Counted from the first letter of the stretch, positions 1 through 52,658 are shown. The stretch is 52,658 nt of DNA from Methanosaeta sp. PtaB.Bin018 (GCA_002067755.1 MVQH01000022.1:1-52658); one strand, 5' to 3'. Program-made: numbers and translations. Notes: a model not told the origin generated them from the sequence alone.

Positions 1-58
1 ATGCTTTATCGGATTCGTTTATCTGGCGGCATTTCTTATTATTTGGAGAATGATCTGA
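1..58 (+). CDS. 3' end of a membrane protein (partial)
   Basis: Reading frame 2 is open from the window edge to a TGA at 56-58. It encodes 18 residues forming one hydrophobic segment (FVYLAAFLIIW) followed by a short charged tail, as at the C-terminus of a multi-pass membrane protein. The location beside a polysaccharide locus would suit a flippase or polymerase, but too little is visible to name it. Frame 1 is also open to 78 but is not hydrophobic or otherwise recognisable. Confidence 0.35.
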   Translation, partial: CFIGFVYLAAFLIIWRMI

Positions 59-120
59 GTTTTGAGATGAGTTCATAAATAAAAGTAAGGCAAAGAACTC
101 CTTCTTGGTTACTCACACAA

Positions 121-924
121 ATGAGGCTAAAAAAAATGACTTCCGAATTTGACGTACAAAAATACTACGCATCGTACCCCTGCAGGGTAATATTGCGTCC
201 TGGTTATCCTGCGAGAGCGCAATATAAAAGCAGATTTATGTGGGATCATTATAGCCAACAAATTGTCGGTTCGTTAAAAGAAATTCGTACTTATGCAGAT
301 ATTGGTGGCTGTTTTGGATTCGGGGCGAATTCTATGGCCTTTCAAATTTTTAAGTTCCAAGGGAAATATCCCGAAACGAAAGTATTTGAGATATCCCCAG
401 ATTTTATAAACATTGGAAAACAATTATTCCCTTACATCGATTTTGTCCAAAATGATTTTCGGTCAGTGAAGGAAACCCAAGATATTTTCGATCTAGTAAC
501 TATGTTCGATGTCATCGAACACATACCGGACCCAACATCATTCCTTTCAACAGTAGCAAGGCATGCTAGATTTGCATTAATAATTACGCCAATGGAAGCA
601 GGAGGTATTTGGCTCTGGGCGAGACGTCCTGTCAAGCAGGGTGCTGAACATGAAGATGGGCACGTAAATTTTTTCACTCCTGAAACATATCTCGAATTAT
701 TGAAGAAAAGTGGATTAGAACTAATTGATGGAAAATGTGTTCATGCGATCGCACCACAAAATGCAGAATATGTACTACACCCAGAAGCCCCATCACACGA
801 AAAACCACTTGTTAAGAGGATAGGAATAACCCTGTTGGACTATAAGCTATTCCCCTATTATATTGTACGCAAGATAATTGGCGGGGGAGTTTATATTTGC
901 TTGGTTAGATCAAATATGATATAG
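121..924 (+). CDS. Class I SAM-dependent methyltransferase
   Basis: The 267-residue protein has a class I methyltransferase core. Motif I is DIGGCFGFGANS (about residues 61-72), the acidic end of strand 2 is in VFEISPDF, then comes FVQNDF, and motif IV is DLVTMFDVIEHIPDP (about 124-138). It most resembles the Methyltransf_23 type common in glycan loci. The substrate cannot be read from sequence; a sugar or lipid-linked glycan is likely from context. An in-frame ATG five codons downstream could be the true start. The gene sits at the broken edge of the polysaccharide locus, next to insertion elements. Confidence 0.8.
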   Translation: MRLKKMTSEFDVQKYYASYPCRVILRPGYPARAQYKSRFMWDHYSQQIVGSLKEIRTYADIGGCFGFGANSMAFQIFKFQGKYPETKVFEISPDFINIGKQLFPYIDFVQNDFRSVKETQDIFDLVTMFDVIEHIPDPTSFLSTVARHARFALIITPMEAGGIWLWARRPVKQGAEHEDGHVNFFTPETYLELLKKSGLELIDGKCVHAIAPQNAEYVLHPEAPSHEKPLVKRIGITLLDYKLFPYYIVRKIIGGGVYICLVRSNMI

Positions 925-927
925 GAA

Positions 928-2062
928 GATTCCTATTTACCTATGTTTGTGAGGTCGTCTCTTGGAGGTTAGCACAAATTTCGCCCCAATGGTATTAAAT
1001 ATCCTTGAATTACCCTCTTTTTGGTCATTTTTCGGTCATTCTTCGATAGCTCCCGCTAAGTCTAGATGATTTTGGCGTTTTTAAGAGTGCAGAGCTGATA
1101 GAGGTTAAAAGCGAAAGCTGTAACCATCATTGTGACACCAACTCTCTTAACTGTGGTAACCAGCACTCTACCGGCCCCAAAAACTCTCTTTATCACGGCA
1201 TGAGGCCTTTCGCCTGGTGATCTTAAAGAGCTGATCAACCGATTTCGCTCTTTATCTAGTTTGTCTAGAGGTCTTTCTGTAGTTCTGCGCTTCATTGTAT
1301 AATCGATACCCTTTGCCTTCACACCAAAATATCCTCTATCCCTAAGAACGACTTCGCCCTCGGTGGATAGATCAACCTGACTATCATGCAGCGATGCAGT
1401 AGTGGTCTCTATTTCTCTTATCAGACAGTAATCGATATCGGTTTTCTGATGAAGCTTGTAGCCAAAATGGATTTCATCTCCTTTCTTTGCCCAGGTACCA
1501 TCTCTGCTGCGACGTGTTTTAGCATCCTCGCCTCGCAGCTTCTTAGATGATCCTGGATCAGCTTCGATAAATGTAGCATCCTGAACCGTTCCGCGCTTGA
1601 CCTGTAAACCCATAGCATCCAACTGCCTTTGAAGCTCTGCCCAGACAATCTTATCTTTTCCAGTCTCAGCCATGCGATTTTTGAATAACCATATAGTCCT
1701 GGAATCGGGAAATGGATCGGGAAAGCCGAGAAAGGCCATAAACGATATACGATCGGCCATTTGCCTTTCAACTTCCAGATCGCTTAAGCCATACCACTGT
1801 TGAAGTATTAGGATCTTAAACATCAGAATGACGTCGCAGTTGGGTCTTCCGCCTCTTTCGCTCTTATTGTCATACATTTCTTCAAGGATACGACGAAATG
1901 GCGCCCATTCTATTAAATCCGATATTTGTAAGAGTCGGGACTTCTTTTGCTTTGCACTGAGCCCTCGCAATGTCCAAGTAGTAAAAGAATCCATGGTATG
2001 TAATAGTATTATTAGTATATAAACTTTTTGATACTATTGCTTTGGGTAGGTTATTAGGAATC
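928..2062. mobile_element. IS5-type insertion element (ends tentative)
   Basis: The minus-strand transposase at 1062-1994 is bracketed by an imperfect inverted repeat: 928-943 (GATTCCTATTTACCTA) against the complement of 2047-2062, matching at 14 of 16 positions. Each proposed end overlaps a small palindrome (921-936 and 2054-2078). Element length would be about 1.13 kb. I see no convincing target duplication, so the exact ends are uncertain. Confidence 0.4.
1062..1994 (-). CDS. IS5-family DDE transposase
   Basis: This 310-residue transposase catalyses cut-and-paste movement of its element. An N-terminal DUF772-type domain (about residues 20-110, with the GGRPNCDVILMFKILILQQWYGLSD stretch shared by the family) precedes a DDE_Tnp_1 catalytic domain. 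Visible catalytic candidates are Asp in VQDATFIEAD, Asp in VVLRDRGYFG, and Glu in SPGERPHAVIKRVFG. The reading frame is intact and of normal family length, so it may be active. It lies between the methyltransferase gene and an IS66 element and interrupts the glycan locus. Confidence 0.9.
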   Translation of the reverse strand: MDSFTTWTLRGLSAKQKKSRLLQISDLIEWAPFRRILEEMYDNKSERGGRPNCDVILMFKILILQQWYGLSDLEVERQMADRISFMAFLGFPDPFPDSRTIWLFKNRMAETGKDKIVWAELQRQLDAMGLQVKRGTVQDATFIEADPGSSKKLRGEDAKTRRSRDGTWAKKGDEIHFGYKLHQKTDIDYCLIREIETTTASLHDSQVDLSTEGEVVLRDRGYFGVKAKGIDYTMKRRTTERPLDKLDKERNRLISSLRSPGERPHAVIKRVFGAGRVLVTTVKRVGVTMMVTAFAFNLYQLCTLKNAKII

Positions 2063-2078
2063 CTCATAGGATTCCTAA
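2054..2078. repeat. Perfect 11-bp hairpin beside the IS5 element
   Basis: TTAGGAATCCT, a 3-nt loop (CAT), then the exact complement AGGATTCCTAA. It overlaps the proposed right end of the IS5 element and lies 14 bp before the IS66 target duplication. It could block read-through transcription into the transposase or be a subterminal transposase site. Confidence 0.6.
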
Positions 2079-2091
2079 AAACGATTGCATG

Positions 2092-2112
2092 AATTCCTGG
2101 TACGTGTTTAGC
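2092..2112. repeat. IS66 left end: 8-bp target duplication plus terminal repeat
   Basis: AATTCCTG at 2092-2099 is the target duplication, repeated directly at 3516-3523. GTACGTGTTTAGC at 2100-2112 is the left terminal inverted repeat, an exact 13-bp complement of 3503-3515. Confidence 0.9.
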
Positions 2113-3515
2113 TTCCTCTTGAATTCCACCCAAATCCATTTTGACCAGAAAAATTAAATAATATACTATTGATACCGGTCCATTGGGAGTATGGACGAGG
2201 GAGAAACTTTAGAGCAACTTCGCAAAGAGAATGAGCGATTAAAACGTGAGAATGAGTTGCTCAAGGCAAAGATTCTGGAGCTTGAAGCCAGACTAGCCCA
2301 ATACGAGAATGCACATACTCCGCCAAGTCTCCGGCGCGGTCGCAATCGCAAAAGAGACCTTGACAAGAGGAACAATGGAACACCTGGTCAAAAATCCGGT
2401 CATAAAGGCACAACTAGACCTTCTGTGATGCCACATACACAAGTTGACGTTACAGCAGATCACTGCCCCGATTGCGGCACCAAGCTCGGCAATCCGATCA
2501 GAATAGAATCAAAGATCGTCGAGGAGATTCCACAACCTCGGCCAATCATGGTCACAGAGTATAAAGTTGCACATTACAGATGTCCGCATTGCCACAAGGA
2601 GGTTGTAGCAACCAATCCAGACTGCCCGCGTGAAGGCAAATTTGGAAACAATGCAATTGCTCTGGCAACAACACTAAAATACAAGGACCGTCTGCCTCAC
2701 AGAAAAGTTCAAGATGCTCTGACAAGGCTGTACGGTCTGAAATTGAGCCCTGCCACGATATTAGATCTAACTCGTCGTGCTTCTGATGCGGTTTTGTCTG
2801 AGTACAATGCGATCTTGAGCAGGATTCGGGGAGCTTCGATCTTGTATGTAGATGAGACCTCGATACATGTTCAGGGTGAAACGCATTGGATCTGGGCGTT
2901 TACTACGCCTTTCGAGACATTTTTCGTGATTCGAAAGAGCCGAGGCATGGATGTGCTGATGGAGGTCTTAACTCGGAGATTCGAGGGCATAATCATATGT
3001 GACGGCTGGAAACCATATTCTAAATTCACAAATCGTTTACAGCGGTGCTGGGCGCATCTCCTTCGAGAATCGAAAGATCTTGCAGAGAAGTTCGAGGAGG
3101 CTGTTCCTTTGCACAAGGCGCTCAAGGAGATCTTTGAATCATTAACAATAGCTTTGGAAAGTGATCCGCCACCATATATCCGAATGTGCCTATGGGATTT
3201 GGCGCGAAAAGCGCTCAGGCATTTGATGGCAAAAGATTACTACGAGGAGAAAGTTCTGAAATTCGTCGGCAAAATCTCCAACGGATTTGACTTCTGGTTC
3301 ACGTTTGTCATCAATCCGGGTGTAGAGCCCACAAATAATAGAGCAGAGAGAGCATTGCGGTCCCATGTCGTTTTGAGAAAGATCCTGGGAACATTGCGCA
3401 ACGACAAAGGAATCTCAATTCACGAACGAATCATGACGACTCTGACAACGTGGGAGCAAAGAGGGCTTGACGGCCTGCAGATGTTAACCGCGATGTTAGC
3501 AGGCTAAACACGTAC
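2100..3515 (+). mobile_element. Complete IS66-type insertion element
   Basis: A 1416-bp element bounded by perfect 13-bp terminal inverted repeats (2100-2112 and 3503-3515) and flanked by an 8-bp direct duplication AATTCCTG (2092-2099, 3516-3523). Eight-bp duplications are typical of the IS66 family. Only a tnpC-type transposase gene is present, with no tnpA or tnpB accessory genes. Intact ends, identical flanks and an open transposase frame suggest recent insertion. Its right end borders an older decayed transposase. Confidence 0.92.
2191..3507 (+). CDS. IS66-family transposase (stand-alone, TnpC type)
   Basis: The 438-residue protein starts with a leucine/charged coiled coil (about residues 5-40, LRKENERLKRENELLKAK), followed by a basic linker and a zinc-binding domain with CPDCG near 93 and CPHC near 130. 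The DDE_Tnp_IS66 domain has Asp in YVDETS, Asp in IICDGW and Glu in NNRAERALR. The C-terminus GLDGLQMLTAMLAG runs into the right terminal repeat, so the stop lies inside the element end. Full length and intact. Confidence 0.93.
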   Translation: MDEGETLEQLRKENERLKRENELLKAKILELEARLAQYENAHTPPSLRRGRNRKRDLDKRNNGTPGQKSGHKGTTRPSVMPHTQVDVTADHCPDCGTKLGNPIRIESKIVEEIPQPRPIMVTEYKVAHYRCPHCHKEVVATNPDCPREGKFGNNAIALATTLKYKDRLPHRKVQDALTRLYGLKLSPATILDLTRRASDAVLSEYNAILSRIRGASILYVDETSIHVQGETHWIWAFTTPFETFFVIRKSRGMDVLMEVLTRRFEGIIICDGWKPYSKFTNRLQRCWAHLLRESKDLAEKFEEAVPLHKALKEIFESLTIALESDPPPYIRMCLWDLARKALRHLMAKDYYEEKVLKFVGKISNGFDFWFTFVINPGVEPTNNRAERALRSHVVLRKILGTLRNDKGISIHERIMTTLTTWEQRGLDGLQMLTAMLAG

Positions 3516-3523
3516 AATTCCTG
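3503..3523. repeat. IS66 right end: terminal repeat plus target duplication
   Basis: GCTAAACACGTAC at 3503-3515 is the right terminal inverted repeat and contains the transposase stop codon; AATTCCTG at 3516-3523 is the second copy of the target duplication. Confidence 0.9.
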
Positions 3524-3800
3524 AAACGCACCGAAAAGATGAAAGCAAGCTAGATCTGAATAAGTCCTCGGTATGGGCAGTGCAGGCCGAGGTATTTGGT
3601 TTTAGGACAAAGGATCCCGATATAAACATGACATACTCTTCGTGAGCACCGAAATGCGTCATTAGAACGCGGATGGTAATGCACTAATAACGATCAATCT
3701 GCCCATACCTGGACAGTGATTATAATGTCATTGGAAAGGGAAATAGTCTGCGAGTGAGATATCCATAAGCGTTTTCTGATAGCGACGATCCACTCTCCCG
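3524..3800. other. Gene-free stretch between IS66 and a decayed transposase
   Basis: No open frame of note. An 11-bp perfect inverted repeat, GGTATGGGCAG at 3570-3580 and its complement at 3699-3709, is separated by 118 bp. This may be degraded sequence of the element represented by the pseudogene that follows; no terminal repeats could be assigned. Confidence 0.4.
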
Positions 3801-4420
3801 ATGGCCAGAAGATCCAGGTTCCATTTAGAGCTATGCAATAAGTACGAATACTTGGAAATATTCGATTCTATGCGATCGATGGGTTACGACATCGATGTAA
3901 TCGATATATTTCGTTGTTGCATTGATACGAAAAGTTTCAAAGCTAAAAAAATGGGAACATAGGATTTGATGTCCATAAAAAAGTTAAAGGAACTAAATTA
4001 AGCGTTTTAGTCGATAGAAATGGATTGCATTTATCTATATTCACCGCAACAGCAAATACTCATGATTCCAGTCTATATTTACCTACTTTTGCCAATTTAA
4101 TAATCAAAATTCCAATAGGAAGGCCGATAACCAGGCCTAAATTGGTAATAGGCGACGCTTCTTTTGATACTGAAGAGATAAGGAGCTATAACGCAATATG
4201 AGGAATAAAATGTGCTATTCCCACGAATCCAAGAGACCAGAAGAATAAAAAATTAGGCAAGCCTAAGAAGTTTGGTGAGGATATTTATAGAGAACGAAGC
4301 GCTATTGAAAGATTCAATAACTGGATCGAAGCCAGTAAAAAGGTTAGCATTAGAGATGTCTCTTACATAGGGATTATACTACTAGTCTGTTGTATGATGA
4401 TTTGGAGGGTTTTGGGATGA
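3801..4420 (+). pseudogene. Decayed IS5-type DDE transposase
   Basis: Translation in pieces recovers a DDE transposase of a subgroup different from the intact IS5 copy. The first frame ends CIDTKSFKAKKMGT before a stop near 3960; after a frameshift it continues GFDVHKKVKGTKLSVLVDRNG, a catalytic-region IGDASFDTEEIRSY, an in-frame TGA near 4200, and RSAIERFNNW. Catalytic Asp, Asp and Glu can all be recognised, so the loss of function is due to one frameshift plus stops. The N-terminal part of the family is missing or unrecognisable. The last codons end at a TGA at 4418-4420. Confidence 0.8.
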
Positions 4421-4504
4421 CCTCATTATAAAAAGGAATGATACGGAGTAAGGCGTAAACCATAGTTATGCAACACAGCAATATAAAGTGAAACCAAGAG
4501 ATAG

Positions 4505-5791
4505 ATGATTGTGAACGTGATTATATTAAAAACATACAGAGAACTGAATCTATATTTCAGCGAGCCTCTCCTTAAAAATTCAATTCACCTCATCACAAAC
4601 TCATTTGCCACATCAGGTCTTGGCTTTATTTTTTGGATTATTGCAGCCAGATTTTATGATTCGTATGAGGTTGGACTTGCATCAGCAATAGTGTCCTCTA
4701 TGAGCTTGTTGACCGTGCTATCTTTGCTTGGATTCAATATTTCACTTATAAAATTTCTTCCTAACTCGAATGGAAAAGAGGATTTAATAAATTCATGTTT
4801 TACTTTGGATCTTTGTGTGTCATCAATTATTTCGATAATATTCTTATTAGGGATTAATACTTTTTCTCCGGAACTTTCGTTTTTAAAAGAGAATCTAATT
4901 TTTTCGATATTTTATATTATATTTACAGCAACAGGTGTAATTGGACTCCTATTAAACAGCATATTCATTGCGAATAGATTATCAAAGAACGTCCTATTGA
5001 AAGATTCTATATTTGGCATATCTAAGATTCCCCTAACGATGTTTGCAATATTTTTGGGCGCATTTGGTATTTTCTTTGCATGGGGCATTGCCTTGATGAT
5101 TTCCTCTATTATTGGCATGGCGCTTCTTTTTAAAATAATACCGCAATATAAACCGAAAATTTTTATCGAAAAAGAACTCATAAGGAATATGTTTCATTTT
5201 TCATTTTGGAACTATATAGCACATGTCTTAAGTTTAGCGCCAGCATCAATTTTACCCATCATGATTACGAACATGCTTTCCGCAGATGCGGCTGCATATT
5301 TCTATATTTCATGGATGATTGCAAATCTATTATTTTCGATACCAGCTCAATCTACACAAGCATTATTGGCAGAATGTTCTAATTTTGAACAGAAAATAAG
5401 GGAAAATATAAACAAATCCCTAAAATTTATTTTGTTACTACTGATACCACCAATAGTAATTATTTTATTTATGGGAGATAAACTCTTGCTGTTGTTCGGC
5501 AGAGAATATTCCATAGAGAGTTTTAAAATGCTGCAATTATTAGCAATTTCTGCCTTTCCTTATTCAATAAATTCGTTATTCATATCTATAAAAAGAGTAA
5601 AAAAAGAAACGAACTCAGTTGTGCTCATCTATTTCATAATGGCATTTATTGCGTTAGTGGGAAGTTATATGCTGGTGCCGTACATGGGACTAACTGGTGT
5701 GGGAATCGCATGGCTTTTTGGAAACCTGGTTACTTCAACAGCAATCGTATTCAAAGTGGCAAAGGACAAGTTCAGTAAACATCTCATTTGA
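4505..5791 (+). CDS. Polysaccharide flippase (MVF/Wzx-like)
   Basis: A 428-residue integral membrane protein with about 12 hydrophobic segments. The N-terminal segment (SFATSGLGFIFWIIAARFY, then EVGLASAIVSSMSLLT) is typical of polysaccharide-biosynthesis flippases of the MOP superfamily, which move lipid-linked oligosaccharides across the membrane. Composition is very AT-rich. The gene is co-directional with the Fe-S protein that follows, with a gap of 11 bp to that gene's best start. Function is family-level; the transported glycan is unknown. Confidence 0.85.
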   Translation: MIVNVIILKTYRELNLYFSEPLLKNSIHLITNSFATSGLGFIFWIIAARFYDSYEVGLASAIVSSMSLLTVLSLLGFNISLIKFLPNSNGKEDLINSCFTLDLCVSSIISIIFLLGINTFSPELSFLKENLIFSIFYIIFTATGVIGLLLNSIFIANRLSKNVLLKDSIFGISKIPLTMFAIFLGAFGIFFAWGIALMISSIIGMALLFKIIPQYKPKIFIEKELIRNMFHFSFWNYIAHVLSLAPASILPIMITNMLSADAAAYFYISWMIANLLFSIPAQSTQALLAECSNFEQKIRENINKSLKFILLLLIPPIVIILFMGDKLLLLFGREYSIESFKMLQLLAISAFPYSINSLFISIKRVKKETNSVVLIYFIMAFIALVGSYMLVPYMGLTGVGIAWLFGNLVTSTAIVFKVAKDKFSKHLI

Positions 5792-5802
5792 AGGGTATAT
5801 TC

Positions 5803-7107
5803 ATGATCGAAAATAAAACAATTCTTGAATCTTTGGAGCGCCAATTATGTACAGGATGTGGCACATGTGTTGCTTTGTGTCGTCAAAAAGCGATAAAATT
5901 GGTTAAAGATGTTCAAAATGGTATTTACATACCACACGTAGAAAGAGAATTATGTAACAATTGTGGTATCTGCTTAAAAGTTTGTCCAGGACCTGGCATA
6001 GACTTCGATCAACTGAATTTAGAGGTATACGGAAAAATATCGGAAAACATTTTGACTGGGATTTATCGCAACTGTTACATAGGATATGCAACAGATCACG
6101 ATATTCGTCATCAATCGTCATCAGGAGGTCTCATAACAGCGTTGTTAATATACGCACTTGAAGAAAGAATAATCGATGGGGCACTTGTGACGAGAATGAA
6201 TAAGAATAAACCATTGGAACCGGAACCTTTTATAGCGAAAACAAAAGACGAGATAATAGAAGCATCAAAATCAAAATACTGCCCAGTACCCGCGAATATT
6301 GCTATAAGAGAAATATTAGAAGCAAAAGATTGCAAGCGATTTGCAGTCGTGGGTCTACCATGCCACATTCAAGGATTAAGAAAAGCTGAGATGATAAATA
6401 AAGAATTAAAGACAAAGATTGTCCTGCATTTGGGGCTATTTTGTAATCATGTACCAAACTTTTGGGGCACTAAAATCCTATTTCAAAAGCTTAAAATAAA
6501 AGAGAGGGAAATAATTAAACTAGATTATAGAGGTGATGGATGGCCTGGATGTATGAAAATCAATTTAAAAGATGGCACCATCATCATCGAGCTTGCAGAT
6601 TTTTGGCGTTTTCTAGGTATGTATTTCTTTTTCCCGACAAGATGTCTGATGTGTAGCGATTTATTCTGTGAATTGGCAGATGTTTCTTTTGGAGATGCCT
6701 GGTTACCTGAATTATCTAATGATAAAATAGGAACGTCAATAATTATTTCTAAGAATGACATAGCGGAAAATATATTGCTAAAATTAAAATTAAAAGAGAA
6801 AATAGAACTTTGTGAAATCGACGTTGAAAAAGTAATCCAGTCCCAAGTAAAACCTGTTTATTTCAAAAAGAAGAACCTTGCTGCAAGCGAGAGATTATTT
6901 AAAAATGTTCCTGTTTACAATAATGTATTGGAACCAGATAGGATCGATAAATTACTTGCAGTATTTCCATATGTAAATTCGCGTATGTGTTCAAAATCAT
7001 ATTTCAGAAGGATCCTACGATATGTCCCATTTGAAATTTTATCGACGTACAACAACGCATATGATAAGTTGTTCTTAAAAAAAGTTAAACAAGATAAGAA
7101 AATTTAA
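5803..7107 (+). CDS. Fe-S protein of the F420 hydrogenase/dehydrogenase beta-subunit (FrhB/FdhB) family
   Basis: The protein begins with a two-cluster ferredoxin domain (LCTGCGTCVALCRQKA and LCNNCGICLKVCPGPG, within the first 65 residues), followed by FrhB_FdhB N- and C-terminal domains containing further cysteines (TRCLMCSDLFCELADVSFGDAW). Family members bind flavin and Fe-S clusters and pass electrons to or from F420 or other acceptors. In glycan loci such proteins accompany WcaK-like pyruvyl transferases, as here. I chose ATG 5803 because GAAGGGT lies about 6 nt upstream; a TTG at 5788 would overlap the flippase gene by 4 nt. Its stop overlaps the convergent next gene by 4 nt. Confidence 0.85.
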   Translation: MIENKTILESLERQLCTGCGTCVALCRQKAIKLVKDVQNGIYIPHVERELCNNCGICLKVCPGPGIDFDQLNLEVYGKISENILTGIYRNCYIGYATDHDIRHQSSSGGLITALLIYALEERIIDGALVTRMNKNKPLEPEPFIAKTKDEIIEASKSKYCPVPANIAIREILEAKDCKRFAVVGLPCHIQGLRKAEMINKELKTKIVLHLGLFCNHVPNFWGTKILFQKLKIKEREIIKLDYRGDGWPGCMKINLKDGTIIIELADFWRFLGMYFFFPTRCLMCSDLFCELADVSFGDAWLPELSNDKIGTSIIISKNDIAENILLKLKLKEKIELCEIDVEKVIQSQVKPVYFKKKNLAASERLFKNVPVYNNVLEPDRIDKLLAVFPYVNSRMCSKSYFRRILRYVPFEILSTYNNAYDKLFLKKVKQDKKI

Positions 7108-8360
7108 GCACACAATATTTCTTTGACTAGTTTGCCGTTAATTGCGGACTTCTCTTTTATAATGGGCATTTTAATTTCCAACTCTCTTTTAATCACTTTT
7201 CGATCTTTCCAAGCATTATTTATTTTAGATATTATATTATCATAATCCATATCTTTGATGTCTATAACGTATTCTTCCTGCTCTAGCATCGTCCCAATAA
7301 TTCCATGTGTCTTATGACTATAAGCTATTGCTATTGTCGGAACATGTGTTGACGTAGAAGCAATAGTTGAATGCATCCTTGATCCAATAAATAAATCGCA
7401 ATGGCTAATTATTTCTTTTAGGACATCTGGAGAATATTCCTCTTCTATTAATTTGATTCTATTTTTATTCTTAGATCGAGAATAGCAGGTATTCTCAATT
7501 ACACGATCATCGTGCCCTCCAACAGTATCGTAAACATGGGGTATAAGTAAAACATTAGCATCTAATTGTTCTGTTAGATAATCAATAACTTTCACCATCA
7601 CATCTATATGAGTATTGTACTCAGTTTTGCTACCATTTAGTTTCGAATAGCGGCTGAGAGATTCACTTATACATATTCCAATCAAAGGTTTACTATCATG
7701 TGGGATAACGCCATCTATTTTTTTGAGAGGCATAGGGTCCAAGAGAAAGGCAGAATCCGCTGTAGAAACAAACTTATTGTATCCTATTTTCTCTAAATAA
7801 TTTTTAGTTATATCTTCCCTTATTGTAACTAACTTACACCGATTCAGTATAATTTTGCCAATATGTTTCATTATATTGCTCTCAAATGGCCCTATCGATT
7901 GAGCGTAGATGATAACATCTTTTTTAAGCAGGATACCCATGACTAGAGGAAATAAGTAATAAAAATACGGAATAACACCATATCCATCGGTAAAGCAGTC
8001 TCCTGAAAGCTCTATAATCATATCATGTTGCCGGAACACATTTATATAAGGAGTTTTCAAATCGAACTTAAAATTATTTAATAATCTCCATAATACTCCG
8101 TTACCTAGAGTTCGAAAGGTTTCAAGACCTGTTAATAAAAATGTCGTCAAATTTGAATTATTTTTTTTGATCCAACATTGTTCAATTACATTTAAGTTAT
8201 ATTTTTTATAATTTTCGCGATCTACCTCTAATCGCTTGGATAATATATTAAACGATATATCGGGAACGTATTTTTTAAGAATAGATGTAGTGCTTAATAC
8301 CATTGCCATCTCTCCTTTGTTCAGAGAATTACCTGCCGTTGTTATAAGTATTCGTTTCAT
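7104..8360 (-). CDS. Polysaccharide pyruvyl transferase family protein (WcaK/CsaB-like)
   Basis: The N-terminus MKRILITTAGNSLNKGEMAM and the later segments IIYAQSIGPFE, LVTIREDITKNYLEKIG, ADSAFLLDP, and SRMHSTIASTSTHVPTIAIAYSHKTHG match the PS_pyruv_trans family, which transfers pyruvyl ketals (or acts as a GT-B-like transferase) on surface glycans. I set the start at the ATG at 8360, since ACGGAG lies 5-6 nt upstream; a longer frame to 8390 has no such signal. It overlaps the preceding membrane-protein gene by 32 nt and the convergent FrhB-like gene by 4 nt. Confidence 0.85.
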   Translation of the reverse strand: MKRILITTAGNSLNKGEMAMVLSTTSILKKYVPDISFNILSKRLEVDRENYKKYNLNVIEQCWIKKNNSNLTTFLLTGLETFRTLGNGVLWRLLNNFKFDLKTPYINVFRQHDMIIELSGDCFTDGYGVIPYFYYLFPLVMGILLKKDVIIYAQSIGPFESNIMKHIGKIILNRCKLVTIREDITKNYLEKIGYNKFVSTADSAFLLDPMPLKKIDGVIPHDSKPLIGICISESLSRYSKLNGSKTEYNTHIDVMVKVIDYLTEQLDANVLLIPHVYDTVGGHDDRVIENTCYSRSKNKNRIKLIEEEYSPDVLKEIISHCDLFIGSRMHSTIASTSTHVPTIAIAYSHKTHGIIGTMLEQEEYVIDIKDMDYDNIISKINNAWKDRKVIKRELEIKMPIIKEKSAINGKLVKEILCA

Positions 8361-10011
8361 TTTGACTCCGTTCCTTATAGTATATTTCAAAATTACGACT
8401 ATCGTAAACTTTCACGAATAAATTATTTATTTTATTTATATTTTGAAAAATAGGATCGTATCCTAGATAATATATCAGTCCTGTATGATCCCGTACCGAA
8501 TGAAGTATATAATCAAAGTTTTTATCTAAGTAAAATTTTGCAAGTGGGGGGTACCAAAGAGTAGCAGAACTTCGCTTAAAAGCGTTATATGGATCTTGAT
8601 AATATATTATACTTTTAGCACTTTGTGAAAAATAATAAATTTTTTCTTCTGTTTTGTCTGCAAAAAATTTTGTACCTACCAGTTCTGAAATAGGTATTAC
8701 GCTTGTTTTTGTTCCTCCACCACTATACGCAATTGGATGAATTAAAATAAAAATAACAATTAAAATAAAAAATGGTTTAATATAATTTTTAGGTAAACAA
8801 CTTGCAAAATATGCTGTGCCAATATTAATGAAATACGCTGTACGACCGATGTTAACATCACCTCCATAAGGAATTAAAAATAGAAGCAAGCACGCCATGA
8901 AATAGCTAATCATTAAAGTATTAGATTTATATCTTTTATTTAGAATTAAGGCAGATATCACTAAAAGAGAAATGAGTATACATATTATCAACGGTGAAAG
9001 GTTCGCAAAAATTCCGATTATTCTTTCAGGAGATTGCGACCGTTCTATTTCTCCTACAGTTAACCGATTAGTCAAAATATCAAAGTTTTCAAATGATTCA
9101 AGTATAAAGATGATCGCGTTATTATAAAACCTATATCCCACGTAAATGAGATAGCAAAAAAATAGCGCTATCGATAAAAGTGATAAATTTAGATTTATCT
9201 TTCTAAGAAAGAAATTTATTATATTATAAATAACTGAATATATAATTATTACAAACGGCGCTAATAAATGTGTTATAATAATGCTTAGCAGCACGCAAAT
9301 ATAGAGAAGTGAATAGCGCATATAAGGCTTCTTTGAATTGAGATACACCAAAAATAAAAAAGTTGGAAGTAAGGCATAAGTGAGAAGTTCTGGAACAGAA
9401 AAGAGATGCCAATAACATAGTGGCACAAAAAGAGTTGCCGCAATAAGTGCTCTATTCGATTTTTCGGAAAGATTATAGTAAAAAGCATAGATTATGAACG
9501 TGGTTATAAGTATTATAAAAGCCGGAGAGAACTTTATAAAAGTCAAAATAGGTAATTCAGTTAGTTCAATAAATATTGTAACAAACAAAGGGAAACCTTG
9601 GTAAGCGATATAGGGAAACCCTAGCCAAGGTATTTCATAGGAACATGAGAGGTATGTGCCATCAACAATTTGTTCGGAAATACCTGATACCTGATAAGAA
9701 ACGGGATGTCTACCAGAGGGCTCTATTAGTGGATAAGTCATAAATAGAATTAAAATAAGCAGAACTAAACCGCAATAAAATAAAGTCAAATTGTTAATAA
9801 AATAAGTCTTTATTATGCCTAGTGATACTAAAATTAAAGCTAGCCAAAAATATATCGGCAGTCTGCCGGAAGAGCCCAAAAAATCTTCTGGAATTAAGTA
9901 ATTTATGCTGGTGATGGCTATTGTAAATAGCCATAATATAAACGATAAAGAATAAAATATTAATATAATTTTACAATTCTTATTTAATATATTCTTTACC
10001 CCCTTCCCCAC
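8329..10011 (-). CDS. Large multi-pass membrane protein, possible GT-C glycosyltransferase or polymerase
   Basis: A 560-residue protein with roughly 12-14 hydrophobic segments and a soluble C-terminal tail of about 110 residues rich in Tyr and Lys. A long loop after the second or third segment (PSGRHPVSYQVSGISEQIVDG) resembles the first extracytoplasmic loop of GT-C enzymes that use lipid-phosphate sugars, but I cannot point to a definite catalytic Asp. The start appears to be a GTG at 10009-10011, sharing one base with the stop of the upstream GT2 gene. It could equally be an O-antigen-polymerase-like protein. Confidence 0.6.
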   Translation of the reverse strand: MGKGVKNILNKNCKIILIFYSLSFILWLFTIAITSINYLIPEDFLGSSGRLPIYFWLALILVSLGIIKTYFINNLTLFYCGLVLLILILFMTYPLIEPSGRHPVSYQVSGISEQIVDGTYLSCSYEIPWLGFPYIAYQGFPLFVTIFIELTELPILTFIKFSPAFIILITTFIIYAFYYNLSEKSNRALIAATLFVPLCYWHLFSVPELLTYALLPTFLFLVYLNSKKPYMRYSLLYICVLLSIIITHLLAPFVIIIYSVIYNIINFFLRKINLNLSLLSIALFFCYLIYVGYRFYNNAIIFILESFENFDILTNRLTVGEIERSQSPERIIGIFANLSPLIICILISLLVISALILNKRYKSNTLMISYFMACLLLFLIPYGGDVNIGRTAYFINIGTAYFASCLPKNYIKPFFILIVIFILIHPIAYSGGGTKTSVIPISELVGTKFFADKTEEKIYYFSQSAKSIIYYQDPYNAFKRSSATLWYPPLAKFYLDKNFDYILHSVRDHTGLIYYLGYDPIFQNINKINNLFVKVYDSRNFEIYYKERSQNETNTYNNGR

Positions 10012-10967
10012 TAGATTTTATAGGCATGTCCTTCTAAGAATCCTTTTGCTTCTGCTCTGATCATTTTTTTAAAGCTTTTATCCGGATTAAAGTATGAAGC
10101 ACATAAAGAAAACACCAAAAGGAAGAATTCTCCAAAAAATATAAATAGCATATAGATATCTTTTTCCATTATATACTTAGTTGTGATAGCTTTTATAGAT
10201 TTTCCGCCATTATGAGCGTCCTTTAAAATATCTTCATATTTTTGTCGATGATTATGGTAGATTATGGCATTTGGATCGTACACCATTTTATAATTATGTT
10301 TTAATATCCGATAGAAAATATCTGGATCTTCGCCTCCGACAAAAGTTGTTCCACGACCTAAATTTTCGTCGAAATATCCAATATCATCAAAAATTTTTCT
10401 CCTGAATGAATAAAAACCGTAACCTACAGCCCAGGGAACCGGGGTATTTTCAAAGAGACGTTTACTTCCTATTAGTGTAACCGTTTTTAGGAGTTTTAAA
10501 ATGCTGATATCTTTTTTTGTGAAAATTCGTTTCACTTCGCCTCTATCAAAACTCATGCATTTTTCGTATAATTCGCTTATTTCGTCATTTCTGTAAGTAA
10601 GCATGCGCCCTGTACAACCCATCACATCGGTATCTTTATAATTTTCAATTAATTTTTTAATCCATTTTTTATCGACGATAAAGTCATCATCAGCAAATAC
10701 AAGTATCTCCCCAGAAGATTTCCTTATACCCGTGTTACGAGCTAAAGAAACTCCTCTTCTAGTTTCAAAATAATACCTACCTCCCACCTTTTCTATGAAC
10801 TTCTTGTTCATTTCTCTAATAGATAGGTCCTCACTGCCGTCTATTACTAGAAGTTCCTTATATGGATAACAAGAATACGACTGGATTATGGTTTCTACGC
10901 ATGCTTTGAGATTATTATGCCTATCCTTTGTTGGAATAATTATCGAGACTTCCACTTTTCCACTCAT
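10011..10967 (-). CDS. Family 2 glycosyltransferase
   Basis: A 318-residue GT2 with a GT-A fold: EVSIIIPTKDRHNNLKACVETI at the N-terminus, RRGVSLARNTGIRKSSGE, then the metal-binding FADDDF (about residues 91-96), and GGEDPDIFYRIL acting as the acceptor-side ED motif. A hydrophobic segment near residues 275-297 (LFIFFGEFFLLVFSLCASYF) anchors it to the membrane. It probably adds one sugar to a lipid-linked glycan; donor and acceptor are unknown. Six bp separate it from the DUF362 gene upstream. Confidence 0.88.
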   Translation of the reverse strand: MSGKVEVSIIIPTKDRHNNLKACVETIIQSYSCYPYKELLVIDGSEDLSIREMNKKFIEKVGGRYYFETRRGVSLARNTGIRKSSGEILVFADDDFIVDKKWIKKLIENYKDTDVMGCTGRMLTYRNDEISELYEKCMSFDRGEVKRIFTKKDISILKLLKTVTLIGSKRLFENTPVPWAVGYGFYSFRRKIFDDIGYFDENLGRGTTFVGGEDPDIFYRILKHNYKMVYDPNAIIYHNHRQKYEDILKDAHNGGKSIKAITTKYIMEKDIYMLFIFFGEFFLLVFSLCASYFNPDKSFKKMIRAEAKGFLEGHAYKI

Positions 10968-10973
10968 GATACC

Positions 10974-12041
10974 TCACACCCGTAACAACTTTAATTTGAA
11001 TAGCAAAAGCACTCGCATAATTAATCCCTTTGCGTATCTATATGCATCTTTTCTCAAAATTAAACCAAAGTCAGAAATAAATAGGTAGCCCCTACTAAGA
11101 ACGACAAAACCTACACCCATTTGAGATATAAAACTAGAAACGCCATTGATACCTTTATTTACCTTGAATCTTATTCTGCTTATCCAGAAGGAAAATCTGT
11201 AAGATAAATATGAAGATAGTGGGACAAATTTAAATCTTTCGATTGAATCAATACTAATGTCAGAATCTATGTCCACATCTTTAATCGATCCTATCTTCGC
11301 TTTTTTTGCAAATTTCAGATTTGGAATATGATTTGGATCGAATCCCATAATCTTTGCAGCAACAGCGTCTGAGGATACCGGATTTTTTCCACATATGATT
11401 AGACCGAGTTCCTTTTTGTCGCCATCCGATGGCCCGAACCCCTCCATTCCAACAATTCCATCAATTATGCATAAAGATGGCGTATAAAATTCACTCAAAT
11501 CTGCCAGCACTTCGTTCATGAAGGCATGATACCTTGCCTTCGATTTTCGTGGCAAAAATCCAAACAAATTTTTCATATTGCAGGTTATCTTCTGTTGTGC
11601 ATGCGTTTTAAGCTTCGCTATTGATACAATTTTTGTTGCTTTTAGAAGGGTTTCGGGTACTTCTAGAGTCTCAAAGAAATACCCATCCAGAATTACTTCA
11701 TATCTTTTGTCCTTGCTCAAGTTGACAAGTTCTACTCCAAAGGATTCCGCCAATTCTTTATATCCCATCCTTTGGAATTCCTGATCAGCACTTGCCACAG
11801 CATGATCGCTTTCAACAATCGCAATACGAGGATTTGCATTCTCTTGAATTAGTTTTATAAATGCCCCAACAATCTTGGGATCAGTCGTACCTCCCTCCCA
11901 CGAAGGTCTGAAATCGCAAAGGTTTGGCTTTATAATAATGAAATCTTCATCAACGACGCTGAAACCGCCTAGAATCTCGATTGCTTCTTTCAGATCCTCA
12001 TAGATTTCTTCGACCTTTCTAACGACTACTTTCTCTGTCAT
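10974..12041 (-). CDS. DUF362 domain protein
   Basis: The segments IIIKPNLCDF, WEGGTTDPKIVGAFIKLI, AIVESDHAV, IVSIAKLKTHAQQKITCNMKNLFGFLPRKSKARYHAF and SSDAVAAKIMGFDP are characteristic of DUF362, a family of unknown function often found with ferredoxin domains; none is present here. A short hydrophobic patch lies near the C-terminus. I prefer the ATG at 12041, one base after the upstream stop; a GTG at 12050 would overlap that gene by 8 nt. Neighbouring glycosyltransferases and a sugar oxidoreductase suggest a role in glycan making, by inference only. Confidence 0.8.
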   Translation of the reverse strand: MTEKVVVRKVEEIYEDLKEAIEILGGFSVVDEDFIIIKPNLCDFRPSWEGGTTDPKIVGAFIKLIQENANPRIAIVESDHAVASADQEFQRMGYKELAESFGVELVNLSKDKRYEVILDGYFFETLEVPETLLKATKIVSIAKLKTHAQQKITCNMKNLFGFLPRKSKARYHAFMNEVLADLSEFYTPSLCIIDGIVGMEGFGPSDGDKKELGLIICGKNPVSSDAVAAKIMGFDPNHIPNLKFAKKAKIGSIKDVDIDSDISIDSIERFKFVPLSSYLSYRFSFWISRIRFKVNKGINGVSSFISQMGVGFVVLSRGYLFISDFGLILRKDAYRYAKGLIMRVLLLFKLKLLRV

Positions 12042-12042
12042 C

Positions 12043-13050
12043 TTAACCACTTAAAGACACAGGTATACCAAGCTCACTCGATTCATAGGCCTTCTCGACG
12101 ACCTTTACGGAGTTTATTATCTCATTACCAGTCGTTATTGCCTTCTTGTTCTGCGATATGCATTCGTAGAAATGTCTCAGCTCTTCCTGGTAGGGCGATA
12201 AGGATTTATCAACTTTTATTCTTATTGGTGCTTGGCCTACCAGATCCTTTCTATAATAAATAATCTCATTTTTATTTGCAAAAGTAGTTGCATATCCATC
12301 AAGGCCTATAATAGTCGCCGTGTTTACACTAAGTTTATTCCACCCTACATAAACGGCACAGTTCGCATTACTCTTATACTGCAAATATACAGAAGCGGTA
12401 TCATCAATTGAGTTGTTTGTAAGCGTGGATATCTGTGCAACTACGCTTTTTGCCTCTCCATAGAACCAATTCATTAGATCTATGTGATGGGTGCCCATCT
12501 CGAATAGAGCTCCACCGCCTTCTTTATTTTTATATTGAAACTTAGTTACGCTGGGCCACATAAAAGCATTTGCAAAGAGTGTAGAGTGCCCTCCAACTAT
12601 AGTTCCGAAGAAACCCTTATCGATTAGCTCTTTCATTTTCCTGAATTGAGGGATAAATCTGAAGTTAAACCCTACCATAAGTTTGATATCGTTTCTATGA
12701 CATATGTTTACCATTTCCTCTGCTTCGTCGGTATTTGTTGCAAAAGGCTTTTCGCAAAAAACATGCTTTCCGGCCTCTGCCGCATCTAGCACCATTTGGT
12801 GATGGAACTTGGGTGGGGTCAAAATTACTACTGCATCCACGTCTTTATCTGATAATACTTTCTTGTAATCTTTTTCGGGAATGCCGTCGATATTCAGCTT
12901 TCTTTTTATAGCATTTATTCGCGCTTCACTGATATCTACCAGATATTTTAGCTCAAATTCTGGCATCCGCTGTATGTTCGGCAAATGAAAAATCTCGGCG
13001 ACAGCTCCGCATCCAATAACAGCAAGTTTAATACGTCGAATAAATATCAC
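12043..13050 (-). CDS. Gfo/Idh/MocA-family NAD(P)-dependent sugar oxidoreductase
   Basis: The Rossmann fold shows IKLAVIGCGAVAEIFHLPN at the N-terminus; AVVILTPPKFHHQMVLDAAEAGKHVFCEKP carries the conserved EKP motif, and GGGALFEMGTHHIDLMNWF includes the GxHxxD pattern near residue 180. Such enzymes oxidise or reduce sugars, often UDP- or free sugars, in glycan pathways. The formal start is GTG at 13050, but GGTGA at 13046-13050 would be an ideal ribosome site for an ATT at 13038, giving the family-like N-terminus (M)RRIKLAVIGCG. The stop lies one base before the DUF362 ATG. Confidence 0.88.
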   Translation of the reverse strand: MIFIRRIKLAVIGCGAVAEIFHLPNIQRMPEFELKYLVDISEARINAIKRKLNIDGIPEKDYKKVLSDKDVDAVVILTPPKFHHQMVLDAAEAGKHVFCEKPFATNTDEAEEMVNICHRNDIKLMVGFNFRFIPQFRKMKELIDKGFFGTIVGGHSTLFANAFMWPSVTKFQYKNKEGGGALFEMGTHHIDLMNWFYGEAKSVVAQISTLTNNSIDDTASVYLQYKSNANCAVYVGWNKLSVNTATIIGLDGYATTFANKNEIIYYRKDLVGQAPIRIKVDKSLSPYQEELRHFYECISQNKKAITTGNEIINSVKVVEKAYESSELGIPVSLSG

Positions 13051-13092
13051 CTTGTTATACAGGTTAATGCGAGTTTGAAATTTTGAAAATAG

Positions 13093-13992
13093 TCATTTTA
13101 TCTTCCCAGATATATATCCAAGCCCTACAGTTAAGATTACAGTTGATAATAGAAAAGTATCTCTTATATTTATCATCATGTTTTTAAAGTAGAGGATATC
13201 ATCTATCCGCATTGGAATAGCTATCTTGAGCAGATAGCCAAGATAAGAATTCTCCGTTGATAGCTTACTCTTATTGTACATCCTCTCGATATTTGCCTTA
13301 GACTGCCCTTCGTAGTACGCCCGTTTTATCAGATACCTGAATGACTGCCTGTACCTGTGATTCTTATGATGTACAACTGCTAGGGGATCATAGACGATCT
13401 TACAGTTTGGAAAGGCGCTCAGTGCCCTCATACAAAATTCTGTCTCTTCAGCTGTCACCAGCTTCCGCCCGATCCTGCCCAATTTAGTGTCAAACAACCC
13501 GACCTTATCAAACACATCCCTTCTGAAGGACATGTTGCAGCCGTGCACATTCCTCACCGAACATCTCTCTTCAGGATAGCCTTTGTAGGTGAAACCTCCT
13601 ATCCAGTAGAGTTCCTCCGGATAGCTTGGCCTCTCTTTTGGCAAGATCTTGCCACCGACTCCAATAACCATCTCATCTTCGTAATTTTTGACTAGGTTAG
13701 AAAGATAATCTCTATCAGCAATTGCATCGTCATCAATGAATACGAGAATATCTCCCTTTGCATGCGAAATTCCTGTATTGCGGGCCTCGGATAAACCAGG
13801 CCGCTCATTGATTAAGATCTTCACGGACGGAGGAACTGAGCTTCTCAGCGCCTGGAATAATCTGTCGTTCCTGTCCATCACGAGGAGTATCTCTTTGCTC
13901 TCGTAACTCAGTTCCACCAGGGAGTTTATACATGCGACCGTATCAGGCAGAAGGTCCAAGCTATAGGTGCAGACTATTACCGAGACCTTCAT
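13093..13992 (-). CDS. Family 2 glycosyltransferase (membrane-anchored)
   Basis: A 299-residue GT2: VSVIVCTYSLDLLPDTVACINSL, ERPGLSEARNTGISHAKGD, the metal-binding IDDDA (about residue 92), a WIGGF segment, and VTAEETEFCMRAL as the acceptor-side motif. The C-terminal hydrophobic stretch LLSTVILTVGLGYISG anchors it in the membrane. Similar to archaeal Agl-type glycosyltransferases of N-glycan assembly. Its ATG overlaps the upstream gene's TGA (ATGA), so the two are translationally coupled. Confidence 0.88.
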   Translation of the reverse strand: MKVSVIVCTYSLDLLPDTVACINSLVELSYESKEILLVMDRNDRLFQALRSSVPPSVKILINERPGLSEARNTGISHAKGDILVFIDDDAIADRDYLSNLVKNYEDEMVIGVGGKILPKERPSYPEELYWIGGFTYKGYPEERCSVRNVHGCNMSFRRDVFDKVGLFDTKLGRIGRKLVTAEETEFCMRALSAFPNCKIVYDPLAVVHHKNHRYRQSFRYLIKRAYYEGQSKANIERMYNKSKLSTENSYLGYLLKIAIPMRIDDILYFKNMMINIRDTFLLSTVILTVGLGYISGKIK

Positions 13993-15182
13993 TTACATAC
14001 CTTCTCACTCAGTATCCTCATCAGAATCTTCTTTCCATCTCCGAGTGTCTTCAGGTTGCTTGTCCCGTATATCCTCCTTCTTTCATAGGACGGCACCTCA
14101 CATACCTTCAACCCCATCTTCTTCATCATTATTGACTGCTCGGTTTCCACATCAAATCCGTCGGACGTGCATTTCAGCTTGTCCAGAGCACTCTTCTTGA
14201 ACCCTCTATATCCGTAGCAGAGATCTGTATAGTCTGTATCGTAGAGAATGTTCACCAGAGTTACAAAGCAGAGGTTCCCGAAGCGCCTCAGCAGAGAAAG
14301 GTCATCTGAGCCGCCCAGTATCCTGGAGCCCTTGACAGCATCGTACCCATCCATGAGGGGCTTCACAAACTGGGGAATCTCCTGAGGATCCATGGAGCCA
14401 TCTGCATCTATCATTATTACTATGTCCCCGGTAGCGTACTCGAATCCCTTCTTGAGTGCCTTGCCTTTACCTTTAGGCTCCTCTATGAAGATTTTGGCTT
14501 CCGGCCTTATCTTTTTAATGACTTCTACAGTTTTGTCCTTAGAACTATCCACAACCACCACCTCATCCACTATTTGCGGAATCTTAGAGAATACATGGGG
14601 AATGTTATTAGCCTCATTCATTGTTGGAACTACCAGGCTCACTTTGTGTTGACCCTTATCTAGAGCTGAGATATTTGCTAGACGAGCTTTTTCGGGACGT
14701 GGGATGAATAATATTTTTGCTATAATCAAAAGTATTACGAGGCCTATGAGTTCTGGCACGTAGACATGGGGATTATGCTGCAATGCGTTGATGTTATCGT
14801 TGGCCCAATTACTAAGATCCATTTTCTCAAAGCTCAGTCCGAACATGGGCCAGAAAAGGGTATGAGGCTGTTTCCACATGCTGTCTAGCATGAGATGAAC
14901 TGCTGCGGCTACAGGCAGAATGGGCGCCCATTTATGCCCTTTGCTGTACATGTAGGTCGTAATGATTACAAGCATGACTAAGAAGAGAAGTGTATGTGCA
15001 AATATCCTATTATTATAAAAATAATCATAAAATATAATTTGGCCGATCGGCTTATCGATTATATCTGGAATAACAGCGCCTACTACAGTAACAGCCAATA
15101 TCCTATGGCTGAACTTCATTTTTAAAACTACACAAAGTAGATAGATAATTCCAATCGTTATTCCAAGATGGCCAAACAACAA
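13989..15182 (-). CDS. YdjM/DUF457 membrane domain fused to a DPM-synthase-like glycosyltransferase
   Basis: Residues 1 to about 150 are a membrane domain of the YdjM (DUF457) family: FGHLGITIGIIYLL, VVGAVIPDIIDKPIG, NRIFAHTLLFL, PVAAAVHLMLDSMWK and a C-terminal hydrophobic helix; the Asp/His residues suggest a metal site. From about 180 a GT2 domain follows: VSLVVPTMNEANNIPHVF, VVVDSSKDKTVEV, GKGKALKKGF, IMIDADGSMDPQEIP, GSRILGG, LCYGYRGFKKSAL. I chose TTG 15182 because GGGTGAT precedes it and a decayed relative at 21787 starts at the same place (MLFFAHLG); an ATG at 15212 lacks a ribosome site. The fusion may couple lipid-linked donor synthesis with a membrane step. Confidence 0.85.
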   Translation of the reverse strand: MLFGHLGITIGIIYLLCVVLKMKFSHRILAVTVVGAVIPDIIDKPIGQIIFYDYFYNNRIFAHTLLFLVMLVIITTYMYSKGHKWAPILPVAAAVHLMLDSMWKQPHTLFWPMFGLSFEKMDLSNWANDNINALQHNPHVYVPELIGLVILLIIAKILFIPRPEKARLANISALDKGQHKVSLVVPTMNEANNIPHVFSKIPQIVDEVVVVDSSKDKTVEVIKKIRPEAKIFIEEPKGKGKALKKGFEYATGDIVIMIDADGSMDPQEIPQFVKPLMDGYDAVKGSRILGGSDDLSLLRRFGNLCFVTLVNILYDTDYTDLCYGYRGFKKSALDKLKCTSDGFDVETEQSIMMKKMGLKVCEVPSYERRRIYGTSNLKTLGDGKKILMRILSEKVCK

Positions 15183-15250
15183 CGTAAAATCACCCTCTTC
15201 ATAATAAAACATTAATCAAAATAGCAACAGGCTGAATAGATCATTTAGCT

Positions 15251-16042
15251 TCACGCTCTTAGCTGCCCGCCGTGATAAAATACCCGCAACAGCTCAAGCC
15301 CGATCCCGATTCCCACCGCCGCCAGCAATGTTCCAGGCATTGTAAAATAGTACAGCGGACGGCGCAGCTCCATATCCTGCAGCAGAATCAGCAGCACCTT
15401 GATCCCGTGGCTCACCGGATGCTCTGTTGAGCCCCTCTTTACGTCGTAGCGGCAGTGAATCCCCACCTCCTCGACCTTAAGGTGGTTGTCCTTGGCATGC
15501 AGCAGGATCTCCGAGCCTGCAGACATGCCCTCGTCGTCGATCCTGATGCAGTCAATTGCCCTCCAGCCGTAGGCCCGAAATCCGCTCTGGCTGTCGGTCA
15601 CATTGATCCCGCCAACCAGATATGTGGCGATATCGAGCACCTTCATGCCGACCTTGCGGTATGCGGGGATATCCCTTCCGTTCCCATTGCAAAACCGCGA
15701 GCCAATTACCAGGTCCGCGCCCCTGCCCAGCGGTTCTAGCAACTTTGGTATCTCTTCGGGGTCGTGCTGCCCGTCCGAGTCGATGATCACCATTTCCGTT
15801 GCGCCCAAACTCCTAGCAGTCTCAAAGCAGGTTTGCAAAGCTGCGCCATATCCTCTGTTCTTCAGATGTCGGACGACGTGAGCGCCCTCGAACGCGGCAA
15901 TCTCAGCCGTCCGGTCGGAACTACCATCGTCTACCACTACGACGCAGTCGACGTGCTTCTTGCAGCCACGAACCATCCTGGCAATCGAGTGCTCCTCATT
16001 GTAGGCTGGCATGGCTACGATGGTTAAACCCAAAATCTCCAC
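15251..16042 (-). CDS. Family 2 glycosyltransferase, dolichyl-phosphate-sugar synthase-like
   Basis: The sequence LTIVAMPAYNEEHSIARMV, VVVDDGSSDRTAEIA, LKNRGYGAALQTCF, MVIIDSDGQHDPEEIPKLL, and DSQSGFRAYGWRAID is typical of DPM1/DPG synthase-type GT2s, which charge a polyprenyl phosphate with a sugar. One hydrophobic segment closes the protein (TMPGTLLAAVGIGIGLELL). An upstream frame to 16090 adds unlikely residues; GTG at 16042 or TTG at 16033 (GGAG a few bases upstream) is more plausible. Base composition is GC-richer than the locus to its left. Confidence 0.87.
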   Translation of the reverse strand: MEILGLTIVAMPAYNEEHSIARMVRGCKKHVDCVVVVDDGSSDRTAEIAAFEGAHVVRHLKNRGYGAALQTCFETARSLGATEMVIIDSDGQHDPEEIPKLLEPLGRGADLVIGSRFCNGNGRDIPAYRKVGMKVLDIATYLVGGINVTDSQSGFRAYGWRAIDCIRIDDEGMSAGSEILLHAKDNHLKVEEVGIHCRYDVKRGSTEHPVSHGIKVLLILLQDMELRRPLYYFTMPGTLLAAVGIGIGLELLRVFYHGGQLRA

Positions 16043-16129
16043 TCCTCTCTGCCTTTTTGTGCAATTGCGATGATTGACATTAAACCACAAAGCGGTTTCA
16101 AAAATTCTCTGTCGAAAAATTCACAATTC

Positions 16130-16312
16130 ACAGCGCCGCGCCCCTTCCTCAGGCACAGCACCTTTGGCCCCCGTCATGGCCGACACATCCGCAAGTGCAG
16201 TCCGAGCTGCCGTCGTCCATCAGATCGACGTGTTGCTTCGTGCGAAGCACCACACTGCCGATTGAGACCTCCTCATTGAAGGCTGGCAAGATGGCAACGA
16301 TTCCACTCAAGA
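16130..16312 (-). pseudogene. Decayed 5' fragment of a GT2 glycosyltransferase (copy 1)
   Basis: Translating the minus strand gives GIVAILPAFNEEVSIGSVVL, RTKQHVDL and MDDGSSD, the first ~50 residues of a GT2 enzyme; a few residues before the DDGSSD motif are deleted and frames shift after it. The remainder of the gene is absent. A second fragment with the same ends lies at 17372-17580, and the two flank the toxin-antitoxin pair in direct orientation. Confidence 0.75.
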
Positions 16313-16531
16313 CTCCCTCCTCCCTAAAGATTGATCGAGACTTATTTTAATGATGAATATTATAGCGGTTCATGATATGATAATCTGCTGGCATTTTGGT
16401 TGCCCAATGCATTCTACAATGTTTGCCTTCTTCGCGCCCTTTGGATACCTGCGGTTTGCAAAAAAGAGGTCGTATTCCTGTGACCTATGTGCTTTTGTGG
16501 TGAAAATCGTATGCCATAGGCTTTAATCTAC

Positions 16532-17038
16532 CTAATCAAATATCTTATTCTTGTCTATTCGTGGGATTTTATCTTTGTCCTCAAGGGCCTCTATAATTCC
16601 TTCAACATCTTTTTGCAGCAGAATTCCAGACTCCCAGAATGCTCTGAGAATGGAATACAGATCGATCGTTTCAACACCGACTGCTGCTGCATATCTCAAA
16701 GCAGCCCTATCCATACTGGAGAACACGCACCCTCTCCTCTTGCAGATGCAAATGGCTTCTAGTTCACCCTTTCCAAGCTTTCTGTTCTCAAGGATCAGCA
16801 ACTGGTAATCTTTAGATTCTTCATGAGTTGGATGCAGCACATTAATTCTGTCAAAAATATCCAGAGGATACGTGTACCCAAAATCCAGGGGCGCCATCAG
16901 CTCTTCATAAATCCTTGGAGTTATAAAGACAGAATACCTGTGGAGCAGCTTACTGAGAAGCTCCAATTGGTTTATTTTGGCAAAGGCACTTGCTATATCC
17001 GTATCAAGGATAATCGACTTATCCAAGAATGATGTCAA
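16532..17038 (-). CDS. PIN-domain ribonuclease toxin (DUF3368-like)
   Basis: A 168-residue PIN-fold protein. Acidic active-site candidates are Asp in ILDTDIAS, Glu in KGELEAICI and Asp in SSMDRAALRYA, the usual three to four carboxylates that bind Mg2+/Mn2+. It likely cleaves RNA and is held in check by the UPF0175 protein encoded just upstream. The start is a TTG, at 17038 (20-nt overlap with the antitoxin gene) or 17026 (8-nt overlap); GAGGAG lies just upstream of both. Confidence 0.82.
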   Translation of the reverse strand: MTSFLDKSIILDTDIASAFAKINQLELLSKLLHRYSVFITPRIYEELMAPLDFGYTYPLDIFDRINVLHPTHEESKDYQLLILENRKLGKGELEAICICKRRGCVFSSMDRAALRYAAAVGVETIDLYSILRAFWESGILLQKDVEGIIEALEDKDKIPRIDKNKIFD

Positions 17039-17324
17039 CTCCTCGCTTTATATCTTCCTTGCTGGGAGCTGCATCCACCCTGGCAATTCCTTTGATATCC
17101 AGAATATCCTTAAATCCCTCAAAGGATGTACCTGCAATTTCTGCAGCTCTGGAAAGCGAGATTTTTTCAGATTTGTAAAGCTCGATTGCCATTTCCGTTC
17201 TTATGGCGGGCCTTACTTCAAGCAATGTCCTGAATGCTTCCTCGAACAACGCATCCTTATTCTTGTAATGGCCTGCTCGTATCAAGCCTTCCATTCCATC
17301 CTTCAGAACAGCGTCTGCAGTCAT
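17019..17324 (-). CDS. UPF0175-family antitoxin
   Basis: A 101-residue small protein matching UPF0175: ALFEEAFRTLLEVRPAIRTEMAIELYKSEKISLSRAAEIAGTSFEGF contains the helix-turn-helix-like SLSRAAEIAG. This family pairs with DUF3368/PIN toxins and binds DNA to repress its own operon. The toxin gene overlaps its 3' end, the usual antitoxin-first order. It starts at ATG 17324, close to an inverted-repeat operator candidate. Confidence 0.85.
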   Translation of the reverse strand: MTADAVLKDGMEGLIRAGHYKNKDALFEEAFRTLLEVRPAIRTEMAIELYKSEKISLSRAAEIAGTSFEGFKDILDIKGIARVDAAPSKEDIKRGVDIILG

Positions 17325-17328
17325 AATA

Positions 17329-17354
17329 AATTATCATATGTAGGTACTATAATT
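17329..17354 (-). promoter_or_regulatory. Candidate operator/promoter of the toxin-antitoxin operon
   Basis: AATTAT and ATAATT form an inverted repeat at 17329-17334 and 17349-17354, immediately upstream of the UPF0175 start. The distal arm is part of an AT-rich TATA-like stretch (minus strand TTAATTATAG). Antitoxins of such modules commonly repress from sites placed like this; this is inference. Confidence 0.4.
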
Positions 17355-17371
17355 AATCTTCTATGGATAGA

Positions 17372-17580
17372 CCGCCCTCAGCGCCGCCCTCCTCCCTCCT
17401 CAGGCACAGCACTTCTGGCCTTCTGCCATGGCCGCCACCTCTGCCGTGCGGCCCTAGCTGCCGTCGTCTATTACTATTACGCGGTCTGCGTACTTCCTGG
17501 TGCGCAGGACCACGCTGCCTATAGATACTTCTTCGTTATAAGCCGGCAGAATGGCTGTAACTCCACCCAAACCCTACCCT
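17372..17580 (-). pseudogene. Decayed 5' fragment of a GT2 glycosyltransferase (copy 2)
   Basis: The minus strand reads GVTAILPAYNEEVSIGSVVL, RTRKYADRVIVIDDGS, a TAG where the next Ser would be, then GRTAEVAAMAEGQKCCA and stop. It is the N-terminal ~60 residues of a DPM-synthase-like GT2 broken by a nonsense codon and a later frameshift. It closely resembles the fragment at 16130-16312, including the sequence around its truncation point. Confidence 0.78.
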
Positions 17581-17603
17581 CCCTTAACAAATTCGGTGAT
17601 AAT

Positions 17604-18338
17604 ATGTTCTTTATATTCTAATACCAGTCAACTCACCATGAAGCTCCCTTCTGCCCCTTGCCGCACTAGACCATTGAGAGCTTGCCGGAACTCAAGCAAT
17701 CTAGTAACAAATGGCTGCAAAGAGCGAACTTAATTAATAATATTTAGATGTTTCGTCGTCGACGACGCCCACAAATTGCTAGCCCCTCTTATCACAAACC
17801 GGTAACCGACGTCACCGGTGGCCTCGAAGCCTCATCAATTCAGGTACTGGCTGTGATAGCAGGCCGCCTTTGCCCCTCCCGGCCGTGCTAGCCTGGCGGA
17901 GGTAAGGACCTTTAGTACGAAATATTTCAGAAGCGAATATCCTGCCTGGATATAAAGTTAGTGATCGGTAGACAAATGTCATGCCAGTTAGCGCTTTTTG
18001 CATTTGTGATCAGTTAGAGGAGATCCTCCCCGGAAAGTGCCAAAAAGCACAGAGTCGAACTTGCCGCAAAGCAGCGGGGCCGGATTTCGGCGATCGATAA
18101 CTGGCTCTTCGGTGCTCTGTATGGTGAACCTGGGGCAGAATTTCTCTCTCGTCTCCGTGCCTCTGTGGTGAAGTTAGTAACCGCAGAGTTTCATCCGTAG
18201 CAATAGCGGCATCCTCTCCCCACGGCATGTCCCCCGTGGCCACGAGGTCAGGGTGGCCGTCCGGCCATGAGGACTGGCTCCAACTGCTAGCGCGAAAACC
18301 GGCAACATGCGGAGTCCCGAAAAAGAGTGCATACTCAG
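17604..18338. other. 735-bp stretch without a convincing gene
   Basis: Short open frames here (for example minus 17812-18003 and 18010-18390) have no family features and unlikely composition. Visible structure: a perfect 14-bp palindrome at 17754-17767 (CGTCGTCGACGACG), ACCGGT twice within 17800-17820, and, near 18140-18180, a degraded piece of the CACAGAGGCACAGAG repeat seen beside the acylphosphatase genes. Probably decayed remains of a further repeat unit. Confidence 0.45.
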
Positions 18339-19004
18339 TCAGATTATTCCTTTTGCTTTCAGAGCAGCTTTTACTTCTGCCATATCGCACTTCAGTTCGA
18401 CGATATCCTTTTCCAGTACCCGATCAAGCTTCCTGTTCACGTCTCTGACTTCGTCCACGAGCTCGTCCTGCTTGCCAAGCATCTGATCCATCTTGCCGCC
18501 CAAGCTCTCATTCATCTGGTCTATCTTACCGCCCAGGTTATCATTCATACCTCTGACTACGCTCAGAAGCTCGTCCTGCTTGCCGCCCAGGTTATCGTTC
18601 ATACCTTTGACTACGCTCAGAAGCTCGTCCTGCTTGCCGCCCAGGTTATCGTTCATCTTATTGACAGCAGAGATAAGCTCTTTTAAATGGCCTGCCGCTG
18701 TGTCCAGCCTTGTGTCGGTCTCGCCTTTTGCCACCAGCTTGCCGAACATATCGAACTCGCCGCTTGCAGGAGAGTAACTCTTTTCCACGGACGAGACATA
18801 GATCAGGGCATTTTTTATATCTATTGCACTCTCGAACCACTTGAGCTTTTCATCCTCGCCCTCGGCCACAATCTTCACCCTGCCGTCCAACAGATTCTCA
18901 ACCATGCCCTTTAGGCCAAAAGCATTTGCTATGTCGACTACCCTTGCTCGATAGCCGACCTCCTGGACTTTGCCGGATACGTATGCCGTGAACCTCATCG
19001 TCAT
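18339..19004 (-). CDS. Acylphosphatase-like domain with C-terminal coiled coil (array copy 1)
   Basis: The first ~90 residues are an acylphosphatase domain: VSGKVQEVGYRARVVDIANAF and GLKGMVENLLDGRVKIVAEG, with both family catalytic residues in place (Arg19 and Asn37). The remaining ~130 residues are a predicted coiled coil built from MNDNLGGKQDELL-type repeats (four NDNLGGK/NESLGGK units) ending in DRVLEKDIVELKCDMAEVKAALKAKGII. Acylphosphatases hydrolyse acyl phosphates; fusion to a coiled coil suggests an oligomeric or scaffolded protein. First of three tandem paralogues on this strand. A leader element AAATACAAAGAGCGTTGAAATT precedes the gene in copies 1 and 2. Confidence 0.85.
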   Translation of the reverse strand: MTMRFTAYVSGKVQEVGYRARVVDIANAFGLKGMVENLLDGRVKIVAEGEDEKLKWFESAIDIKNALIYVSSVEKSYSPASGEFDMFGKLVAKGETDTRLDTAAGHLKELISAVNKMNDNLGGKQDELLSVVKGMNDNLGGKQDELLSVVRGMNDNLGGKIDQMNESLGGKMDQMLGKQDELVDEVRDVNRKLDRVLEKDIVELKCDMAEVKAALKAKGII

Positions 19005-19158
19005 CTACAATTTCAACGCTCTTTGTATTTGGTTTTATCCATGGATGCGTAAATATCATCCACAAGAACGGCAACTACTCCCCCAAATATTCAGATGGAG
19101 AAGGGACTATTATTGCCTTCAGAGCTCCCTTTCAATCATGAGGCCCACAGGGGCAGCT

Positions 19159-19507
19159 CTAGTCCGACGTCAGATGTTCGAGTATGCCCTCTCCAGCCCG
19201 ACCATCCCCAAACGGGTTTTTCCATCCGTTCCCCTGCTCCATCATCAGCCTCACCTTCACCGCCATCCGCAATGAATCCGCCCCGGCGAGGAGGTTGGAC
19301 CCGACCTCCAGAGTCTCCGGGCGCTCAGTTTTATCCCTCAAGGTCACGCAAGTACACCCAGGATACAGGCCTCCTCCCGGCCCCCCGCCGGAGTCAGCCA
19401 GACGGGCACCCGCCTCCAGCTGCAGGAACCCGAGCGGCTCTAGTGGCCCGGACGCCTTCAGCCCCGGGCCCACGCTCCTGCACCTTCTTCATCATCCAGG
19501 GGTGAAC
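19159..19507 (-). pseudogene. Decayed 3' end of UDP-GlcNAc 2-epimerase (wecB), copy A
   Basis: Two minus frames together read HPWMMKKVQERG, EPLGFLQLEAGARLADSGGG, CVTLRDKTERPETLEVG, NLLAGAD and GWKNPFGDGRAGEGILEHL, matching the last ~115 residues of WecB-type epimerases (the LTDSGGxQEE, VTLRDxTERPET and NPFGDGxA motifs). There is a frameshift near 19400-19470, small deletions, and no 5' part. It sits directly upstream of acylphosphatase copy 1. Confidence 0.8.
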
Positions 19508-19545
19508 TGTAAGATGCTGCAGGCAAAGAGAAAGAATCACAAATT

Positions 19546-19609
19546 CTCTGTGTCTTTGTGCCTCTGTGTTTTCGTCGGACTGAACCACAGAGACACAGAG
19601 GCACAGAGG
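19546..19609. repeat. CTCTGTG/CACAGAG imperfect inverted repeat, copy A
   Basis: Arms at 19546-19568 and 19586-19609 pair at about 20 of 23 positions around a 17-nt loop. A second copy is at 20668-20723, and a degraded one near 18140-18180. It lies 3' of an acylphosphatase gene and may act as a terminator or be a small dispersed repeat. Confidence 0.65.
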
Positions 19610-19654
19610 AGATATTTTATGCCCGATTTCACCCACAACAATTCAGCGAAGAGC

Positions 19655-20254
19655 CTAGATTATCCCTTTCGCTCTCAGGGCAGATTTAATCTCTGCCATG
19701 TCGCTCTTCAACTCGAAGATACCCGTTTCAAGTGCCCGATCCATCTTCCGGTTCACATCTTTGACTTCGATAATAAGATTGTCTTGTTTGCCGAGCATCT
19801 TGTCCATCTTTCCGCCCAGGTTATCGTTCATGCTTCTGACTTCGTCAAGAAGCTCATCCTGCTTGCTGAGCATCTTGTCCATCTTTCCGCCCAGGTTATC
19901 GTTCATCTTATTGACCGCAGATACCAGCTCTTTTAGATAGACTGCTGCAGTGTCCAGCCTTGTATCGGTCTCGCCTTTTGTCACGAGCTTTCCGAATTTC
20001 TCGAACTCCCCGCTGGCAGGAGAGTAGCTCTTCTCGATGGATGAGACATGGATAAGTGCATTCTTGATATCAATTGCACTCTCGAACCACTTGATCTTCT
20101 CATCCTCGCCCTCGGCTATGATCTTCACCCTGCCATCCAACAGATTCTCGACCATGCCCTTTAGGCCAAGAGCATTGGCTATATCGACTATCCTAGCTCG
20201 ATATCCGACCTCCTGGACTTTTCCAGATACGTATGCCGTGAACCTCATTGTCAT
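19655..20254 (-). CDS. Acylphosphatase-like domain with C-terminal coiled coil (array copy 2)
   Basis: Same architecture as its neighbours: VSGKVQEVGYRARIVDIANAL and MVENLLDGRVKIIAEG keep the catalytic Arg and Asn. The coiled coil is shortest here, with two NDNLGGKMDKML units each followed by a single KQD step, then VNRKMDRALETGIFELKSDMAEIKSALRAKGII. I chose the ATG at 20254 (MTMRF, as in copy 1); an in-frame TTG at 20266 is less likely. Closest in sequence to copy 3. Confidence 0.84.
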   Translation of the reverse strand: MTMRFTAYVSGKVQEVGYRARIVDIANALGLKGMVENLLDGRVKIIAEGEDEKIKWFESAIDIKNALIHVSSIEKSYSPASGEFEKFGKLVTKGETDTRLDTAAVYLKELVSAVNKMNDNLGGKMDKMLSKQDELLDEVRSMNDNLGGKMDKMLGKQDNLIIEVKDVNRKMDRALETGIFELKSDMAEIKSALRAKGII

Positions 20255-20284
20255 CTGCAATTTCAACGCTCTTTGTATTTGGTT

Positions 20285-20629
20285 TTATCTATGAATGCGT
20301 AGATGCTCGAGTATGCTCTCACCAGCCCGGCCATCCCCGAACGGATTCCTCCATCCGTTCCTCTGCAGCATCATCCGCTTTGCCCTCTCCATCATCTGAT
20401 GAGCATCAGCCCCAGCCAGCACATTCGCCCCCACGTCCAGCGTCTCCGGCCTCTTCGTATTGTCCCGCAGCGTCACGGCAGGGATGTATGCCTCCTCCCG
20501 GCCCCCTCCGCCGGAGTCAGCCAGACGGGCACCCGCATTCGGCTGCAGGAACCCGAGCGGCTCGATGGCCCGGACGCCTTCAGCCCCGGGCCCACACTCC
20601 TGCACCTTCTTCATCATCCAGGGGTGAAC
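20285..20629 (-). pseudogene. Decayed 3' end of UDP-GlcNAc 2-epimerase (wecB), copy B
   Basis: One minus frame reads VHPWMMKKVQECG, AIEPLGFLQPNAGARLADSG, REEAYIPAVTLRDNTKRPET, LDVGANVLAGADAHQM and GWRNPFGDGRAGESILEHL, i.e. the C-terminal ~115 residues of a WecB-type epimerase with internal deletions. The frame stays open but has no start and lacks most of the enzyme, including the N-terminal Rossmann half, so it cannot be functional as an epimerase. Confidence 0.8.
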
Positions 20630-20667
20630 TGTAAGATACTGCAGGCAAATAGAAAGAATCACAAATT

Positions 20668-20723
20668 CTCTGTGTCTTTGTGCCTCTGTGTTTTCGTCGG
20701 ACTGAACCACAGAGGCACAGAGA
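20668..20723. repeat. CTCTGTG/CACAGAG inverted repeat, copy B
   Basis: First arm 20668-20690 is identical to that of copy A; the second arm (20708-20723) is shorter, lacking an internal ACAGAG step. It is placed 3' of acylphosphatase copy 3 exactly as copy A is 3' of copy 2. Confidence 0.6.
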
Positions 20724-20770
20724 AGATAATTTGTGCCCGATCTCACCCACACACTAATTCAGCTAAGAGC

Positions 20771-21406
20771 CTAGATTATCCCTTTCGCCCTCAGGGCAGA
20801 TTTAATCTCTGCCACGTCGCTCTTCAATTCGACAATACCCGTCTCAAGTGCCCGATCCATCCTCCGGTTCACATCTTTGACTTCGACAATAAGATCGTCT
20901 TGTTTGCCAAGCATCTGATCTTGCTTGCCGAGCATCTTGTCCATCTTTCCGCCCAGGTTATCGTTCATGCTTCTGACTTCGTAAAGAAGCTCATCCTGCT
21001 TGTCAAGCATCTGATCCTGCTTGTCAAGCATCTTGTCCATCTTTCTGCCCAGGTTATCGTTCATGTTGTTGACCGCAGATACCAGCTCTTTTAGATAGAC
21101 TGCTGCCGTATCAAGCCTTGTATCGGTCTCGCCCTTTGTCACGAGCTTTCCGAATTTCTCGAACTCCCCGCTAGCAGGAGAGTAGCTCTTCTCGATGGAT
21201 GAGACATGGATAAGTGCATTCTTGATATCGATTGCACTCTCGAACCACTTGATCTTCTCATCCTCGCCCTCGGCTATGATCTTCACCCTGCCGTCCAACA
21301 GGTTCTCGACCATGCCTTTGAGCCCAAATGCGTTGGCGATATCCACTACTCTCGCTCGGTAGCCAGCCTCCTGGACCTTGCCCGAGACAATTGCCGTAAG
21401 CCTCAT
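20771..21406 (-). CDS. Acylphosphatase-like domain with C-terminal coiled coil (array copy 3)
   Basis: Starts MRLTAIVSGKVQEAGYRARV; catalytic Arg and Asn (MVENLLDG) are retained. The coiled coil carries extra seven-residue steps relative to copy 2 (KMLDKQDQMLDKQDELL and KMLGKQDQMLGKQDDLI), i.e. in-phase heptad insertions at two positions. Otherwise copies 2 and 3 are nearly identical from residue ~45 onward. Being the first copy in transcription order, with a slightly different leader, it may be the parental or the recombined unit. Confidence 0.84.
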   Translation of the reverse strand: MRLTAIVSGKVQEAGYRARVVDIANAFGLKGMVENLLDGRVKIIAEGEDEKIKWFESAIDIKNALIHVSSIEKSYSPASGEFEKFGKLVTKGETDTRLDTAAVYLKELVSAVNNMNDNLGRKMDKMLDKQDQMLDKQDELLYEVRSMNDNLGGKMDKMLGKQDQMLGKQDDLIVEVKDVNRRMDRALETGIVELKSDVAEIKSALRAKGII

Positions 21407-21786
21407 CGTCGTCTACAGATTCCATGTTCTTTGTATTTGGTCCTATCTGTCAGGCTATGCAGTTGTGTCTAAGGCCATGAGCTACAGCCTCCGCTGCACA
21501 TGCTGGCACCTCTTATCACCAATCAATTCAGCAGCCAGCATGATCATCCCGAATTAATCCAGAATGATTAAATACTGATTATGCTTCGCTCAAAGCGACA
21601 TATCCTGTTATATAGACCCTCCAATCGCCATCTTTCTCAAGCTTCAAAGTTAGATTTAAATGTTACGTTACCTTGCGTAGATCCAGAGATCTAGATGATA
21701 GCTTCACATCAAAACAAATATCAGTAAGATCTTTCTCCAGCCTGCAAAATAAAAGTTAAATATTTTGCTTTGCAAAATAGGGACCA
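21407..21786. other. 380-bp gap without a gene
   Basis: Upstream region of acylphosphatase copy 3 on one side and of the decayed YdjM gene on the other. A hairpin TATTTTGC-TTT-GCAAAATA lies near 21761-21779, just before the YdjM start. No open frame or repeat of note elsewhere. Confidence 0.5.
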
Positions 21787-22265
21787 ATGCTCTTCTTTGC
21801 ACATCTAGGTCTGGCATTGCTGGCCGCTCGCCCTCTCAGAAGGGTTGACGCGACCTTTCTGGCACTTTGGCTCTATCCTTCCAGATCTCATCGACAAACC
21901 CCTTGGGCTGATGATATTCGGCACCATGAACCATGGCAGAATCTTCGCGCACACGCTGCTCTTTTTGCTTGTCCTTGCAGTGCTTGCCGTCTGCTTCAAG
22001 GACATTTGGCTTGCATCTCTCTCTGCCGGTGTGCTGGCCCACCTGGCCTTGGACGCCATGTGGAACACTCCTGTGATCCTGCTCCGGCCCCTCCTCGGCC
22101 CATTTCCGCCAGCCGACGCTCTTTTTCAGCACCCTGGGCTATCTGAATATGCTCCTCCAGGGCTTGAGAGATCCGAGCATCCTGCTCCCGGAATGCTTGG
22201 GAATGGCATATCTGTTATACTTAGCAAGCGAGAATGGTGCCATGTGGTCTCAACCGAGGACCTGA
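21787..22265 (+). pseudogene. Frameshifted stand-alone YdjM/DUF457 membrane protein
   Basis: Three frames joined give MLFFAHLGLALLAARPLRR, then LTRPFWHFGSILPDLIDKPL, MIFGTMNHGRIFAHTLLFLL, AGVLAHLALDAMWNTP, LLRPLLGPFPP, and finally LGYLNMLLQGLRDPSILLPE with CLGMAYLLYL. This is the complete length (about 158 codons) of the membrane domain fused to a glycosyltransferase at 13989-15182, with frameshifts near 21840 and 22120. A ribosome site (AGGGACC) precedes the ATG. Confidence 0.82.
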
Positions 22266-22280
22266 CTTACTGATGCCGCA

Positions 22281-22472
22281 AATCCCCATCGTGGATCTGG
22301 GGCCAATGAGATTATGGGAATACTGCCAGTCTACAGCGGAACAGCAATGCATGATGGCTGGAGCTCTTACTTCAAATTCGACTGCCTGCACTATCTCTTC
22401 AATTCGCATCATCCGAGAGAGCTAACATTCATTCACGAGGAGGAGATACAAAATTGGTCAAAAGAGTTTATG
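22281..22472 (+). pseudogene. IS66-family transposase fragment
   Basis: The frame NPHRGSGANEIMGILPVYSG, TAMHDGWSSYFKF, HYLFNSHHPRELTFIHEEE matches the central part of the DDE_Tnp_IS66 domain (family pattern GILP..xGxxVHDxWxSYF...CNAHHLRELTFI). It has no start, ends or neighbours of a complete element. It differs clearly from the intact IS66 copy at 2100-3515, so it derives from another lineage. Confidence 0.75.
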
Positions 22473-22551
22473 AGAGTGTTGGCTACGGCTGCAATGGTGT
22501 TGGCATGCTTGATCGTGCCCTCCACAAAGATCCAGGCCACATCGCTAATTT

Positions 22552-22588
22552 ATGCCCGATCTCACCCACACTAATTCAGCGAAGAGCC
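22552..22588. repeat. Third copy of the array-flank repeat
   Basis: ATGCCCGATCTCACCCACACT followed by AATTCAGCGAAGAGCC. Near-identical copies end just before the stop codons of acylphosphatase copies 2 (about 19619-19654) and 3 (about 20733-20770). Here no acylphosphatase follows; the 3' end of a different gene does. It may mark the boundary of the original duplication. Confidence 0.7.
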
Positions 22589-22594
22589 ACAATT

Positions 22595-23257
22595 TCAGAT
22601 CGATAGACGTACATCATTCTCCATCACTCTTGGAGATGCTTGTTGCGTGTGAATGTAGACTTTATCTTCTATACCATAGCCGAAGGATTTAAGATCATAG
22701 TACATGAAGCACCACCACAGTGGCATCTCTGTAAAAGGTTTGTTGTTATCAGGGTCAAGATCAAGCACCTTTGTACCAGCTGCAAGACCACTTACTGTAT
22801 TCAACCGGAGATCATTGGTCTGTGTCCTCTGCATGCCCACATCCGCCACACAGTAAACTGGATCGTTGAAATCGTATCCATATGGCTCATGCAGGCCCAA
22901 GAACACTATGCTTGGATTGATGAAATCGCTCAGTTTCGCACTGCAATCCCTGTCAGAGACTCTTACTGTGGTGCCGGGAGCAAAATGTCCGAAGGCAGAG
23001 AGCCTTATATCTCCCTCGTCGACTACAGCATTGGCGAGATTTATGATATCCAGATATACGATATCGTTCGCATCGTAGCCATTGGAGAGTCGGTCGAGGT
23101 ATCTTATGACAGGTGTCACGGGGAAGGACTGTAAGGGCAAGCCTCTGTCTACGTCCTTGGCTGCAACTTTTGATCCAAACTCATATGCCAGGCATCCAGT
23201 GGTCAAGACCAAGATCAAGCCTGCTCCAAGTATACAGGCTCTGATAAGTCCTTTCAT
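22595..23257 (-). CDS. Secreted repeat protein of unknown function (pair member B)
   Basis: A 220-residue protein with a signal peptide (MKGLIRACILGAGLILVL, cleavage near TGCLA, possibly lipobox-like). The mature part contains three imperfect copies of a unit built from YDANDIVYLDI, a spacer, (G/N)D(I/L)RL, then G..A.G..V.D.D.D. It is clearly paralogous to the next gene, which overlaps its start by 4 nt. I do not recognise a named family; the Asp-rich steps could bind Ca2+, but this is speculation. Confidence 0.75.
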   Translation of the reverse strand: MKGLIRACILGAGLILVLTTGCLAYEFGSKVAAKDVDRGLPLQSFPVTPVIRYLDRLSNGYDANDIVYLDIINLANAVVDEGDIRLSAFGHFAPGTTVRVSDRDCSAKLSDFINPSIVFLGLHEPYGYDFNDPVYCVADVGMQRTQTNDLRLNTVSGLAAGTKVLDLDPDNNKPFTEMPLWWCFMYYDLKSFGYGIEDKVYIHTQQASPRVMENDVRLSI

Positions 23258-23952
23258 ATCGCCATCCTGATGTCATTTATTGTGATCGTGTAGAACGGGT
23301 ACTGAGTATCGATATAGATTTTATCTCCCTGATCGTATATTGCCCATCCCGCATTGTTGATGTTGCCGTTCGCATTGAAGAAGTTGAACATTCCTGGCAG
23401 TAGTGAGGTAGGCTTATCTGCATCTACATCTGAATCCTCAACCCGGCTTCCTGCCTCATAACCCATGTAACCTGTTATTCTTATGTCACCAGAGTTGACC
23501 TTTCCGGGATTGATGTCCAAATATACAGGATCGTCGATGCTGTAAGCTTTGTCGCCTTTGGAATCGAAATACCTCAGCTCAACTGCAGGATAAGGCATGA
23601 CTCCGAATCTTGATAGCTTGTTTCCGTAGTCCGGGTCCGAGAGCCCTACCTGGCAGCCTGCTGGAAAGTCTCCAAAAGGAGTGATTCGCAAATCGTTCTC
23701 GCTTACGAAGTTGCTATTCGGATCGATATGAATATATACGGGATCTCCCGGGTCGAATGTTCCTATAATGCCCGCATCTACAAAAGCAAAGATCGGGGCA
23801 ACATAAAATGGATTCATCGCCCGCGACTCGTCCACGTCATTTAGCAGCACCTTGGATCCATACTTCAGCTCTTCTTGGGCTGCAACTGAGAACGTAAAGA
23901 ATGCCAATATCATCGAAATCAAAAAGATCTTTTGGTTGATATGTGATACCAT
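23254..23952 (-). CDS. Secreted repeat protein of unknown function (pair member A)
   Basis: A 232-residue paralogue of the downstream gene. Signal peptide KIFLISMILAFFTFSVAAQ; then KYGSKVLLNDVDESRAM and three units such as FDPGDPVYIHI...ENDLRITPFG, YSIDDPVYLDI...SGDIRITGYMG and YDQGDKIYIDT...INDIRMAI. GGGGGTG lies six nt before the ATG. A TATA-like TTATAAATTA (23991-24000, minus strand) precedes it, so the two genes probably form one transcription unit. Confidence 0.78.
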   Translation of the reverse strand: MVSHINQKIFLISMILAFFTFSVAAQEELKYGSKVLLNDVDESRAMNPFYVAPIFAFVDAGIIGTFDPGDPVYIHIDPNSNFVSENDLRITPFGDFPAGCQVGLSDPDYGNKLSRFGVMPYPAVELRYFDSKGDKAYSIDDPVYLDINPGKVNSGDIRITGYMGYEAGSRVEDSDVDADKPTSLLPGMFNFFNANGNINNAGWAIYDQGDKIYIDTQYPFYTITINDIRMAI

Positions 23953-23990
23953 TATTGCACCCCCTTTACTTATGGCATATTATACTTGAA

Positions 23991-24000
23991 TAATTTATAA
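23991..24000 (-). promoter_or_regulatory. TATA box for the secreted-protein pair
   Basis: Minus-strand TTATAAATTA, about 40-48 nt upstream of the ATG at 23952, spacing that allows a short leader containing the GGGGGTG ribosome site. Confidence 0.5.
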
Positions 24001-24128
24001 CTTTCCTTTGCAAGCCCTGAAGATCATACGCAATGCACCCCTCAACCACCTAATTCATACAAGGACTGGAGCAGTGGACGGCAAGCCTTATAAGCAAGTA
24101 TCATGTGATTGAGTATATCCCAAAGTGA

Positions 24129-24203
24129 AGCGGGGTAGGGTAGTCAGGATATCCCGACGGGCTCATAACCCGTAGATCAGTAGTTCAAATCTACTCCCCG
24201 CTA
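24129..24203 (+). tRNA. Initiator tRNA-Met (CAT)
   Basis: A 75-nt cloverleaf. Acceptor arms AGCGGGG (24129-24135) and CCCCGCT (24196-24202) pair fully with an A1-T72 end; discriminator A at 24203; CCA not encoded. Anticodon stem ACGGG/CCCGT with loop CTCATAA (anticodon CAT at 24164-24166); T arm AGTAG-TTCAAAT-CTACT. The A1-U72 pair and three consecutive G-C pairs at the base of the anticodon stem are initiator features. A TATA box CTTATAAG (24087-24094) lies about 35 bp upstream. Confidence 0.93.
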
Positions 24204-24276
24204 TTTACCCACGCTGAAATGAAAGGTCTTATGAGCTGAACGCGAGCTGCCAGAGATCTTTGCTTTTATTTGGGAG

Positions 24277-24308
24277 TCATCATATCTCCTGCTCATCATA
24301 TCTCCTGC
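24277..24308. repeat. Tandem duplication of a 16-mer
   Basis: TCATCATATCTCCTGC occurs twice head to tail (24277-24292 and 24293-24308), just before the stop of the small minus-strand open frame. Confidence 0.85.
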
Positions 24309-24315
24309 TATTATC

Positions 24316-24552
24316 TTATCGATCCATCCCGAGGTTGACGGCGACGGCCTGGCGCGACTCCTGGATGGCGTCCAGAACCCTTTTCAGGGCCTCGCGCGAG
24401 CCAATGGCCTTACCGTGAACCGCACTTATGTTCGGGCATAGGTCAGTCTTCCCACTGGCAACCACTCTTCGAATCTTATGAAGTCGGCTTTCTGGCTGCT
24501 TTCCAAAGATATATGGGTCAGCATTTTCATTTATGTGTGACCTCTGTCCCCT
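24316..24552 (-). pseudogene. Possible 3' remnant of an unidentified gene
   Basis: A minus frame open from just after a TGA at 24553-24555 to a TAA at 24316-24318 encodes about 78 residues with protein-like composition (ADPYIFGKQPESRLHKIRRV, SGKTDLCPNISAVHGKAIGS, REALKRVLDAIQESRQAVAV) but no ATG start. It reads like the C-terminal part of a longer enzyme. I do not recognise the family. The rest of 24204-24699 shows no gene, only the 16-mer duplication and the kinase promoter. Confidence 0.35.
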
Positions 24553-24600
24553 TCACCGCTCCCCCCGGTGGGATAAATAAACATGTGCAGTGGGCAAAAG

Positions 24601-24610
24601 TATATAATTA
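24601..24610 (+). promoter_or_regulatory. TATA box upstream of the hybrid kinase
   Basis: TATATAATTA, 90 nt before the ATG at 24700, implying a leader of roughly 60 nt. Confidence 0.5.
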
Positions 24611-24699
24611 GGTACTGGTTGCACCTACACTGGATTGATGAGGATTGGCCACTGCATCCTCCAAAGATTTGGTGATCTGCTTTGAGCGATGGATAAATT

Positions 24700-27600
24700 A
24701 TGGAGGAAGACTTTGAAATTAAGATCAAAGATGTTCTGCAAGTCATCGAAGATTTGCAGCAGATGGGCTCAAAGGCAGTATCACTGTCTGTTGATCATAT
24801 GGTCACCGGACAGCATATCTCTACAAGATCGCGATCTGAATCATATCTGGCTCTCTCGCAAAGAGGTCCTTCAAAGTTACAGCATGCATGGCGCTGTGAA
24901 TCGGGAGATGAGGTTGGCCTTGCAGGGTGTGTGAAAGATATGATCGAGCACAAGCAAGCTGATACAGAGACAAAGAAGATGGCAAAAGTCGTGGAGACGG
25001 CACCCACTGCAGTTGTGCTAACCGACCTGGATGGCCGCATCGAGTATGTCAACCCCTGCCTCCTGAAGAGCGGAGGATTTCAGGATGCATCTGAGGTGAT
25101 TGGAAGACCAGTATTTGATTTTACCAATGAAGAGGGTAAAAACAAGATCAAAGACGAGGTCATACCAGCCCTCTTCTCCCAAGACCGATGGCAGGGAGAG
25201 CTGACGTTGCGAAGAAAAGACGGCAGAACTTACATCGCAGAGATGATCTGTGCCCTTGTAAGAGATGATTTCGGAACTCCGAGCTACTTCCTGGTCAACT
25301 TCTACGATATAACAAACCGCAAACAGGCTGAAGAAGCCCTTCTATTGGATGACGCTCGGCTGGAGGCCCTTGTGAAGCTCAACCAGATGGACGAGGCCTC
25401 CATGCAAGAGATAACCGACTTCGCACTGGAGGCAGGAGTAAAGCTCACCAACTCAAAACTGGGATACTTGGCCTTTGTAGACGAAGATGAGAAGACCCTC
25501 GTAATGCACTCCTGGTCCAAGAGAGCTATTCAGGAGTGCGATATAGATCATAAGAAGACTGTTTATCCTCTAGACGAGACGGGCCTTTGGGGTGAGGCTC
25601 TGCGACAGAGAAAAGCGAAAATAACCAACGACTATTCGTCTTGCCATCAGAAAAGGGGCGTTCCAGCGGGCCATGTTAGAATTCTTCGGCACATGAATGT
25701 TCCCATTATGGACAAGGGCAAGATCGTAATTGTGGCAGGGGTCGGCAATAAGGATGAAGATTACAATGATGCAGATGTGCGGCAGCTCACTTTGCTCATG
25801 AGCGGAATGTGGAAGCTCATCTTGCGCCGCAGGACTGATGAGGAGCTGCATAGGCGCGATCGCTTGCTGCAAGGCGTTGCACAGGCGACAAATCATCTCC
25901 TATCCTCCGATCCAAATGCCATACAAAAGGCCCTTGAGATCCTGGGAAAGGCCGCGGATATAGACCGCGTATTTATCATGGAAAATAGTGAAATGGGGGG
26001 CGATGAGCACCTGCTGCTGGAGTGGTGCCGCGAGGATGTAAAGGCAGACGTAGACGACGCTTTGCCAAGAGAGATATCAAGTAATGCCCTTTTTTGGGGT
26101 TGGCATGAGATTTTAGCCTCTGGCAGTACCATCCAAGGGTCGGTTTCGAAGATATCCTCGCCGGGGCGTGAGTTTCTAGAACGGCTGAAGGTCAAGTCCT
26201 TTTTAATTGCGCCGATATTCATCGACGGCAAGTTCTCAGCAATCATAGGCTTTAACGACTGCCGCAATGACCGCAAGTGGGTGGAGAATGAAGTTGCAAT
26301 TCTACAGGCGGCAGCTGGGTCGATCGGCGAGGCAATAATGCGCAGACGCGCAGAGGTGGCCCTGAAAAGGACTTATGAGGAACTGGAGAAGAGGGTACAT
26401 GAGAGGACCTCCTGGCTCATGAAAGCCAACGAAGCACTTCACGAGGAGATGGCCAAGCATAAGAAAACGGAGAATGAGCTTCGCAGAGCTCAACAGGCTG
26501 CAGATGCCGCATCCAGGGCGAAGAGTGAGTTCTTGGCCAACATGAGTCACGAGATACGCACCCCCATGAACGCAGTGATAGGCCTTACAGGTCTTTTGCT
26601 TGAAACGGACCTTGCACCGGAGCAACGCGATTATGTGGAGACCATCCACACCAGTGGAGAAGCATTGCTATCCATAATCAACGATATCCTGGACTTCTCG
26701 AAGATTGAAGAAGGGAAGATGGAGCTGGAGCTTCAAATCATCGATCTTAGGAAGTGCATAGAGACCTCGCTGGATATGGTAGCGGCAGAGGCTGCCGAGA
26801 AGGGATTGGATCTGAGCTATGTGATGGATGATGATCTGCCACAAACAATTCATGCGGATCCCGTTCGGCTGCATCAGATTCTGACCAACTTGCTGAGCAA
26901 CGCAGTTAAGTTCACTGACCATGGTCGTGTGACGATCGCCGCACATCCAGGAGATGAGCCAGGCAAGATCCATTTCATAGTTAAGGATACGGGAATTGGA
27001 ATCTCTCAGGAGAACATCGGCAAGCTATTTCAGTCATTCAGTCAGCTGGATACATCAACTTGCAGGAAATATGGTGGCACAGGCCTTGGCCTGGCCATAA
27101 GCAGCAAGCTCGTAGAGCTTATGGGCGGCGAGATCTGGGCAAAGAGCGATCTTGGGAAAGGCTCTGAATTTCACTTTACAATAAAATCAGAGGCCATTTT
27201 AGAAGAGGAGCAAGACCGCAGGCTTGTCGGAAAGAAGATGCTGGTGGTGATAAACGACGAGGCCTCCCTCAAGAGCCTAAGAGACCATGCTCATGAATGG
27301 GGGATGCAGATATATCCTGTGGTCTCGGCCAGAGAGGCAAGGGAGATTGCAGGAAACCGCTTCGACGTTGCAGTTCTGGATATTCAGATGCCAGGATCTG
27401 AAAAACTGAGGGTGGAACTGCAGGGAAAGCTTCCTGTGATCTTGCTTTCAACCTCGGAGCAGGATGGTGCGAGCAAAGGCACCTTGGGAAAATCCGTCAA
27501 GCTCTCTGGGCTGCGTGCAGCATTGCTCGAGGCACTCTCTCGCAGTGGTCGCTGGAAAAAGGTCACCAGCCCCAAGGCTGATCACAAGGATATGAAAATC

Positions 27601-27978
27601 CTGCTGGCTGAGGACAATCCTGTCAACAGGAAGGTTGCGCTTCTAATGCTGAAGAAGCTCGGCTACAGTGCTGATGTGGCTGCCAACGGCCTGGAGGTTC
27701 TGCAATCGCTGAAGCACAAGGATTATGACGTGATCTTAATGGACGTGCAGATGCCGGAGATGGATGGACTCAAGGCTGCAAAATTCATCAATGAGATGAA
27801 CCTGAAGAGGAGGCCCGCAATTCTTGCAATGACGGCATACGCCCTTGAAGGTGACAGAGAAAGATGTCTGAACGCAGGCATGGACGGCTACATCTCCAAG
27901 CCCGTTAAGATCGAAGAATTGAGATCCGCCCTTGAGGATCTACAAATCCGTCCTCTGGATCAGTCCTCTGGATCCTAA
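24700..27978 (+). CDS. Hybrid sensor histidine kinase (PAS-GAF-GAF-HisKA-HATPase-REC-REC)
   Basis: A 1092-residue soluble kinase without membrane segments. Domains: PAS (about 95-208), GAF (225-375; GLWGEALRQRKAKITNDY is typical), second GAF (385-545), coiled coil (550-605), HisKA with phospho-acceptor His617 in NMSHEIRTPMNAVIG, HATPase (about 715-828; N box NLLSNAVKF, DTGIGI, GGTGLGLAI), a REC domain (845-945) keeping Asp894 but poorly conserved around it, and a standard REC (965-1080) with Asp1015 in ILMDVQMPEMDG and Lys1067. It likely senses a cytoplasmic ligand or redox state. No separate response regulator gene is adjacent, so output may go through another locus. Confidence 0.92.
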   Translation: MEEDFEIKIKDVLQVIEDLQQMGSKAVSLSVDHMVTGQHISTRSRSESYLALSQRGPSKLQHAWRCESGDEVGLAGCVKDMIEHKQADTETKKMAKVVETAPTAVVLTDLDGRIEYVNPCLLKSGGFQDASEVIGRPVFDFTNEEGKNKIKDEVIPALFSQDRWQGELTLRRKDGRTYIAEMICALVRDDFGTPSYFLVNFYDITNRKQAEEALLLDDARLEALVKLNQMDEASMQEITDFALEAGVKLTNSKLGYLAFVDEDEKTLVMHSWSKRAIQECDIDHKKTVYPLDETGLWGEALRQRKAKITNDYSSCHQKRGVPAGHVRILRHMNVPIMDKGKIVIVAGVGNKDEDYNDADVRQLTLLMSGMWKLILRRRTDEELHRRDRLLQGVAQATNHLLSSDPNAIQKALEILGKAADIDRVFIMENSEMGGDEHLLLEWCREDVKADVDDALPREISSNALFWGWHEILASGSTIQGSVSKISSPGREFLERLKVKSFLIAPIFIDGKFSAIIGFNDCRNDRKWVENEVAILQAAAGSIGEAIMRRRAEVALKRTYEELEKRVHERTSWLMKANEALHEEMAKHKKTENELRRAQQAADAASRAKSEFLANMSHEIRTPMNAVIGLTGLLLETDLAPEQRDYVETIHTSGEALLSIINDILDFSKIEEGKMELELQIIDLRKCIETSLDMVAAEAAEKGLDLSYVMDDDLPQTIHADPVRLHQILTNLLSNAVKFTDHGRVTIAAHPGDEPGKIHFIVKDTGIGISQENIGKLFQSFSQLDTSTCRKYGGTGLGLAISSKLVELMGGEIWAKSDLGKGSEFHFTIKSEAILEEEQDRRLVGKKMLVVINDEASLKSLRDHAHEWGMQIYPVVSAREAREIAGNRFDVAVLDIQMPGSEKLRVELQGKLPVILLSTSEQDGASKGTLGKSVKLSGLRAALLEALSRSGRWKKVTSPKADHKDMKILLAEDNPVNRKVALLMLKKLGYSADVAANGLEVLQSLKHKDYDVILMDVQMPEMDGLKAAKFINEMNLKRRPAILAMTAYALEGDRERCLNAGMDGYISKPVKIEELRSALEDLQIRPLDQSSGS

Positions 27979-27990
27979 CCCAGCCAATCC

Positions 27991-30021
27991 CTAGCCGCAA
28001 AACTTGCATCCTGGCAGGGTCTCCAAATTTCCGAGATACAGCACCTGGCTGCGGCTGCCATATCGAAAGACAGTCACTCCCTTGCAGCCCAGGTCGTATG
28101 CCAGGTTGTAGACATTCAAGACGTCGCTCACGGTCGCATCAGATGGCAGGTTCACAGTTTTGGAGACTGCATTGTCCGTATATTTTTGGAACGCGGCCTG
28201 AATCCTTACATGCTGCTGAGGCGGAACATCCAGGGCGGTGACGAAAGTGTCCTTGATGTCCTGTGGCACGTGTGCGATATTCTGAACAGAGCCCTTTCTG
28301 GCAATTTCTGCTCTCAGCTCGGGCGAATAAAATCCTCGTGCATGTGCCGCCCTCTCAAAGAGCGGCGAGACCTCGAGCAGCCGTGCGCCCTCCAGGACGT
28401 GCCGCACAAATGCGAGAGCAAAGAGCGGCTCAATGCCGCTGCTGGTTCCCGCGATGATGCTGATGGTGCCCGTTGGCGCTATGGTGGTGACAGTGGAGTT
28501 CCTCATCGCATCCCATCTCCTAAGCTTGCTCTGCTCAAAGAGCGGAAAGGAGCCACGCGCCTGGCCGAGCCTGGCAGACTCAGCTCGACCTTCGGCTGAG
28601 ATGAAGCTCATGATCTCCTCTGCCAGCCTGACGGCATCTGGGGAAGAGTAGGAGACGTTCATCTTGATGAGCATCTCAGCAAAGCCCATCACGCCGAGGC
28701 CTATCTTTCGACTCTGCATTGTTGCGATCTGGATCTGCCTCAGTGGATAGCGGTTCATGTCGATGACATCGTCCAGAAATCGCACTGCCAATGAGACCAG
28801 ATCTCTCAGCCGGTCCCAGTTCAGCTCTCCCCTCTCCACAAGCCTTGACAAGTTGATGGAACCAAGGTTGCATGACTCGTAGGGCAGCAGTGGCTGCTCG
28901 CCACATGGATTTGTGGCCTCGATCTGTGCAGGAAAGGGATGTGCTGCATTGATGCGATCTATGAAGATAATGCCGGGATCGCCTCCTCTCCAGGCAGAGG
29001 TTGCGATGAGATTCATCAGCTCTGCAGCCTCAATGCTGCCCGTGACCTCTCCTGAGCGGGGATTGACGAGCTGGATCTCGCCTCCGGAGCGCGCTTTATC
29101 CATGAACGTATCTGTGGCTGCCACAGATATGTTGAAGTTCTCCAGGATGCCTGGCCTCTCCTTGGCCTCGATGAACTCCATGATGTCCGGGTGATCGATG
29201 CGCAAAACCCCCATGTTCGCGCCCCGTCTGCGACCACCCTGCTTGATGACATCCGTGGCAGTGTCGAAGATGCGCATGAAGGAGACAGGGCCCGAGGCCA
29301 CGCCGCCCGTAGCTCGAACCACATCTCCTTTCGGCCGCAGCGACGAGAATGAAAAGCCGGTTCCTCCCCCGCTCTGATGGATGAGTGCCATATGCTTTAG
29401 AGAATCAAAGATGCCTGTCAGTGAATCCTCCACAGGAAGGACGAAACATGCAGATAGCTGGCCCAGGTCCAGGCCTGCGTTCATCAGCGTGGGTGAGTTT
29501 GGCAGGAAGTCCAAATCCCTCATCATTCTCAGAAATTTGAGGCGATGGCCTTCTACATCGCAGCCGTATCTGCCTTCTGCCAGGGAGACATGGTCTGCCA
29601 CGCGGGCGAACATCTCGCCTGGCGTCTCCACAACCTCGCCCCTCTCATCCCTGCGCAGATATCTCTTCTTCAGCACCTCAACTGCATTGATGCTCAGCTT
29701 GAGGTCGTCTGCCACGCCCAGATAGCACTTCGCTTCCCGAACGTCCGCACGCCTCTGGCGGTAGAGGATGTAAGCCTTGGCAGCCTCTGCATAGCCCTCC
29801 TCGATCAGAGTCCTCTCCACAATGTCCTGGATATCTTCCACGCCAGGAACTGACTTTTGAAACTTCTGTTCAGCTGCGTCGACCGCTTTGCATGCCAGCT
29901 TTGCGGGAATGGCGCCAGGATCATCGCCCACAGCTCTGAAGGCCTTGGCGATGGCAGCTGCTATCTTCTCGCTGTTGAACTGCACTATTCGGCCATCGCG
30001 TTTTCTAATGCTTTTGATCAT
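27991..30021 (-). CDS. nrdJ: Adenosylcobalamin-dependent (class II) ribonucleotide reductase
   Basis: Reduces ribonucleotides to deoxyribonucleotides using B12. An N-terminal ATP-cone (IKSIRKRDGRIVQFNSEKIAAAI, about residues 2-90) gives allosteric control. The catalytic barrel has PNSPTLMNAG, SACFVLPVEDS (one active-site Cys), HQSGGGTGFSFSSLRP, ATNPCGEQPL (thiyl-radical Cys and Glu) and TTIAPTGTISIIAGTSSGIEP; the C-terminus CKFCG supplies the reductant cysteines. I start it at ATG 30021, with GGGAG about 8 nt upstream, not at 30069, which would overlap the divergent frame. It is divergent from the CooC-like gene. Confidence 0.95.
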   Translation of the reverse strand: MIKSIRKRDGRIVQFNSEKIAAAIAKAFRAVGDDPGAIPAKLACKAVDAAEQKFQKSVPGVEDIQDIVERTLIEEGYAEAAKAYILYRQRRADVREAKCYLGVADDLKLSINAVEVLKKRYLRRDERGEVVETPGEMFARVADHVSLAEGRYGCDVEGHRLKFLRMMRDLDFLPNSPTLMNAGLDLGQLSACFVLPVEDSLTGIFDSLKHMALIHQSGGGTGFSFSSLRPKGDVVRATGGVASGPVSFMRIFDTATDVIKQGGRRRGANMGVLRIDHPDIMEFIEAKERPGILENFNISVAATDTFMDKARSGGEIQLVNPRSGEVTGSIEAAELMNLIATSAWRGGDPGIIFIDRINAAHPFPAQIEATNPCGEQPLLPYESCNLGSINLSRLVERGELNWDRLRDLVSLAVRFLDDVIDMNRYPLRQIQIATMQSRKIGLGVMGFAEMLIKMNVSYSSPDAVRLAEEIMSFISAEGRAESARLGQARGSFPLFEQSKLRRWDAMRNSTVTTIAPTGTISIIAGTSSGIEPLFALAFVRHVLEGARLLEVSPLFERAAHARGFYSPELRAEIARKGSVQNIAHVPQDIKDTFVTALDVPPQQHVRIQAAFQKYTDNAVSKTVNLPSDATVSDVLNVYNLAYDLGCKGVTVFRYGSRSQVLYLGNLETLPGCKFCG

Positions 30022-30108
30022 CCGGGGCTCCCGAGAAGTATATGATTCAGAATCGATATAAACATGCATGTCAAAAGATCGATGTTCATTCTCACGAGGT
30101 CCATAAAA

Positions 30109-30882
30109 ATGAAGATCGCAATCTCGGGAAAAGGCGGCGTGGGCAAGACGACCTTGGCAGGAACCCTGGCCAGGCTATTTGCGCGCGACGGCTATAATGT
30201 ATTGGCTGTCGATGTCGATCCCAGTATGAATCTGGGCTCAGCTCTTGGAATAAAGCAGCTTCCAAAGCCCGTCACAGAGCATAAAGACCTTGTGCAAGAG
30301 CGGGCTGGCATGCCCATGGGCATGTTCAAGATGAACCCCAAAGTCGATGATGTGGTGCAGATGTGCGGCTGCACTGGCCCGGATAACGTAAAGCTGGTGG
30401 TCATGGGCACCATCGACTCAGGTGGCTCGGGCTGCATGTGCCCTGCCAACGCTTTTGCCAAAGCGCTCATCAGGCACGTCATCACACGCGAAAAAGACCT
30501 GGTGATCTTAGATATGGAGGCGGGCATAGAGCATCTTGGCAGGGCCACAGCGCGCGGCGTTGATGCCATGATCGCCGTGGTGGAGCCTGGCATGAGATCT
30601 ATTGAGACTGTGGAGAGGATAATGCAGCTTGGCAAAGAGATCGGCATTACAAGGTATTTCGCAGTCATAAACAAGGCTGACGATCCTGGTCCCGTTGCCG
30701 AGAAGATGGCGCAGATGGGAATATCTGTTCTTGGGACCATACCATTCGACAAGTGTCTCGTGGAGGCCGATCTGGCAGGTGTGCCGCCCATAGATGCGAG
30801 CTGCCCCGCAGTGGACTCCATCAAGAAGATCAAGGATAAACTCGAGGAGATGTTCGGTGAAAAGGAGGCAAAACAGGCCTAA
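30109..30882 (+). CDS. cooC: CooC-like nickel-insertion ATPase for CO dehydrogenase maturation
   Basis: A 257-residue P-loop ATPase of the SIMIBI/MinD type. The deviant Walker A GKGGVGKTT is at residues 7-15, Walker A' is AVDVDPSMNLGSALG, and the CooC-type metal-binding CxC is in GSGCMCPANA. VILDMEAGIEHLGRATARGVD and VVEPGMRS also match CooC. It is thought to load Ni into the CODH of CODH/acetyl-CoA synthase, a core enzyme of acetate-using methanogens. ATG 30109 is chosen because GAGGT precedes it and the P-loop then begins at residue 7. The stop overlaps convergent purM by 4 nt. Confidence 0.9.
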   Translation: MKIAISGKGGVGKTTLAGTLARLFARDGYNVLAVDVDPSMNLGSALGIKQLPKPVTEHKDLVQERAGMPMGMFKMNPKVDDVVQMCGCTGPDNVKLVVMGTIDSGGSGCMCPANAFAKALIRHVITREKDLVILDMEAGIEHLGRATARGVDAMIAVVEPGMRSIETVERIMQLGKEIGITRYFAVINKADDPGPVAEKMAQMGISVLGTIPFDKCLVEADLAGVPPIDASCPAVDSIKKIKDKLEEMFGEKEAKQA

Positions 30883-31874
30883 AAGGTCATGGAGCCAGCC
30901 CTCAGTCCCTCTTTTACCACAGATCCAATGACCTTCGATCCCGGCCCCATGATCCGGCAGGTCTTCTCGACCTCCTCTTCAGGCACCACTATCACGAAGC
31001 CCATGCCCATGTTGAATGTCCTGTACATCTCGGCATCATCTACATCTCCGAGCTCCTGCAGCAGATGGAAGATGGGCTGTGGCTCCAGCGGGTCTGTGAT
31101 CTCGAAGCCCAGGGGCGTAATCCTGCGCAACTTTAGAAGTCCTGAGCCCGTGATGTGCGCCAGGCCATGAACATCGCATTCTTTGACCAGCTCGACGATC
31201 TCGTGATAGATCCTTGTGGGCGTTAGAAGCTCCTCTCCGATGGTCTTGTCTCCGCCAGGCATCTGGTCGAAGTATGTGTACTTTGACTGGGCAATGATGC
31301 GCCTGGCCAGGGTGTAGCCGTTGCTGTGCAGCCCGTCGCTAGGGACGCCTACAAGCGCGTCGCCTACCTGAATTCGCTCTCCAGTCACGACCTTGTCCTT
31401 GTCCACTATGCCGATGGCAGTGCCTGCCAGGTCGAATCCCCTGATGATCTCGGGCAGCGAGGCAGTCTCTCCTCCCACGATCGTCATGTTTGATAGCTCA
31501 GCGCCCCGGCGAAGGCCGATGGCTATCTGCTCTGAGCGCTCTGGATCCACTTTTTCCACAGCCAGGTAATCGACGAATGCTATGGGCTCAGCTCCGATGG
31601 CATAAAGATCATTTACATTCATTGCAATGCAGTCAATGCCTATTGTATCCCATCTCTCAATGGCATTGGCGATGAGCACCTTTGATCCGACCCCGTCTGT
31701 GGTCATGGCTAAGGCGAAGCTTCCCATGTCCAGCAGGCCAGCATAGTGCCCGATCTCAGTCATGGGCGCGCCGAAACCTTTGCGCTTACTGGTCAAGACC
31801 GCCTTCATGGCATCTATGGATCTGTTCTCCAGGTGAATGTCCACGCCAGACTCTTTGTAAGTAAGCCTCCTCAT
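30879..31874 (-). CDS. purM: Phosphoribosylformylglycinamidine cyclo-ligase (AIR synthetase)
   Basis: Purine-pathway enzyme making AIR from FGAM with ATP. Recognised by YKESGVDIHLENRSIDAMK, DMGSFALAMTTDGVGSKVLIA, IDCIAMNVNDLYAIGAEPIAFVDYLA, VGGETASLPEII, DLAGTAIGIV and GVPSDGLHSNGYTLAR. Length (331) is normal. Its ATG overlaps the aspartate kinase stop by 4 nt (31871-31874), so both are likely translated from one mRNA. Confidence 0.95.
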   Translation of the reverse strand: MRRLTYKESGVDIHLENRSIDAMKAVLTSKRKGFGAPMTEIGHYAGLLDMGSFALAMTTDGVGSKVLIANAIERWDTIGIDCIAMNVNDLYAIGAEPIAFVDYLAVEKVDPERSEQIAIGLRRGAELSNMTIVGGETASLPEIIRGFDLAGTAIGIVDKDKVVTGERIQVGDALVGVPSDGLHSNGYTLARRIIAQSKYTYFDQMPGGDKTIGEELLTPTRIYHEIVELVKECDVHGLAHITGSGLLKLRRITPLGFEITDPLEPQPIFHLLQELGDVDDAEMYRTFNMGMGFVIVVPEEEVEKTCRIMGPGSKVIGSVVKEGLRAGSMTF

Positions 31875-33265
31875 GCCTCACCTCCCAAGCCGAACTCGTG
31901 ATGCAACTCCTTCACTGCCCTCTCAGCATCCTTGGATGCGACGACGAATGATATATTGTGCTGGCCCGATGGCTGGCTGATCATGACCACATTGATCTTC
32001 GCAGCCCCAAGGGCCTTGAAGACCCTGGCAGCGACGCCGGGCGTTCCTGCCATTCCAGCTCCGACAACGGCCACAGCACAGACATCATGATCATGAGCTA
32101 TATCCTTGACGAGGTCTCTTGGGAACTCAGAGCGCAGGGCATCTTCAGCCTTCTCGATCTGTCGCTCCTCAATTACCATGGAGATATTGGCCTCTGATGA
32201 GCCCTGACTGATCATGACTATGTTTATGCCTGCCTTCGCCAATGCTGTGAAGGCGCGAGCAGCCACACCAATGGTTCCAATCATGCCCGCGCCTGATATG
32301 TTCAGCAGAGCTACATTCTTGTGCAATGTGACAGCCTTTATCACATCTGCCTTCGGCACATCGTCATGCACTATCTGTGTGCCTGGTATTTCGGGATCAA
32401 ATGTGCACTTGACCCGCACAGGTATGCCTTTTCTAATGGCGGGCTCAATTGCTCTGGGATGCAGCACCTTTGCCCCGAAGTAGGAAAGCTCCATTGCCTC
32501 GCGGTAAGAGATGGTGGGGATGGACTTGGCCTCTGGCACTATCTTTGGATCTGTGGTCATGACCCCAGAGGTCTCCTTCCAGAACCATATCTCATCGGCA
32601 TCGATGGCAGCTCCTATGAGAGATGCTGACAGATCAGAGCCGCCGCGACCAAGGGTCGTGATGATGCCTTTTTCATCCTTGGCAATGAAACCAGTGACAA
32701 CTGGAACGCCTTTCAGCGGCAGCAACCTTTGTGGAATCAGCTCATATGTCTTCTCCAAAGGTCGTGCGTCTCCGTAGTTGCTGTCTGTGATTATCCCTGC
32801 CTCAGAGCCCGTATAATGCTGAGAGGGGATTTTCATATCCCTCAAAACTCCTGACAATATTGGGGCTGCAAGTTGTTCGCCGTAGCTGGATATGTAATCC
32901 AATGAGCGCGCAGTCAGCTCTCCTATGTAGCAGATGCCTATGTATGCCTTCTCAAGCTCAGAGAGCCTTCGAGCCACAGTCTCTTTGGTCTCTTTGGCGA
33001 TCTGGGGATCTTTTATAGCATCGTCTATCGCCTGATTGTGCCTTTCAGTCAGCTTCTCCATAAAATCTATCGCGTCAGAGACATTTCCATCTCTTGCTGC
33101 CTTTCTTGCACATGTCAGGAGGTCGTCTGTGACGCCCTGCAGGGCGGATGTGACGAGGACTATCTCATTATCGCGGCTGAAATGCTTGACCAGATCGCCC
33201 ACATGCATGAGCCGGTTTCCATCTGCTACGGAAACACCACCGAACTTCATTACCAAGCGCGCCAT
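31871..33265 (-). CDS. lysC: Aspartate kinase
   Basis: Phosphorylates aspartate at the head of the lysine/threonine/methionine pathway. MKFGGVSVADGNRLMHV (substrate-binding KFGG), LVTSALQGVTD, SYGEQLAAPIL, VVTGFIAKDEKGIITTLGRGGSDLSA and EIWFWKETSGVMTTDPKIVP form the kinase domain. Two ACT domains (about 310-460; NISGAGMIGTIGVAARAF and AVVGAGMAGTPGVAARVF) provide feedback control. First gene of a two-gene unit with purM. Confidence 0.95.
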   Translation of the reverse strand: MARLVMKFGGVSVADGNRLMHVGDLVKHFSRDNEIVLVTSALQGVTDDLLTCARKAARDGNVSDAIDFMEKLTERHNQAIDDAIKDPQIAKETKETVARRLSELEKAYIGICYIGELTARSLDYISSYGEQLAAPILSGVLRDMKIPSQHYTGSEAGIITDSNYGDARPLEKTYELIPQRLLPLKGVPVVTGFIAKDEKGIITTLGRGGSDLSASLIGAAIDADEIWFWKETSGVMTTDPKIVPEAKSIPTISYREAMELSYFGAKVLHPRAIEPAIRKGIPVRVKCTFDPEIPGTQIVHDDVPKADVIKAVTLHKNVALLNISGAGMIGTIGVAARAFTALAKAGINIVMISQGSSEANISMVIEERQIEKAEDALRSEFPRDLVKDIAHDHDVCAVAVVGAGMAGTPGVAARVFKALGAAKINVVMISQPSGQHNISFVVASKDAERAVKELHHEFGLGGEA

Positions 33266-33347
33266 CGTAAAAACCGTTGCTTTGCTGTCTTCCTAGCGAT
33301 TTAAGCTTTATCCACAGTGATAGAAAACGCCCTGAGAGGGCCGAAGG

Positions 33348-33356
33348 CTTAAATAG
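33348..33356 (+). promoter_or_regulatory. TATA box of the elongation-factor operon
   Basis: CTTAAATAG, about 75 bp before the aEF-2 ATG, implying a leader near 45 nt with the ribosome site GAGGCG at 33418-33423. Confidence 0.5.
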
Positions 33357-33427
33357 ATTGAGTCCTAGGATTCTCGGGTCCTAAAGTCAGGATTATAACC
33401 TTTATCTTAAAATTCGCGAGGCGTATT

Positions 33428-35623
33428 ATGGGCAAGAGGAAGAAGATTGCAGAACGTGTGACGACTCTGATGGACAAGCCTGAGAGGATCAGGAACATCG
33501 GAATCGTGGCGCATATTGACCACGGTAAGACAACCCTTTCTGATAACTTGCTAGGTGGTGCAGGAATGATCTCCATGGACCTGGCAGGCAAGCAGCTCTT
33601 CATGGACTTCGATCCCCTGGAGCAGGCGCGTGGAATTACCATCGATGCTGCAAATGTGTCCATGGTTCACGAGGTAGATGGCGAGGAGTATTTGATCAAC
33701 ATGATCGACACTCCTGGCCACGTTGACTTTGGAGGCGACGTCACCCGGGCTATGCGAGCCGTGGACGGCGCAGTGGTGGTCGTAGACGCAGTTGAAGGCG
33801 CAATGCCTCAGACTGAGACAGTGCTGAGACAGGCACTGCGTGAAGGCGTGCGCCCGGTGTTGTTCGTCAATAAAGTAGACCGCATGATCAATGAGCTGAA
33901 GGTCGAGAAGAAGGACATGCAAACGCGTTTGCTCAAGGTCATAGCTAATGTCAACCGGCTCATTGAAGGAATGGACCCAGTGAAGTACAAAGCCGGATGG
34001 AAGCTGGATCCGAATAAGGGAAACATCGCCTTCGGCTCTGCCCTCTATAACTGGGCCATCAGCGTGCCCATGCAGAAGAAGACCGGCATTGGCTTTAATG
34101 AGGTCTTCGACTATTGCCATAGCGGAAACATGAAAGAGCTGGCGGAGAAATGTCCTCTATTCAGGGCAGTCAACGATATGGTCGTCAAGTTCCTGCCCAG
34201 CCCAATCGAAGCCCAGAAGGAGAGGGTCAAGGTCATCTGGCATGGCGACTGGAACAGTCCTGTTGGCAAAGCCATGGCAGCCTGCGATCCCAAGGGGCCT
34301 GTGGCTTTCATGATAAACAAGGTGAAGATCGACCCGCACGCAGGTGAGGTCGCCACCGGTCGGCTCTTCTCAGGAACGCTGCGGCGCGGCATGGAGCTGT
34401 ACATATCCGGTGTCAGCAACACAAACCGCATTCAGCAGACTGGGATCGTCATGGGCGCTGAGAGGGTTGAGGTGCCAGAGATCCCTGCCGGAAACATCGC
34501 TGCCGTCACAGGACTTAGGGATGCGATAGTCGGGTCTACTGTGTCATCCATAGAGAACATGACGCCCTTCGAGCAGATCAAGCACGTCTCAGAACCAGTC
34601 ATGGTCGTGGCTGTAGAGGCCAAGAACACGCGCGATCTGCCCAAGGTCGTTGAGGTCTTGAGGCAGATTGCCAAGGAAGATCCGACATTGCAGGTCACCA
34701 TCAATGAGGAGACCGGCGAGCACCTTATGGCAGGGATGGGTGAGCTGCATTTGGATGTGACCATCACGCGGCTGCAGCGCGATCGCGGTGTGGAGCTGAA
34801 GACCTCTCCTCCAATAGTGGTGTACCGTGAATCCATCGCGGGCAGAGCAGGGCCCGTAGAAGGAAAATCGCCCAACCACCACAATAGGTTCTACATCGAG
34901 TTCGAGCCCCTCGAGCAGGGCGTGATCGATGCCCTGAAGGAAGGCAAGATCAGCATGAAGATGGAGGAGCTTGAGCGCAGGAAGATCCTCATCGACAAAG
35001 GCATGGATAAGGAAGAGGCAAGGAATATCGCAGGCTACTATGGAACGAACATACTGCTCAACATGACCAAAGGCATTCAGTACCTCAAGGAGACCATGGA
35101 GCTCATCTTAGAAGGCTTCGAAGAGGCCCTGAGAAATGGTCCCATCGCAAGGGAGCCGGTCCAGGGAGTCAAAGCAAAGCTCGTCGATGTCAAGCTGCAC
35201 GAGGACGCTGTACACCGCGGCCCTGCCCAGGTCATACCTGCAGTGAGGCAGGCGGTTCAGGCAGGCATCCTCATGGCTGACCCAGTACTGCTGGAGCCCT
35301 TCCAGAACGTCTATATACAGGTGCCTCAGGATATGCAAGGAGGAGCCATGTCTGAGATCCAGGGGCGCAGGGGATTTATTCTGAGCACTGAGCTGGAGGG
35401 CGACATGACGACGATAAATGCCAAAATGCCTGTGGCCAGGATGGATAAATTCGCCGATGCCCTGAGGTCCGCCACAGAGGGTCGTGTTCTTTGGTCCTCG
35501 GAGTTCGCAGGGTTCGAGCCGCTGCCTCCAAACCTGCTGCTTGAGACCGTCAGGCAGATCAGGACCAGGAAGGGCTTGAAGCCAGAGATGCCAAAGCCAT
35601 CTGATTACTTGAAGGTTGTCTAG
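33428..35623 (+). CDS. fusA: Translation elongation factor aEF-2
   Basis: A 731-residue GTPase that translocates the ribosome. G1 [15 protein letters not shown] (about residues 25-40), G2/G3 [13 protein letters not shown] and [18 protein letters not shown]4 NKVDRMI. Domain IV carries the diphthamide region [22 protein letters not shown], with the His that is modified in archaea and eukaryotes. Normal archaeal length. Followed by EF-1A after 79 bp, the common archaeal str-type order. Confidence 0.97.
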
Positions 35624-35702
35624 ATTGCAGCCTTCGAAAAGATTAAACACCAAAGCAGAAATACAGAAAAATATGGATAGTGTAAGTTGGAGGAAATAGA
35701 TT

Positions 35703-36977
35703 ATGGCAGAGACCAAGCCACATCTCAATCTAGCATTCATTGGACATGTCGACCACGGGAAGTCGACTACAGTAGGCAGATTGATGTATGAGACGGGTGC
35801 TATAGATGCACACATCATAGAAGAGTACAAGAAAGAAGCTGCAGCCAAGGGAAAGGCTACCTTTGAGTATGCCTGGGTCATGGACAGCCTTAAGGAAGAG
35901 CGCGAGAGGGGCGTGACGATAGACATCGCCCATCATCGCTTCGATACCGCCAAGTTCTACTTCACAGTAGTGGACTGCCCCGGCCACAGGGACTTCGTCA
36001 AGAACATGATCACAGGAGCCAGCCAGGCAGATGCCGCTGTGCTCGTCGTAGCCGTCCCTGACGGCGTCATGGCTCAGACCAAGGAGCATGTCTTCCTGTC
36101 GAGAACTCTGGGCGTCAATCAGCTGATCGTAGCCATGAACAAGATCGATGCCACCACGCCACCCTTCGATGAGAAGAGATTCAATGAGGTGAAAGACGAG
36201 GTAGGCAAGCTCCTGAAGATGGTCGGATACAAGCTCGAAGAGGTACCCTTCGTGCCGGTCTCAGGTCTGATGGGAGACAACCTAGCCAAGCCCAGCGAGC
36301 ACCTGAAGTGGTACAAAGGCCCGACTCTTCTGGATGCGCTGAACAACCTCAAGGTGCCCCAGAAGCCCACAAACCTGCCTTTGCGCGTACCTGTACAGGA
36401 TGTCTACACCATATCTGGCGTAGGCACTGTGCCAGTTGGCCGCGTGGAGACCGGCGTCATGAAGAAGAATGATAAGATCATTTTCCAGCCAGCAAATGTA
36501 TCCGGCGAGGTCAAGTCCATCGAGATGCACCATGAGGAAGTTCCTGAAGCATATCCTGGAGACAACATCGGATGGAATGTGCGCGGCGTCTCAAAGAAGG
36601 ATATTCGTCGCGGCGACGTCTGTGGGCATGTAGAAAAGCCGCCAACCGTAGCCAAGGAGTTCAAGGCCCAGATCGTTGTTCTGCAGCATCCCAGCGCCAT
36701 CTCGGCAGGATACACGCCTGTGTTCCACTGCCACACAGCTCAGATCGCATGCACCCTGACTCAGATTCTGGCCAAGCTGGACCCAAGGTCTGGCGCTGTC
36801 AAGGAGGAGAACCCGGCCTTCATCAAGGCAGGAGACGCTGCCATCATCATGGTTACGCCCTCCAAGCCCATGGTCATTGAGCCGGTAAAGGAGATCCCGC
36901 AGCTTGGCAGGTTCGCTATTCGAGATATGGGCACGACCGTCGCAGCCGGCATGTGCATGAGCGTGGTCCCACGCTAA
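35703..36977 (+). CDS. tuf: Translation elongation factor EF-1A (aEF-1 alpha)
   Basis: Delivers aminoacyl-tRNA to the ribosome. GTP-binding motifs: [14 protein letters not shown] (residues 13-26), [20 protein letters not shown], and [22 protein letters not shown] is the effector region. Domains II and III follow ([26 protein letters not shown]). 424 residues. GGAGG about 9 nt upstream of the ATG marks the start. Co-directional with aEF-2 and S10. Confidence 0.97.
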
Positions 36978-36995
36978 ATTTTTTGGTGTTAAAAC

Positions 36996-37304
36996 ATGCA
37001 GAAGGCAAGGATCAGACTCTCTGGCACCAATCCTCTGATGCTGGACGACATTTGCAACCAGGTCAAGGGGATTGCCCAGAGGACTGGAGTGCACATGGCA
37101 GGACCAATTCCACTGCCAACGAAGAAGATGGTGGTTCCCTGCAGGAAGAGTCCTGATGGCGAGGGAACTGCTACCTGGGATCACTGGGAGATGAGGGTCC
37201 ACAAGCGGCTGATCGATCTTGATGCAGACGAGCGCGCTTTGCGCCAACTCATGCGCATCCAGGTCCCGAAGAACGTGAACATCGAAATCGTGCTGGAAAG
37301 CTAA
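36996..37304 (+). CDS. rpsJ: Small ribosomal subunit protein S10 (uS10)
   Basis: A 102-residue ribosomal protein: [61 protein letters not shown] and [19 protein letters not shown] are characteristic of archaeal S10. It lies 18 bp after EF-1A and is probably in the same transcript. A weak 5-bp hairpin (37334-37348) follows. Confidence 0.96.
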
Positions 37305-37370
37305 AATCCAAGGTAGGACGAAATCAGGGCTAAATCCCTCCAGGGGATACAGCCCGTACCTTATGATTTT

Positions 37371-37444
37371 GGACTCGTAGTATAGTCTGGATAGAATAGA
37401 GGCCTCCGGAGCCTCGGACCCGGGTTCGAATCCCGGCGGGTCCG
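37371..37444 (+). tRNA. tRNA-Arg (CCG)
   Basis: A 74-nt cloverleaf: acceptor GGACTCG/CGGGTCC (37371-37377 with 37437-37443, one G-T pair), anticodon stem GAGGC/GCCTC with loop CTCCGGA and anticodon CCG at 37406-37408, T arm CCGGG-TTCGAAT-CCCGG, discriminator G at 37444, no encoded CCA. It reads CGG codons. No good TATA at the right distance, so it may be processed from the S10 transcript. Confidence 0.9.
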
Positions 37445-37546
37445 CTGCTATTCTTTTTCTCAACCCATGGATTCTTCTTAAACTAGATCTACATGATAAA
37501 TAGGTATTAATACTTTGATCGCATAAATTTAGCTGGAGGTGTTAGT

Positions 37547-37813
37547 ATTAAGGCTGCGATAATGCTGCCCCTTCTTGTCATTGGGTTGCTCTTTGCAGTG
37601 GGCGCTGCACAGCCCACGGGACATGGAGGTTCAGAATCTGGGGAGTTTACGCACAAATCGCTGATGTATTATGACTGGCTCTCTCCGTGGTACTCTTACT
37701 ACCATTCATACCATTATTATCCAAGATATTACTACCCATACTACTACCCATACAGCTACTATTACTCTTATTACTGGTATCCAAGGTACTACTACAGATA
37801 CTGGTACTGGTGA
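37547..37813 (+). CDS. Tiny secreted tyrosine-rich protein
   Basis: The precursor has a signal peptide (MLPLLVIGLLFAVGAA, cleavage near AAQ), a short polar linker, and a C-terminal 48-residue domain with 26 Tyr, 5 Trp and 2 His, in steps like YYYPYYYPYSYYY and ending in Trp. No known family recognised. A perfect ribosome site GGAGGT (37535-37540) sits 6 nt before an ATT at 37547, which adds (M)KAAI to the signal peptide; the first ATG, at 37562, is 21 nt from that site. I therefore favour ATT initiation. TATA-like GATAAATAG is near 37495-37503. A structural or aromatic, possibly cross-linked or redox-active, surface role is speculation. Confidence 0.7.
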   Translation: MKAAIMLPLLVIGLLFAVGAAQPTGHGGSESGEFTHKSLMYYDWLSPWYSYYHSYHYYPRYYYPYYYPYSYYYSYYWYPRYYYRYWYW

Positions 37814-37916
37814 GTCCTTCACTTTGTTGTAGTTATTATTTTATTCTTCTTTTTTTGTATGGCCGCCTTTCAAAAGATGCCTTTATGAACAGGTTGATCG
37901 TTTGGATTGGCTTGCA

Positions 37917-39296
37917 ATGAACGATAAACAACTAGTGCTCGTCATCATCTGCATGACCTCTTTCATTACACCATTTTTGGGCTCGTCAGTCAACGTTGCC
38001 CTTCCCTCAATCAATGCCGATTTTGCTGTGCCAGACGAGGTGCTGCTGGGATGGGTGGTCACGGGCTTTCTGCTCTCCGCAGCCGTCTTCGTTGTGCCCT
38101 TTGGCCGGATAGCAGATACATTTGGCAGGAAAAAGATATTTGTCATGGGCTTGTCGATCATAGTCGTATCCTCCTTTTTTTGTAGCATATCCACATCAGT
38201 CCAAATGCTGATAGCCTCTCGCGTGGTCGAGGGTTTTGGAAGCGCAATGATCTTTGGCACTGGAATTGCCATTCTCACCCAAACATTCCCTGCCAAAGAG
38301 CGGGGCCAGGTTCTTGGCATCAATGTTGCGATCGTATACCTCGGATCATCGATCGGCCCTTTCCTTGGTGGGATCATCACGCAGCACTCTGGATGGAGGG
38401 TCATTTATGCTGCAATTATGATTTATGCATTGCTTGCGGCGTTGCTTGCGCAAAGGAGTCTCAAGGAAGAGTGGCGGTGCGAGGACGCGGGGCACTTCGA
38501 TATTGCAGGCACAGCTCTCTACGGCATGATGCTCTTCGCGCTCATCTTTGGGCTCTCTCTGATTCCTGATATGGCCGGGACGTATCTGCTGGTGTTAGCA
38601 GCCCTGATGATGGTCGCATTCCTGCGAATTGAATTGAGATCGAAAAACCCCGTCGTGAAAATCAGCGTCTTTCGCAATAACTATGTGTTTTTGTTCTCGA
38701 ACCTGGCCGCGCTTATCAACTACAGCGCAACATTTGGCGTTGGATTCCTTCTGAGCCTCTACTTGCAGTACATGAAAGGATATGACCCGCAGACCGCGGG
38801 GCTGGTCCTCGTCGCCCAGCCCATCGTCCAGGCAGCCTTCTCTCCGCTAGCCGGGAGGCTGTCCGACAGGGTGGAGCCGAGAGTTGTCGCCTCTGCCGGA
38901 ATGGGGTTGTGCGCTATGGGCCTGGCGCAATTTGCCTTCTTGGCACCAGAAACCTCGCTTGAAAGCATCTTAGCCGGCCTGGTATTCCTCGGACTTGGAT
39001 TTGCCCTCTTCTCCTCGCCCAATACCAACGCCATCATGAGCTCTGTGGATCTGTGCGACTACGGAATGGCCTCGGGAATGGTCAGCACCATGAGGCTCAT
39101 CGGTCAGATGATGAGCCTGGGCATCGTCATGCTCACGTTCTCTGTGATCATGGGGCATGTTGAGATCGCGCCCGAGCAGCTTGACGAGCTCATGGTCAGC
39201 ATAAAAGTGGCCTTTGGCATCTTCGCAGGGCTGTGCATCATGGGCACCTTATTCTCCCTGGCAAGGGGAAATTTGCACAGAGAGGCTGCTCAATAG
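37917..39296 (+). CDS. MFS drug/metabolite exporter (DHA2, 14-TM type)
   Basis: A multi-pass transporter: SFITPFLGSSVNVALPSINADF in the first helix region, VLLGWVVTGFLLSAAVFVVPFGRIADTFGRKKIF with the MFS loop 2-3 motif, RVVEGFGSAMIFGTGIAILTQTFP (motif B), GPFLGGIITQHSGWRVIY (motif C). Proton-driven export is the family role; the substrate is unknown. The ATG at 37917 is preferred to an in-frame TTG at 37902. Not obviously coupled to its neighbours. Confidence 0.9.
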   Translation: MNDKQLVLVIICMTSFITPFLGSSVNVALPSINADFAVPDEVLLGWVVTGFLLSAAVFVVPFGRIADTFGRKKIFVMGLSIIVVSSFFCSISTSVQMLIASRVVEGFGSAMIFGTGIAILTQTFPAKERGQVLGINVAIVYLGSSIGPFLGGIITQHSGWRVIYAAIMIYALLAALLAQRSLKEEWRCEDAGHFDIAGTALYGMMLFALIFGLSLIPDMAGTYLLVLAALMMVAFLRIELRSKNPVVKISVFRNNYVFLFSNLAALINYSATFGVGFLLSLYLQYMKGYDPQTAGLVLVAQPIVQAAFSPLAGRLSDRVEPRVVASAGMGLCAMGLAQFAFLAPETSLESILAGLVFLGLGFALFSSPNTNAIMSSVDLCDYGMASGMVSTMRLIGQMMSLGIVMLTFSVIMGHVEIAPEQLDELMVSIKVAFGIFAGLCIMGTLFSLARGNLHREAAQ

Positions 39297-39308
39297 CTCG
39301 ATCTCTGT

Positions 39309-40529
39309 CTACTCCGCCCTGAGCGCCTCGATGGGATCGAGCTTTGCAGCCCTGTTTGCGGGATAGACGCCTGCGATGGTTGTGGTCAGCACTCCGAATA
39401 AGAGCCCCAGCAGAATGGACGACGGCGTTATGGCTGAAGGCAGCCCAGCCAGCGTTCCAATGGCAAAGGAGACGATAATGCCAATGACGATTCCGATGAT
39501 GCTGCTCACAGCGCCCAGCACACCAGCTTCGAGCAGATACTGCATCCTGATGTCTCGCATGGTTGCGCCGAGGGCTTTCATGACGCCTATCTCTTTGATG
39601 CGCTCCTTCACAGTCAGCATCATGACATTGGCGATTCCAATTCCTCCCACAACGAGCGATATCGCCCCGATTCCAGCCAGAGCGTACTTGATCATGGAAA
39701 GAACGCTCAGGAGCGATGAGAGCATGTCTCGTGCCGTTGTGGCATCGTATGCCTCATCCTTGTGGTACCTCTTGAGATCGTTCTTGATCTTTTCGATTAT
39801 GCTGTCCACCTGCTCAGGATCCTCGACAGTTACCTGGAAAGATCCATAATAGTAGTTTTCGTCGCCCAGCAGCTCTTTCATCGCCTTGTGGGTGATGTAC
39901 ATCATATTGTTCTGGTTGTTCATTCCTCTGTCAGACGACTGCTCCTCTTTTTCCAGCACACCCACAACTGTGAAGTCCATGTATCTGCTGGTCTTGTAGT
40001 ACAACCGAATCTTGTTTCCAGGAGTGATCTTCATCCTGAAAAGCTCCTGAGATACGCCCTCACCGATGACGATGGATTTGTAGTCCGATGATGTTAGAAA
40101 CCTGCCCTGAGCCACCTTCTCCTTGATGTCAGCCTCTTTGTCAGGGTCCACGCCTGTGAGGCTGGCCGAGGCATTTGTATTGCGAAAGGCCACCACTACG
40201 CTGGCAGATGTCTCTGGTGCCACATTTTTTACCCCCACGACGTTCTCCAGCACCTTCGTATCCTTGTCAGTGAACTTCGCAGGCTCGGCGGGATTTTTGC
40301 TCGCCTGGCCCGGTCCCCCAAAATGGGCGCTCCCCGGCATCACGCGAATCACATCAAGGTCAAGGGTGCTGAACTGAGAGGAGACGCCGGAGTAAAGCCC
40401 CTCGCCCACGGACATCATCACCACAATCGCCATGACGCCGATGATTATTCCCAGGGAGGACATGAGCGTCTTGAATCGGTCTGCTTTGAAGCCTACGGCA
40501 ATGAACTCCAGCATATCGGATAATCTCAT
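39309..40529 (-). CDS. ABC exporter permease (MacB/FtsX type)
   Basis: A 406-residue permease with one N-terminal transmembrane helix (LGIIIGVMAIVVMMSV), a ~220-residue extracytoplasmic MacB_PCD-like domain, and three C-terminal helices of the FtsX domain (LAGIGAISLVVGGIGIANVMMLTVKERIKEIGVMKALGA; GAVSSIIGIVIGIIVSFAIG; LLGLLFGVLTTTIAGVYPANRAAKLDPIEALRAE). It partners with the ATPase at 41441-42109. GGAGG lies 7 nt before the ATG. Likely exports or flips a lipid-associated substrate or peptide. Confidence 0.92.
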   Translation of the reverse strand: MRLSDMLEFIAVGFKADRFKTLMSSLGIIIGVMAIVVMMSVGEGLYSGVSSQFSTLDLDVIRVMPGSAHFGGPGQASKNPAEPAKFTDKDTKVLENVVGVKNVAPETSASVVVAFRNTNASASLTGVDPDKEADIKEKVAQGRFLTSSDYKSIVIGEGVSQELFRMKITPGNKIRLYYKTSRYMDFTVVGVLEKEEQSSDRGMNNQNNMMYITHKAMKELLGDENYYYGSFQVTVEDPEQVDSIIEKIKNDLKRYHKDEAYDATTARDMLSSLLSVLSMIKYALAGIGAISLVVGGIGIANVMMLTVKERIKEIGVMKALGATMRDIRMQYLLEAGVLGAVSSIIGIVIGIIVSFAIGTLAGLPSAITPSSILLGLLFGVLTTTIAGVYPANRAAKLDPIEALRAE

Positions 40530-40546
40530 CTGCAGCCTCCGGCCTT

Positions 40547-41440
40547 CTATCGAGATCCGTTCTTTGGCCTGAATGGAAGCTTGTTCTTACGATACAAGTA
40601 CACCCCAGCAGCCATAATGACCAGGATCAGGATTCCTGCTGGCTGAAGGAGGTTGTTCTGCTTCGTATTGTCCAGCGGCGGAGTATAGCTGGTGACATAT
40701 GGCTCGGACTGGTGCCATGTGTCTCCATTCTTGAACTTAGCAACAAAGCTGATGTTATTGTCTCCTTTGAGCGGCTTTGAGCGGTCAGCAGCCTCCAGGC
40801 TGAAGCTGATGGTGAAGACCTCGTCCGGATCCATGGTTCCGATATAGTATTCGTCAGGCGAGAATTTTATCCCCTTCGCCGAGGGGATGATGGTCACAGC
40901 GTTGAGCGTATTCTCACGTGGATTGGCCACATTGAGGTTGAAGCTCTGCTTGGTGGCCGAGGATTCAGCACGGGCCATGTTCACTGTTGCTGAATCGACC
41001 TTGATGGGAATATCGCGGTTGATGGTGATCATGTCATAGCCGCCCTGTACCTGGAAGTTCAAAAGATAGGTCCCGCTGGTGATGTTCTCTGAGGCTTTGA
41101 TCTTATAGTATGCAGTAATCTTGTCATTGGGGCCGATCATACCGAGGTTGTTATAATCTGCTGTGAGCACTTTCAAGTACTGTGTGCCTTTTAGCACCGT
41201 CTTATTGATGGGTGTGGACAGCAGGGAGCTTTGTGCTGTGCTTCCCGAGCCCGAATCCTTGCCAGCGCCATAGGACGCAGCTCCGTTTTGCATCTCGATG
41301 GCCAGTAAGGCCTCATCGCCGGGCATCAGCACTGCGGGCGTGGTCGTACATTGGATATTCACGGGCATGTGATACTCGTAAGCGACTGCCGAGCCCGTTA
41401 TCAGCAGGAGCAATAAGAAAATTTTCAAATATTTGATCAT
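40547..41440 (-). CDS. Membrane-anchored secreted protein of the ABC exporter operon
   Basis: A 297-residue protein with a signal peptide (IFLLLLLITGSAVAYEY), an Ig/NEW3-like beta-rich ectodomain seen in archaeal COG1361-type surface proteins (PVNIQCTTTPAVLMPGDEALLAIEMQN; NVANPRENTLNAVTIIPSAKGI; VFTISFSLEAAD), and a C-terminal transmembrane helix (LLQPAGILILVIMAAGVYLYR) with a basic tail. Its ATG directly follows the ATPase TAA, and the permease follows, so it is probably an accessory (adaptor-like) subunit. Confidence 0.8.
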   Translation of the reverse strand: MIKYLKIFLLLLLITGSAVAYEYHMPVNIQCTTTPAVLMPGDEALLAIEMQNGAASYGAGKDSGSGSTAQSSLLSTPINKTVLKGTQYLKVLTADYNNLGMIGPNDKITAYYKIKASENITSGTYLLNFQVQGGYDMITINRDIPIKVDSATVNMARAESSATKQSFNLNVANPRENTLNAVTIIPSAKGIKFSPDEYYIGTMDPDEVFTISFSLEAADRSKPLKGDNNISFVAKFKNGDTWHQSEPYVTSYTPPLDNTKQNNLLQPAGILILVIMAAGVYLYRKNKLPFRPKNGSR

Positions 41441-42109
41441 TTATGCGTTCTCCAGAATTCGTCCATCTCTGAGCCTTATGACGCGACTGCAGTTCTCAGT
41501 TATCTCGGGATTGTGGGTGACCATGATGATGGTCCTGCCATCTTTATTCAGGCGGGTCAAAATATTCATGACCTCATTGCTGTTCTTCAGATCCAGGTTG
41601 CCTGTGGGCTCATCGGCGATTATGATCTTGGGGTCGTTGGCCAGAGCCCTTGCGATTGCCACCCTCTGACGCTCTCCTCCAGAGATGTTCAGAGGACTGA
41701 AATTCATGCGGTGAGCGACGTTTACAGCTTCGAGGAGCTTTAGGGCACGAGCTTTGCGCTCCTCATGCGGAACATCCGATAGCATCATTGGAACCTCCAC
41801 ATTCCTCTGGACAGAAATGCGGCCGATGAGGTTGAACGTCTGAAATATGAACCCCAGCTCCTCGCGCCTTATGCGAGCCAGTTCGTCATCTGTAGTCTGG
41901 CTTATGTCCTGGTCCAGTAGCAGGAACTGGCCACCTGTAGGTCGGTCCAGGCAGCCAACTATGTTCATGAGCGTAGACTTGCCGCTACCCGACGGGCCCA
42001 TGAGCGCAATAAACTCGCCCGCTTCTATCTCCAGGTTTATGCCCTTTAAAACGGGATATTCAGCATCACCAATGCGGTAGGCCTTCTGGATATCCCTCAA
42101 TTCGATCAC
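41441..42109 (-). CDS. ABC exporter ATP-binding protein (MacB/LolD type)
   Basis: A 222-residue ATPase: Walker A GPSGSGKSTLMNIVG (about residues 37-51), Q loop FIFQTFNLIGRISV, signature NISGGERQRVAIARAL, Walker B KIIIADEPTGNLD, H loop MVTHNPE. The GNLD and LTRLN features place it in the MacB/LolD/SalX group. GTG start (42107-42109). Stop codon abuts the next ATG, showing tight coupling. Confidence 0.95.
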   Translation of the reverse strand: MIELRDIQKAYRIGDAEYPVLKGINLEIEAGEFIALMGPSGSGKSTLMNIVGCLDRPTGGQFLLLDQDISQTTDDELARIRREELGFIFQTFNLIGRISVQRNVEVPMMLSDVPHEERKARALKLLEAVNVAHRMNFSPLNISGGERQRVAIARALANDPKIIIADEPTGNLDLKNSNEVMNILTRLNKDGRTIIMVTHNPEITENCSRVIRLRDGRILENA

Positions 42110-42124
42110 ATTTGTAATGCACGC

Positions 42125-42289
42125 TCACCTTCTTTTGGTGCTGTTTTTCTTTGCTGGCTTTTTGAGAATTATGGTCCCATCTCCAAGCTGATCTACCGCT
42201 AACATATCTCCTTCATTTAGATCCAGCTTGTGTCTCAGTCCCATTGGAAGCAGAACTTTGCCATCTGTGTCGATTTCAGTGATCTTCAT
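42125..42289 (-). CDS. AbrB/SpoVT-type small DNA-binding protein
   Basis: A 54-residue protein read on the minus strand: MKITEIDTDGKVLLPMGLRH, then KLDLNEGDMLAVDQLGDGTI and ILKKPAKKNSTKRR. This is the swapped-hairpin AbrB fold (pattern DxxGKVxLPxxLRxKLxLxxGDxL). GAGGTTG lies about 11 nt before the ATG. It is encoded between the small gene at 42302 and the exporter ATPase, so it is a good candidate regulator of the operon. Confidence 0.85.
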   Translation of the reverse strand: MKITEIDTDGKVLLPMGLRHKLDLNEGDMLAVDQLGDGTIILKKPAKKNSTKRR

Positions 42290-42301
42290 CTCTTCCCAAC
42301 C

Positions 42302-42526
42302 TCAGGATTCAGACGTTGAGACCACTGCATCTTCTTCTTGCTGTTTCCTCCAGATCCTCAATCCATGATGGTTTGTGGTAAGGGTGAATCCCAGCCTTTT
42401 CAGTTCTGATCTGGCTTCCTGGGGGCTCAGCCCGCAGGCTTGAGCAACGCGCTTCAGTTCTCCGCGATCGAGAATCTGGCCCCTCAAACATGGTTTATGC
42501 TTCATGTATTCTTGGATAGCTTTCAT
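42302..42526 (-). CDS. Small helix-turn-helix-like protein
   Basis: A 74-residue protein (MKAIQEYMKHKPCLRGQILD, GELKRVAQACGLSPQEARSE, LKRLGFTLTTNHHGLRIWRK) in which ELKRVAQACGLSPQEARSELKRLG looks like a winged-helix recognition unit. I set the start at ATG 42526, after GGGGTC; an upstream frame to 42634 runs into the promoter. First gene of the exporter operon, behind the shared GAACGAT/CGAACGAAC promoter element; probably a regulator. Confidence 0.65.
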   Translation of the reverse strand: MKAIQEYMKHKPCLRGQILDRGELKRVAQACGLSPQEARSELKRLGFTLTTNHHGLRIWRKQQEEDAVVSTSES

Positions 42527-42585
42527 GGTCTGACCCCTAAAACCTGATGTCTCTGGGCAAAACCAGATAGGGCGTGCAGTGCATG

Positions 42586-42616
42586 GAACGATATATAAAA
42601 ACTGAACCGAACGAAC
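42586..42616 (-). promoter_or_regulatory. Promoter with two-part operator-like element (exporter operon)
   Basis: On the plus strand GAACGAT (42586-42592), a 15-nt spacer holding the TATA box (minus strand TTTTTATAT), then CGAACGAAC (42608-42616). The same two parts with the same 15-nt spacer occur at 44074-44104. It lies 60-90 nt upstream of ATG 42526. Confidence 0.7.
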
Positions 42617-42745
42617 GAGATTTTTTATGGGCATGAACGATCTGCAAAATACATTAAAACAGTTCTGTTTGGATTATAAAGCCCAAAGATAGTTCTATTT
42701 GCGTTTTCAACCTTATGTAATCGATTCATGGATGCGCAATTGCCA

Positions 42746-43426
42746 TTATGCAGGATTATTATGTTCTGGCTTGCTGAGCAGAGTCTTATAGGCACCGGAA
42801 AAGCCGTTTGCATTTATGATCAGCTCTCCCTCGCAGTTCTCCAAGAGCTCCTCATACAATACAATTAGCACAAGGTGCCCCACAACTGATGTGCTCTCTT
42901 CGTCGGAGAGAGCATCTGCCAGATCTGCATCGATGCAGAATCCAGTCTCAGATTGATTTATATTTATGTTTTCAAGTTTGTATAGATATTCACTTATTTT
43001 TATATCACCAGCATAGACAATATTAGCCTTCTGCTCGCTGATTGCTTCTTTCAGCTCTTCGATGCTCTTGTTTGCATTCATGAGGTTCCTTATGATCATG
43101 GGCTCCACATGTCTGAGCTTCTGGACACTTACAAAAAGAGCATGAGACTCGTTTCCTTTGATCGCGAAGCCCTGTCCCATGTAGACAAGATCGACGAGAG
43201 GCCTGTTAGGATCGCTCTCATTGAGTGCATGATCTCGCTCCCGATATCCTAACATGTCTACCGGCACATGACCATTCTGATTTGGGCCCCTAAAGTCTGG
43301 CCTTGACGCGATAGATGAATTATCATAATATGGCGCGGCGAAAGCCTGGCCTAAAAGGTTAAAGAGCACTACAATCATCGCCCAAACCACCATCAGAAGC
43401 ACTAATAGTCTAACAGAATTGTTCAT
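42746..43426 (-). CDS. Secreted or membrane-anchored protein of unknown function
   Basis: A 226-residue protein with one N-terminal hydrophobic segment (LLVLLMVVWAMIVVLFNLLG) followed by AFAAPYYD, either a signal peptide or an anchor. The remainder is soluble, with a mixed alpha/beta look (FVSVQKLRHVEPMIIRNLMNAN, KSIEELKEAISEQKANIVYAG, VVGHLVLIVLYEELLENCEG). Two cysteines. No family recognised. Its upstream region carries a striking duplicated promoter. Confidence 0.7.
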   Translation of the reverse strand: MNNSVRLLVLLMVVWAMIVVLFNLLGQAFAAPYYDNSSIASRPDFRGPNQNGHVPVDMLGYRERDHALNESDPNRPLVDLVYMGQGFAIKGNESHALFVSVQKLRHVEPMIIRNLMNANKSIEELKEAISEQKANIVYAGDIKISEYLYKLENININQSETGFCIDADLADALSDEESTSVVGHLVLIVLYEELLENCEGELIINANGFSGAYKTLLSKPEHNNPA

Positions 43427-43493
43427 ATAATTCCTCGGGGGCGGAACTGTTTGAGTTCCGTATTCATATTCAAATTATTATCAATATCTCAAT

Positions 43494-43565
43494 TTTAAAT
43501 ATAATTGGTCAGAATATGGTTGGCCATTTAAATATAATTGGTCAGGATGTACGAACCCTGACCAA
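43494..43565 (-). promoter_or_regulatory. Duplicated promoter with inverted-repeat operator
   Basis: TTTAAATATAATTGGTCAG occurs twice as a direct repeat (43494-43512 and 43527-43545, 33-bp period, about three helical turns). On the minus strand each gives TGACCA followed by a TATA-like TTATATTTAAA. TTGGTCAGG (43538-43546) and CCTGACCAA (43557-43565) form a 9-bp inverted repeat with a 10-nt spacer. Drives the gene at 42746-43426. Confidence 0.65.
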
Positions 43566-43604
43566 CAGATTCTATCTAATCGATTAGAGGGTGCATAAAT
43601 TAAA

Positions 43605-44003
43605 TTATTGCCCCTGGCACTGGCGGTCCCGATTCTGCTCTTTGCCGTCCATCATGGACCTCGGGGCGCAGTTGTCATTTGCAGGCCCCATAGTGGGAGC
43701 AGGCTCCTCTTTTCCATTCTGCTCGCCAATTGCCTTCAGGCAGGGCATCTTGCCGTCCATCATGGACCTCGGAGCGCAGTTGTCATTTGCAGGCCCCATA
43801 GTGGGAGCAGGTACATTGTTATCCCTCATGCAGTCGCACGGCTGCTGGACTCCTGGATGGTCGCCAGCAACTTGGTTCTGGCATGGAGCATCTATTTGGG
43901 CCTTTCCATATTTCATCTGGTTGTCGTCGTTCGGCATTGAGAAGGCTGGCATCACAAACATGCATGCGGCCAACAATGCCACCAATAACTTGACATATTT
44001 CAT
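43605..44003 (-). CDS. Small secreted cysteine-containing protein with internal repeat
   Basis: A 132-residue protein with a signal peptide (LLVALLAACMFVMPAFS). The mature part contains two identical copies of PAPTMGPANDNCAPRSMMDG, encoded by direct DNA repeats at about 43643-43704 and 43751-43812, plus CDC, CQNQ, PCLK and CQGQ cysteines (eight in the mature part or fewer depending on cleavage). No known family. It shares its promoter element with the exporter operon. Confidence 0.72.
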   Translation of the reverse strand: MKYVKLLVALLAACMFVMPAFSMPNDDNQMKYGKAQIDAPCQNQVAGDHPGVQQPCDCMRDNNVPAPTMGPANDNCAPRSMMDGKMPCLKAIGEQNGKEEPAPTMGPANDNCAPRSMMDGKEQNRDRQCQGQ

Positions 44004-44073
44004 AGTACTATACCTCCACTAAAGAGCAACTCATGCTTTCTGCTGAGTTGTCTTACAAAACCAACCATTTTTC

Positions 44074-44125
44074 GAACGATTTAAAAAAGTAGAAGCGAAC
44101 GAACCATTACGAGGTGCGAACGAAC
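44074..44125 (-). promoter_or_regulatory. Promoter with two-part operator-like element (secreted protein gene)
   Basis: GAACGAT at 44074-44080, a 15-nt TATA-containing spacer, CGAACGAAC at 44096-44104, and an additional GCGAACGAAC at 44116-44125, 21 bp (two helical turns) from the preceding GCGAACGAAC. Located about 70-120 nt upstream of ATG 44003. Confidence 0.7.
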
Positions 44126-44352
44126 TATCAGAAGACCGTGGCGACTGCCAAATTAAAGGCAAAACAGCGTACTAAGGATCATTTAAAGGTTCAAAATAGT
44201 TCCTTTTTCCAAAAAAGCTCTCCAGACCTCTTTGGACAATGGTTCTGGTGCTCTGCTATTCTTTGCAATGATGCAGTGCATGCAGTCTCAACGGGTTGAT
44301 CGCAAGGCCGGAGGATACTTTTTAACTCGTAGGATTGCGAAGGACGGAGCGG

Positions 44353-44397
44353 GAACTCCCCATAGTTCAGGGCGTGGGAGGAGTTCACTTCGTGAAC
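44353..44397 (+). other. IS200/IS605-like right-end relic (possible omega-RNA 3' end)
   Basis: GAACTCC (44353-44359) pairs with GGAGTTC (44380-44386) around a GGGCGTGGGAG-containing stretch, directly followed by GTTCAC-TTC-GTGAAC (44383-44397). Such CTCCCxxxxxxTTCAGGGCGTGGGAGG hairpins resemble right ends of IS605-type elements whose TnpB 3' end overlaps guide RNA. Upstream, a plus frame (ATG near 44270 to TGA 44398-44400) could be scrambled TnpB C-terminus, but no catalytic part is left. Confidence 0.35.
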
Positions 44398-44517
44398 CAT
44401 GAATTGTCTGGATGTAGTGCAGAGCAGGAGCTTTGAGACATAGCTTAAGATTCAACGTGCAATGGGTTTGTTTGGCATGTCTTGAGACAAAAAAAATTCA
44501 AGAAAGACAGTTTTGAA

Positions 44518-44545
44518 AACCGGATGCGCTCGCACACATCCGGTT
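44518..44545 (-). terminator. Strong hairpin downstream of the repeat protein gene
   Basis: AACCGGATG (44518-44526) and CATCCGGTT (44537-44545) form a perfect 9-bp stem with a 10-nt loop, 40 nt past the stop of the 44585-45577 gene; a T-rich run on the minus strand (44490-44500) follows. A transcription terminator is the simplest reading. The sequence also resembles a hairpin found in group II introns, which I cannot confirm. Confidence 0.45.
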
Positions 44546-44584
44546 CCTTTAAAGCTGCTCGTAAGCGCGGGACAAGACACAAGG

Positions 44585-45577
44585 TCAGGCCTCGGCTGCA
44601 GGCTGAAGATATGCAGCAGCCTCATGAGTCTCTGAGACATTGTATTGGAGGCTGACGCTCTGATAGCCCTCCTTTGCGAAATTGAAGAGCCATGTGCCTG
44701 GCACGCCACTTATGACTGCAGATCCGTCCGAGTCGGTGACAGCCTCAAATTCATTTCCTGCAGCATCGCTCCCGTCGATCCGCACTCCCGAAAGCAGCAT
44801 GCCATTGACGCTGCCCTCATGAACGAGAACTGTCAAAGCTACAAGCTCTTGGCTTTGTACTGAAGGCTGCATTTGTGCGGCCTCGGCTGCAGGCTGAAGA
44901 TATGCAGCAGCCTCATGAGTCTCTGAGACATTGTATTGGAGGCTGACGCTCTGATAGCCCTCCTTTGCGAAATTGAAGAGCCATGTTCCTGGCACGCCAC
45001 TTATGACTGCAGATCCGTTCGAGTCGGTGACGGCCTCAAATTCATTTCCTGCAGCATCGCTCCCGTCGATCCGCACTCCCGAAAGCAGCATGCCATTGAC
45101 GCTGCCCTCATGAACGAGAACTGTCAAAGCTACCTGCCCGTCATACTGGCCAGAGGACTGCATTCGGGCCAGATTGGCTTCCTGGAGATATGCAGCAGCG
45201 GCATGTGATTGGGTTACATTGTAGGCCATTTTGGCAGTTTTATAGCCATCTTTGTATAGGACGAACTGCCAAGTCCCGGGCTGCCCTTTGAACACAACCG
45301 CACCATTTGAGTCCGTTGTTCCCTCGAATTCATTGCCAGCCGCGTCCATTACCGCAACCATAACCCCAGGAATCAATTGGTCGTTATTCGATCCTCCCTC
45401 AAGGACATAAAGCTTCAATGTAACGTAATCTTGATTTAAAACAAGTTGATCTGCTTGCTGCCCCCTTGCAAACCCAAATGAGGGAATCTTTGCACCGTCG
45501 TCTTGTGCGAAGGCTGTCAAAGCCGTGCCGCTTATTATTAATGATAATAAAATCGCCAAATAATGCTTGTTTTTCAT
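44585..45577 (-). CDS. Secreted protein with three carboxypeptidase-regulatory-like repeats
   Basis: A 330-residue protein with a signal peptide (YLAILLSLIISGTALTAFA). Three beta-sandwich CarboxypepD_reg-like repeats follow (about 52-135, 145-232, 244-328), each with LVHEGSVNGMLLSGVRIDGS, AAGNEFEAVTDSNGSAVISG, PGTWLFNFAKEGYQSV and a YNVSETHEAAAYLQ tail; the first is divergent (VLEGGSNNDQLIPGVMVAVMD). No membrane anchor at the C-terminus. Probably a surface or extracellular binding/adhesion protein; its ligand is unknown. Confidence 0.82.
   Translation of the reverse strand: MKNKHYLAILLSLIISGTALTAFAQDDGAKIPSFGFARGQQADQLVLNQDYVTLKLYVLEGGSNNDQLIPGVMVAVMDAAGNEFEGTTDSNGAVVFKGQPGTWQFVLYKDGYKTAKMAYNVTQSHAAAAYLQEANLARMQSSGQYDGQVALTVLVHEGSVNGMLLSGVRIDGSDAAGNEFEAVTDSNGSAVISGVPGTWLFNFAKEGYQSVSLQYNVSETHEAAAYLQPAAEAAQMQPSVQSQELVALTVLVHEGSVNGMLLSGVRIDGSDAAGNEFEAVTDSDGSAVISGVPGTWLFNFAKEGYQSVSLQYNVSETHEAAAYLQPAAEA
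44590..45138. repeat. 291-bp near-identical tandem DNA repeat within the gene
   Basis: The blocks starting at 44590 and 44881 (CCTCGGCTGCAGGCTGAAG) are almost identical over about 255 bp. They encode repeats 3 and 2 of the secreted protein; only a few substitutions differ (e.g. Asp versus Asn in TDSDGS/TDSNGS). Recent duplication or gene conversion. Confidence 0.9.
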
Positions 45578-45622
45578 ACTATCACCCCTTGGTCTGATAT
45601 ACTACATGTTTACTTTGAATTT

Positions 45623-45640
45623 CATGCATAAAAATGCATG
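45623..45640. repeat. CATGCAT hairpin upstream of the repeat protein
   Basis: CATGCAT-AAAA-ATGCATG, 46-63 nt upstream of the minus-strand ATG at 45577, overlapping the expected promoter zone. A candidate operator; GTACATGCA follows nearby. Confidence 0.45.
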
Positions 45641-45682
45641 GTACATGCAAGGACAAAGATGCCTTAAAATGTCATAAAGAGC

Positions 45683-45690
45683 CTTTATAT
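45683..45690 (+). promoter_or_regulatory. TATA box of the gatCAB operon
   Basis: CTTTATAT about 70-77 nt before the gatC ATG, implying a ~45-nt leader. Confidence 0.5.
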
Positions 45691-45759
45691 CCAATAAGGA
45701 GTTCTTGGACATGCTGTAGTTTACTTATGTGCCGTTGAAGGTTCAATGTGTGGGATGAT

Positions 45760-46041
45760 ATGATCACAAGGGTTGATGTGGAGCACATCGGCTGGCTTGC
45801 CAGCATTAAGATCGAGGATGACGAGAAGGATAAGCTCGTGGAGCAGTTCAACTCCATTCTGGAGTACTTCCACCAACTGGATGAGGTTGATACTGAGGGC
45901 GTTGAGCCTACATATCGCGTGGTAGAGCTGGCCAACATCTTCCGAGAGGATGTGGCCTGCCCGTCTCTTTCGCAAGAAGAGGCCTTGCGAAATGCACCGC
46001 GACGCGAAAATGGTTATTTCAAGAGCCCGAGGATAGTGTAG
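45760..46041 (+). CDS. gatC: Aspartyl/glutamyl-tRNA amidotransferase subunit C
   Basis: A 93-residue subunit that clamps GatA and GatB together: MITRVDVEHIGWLASIKIED, VEQFNSILEYFHQLDEVDTE, GVEPTYRVVELANIFREDV and ENGYFKSPRIV are diagnostic. ATG 45760 is chosen over an upstream GTG at 45748. The gene is followed two bases later by gatA. In archaea GatCAB mainly makes Asn-tRNA(Asn) from mischarged Asp-tRNA. Confidence 0.94.
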   Translation: MITRVDVEHIGWLASIKIEDDEKDKLVEQFNSILEYFHQLDEVDTEGVEPTYRVVELANIFREDVACPSLSQEEALRNAPRRENGYFKSPRIV

Positions 46042-46043
46042 TT

Positions 46044-47456
46044 ATGCTAATGGAGTTGAGAGAACAGCTCCTCTCAGGATCTGCAGAGGATTACCTGAGC
46101 AAGCTATTCTTGAAGATCGAGAGAAGCTCGCTCAATGGCTTTACCTCCCTGGCCCGGGAGAGCGCTCTTCAGCAGGCTAGGGAATTTGATAAAAATCCCG
46201 GCAAGGGCCGTTTGGCAGGGGTGCCAATTGCCATCAAGGAATGCATCTCAACCAAAGGGATAGAGACCAACTGCAGCTCTAACATACTGCGCGGATACAT
46301 CCCGCCTTACGATGCCCATGTGATCCAGCAGCTCAAGGCCGAGGGTGCAATCATCATGGGAAAGACCAATATGGATGAGTTCGCAATGGGCTCCTCCACT
46401 GAGACAAGTTGCTTTGGGCCTACCAGGAATCCCTGGGATCTTGATTGCGTTCCTGGGGGTTCAAGCGGCGGAAGCGCAGCTGTAGTGGCTGGCGGCGAAG
46501 CCCCTTGCGCCCTTGGCTCGGACACGGGCGGATCTGTGCGCTGTCCGGCATCATTTTGTGGAATAGTCGGATTGAAGCCCACCTATGGCCTGGTCTCTCG
46601 CTATGGCCTCATCGCCTATGCCAACTCCCTCGAGCAGATCGGGCCTCTGACCCGTACTGTCGAGGACACTGCTCTTCTCATGGAGGTCATTGCAGGGCAT
46701 GATGAGAGAGATACAACATCTGCCGAAGGAAAGAAGAGCTATCTGCCAATCAAGGAAGGCGTTAGCGGCCTTAAGATCGGCATTCCCAGAGAGTATTTTG
46801 GCGAAGGCGTGAACAAAGAGGTGGAGAGGGCTGTGTGGGATGCGATCAACACCCTGGAAGGTCTGGGCGCCACCTGGAAGGAGGTCAGCCTGCCGCACAC
46901 AAAACATGCCCTGGCTGCCTACTACGTAATCGCCATGAGCGAGGCCTCCTCCAACCTGGCACGCTTCGATGGCCTGCGCTATGGGCTGCGTCTTGGAGAG
47001 GACAAGGACTGGCATACGACCTTCTCTGATATTCGGGCGAAGGGCTTTGGGCCAGAGGCAAAGAGGCGCATTTTGCTTGGAACCTATGCCCTGTCAGCAG
47101 GTTACTATGGTCGCTACTACCTGAAGGCTTTGAAGGTGAGAACGCTGATCAAGGAAGATTTCCTGAGGGCCTTCAAGGATGTCGACCTCTTGGCAGGGCC
47201 CACCATGCCCATCCCTGCGTTCAGGATTGGCGAGCGCATCAACGATCCACTCTCGCTCTATTTGGCAGATGTATTCACTGTACCCATAAATTTGGCAGGA
47301 GTTCCTGCAATCTCTGTGCCATGCGGCTTTGCCGGGCACCTTCCAGTCGGCCTGCAGCTCATCGGAAGGCATTTCGACGAGGCTACTGTCCTTCAGGCAG
47401 CTCACACATTTGAGAAGGCCACTTTCTTCCACGAGAAGATGCCGGAGGTGATTTAG
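46044..47456 (+). CDS. gatA: Aspartyl/glutamyl-tRNA amidotransferase subunit A
   Basis: The amidase that releases ammonia from glutamine. Catalytic triad: Lys in VPIAIKECIS, cis-Ser in PGGSSGGSAA, and nucleophile Ser in SDTGGSVRCPASFCGIVGLKPTYG. 470 residues, full length. Downstream gatB starts at the very next base after its TAG, showing an operon. Confidence 0.97.
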   Translation: MLMELREQLLSGSAEDYLSKLFLKIERSSLNGFTSLARESALQQAREFDKNPGKGRLAGVPIAIKECISTKGIETNCSSNILRGYIPPYDAHVIQQLKAEGAIIMGKTNMDEFAMGSSTETSCFGPTRNPWDLDCVPGGSSGGSAAVVAGGEAPCALGSDTGGSVRCPASFCGIVGLKPTYGLVSRYGLIAYANSLEQIGPLTRTVEDTALLMEVIAGHDERDTTSAEGKKSYLPIKEGVSGLKIGIPREYFGEGVNKEVERAVWDAINTLEGLGATWKEVSLPHTKHALAAYYVIAMSEASSNLARFDGLRYGLRLGEDKDWHTTFSDIRAKGFGPEAKRRILLGTYALSAGYYGRYYLKALKVRTLIKEDFLRAFKDVDLLAGPTMPIPAFRIGERINDPLSLYLADVFTVPINLAGVPAISVPCGFAGHLPVGLQLIGRHFDEATVLQAAHTFEKATFFHEKMPEVI

Positions 47457-48872
47457 ATGGAGGACGTCATCATAGGCCTGGAGATCCATGTTCAGCTAAA
47501 CCGCCTGCGTTCAAAGATGTTCTGTGGCTGCTCAACGGATTATCACAATTCCGAGCCCAATTCGCACACCTGCCCTGTTTGTTTGGGGCTGCCAGGATCC
47601 CTGCCTGTGCTGAACAAGAAGGCTGTTGAGTTTGGCATAAAGGTAGGGCTTGCCCTGAACTGCACAATTGAGGAGGAGACCCTCTTTTACAGGAAGAACT
47701 ACTACTATCCCGATCTTCCAAAGGGCTTCCAGATAAGCCAGTATGATTTTCCGCTTGCGACTAGGGGGCACATCATGATACTGGGCGACGACGGAGTTGA
47801 GAGAGATATTCGCATCAACCGGGCGCATATGGAAGAAGATCCTGGAAGGCTGGTGCATGCTGGCACAATAGACAGGGCGAAGTACACCATGGTGGACTAC
47901 AACCGCTGTGGTATGCCGCTGCTGGAGGTCGTGACAGAGCCTGATCTTCGCTCTCCAAAAGAGGCCCGAGCTTTCCTGGATAAGCTGAAGAGCATTCTTG
48001 AGTATCTTGAGGTATTCGACGGCTCCCTTGAAGGCTCAATGCGCGTGGACGCCAACATATCCCTGAAAGGAGGAGATCGGACTGAGATCAAGAACATCTC
48101 AGGCTTCAAGGGAGTGGAGAAGGCCCTCTCCTACGAGATCACACGGCAAAAGAACATGCAGCGCCGCAACATCAAAGTGGTGCAGGAGACGCGTCACTTC
48201 GACGAGATCCGAAACATCACAGTCTCCATCAGAAGCAAAGTGGGGGCTCACGACTATCGTTACTTCCCTGAATGCGATCTGGTTGGGCTGCGCATCGCCT
48301 CTTGGGTTCCTGCCATCAAAGCAGCGCTGCCAGAGCTTCCAGATGCCAAGCGCAAGAGGTTTGTAGAGCAGTACAATCTGTCTGACGATCACGCCAAGTC
48401 TCTGACATCCGAGATCAAGGTGGCCAATTTCTATGAAGCTGTGGCTGCTCGTGCTCCCCCAAAGCTTGCAGCGGTCTGGATCGCAGACGTGCTTAAAGGC
48501 GAGCTGAATTACCGCGGCCGGACCATCGACGGCTTTAGCCAGGAGCACATGGCTGGGATCGTAAATATGCTGGCTGAGGGCAAAATCACCGAGGACGGGG
48601 CTGTGCAGGTCATACGCGATCTCCTTGACGGGAGGGGCAGCTCACCAGATGAGATTGTGAAATCAAAGGGCCTTGGCAAGGCAGAGGACGATGCAGTGCA
48701 AAAAGCCGTACGGGAGGCAGTGGCTGAGAGTGCAGATGCCGTGGCTGACTACAAGGCTGGAAGCGAGAGGGCTTTGAACTTCATCGTGGGAGTTGTGATG
48801 AAGAAGACGCGTGGAAAGGCAAGCCCCGGCGAGGTGCACAGATTGGTCAAGGCTGAGGTGGAGAAGATATAG
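47457..48872 (+). CDS. gatB: Aspartyl/glutamyl-tRNA amidotransferase subunit B
   Basis: Binds and activates the mischarged tRNA. IGLEIHVQLNRLRSKMFCGC, TCPVCLGLPGSLPVLN, YYPDLPKGFQISQYDFPLA, DYNRCGMPLLEVVTEPDLRS, and GSMRVDANISL form the kinase-like core; the C-terminal ~150 residues are the GatB/YqeY helical domain (ADVLKGELNYRG, NFIVGVVMKKTRGKASPGEV). Cys and His residues near the N-terminus fit the Zn site. Confidence 0.97.
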   Translation: MEDVIIGLEIHVQLNRLRSKMFCGCSTDYHNSEPNSHTCPVCLGLPGSLPVLNKKAVEFGIKVGLALNCTIEEETLFYRKNYYYPDLPKGFQISQYDFPLATRGHIMILGDDGVERDIRINRAHMEEDPGRLVHAGTIDRAKYTMVDYNRCGMPLLEVVTEPDLRSPKEARAFLDKLKSILEYLEVFDGSLEGSMRVDANISLKGGDRTEIKNISGFKGVEKALSYEITRQKNMQRRNIKVVQETRHFDEIRNITVSIRSKVGAHDYRYFPECDLVGLRIASWVPAIKAALPELPDAKRKRFVEQYNLSDDHAKSLTSEIKVANFYEAVAARAPPKLAAVWIADVLKGELNYRGRTIDGFSQEHMAGIVNMLAEGKITEDGAVQVIRDLLDGRGSSPDEIVKSKGLGKAEDDAVQKAVREAVAESADAVADYKAGSERALNFIVGVVMKKTRGKASPGEVHRLVKAEVEKI

Positions 48873-48876
48873 GGAT

Positions 48877-48903
48877 GGCGCGCATGCCGCCCGCATTTTT
48901 TTT
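48877..48903 (+). terminator. Terminator between gatB and infB
   Basis: GGCG (48877-48880)/CGCC (48888-48891) stem around the palindromic CGCATGC loop, then eight consecutive T at 48896-48903, four bp after the gatB stop. Archaeal polymerases stop at such T-runs. Confidence 0.6.
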
Positions 48904-48911
48904 GTCTCCGT

Positions 48912-50720
48912 TCACCTTCCCCAGAAGGGATCCTTCTTGCGCTTGATCTCCAGGAAACTTTCCAGAACCTCGCGCTCGTCCTCTGCAAGCTTCGACTTCA
49001 ATTCGAGCTCGACGATGCGGGCGTGCTTCTCTGGAATGTTTACATAAAGTATGTCGCCCTCGTGAATCTGGCGGCCGACGGTTGGGCCGTCGATGGATAT
49101 GGCCACTTCCTGGCCAGCCGTTGCGGTTCCGACATTTTCGTTGTGCGCCTGGATTCCTTTTATCTCTCCGATATTTGCGCCATCCTCTCTCATCAGATTT
49201 GTCTGGGTCCTGATCACACCGCCCACAACCTGCACTCCGACTATTGCAGGCTTGGACTGGCGAAAGACGCAATCGGGAAGCAGGCGCACTGCACCTGGGC
49301 GGATCACCGCCTCCAGCCTCTCCTGCTCTATTCGCATCTTCTGTTCATCCAGCCATTGCTCATAGTTCTCGAGGATGGTGTAGATTATATCGCTGCAAAA
49401 TACAGGCACATTGGTCTTCTGGATCTCGCTGACGGCATCGGGCAAAATCTCGACATTGAATGCGAGAATCGCTGAAAGAAGAGGGTCCTTGATGGCTGCG
49501 GCGCGGATCACATCCCTCCTGGAGATGGGCCCCACATCTGCGAAGTGAATGGGTATGTTCTTCGCCTTCAGCTCACCCACCAGAGCTTCCAGCGACCCGA
49601 TGGTATCCGCCTTTAAAATTACACCCTCGTTCTCTGTATCGACCCTTACGGCCTCCAGCTCCGATTTGATCTCCTGGGTGAGAGAGTCTATCTCTTCGGA
49701 TGAGGTGACAACCCGGATGGTCGATCCTGCCAGGGAGCTCTCGAGCTTTGGCGCTGCAACCTTCACCCCGGATGCAGCAACCACATGCTTTACAGGCAGA
49801 AATCTCTCCTCTGATCTGATCTCCGCCAGGGGCTTGGGCTTGAGAAGAGCTCTGATCTTGGTGACGACTGGCTCATGGGCTGTTCCTACAATCACCGTGT
49901 CCCCTGTATTGAACTCACCGTTATAGAGGATGACATCCAGAGTGGTCCCAAGGCCTCTCTCCTCCTTGACCTCCAGAATTGTCCCGACTCCAGGGCCGGT
50001 GGCGGTCAGCATCAGATTGTCTTTGAGAAACTTCTGAGCAAGGCCTACCAGGATCAAAAGGAGGTCAGGCACGCCCTCACCAGTCACCGCACTGATGGGA
50101 ACTATCCCCACAGTCCTGGTGAAGTCTGAGATCCGATCGTATCTATTGGCATCAAATCCAAACTTGAAGAGCTCTCCCACCAGCTCGTAAATTCGCGTAT
50201 CCAGCTCCTCGGCAACCCTCTCGCTCTGCTCCTTCATGGTGTTTGTGAAGGGTGCATTTGGGATCGGAAGCCAGCCACCTATGCGGTCGATCTTGTTGGC
50301 AGCAACCACAAAAGGAGTTTTGAAACGCTTGAGAATATTGAGCGACTCGATCGTCTGTGGCTGGAAGCCCTCGTTTACATCCACGATCAGCACAGCAAGA
50401 TCTGCAAGAGAGCCGCCACGACTGCGCATGGATGTGAAAGCGTGGTGTCCTGGTGTATCGATGAATAGAAGCCCTGGGACCTGGAACTCTCCGCCAAAGC
50501 GCGAGCCGCAAAATTCCTGTATGACGCCCAAAGGGACCTCAGTGGCACCTATGTGCTGGGTGATGAGCCCTGCTTCGCCTTTTGCAATTGCAGTCCCGCG
50601 AATCTTATCCAGAAGTGTGGTCTTTCCGTGGTCCACGTGCCCCATCACTACTACTATTGGCGTTCTGAGGTTGGCGTCGTTGCCTTTCGTCTTGCCGGAC
50701 TTTTTTGACTTCTGCTGCAT
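48912..50720 (-). CDS. infB: Translation initiation factor aIF5B (aIF-2)
   Basis: A 602-residue GTPase promoting subunit joining: VVVMGHVDHGKTTLLDKIRG (G1, about residues 23-42), GLITQHIGATEVPL (switch I), LLFIDTPGHHAFTSMRSRGG (switch II), NKIDRIGG (G4). Domains II-IV follow (GLGTTLDVILYNGEFNTGDT; VILKADTIGSLEALVGELK; AIVGVQVVGGVIRTQTNL). A small basic N-terminal extension is normal in archaea. A TATA-like CCTTTAAATTC at about 50770 (minus strand) suggests its own promoter in addition to the ribosomal one. Confidence 0.97.
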   Translation of the reverse strand: MQQKSKKSGKTKGNDANLRTPIVVVMGHVDHGKTTLLDKIRGTAIAKGEAGLITQHIGATEVPLGVIQEFCGSRFGGEFQVPGLLFIDTPGHHAFTSMRSRGGSLADLAVLIVDVNEGFQPQTIESLNILKRFKTPFVVAANKIDRIGGWLPIPNAPFTNTMKEQSERVAEELDTRIYELVGELFKFGFDANRYDRISDFTRTVGIVPISAVTGEGVPDLLLILVGLAQKFLKDNLMLTATGPGVGTILEVKEERGLGTTLDVILYNGEFNTGDTVIVGTAHEPVVTKIRALLKPKPLAEIRSEERFLPVKHVVAASGVKVAAPKLESSLAGSTIRVVTSSEEIDSLTQEIKSELEAVRVDTENEGVILKADTIGSLEALVGELKAKNIPIHFADVGPISRRDVIRAAAIKDPLLSAILAFNVEILPDAVSEIQKTNVPVFCSDIIYTILENYEQWLDEQKMRIEQERLEAVIRPGAVRLLPDCVFRQSKPAIVGVQVVGGVIRTQTNLMREDGANIGEIKGIQAHNENVGTATAGQEVAISIDGPTVGRQIHEGDILYVNIPEKHARIVELELKSKLAEDEREVLESFLEIKRKKDPFWGR

Positions 50721-50817
50721 ACCGATCGCCTTGGAGGAGAATCACTAAAAAATGTATTTTATTTTTTAAGAATTTAAAGGCTCCTATGGGGAAGGCAGAA
50801 AATCCCTCAGCCCGCCC

Positions 50818-51267
50818 TCACTCGTAGAGCCACCCTTCATCTATTCGCTTGTAGTCTACAAGCTCCGAGGCGCTGAAGTGAAGGGCTATCTCCCGCGCAG
50901 CAGCTGCAGCTGAATCCGAGCCATGGACGACATTTCGGCCCGTCTCAATGGCGAAATCTCCGCGCAGGGTTCCGGGGGCCGCTTCTGCTGGATTGGTGGC
51001 GCCGTTCATCTTCCTCATTGCAGAGATTGCGCCGCGGCCCTCGACCACAAGGGAGACCGACGGTCCTGAGGTGATGAAGTCCACCAGATCCTGGTAGAAC
51101 TTCTTGCCCACATGTTCTGCATAGTGCTCTTTGGCCTTCTCCACAGGCATCACTGTAAGCTTCATGGCCACGATCTTGAAGCCCTTCTCCTCGATTCTTT
51201 GAAGTATCTTGCCCACGAGGCCGCGCTGCACTCCATCGGGCTTAACCATGACGAAGGTTCTCTCCAT
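50818..51267 (-). CDS. ndk: Nucleoside diphosphate kinase
   Basis: Balances NTP pools by phosphate transfer through a His: ERTFVMVKPDGVQRGLVGKI at the N-terminus, YQDLVDFITSGPSVSLVVEG, GTLRGDFA, and the active-site RNVVHGSDSAAAAAREI. 149 residues, normal length. Starts 12 bp after the L24e stop, part of the ribosomal operon. Confidence 0.96.
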   Translation of the reverse strand: MERTFVMVKPDGVQRGLVGKILQRIEEKGFKIVAMKLTVMPVEKAKEHYAEHVGKKFYQDLVDFITSGPSVSLVVEGRGAISAMRKMNGATNPAEAAPGTLRGDFAIETGRNVVHGSDSAAAAAREIALHFSASELVDYKRIDEGWLYE

Positions 51268-51279
51268 CTCCGCCAGGCT

Positions 51280-51450
51280 TCATGCCCCCTTCCTGGCCCA
51301 CTTGATGCGCCTCGTCACGCGCCCAAGGGCGACGTTGTTCTCGCACTTGGCAGAGCAGAAGTAATAGACAGTCCCATCCTTCTTGGCATAGAGCTTGCCA
51401 GTGCCAGGCTCGATGACCTTGTTGCAGAATGTGCACTTTCTCTCTTCCAT
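51280..51450 (-). CDS. rpl24e: Large ribosomal subunit protein L24e (eL24)
   Basis: A 56-residue zinc-ribbon ribosomal protein read from ATG 51450 to TGA 51280-51282: [56 protein letters not shown]. The CxxC...CxxxC cysteines bind Zn. It sits between S28e and ndk, the common archaeal order. Confidence 0.96.
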
Positions 51451-51457
51451 TCTTTCA

Positions 51458-51670
51458 TCACCTGCTGGTGAGCTTCTTTGCCTCTCGGGCGGTCTCCAGC
51501 AGTATCAGGACATCGCCCATGCGAATAGGTCCCATGCAGTTCCTGGTTATGATGCGGCCCTTGTTGTTGCCCTCCAGGATGCGGCACTTGATCTGCGTCG
51601 CCTCGCCATGCATGCCTGTGACGCCGATGACCTCAATTACCTCTGCTGGTACGCCGTTTTCATCCTCCAT
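51458..51670 (-). CDS. rps28e: Small ribosomal subunit protein S28e (eS28)
   Basis: 70 residues: [40 protein letters not shown] and [20 protein letters not shown] with the terminal LTSR are diagnostic for S28e, an OB-fold protein at the platform of the small subunit. Lies 10 bp after the L7Ae stop; L24e starts 7 bp further on. Confidence 0.97.
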
Positions 51671-51680
51671 GAAATTTCAC

Positions 51681-52049
51681 CTACTTCAGAGCCGCGACCT
51701 TCTGGACTATCTCGTCCAGCAGCTCCTTTCCCTTGCCTGGTTCGACAATGGCCGCAGCTGCGCTCTTGACTCCAAGTCCCGATGCTGCGCCAATCTCGCT
51801 CTGCTTCTTGACATAGATGTAAGGCGTCTTTTTCTCCTCACAGAGAGCAGGAATATGTGCTACTATTTCAGGAGGCTGAACGTCTTCGCCAACAATTACC
51901 AGGCGTGCCACGCCGCGCTCGATGGCCTTTGTGGCTTCATTTGTACCCTTCTTTATTCTGCCAGTATCGCGAGCCAGCTCAAGTGCCTCGAGAGACTTCG
52001 AGGCCAGCTCAGCCGGAACATCAAATCTTACGTATATTGGTCTTGCCAT
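51681..52049 (-). CDS. rpl7ae: Ribosomal protein L7Ae (eL8), K-turn binder
   Basis: 122 residues: [40 protein letters not shown] (RNA-binding KKGxNExTKAxxRG motif), [20 protein letters not shown], and [19 protein letters not shown]. It binds kink-turns in 23S rRNA, box C/D and H/ACA guide RNAs and RNase P RNA. I start it at ATG 52049, 9 nt after AGGAG; an upstream frame to 52067 covers the ribosome site itself. First gene of the S28e-L24e-ndk operon, with a K-turn-like fold in its leader. Confidence 0.96.
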
Positions 52050-52058
52050 GATCAATTT

Positions 52059-52091
52059 CTCCTTCAAGGCTGCGATTGCAGCCCATCATCA
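52059..52091 (-). promoter_or_regulatory. K-turn-like leader element abutting the L7Ae ribosome site
   Basis: Minus-strand RNA: box C-like UGAUGA (52091-52086), then a stem UGGGCUGC / GCAGCCUU with loop AAUC (stem core 52083-52068), then box D-like UGA (52066-52064, in UUGA), directly followed by AGGAG (52063-52059) and the ATG at 52049. The order tandem G-A, U-U, G-U, then six Watson-Crick pairs is the box C/D K-turn pattern. L7Ae bound here would cover its own ribosome site. Confidence 0.6.
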
Positions 52092-52153
52092 TTCATCGCA
52101 AAAGCGCAAATCAAATTAGATCTGCCTCAAGCTCAACATGTAAAAAGGTTGCG

Positions 52154-52658
52154 CTACGGTCCGAGAAGGGCTTTCAGCACTCCTTGCAGATCCTCGACTC
52201 TGACGTCCCCCCGGATCATTGCCTCTGAGCCTTGCGTGGCATAATCAAGCCCATATTTGCCTGCGATCTCCTTGGCCTTTTGGCTTGATGCTGCATCCGG
52301 CTGAAGATACCTGGCTGTGAGGTTGAAGCCGCCTTGCACTTCGCCAGTCGATTTGCTCACGCCTAAGTAAAATTCTTTGTAGCCTCCGGAGAGCGATGAG
52401 TTTGCACCTTTGCCCAGAGCTGCCACCTGAAGATCTGCCGCCTTGCCTTGCGGCAAGGTGAAGCTGTCCGTTGGGAGACCTCCGGAGATCACATCGATGA
52501 CCTGCTGCATCGAAGCTTGAGTTCCAAAGAGAGTCGGCTTGCCCATCACAGTTACATAATCAGAGCCCGACGGGATCATCATATAGTTCTCGTATGGTAC
52601 CACGAGACCTGCATAGCCCACGTGGAATGGTTTGATCCAGTGGAACTCAATCCAGGTA
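52154..52658 (-). CDS. Unknown protein, 5' end outside the window (partial)
   Basis: The minus frame is open to the window edge (reading WIEFHWIKPFHVGYAGLVV before the first internal GTG at 52621) and ends at 52154. The visible ~167 residues include PSGSDYVTVMGKPTLFGTQA, YKEFYLGVSKSTGEVQGGFN and a C-terminal QGSEAMIRGDVRVEDLQGVL helix. It may be an archaeal surface or substrate-handling protein; I do not recognise the family. About 105 bp separate it from the L7Ae ATG. Confidence 0.6.
   Translation of the reverse strand, partial: TWIEFHWIKPFHVGYAGLVVPYENYMMIPSGSDYVTVMGKPTLFGTQASMQQVIDVISGGLPTDSFTLPQGKAADLQVAALGKGANSSLSGGYKEFYLGVSKSTGEVQGGFNLTARYLQPDAASSQKAKEIAGKYGLDYATQGSEAMIRGDVRVEDLQGVLKALLGP

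Follow-up and report, generated by a model that had tools for sequence, protein, structure and literature searches.

The window, i.e. the whole stretch of 52,658 nt analysed here, is contig C22 (MVQH01000022.1) of the 2.2-Mb genome of Methanosaeta sp. PtaB.Bin018 (GCA_002067755.1). Positions 18339-21406 carry three open reading frames on the minus strand; in each encoded protein, an intact acylphosphatase (AcP) domain is extended at its C-terminus by a long helical tail. The features of this array are as follows:

21428..21441, minus strand: ACCAAATACAAAGA element before copy 3; 14 nt, about 27 nt ahead of the MRxTA start; putative BRE/TATA box
20771..21406, minus strand: copy 3; 211 aa; AcP domain ~21394-21152, then a helical tail with additional KQDQMLD and KQDQMLG heptads
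20300..20635, minus strand: spacer between copies 3 and 2; C-terminal remnant of a UDP-GlcNAc 2-epimerase (wecB-type), PF02350 positions 220-346
20270..20283, minus strand: the same ACCAAATACAAAGA element before copy 2; putative promoter
19655..20254, minus strand: copy 2; AcP domain ~20236-19994; helical tail, the shortest of the three; start at ATG 20254 (MTMRF), alternative start at 20248
19171..19467, minus strand: spacer between copies 2 and 1; second remnant, C-terminus of a UDP-GlcNAc 2-epimerase, PF02350 positions 240-346
19020..19033, minus strand: the same ACCAAATACAAAGA element before copy 1; putative promoter
18339..19004, minus strand: copy 1; 221 aa; AcP domain ~18986-18744; tail of 18- and 11-residue units; alternative ATG at 18998

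The acylphosphatase family PF00708 was recognized in all three copies with E values of 7e-17 to 2.8e-18 (62-66 bits, as compared to a cut-off of 22.5), and each of them retains the catalytic Arg and Asn, in agreement with a sequence-only reading of this DNA that had described three fusions of an acylphosphatase to a coiled-coil-type tail with both residues kept. The same reading attributed the differences between the copies to in-phase steps of seven residues. Copy 3 indeed contains one KQDQMLD and one KQDQMLG heptad more than copy 2, but the steps are not confined to heptads, hendecads being used as well. Copy 1, correctly said to differ in the number of its NDNLGGK units, has more of them, arranged as two 18-residue units (MNDNLGGKQDELLSVV[KR]G) plus 11-residue units. 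At the DNA level, TRF recovers the tail arrays of the window as 21-, 33-, 54- and 96-bp repeats.

The spacers between the three genes measure about 500-650 bp, and both contain a UDP-GlcNAc 2-epimerase remnant; an intact gene for this enzyme is located elsewhere in the genome (C71:62681-63655). Since a stretch of 157 nt with 97% identity is common to the two spacers, the epimerase remnant and the AcP gene were probably duplicated as one unit. Upstream of copy 3, no epimerase remnant was found. The ACCAAATACAAAGA element, common to all three copies and also present, with variation, in front of their orthologues, fits the BRE/TATA box of a leaderless archaeal transcript, which would make it a candidate promoter for each copy. 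A short repeat, ACACAGAGGCACAAAGACACAGAG, occurs in both spacers (19520-19620 and 20650-20740), and a similar sequence lies near 18170.

Identity between the copies shifts along the gene, copies 1 and 2 being most alike at the 5' end and copies 2 and 3 being 93-98% identical mid-gene, which suggests gene conversion. Named relatives of the encoded protein were from Methanothrix/Methanosaeta MAGs and one other Methanotrichaceae MAG. Copies 2 and 3 are nearest to two copies in genome G022 (loci L100 and L071, respectively), from which they are separated by a synonymous distance of about 0.17-0.20; for copy 1, the nearest is a copy in G011 (L070; 0.15), whereas the synonymous distance among the window copies is 0.55-1.33. 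As each window copy is closer to its counterpart in G022 or G011 than to its neighbours, the array probably predates those species. Locus L100, apparently orthologous to the window array, has a PIN-like gene (1437-1892) between two AcP copies.

An AlphaFold model of copy 1 (mean pLDDT 83.6) predicts an AcP fold, a low-confidence hinge at residues ~80-92 and one continuous helix from 93 to 215. At 0.40, this monomer model has a low pTM, in keeping with a head and a helix that hold no fixed position relative to one another. Nearly all of the nearest solved structures are acylphosphatases (E 5.7e-8, TMt 0.83), the best of which share about 40% identity with copy 1 in the fold search. With acylphosphatases (PF00708, EC 3.6.1.7; PDB 1ulr, 8jfs, 2bjd) the family has in common the fold, the phosphate-binding loop GxVQxVGYR and the catalytic Arg and Asn. 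However, solved and curated acylphosphatases are single-domain proteins of about 90 residues, whereas the proteins considered here exist in multiple copies and typically add 75-190 residues of periodic helix. The NCBIfam equivalogs for single-domain acylphosphatases (PRK144xx) do not apply to the window proteins of 198-221 aa, the best score being 62.5 against a cut-off of 100. The carbamoyltransferase HypF likewise carries an AcP domain, at its N-terminus, within a larger protein, and was found as a fold match (PDB 4g9i, 3vth); assignment to HypF was rejected, as only the AcP domain scored above the cut-off, zinc-finger, YrdC and Kae1-like domains were not detected, and the tail is helix only.

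No description of such AcP-stalk fusions was found in the literature searched, most subscription journals lying outside that search. The Methanocella genome paper names acylphosphatase merely in a pathway legend. A possible link to a paper on TRADD-N domains (PMC8195603) was dropped, acylphosphatases being mentioned there only as a related RRM-like fold.

Searches of archaeal genomes, proposed by the sequence-only reading, covered 26 Methanothrix genomes, all of which contain AcP loci (2-22 per genome); most of these loci lie in open frames that are 180-300 residues long. Relatives matching past the AcP domain also turned up in further families, both of the class and, more widely, of the phylum, and many genomes, including groups of large genomes that look like haloarchaea, gave a single AcP match only. 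Two subgroups can be distinguished, A, which resembles the window copies, and B, with a GPKVHDVGYR-type motif and tails of EMKGDIK, NTDSIPQIKE or related units. Further tandem arrays comprise five genes (L183, L189) or three genes (L176, L190). The AcP domains of L178 and L180/L181, which belong to different families, are 96-97% shared, suggesting transfer. The array, taken by the first reading as a duplicated tandem trio, does consist of three genes in tandem, with epimerase-remnant spacers between them, but about ten such genes exist in this genome, and the trio makes up a single locus of a family that is dispersed and occurs throughout the lineage.

The genome of the window contains 11 AcP loci, one of which is a fragment and one an ordinary single-domain enzyme (on contig C42); nearly all others have helical tails. 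The separate single-domain acylphosphatase supports the earlier suggestion that the fusions are not housekeeping enzymes. One of the AcP genes runs off contig C93 within a KQDQMLD array (L013, ~5335), and a matching tail starts at the end of contig C101 (L113, 1462-1710), so that these are probably two parts of one gene, split by the assembler in the 21-bp repeat; the true set probably differs slightly from 11 loci. In another locus (L118, 1088-1839), what is left of the tail of an AcP-stalk gene directly adjoins a truncated ORF resembling isopropylmalate/isocitrate dehydrogenases.

Among related genes, the tails follow steps that are much more regular than expected by chance. A significant internal period was found in 95 of 121 tails, and in 90 of these it was 7, 11 or a sum of these units (best lags of 7 in 55 tails, 14/21/28 in 11, 11 in 13, 22 in one, 18/25/32/39 in ten, and 10 or 17 in five); these counts, like those of the length steps, were taken over related sequences and hence do not represent independent events. 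According to PMC9369452, periods of 7, 10, 11 and 18 are those of coiled coils that contain stutters and stammers. As in the general class of coiled-coil proteins built from heptads, decads and hendecads, the AcP-stalk tails have repeat units that suit coiled-coil packing; unlike in that class, the variable coil is attached to an enzyme head and differs between paralogues within a genome. The hydrophobic period of the tails has a median of 3.56 and lies between 3.4 and 3.75 in 98% of 116 tails. Together with the continuous helix predicted for residues 93-215 of copy 1, the median value falls into the range expected of coiled coils (3.5-3.67). A convincing membrane segment was not observed in the tails analysed. 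With one exception, the DNA repeats in the tails are multiples of 3.

Tail differences between close genes amounted to 7, 11 or sums thereof in 32 of 34 events, which were hand-picked and non-independent. The tail of copy 2 differs from that of its orthologue by a step of 22+7, and the tandem copies of L183 differ by 7, 14, 21 and 28 residues. The AcP domains of the three tandem copies in L176 are 100% identical, but their tails differ by 7, 21 and 28 residues. An AcP tree based on few columns and with weak support shows 20 or more changes of the period class. Tails on heads other than AcP were not found; the matches inspected in six genomes were all on AcP genes or fragments.

Across many genomes, the catalytic Arg is present in 127 and the Asn in 126 of 128 complete AcP domains, and the exceptions (L042, L078) look decayed. 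Pairwise comparison of nine close genes gave a median dN/dS of 0.086 in the AcP part, as compared to 0.20 in the tail. The enzyme part is under purifying selection, as had been surmised from the retained catalytic residues. Two observations that were named in advance as speaking against a selected enzyme-coil system, namely unrelated tails combined with frequent loss of the catalytic residues, and a dN/dS near 1, were not made: diverse as they are, the tails are nearly all of one periodic helical type, the catalytic residues are kept, and dN/dS is far below 1.

To account for these results, we propose, giving it about an even chance, that the proteins are soluble, coiled-coil-bundled acylphosphatases whose stalks are altered by in-frame minisatellite slippage. 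In this lineage-specific family, an enzyme head with an intact active site would sit at the end of a long, amphipathic helix, and pairing of such helices in coiled-coil bundles would generate a soluble rod bearing several AcP heads. Duplication and gene conversion may generate the copies, with a short putative promoter retained in front of every local copy, and replication slippage of the 21-, 33- or 54-bp minisatellites could lengthen or shorten the rods, with selection presumably retaining only those steps that preserve the register of the coil. The heads would hydrolyze an acyl-phosphate such as acetyl-phosphate, carbamoyl-phosphate, 1,3-bisphosphoglycerate or protein aspartyl-phosphate, and the stalk might set valency, reach and self-sorting among paralogues. 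We consider it quite doubtful that stalk length itself (reach, valency, partner sorting) is the selected trait and that the stalk acts as a rapidly evolving ruler, built into the enzyme and adjusted in quantised coil steps by slippage of in-frame minisatellites.

The gene neighbourhood did not point to a common partner, including one for the putative scaffold, sensor or structural system that the sequence-only reading had suggested. An all-against-all comparison of ORFs near AcP genes yielded no recurrent family except for orthologous loci, and when Pfam matches around 19 AcP regions were compared to 19 random regions of the same genomes, none of the families listed, 25 per set, occurred more than 3 times among 237 neighbours, a depth at which minor differences may be overlooked. 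The many copies without an operon partner could also reflect a weakly selected expansion. The expansion might be largely non-adaptive, a slippage- and duplication-prone gene piling up in gene-poor islands while few copies are needed. The range from 2 to 22 copies among congeners and the existence of fragments and decayed copies (L012, L042, L078) would agree with this, as would the shorter ORFs near AcP genes (170 aa, as compared to 220 aa in the random control regions) and, among the families listed, the lower number matched near AcP genes than in the controls and the fact that PIN and nucleotidyltransferase families are the commonest neighbours, though with 3 occurrences each. However, the near-complete retention of the active site argues against non-adaptive expansion as the whole story; dN/dS is low over many paralogues and species, and other species contain orthologues of the array copies, with which these form pairs of low dS. 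We therefore regard this explanation as unlikely.

Formation of bundles by the stalked acylphosphatases, as proposed above, is not the only behaviour compatible with the predicted structure, because long helices of this kind may likewise serve as stalks of monomers or as binding sites for a different protein. Some heptads (KQDQMLD) place a polar residue at a putative core position, which counts against bundling, and the prolines in the 10-residue unit NTDSIPQIKE of some group B tails are hard to square with a simple continuous coil. The tails might instead dock to one common partner, such as a membrane, cytoskeletal or metabolic complex, and thereby tether the enzyme. Among close relatives, the last ~25 tail residues (ELKSDMAEVKxALRAKGII and related) are more conserved than the repeats, which speaks for docking; however, no conserved neighbour encodes such a partner and the tails are very diverse between paralogues, so that we consider docking quite unlikely.

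Aspartyl-phosphates on proteins are among the known substrates of acylphosphatases, and the heads could be CheZ- or Rap-like phosphatases of response regulators, different coils choosing different two-component partners. A hybrid histidine kinase that includes a receiver is encoded at 24700-27978, 3.3 kb from the window array, and within the Methanotrichaceae the numbers of AcP and receiver domains are weakly correlated (rho 0.41; partial 0.29 given genome size). This association is absent when 70 near-complete genomes are taken together (rho 0.04), and also when only the other families are considered (rho -0.06), the receivers counted being first-look candidates; there are genomes rich in AcP but poor in receivers, such as G082 (15 as compared to 4, at 68% completeness), and recurrent adjacency to kinases or receivers was not found around AcP genes, rendering this function very unlikely. 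A role in the regulation or quality control of surface-polysaccharide assembly, the arrays marking glycan loci, appears similarly improbable, since most AcP copies are located elsewhere and, in four genomes, 6 of 20 independent loci were within 20 kb of GT2/GT4 genes against 3.4 expected (p = 0.11, not significant), even though the window array adjoins genes for glycosyltransferases, a flippase and a pyruvyl transferase as well as the epimerase remnants, the five-gene array of L189 is followed by genes for a sugar-nucleotide dehydrogenase and dTDP-rhamnose-type enzymes, a DegT/UDP-sugar dehydrogenase pair flanks one copy in L192, and an epimerase gene lies immediately upstream of another in L092.

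Membership in a known anti-phage defence family was rejected, as the PADLOC matches were weak and consistent with generic coiled-coil similarity.

Acylphosphatase is among the smallest and best-studied enzymes, yet its role in the cell is poorly defined. In a lineage that includes major aceticlastic methane producers and their relatives, the number of versions, most of them stalked, rises to about 20 in a genome, with active sites nearly all kept; the role of the enzyme can thus be tested in cells to which it is clearly of importance. For the effect of a coding minisatellite on coiled-coil length, a natural series is moreover provided by tandem copies whose heads are identical and whose tails differ by exact heptads.

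Some further features were noted in the surroundings of AcP genes. Judged by eye, a CRISPR-like repeat array is situated beside a three-gene AcP cluster in genome G216 (L090, ~9800-12300), and cas1-, cas2- and cas4-like ORFs are situated beside the AcP cluster of L190 in G259 (3668-7547). In the window, a UPF0175 gene followed by a PIN-like gene (16532-17324, minus strand) resembles a toxin-antitoxin pair; no Pfam or NCBIfam model matches the PIN-like gene, relatives of which occur near the AcP genes of L082 and L089. Two adjacent paralogues on the minus strand (22595-23257 and 23254-23952) have signal-peptide-like N-termini and a repeated DPVYxDI...DIRI-type pattern; neither has a Pfam match, and the former is also without an NCBIfam match. 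Apparent gene remnants comprise the first part of a family 2 glycosyltransferase, interrupted by an internal stop (~17420-17560, minus strand), and a YdjM-like fragment (21845-22273, plus strand), which is related to a domain encoded at 13989-15212.
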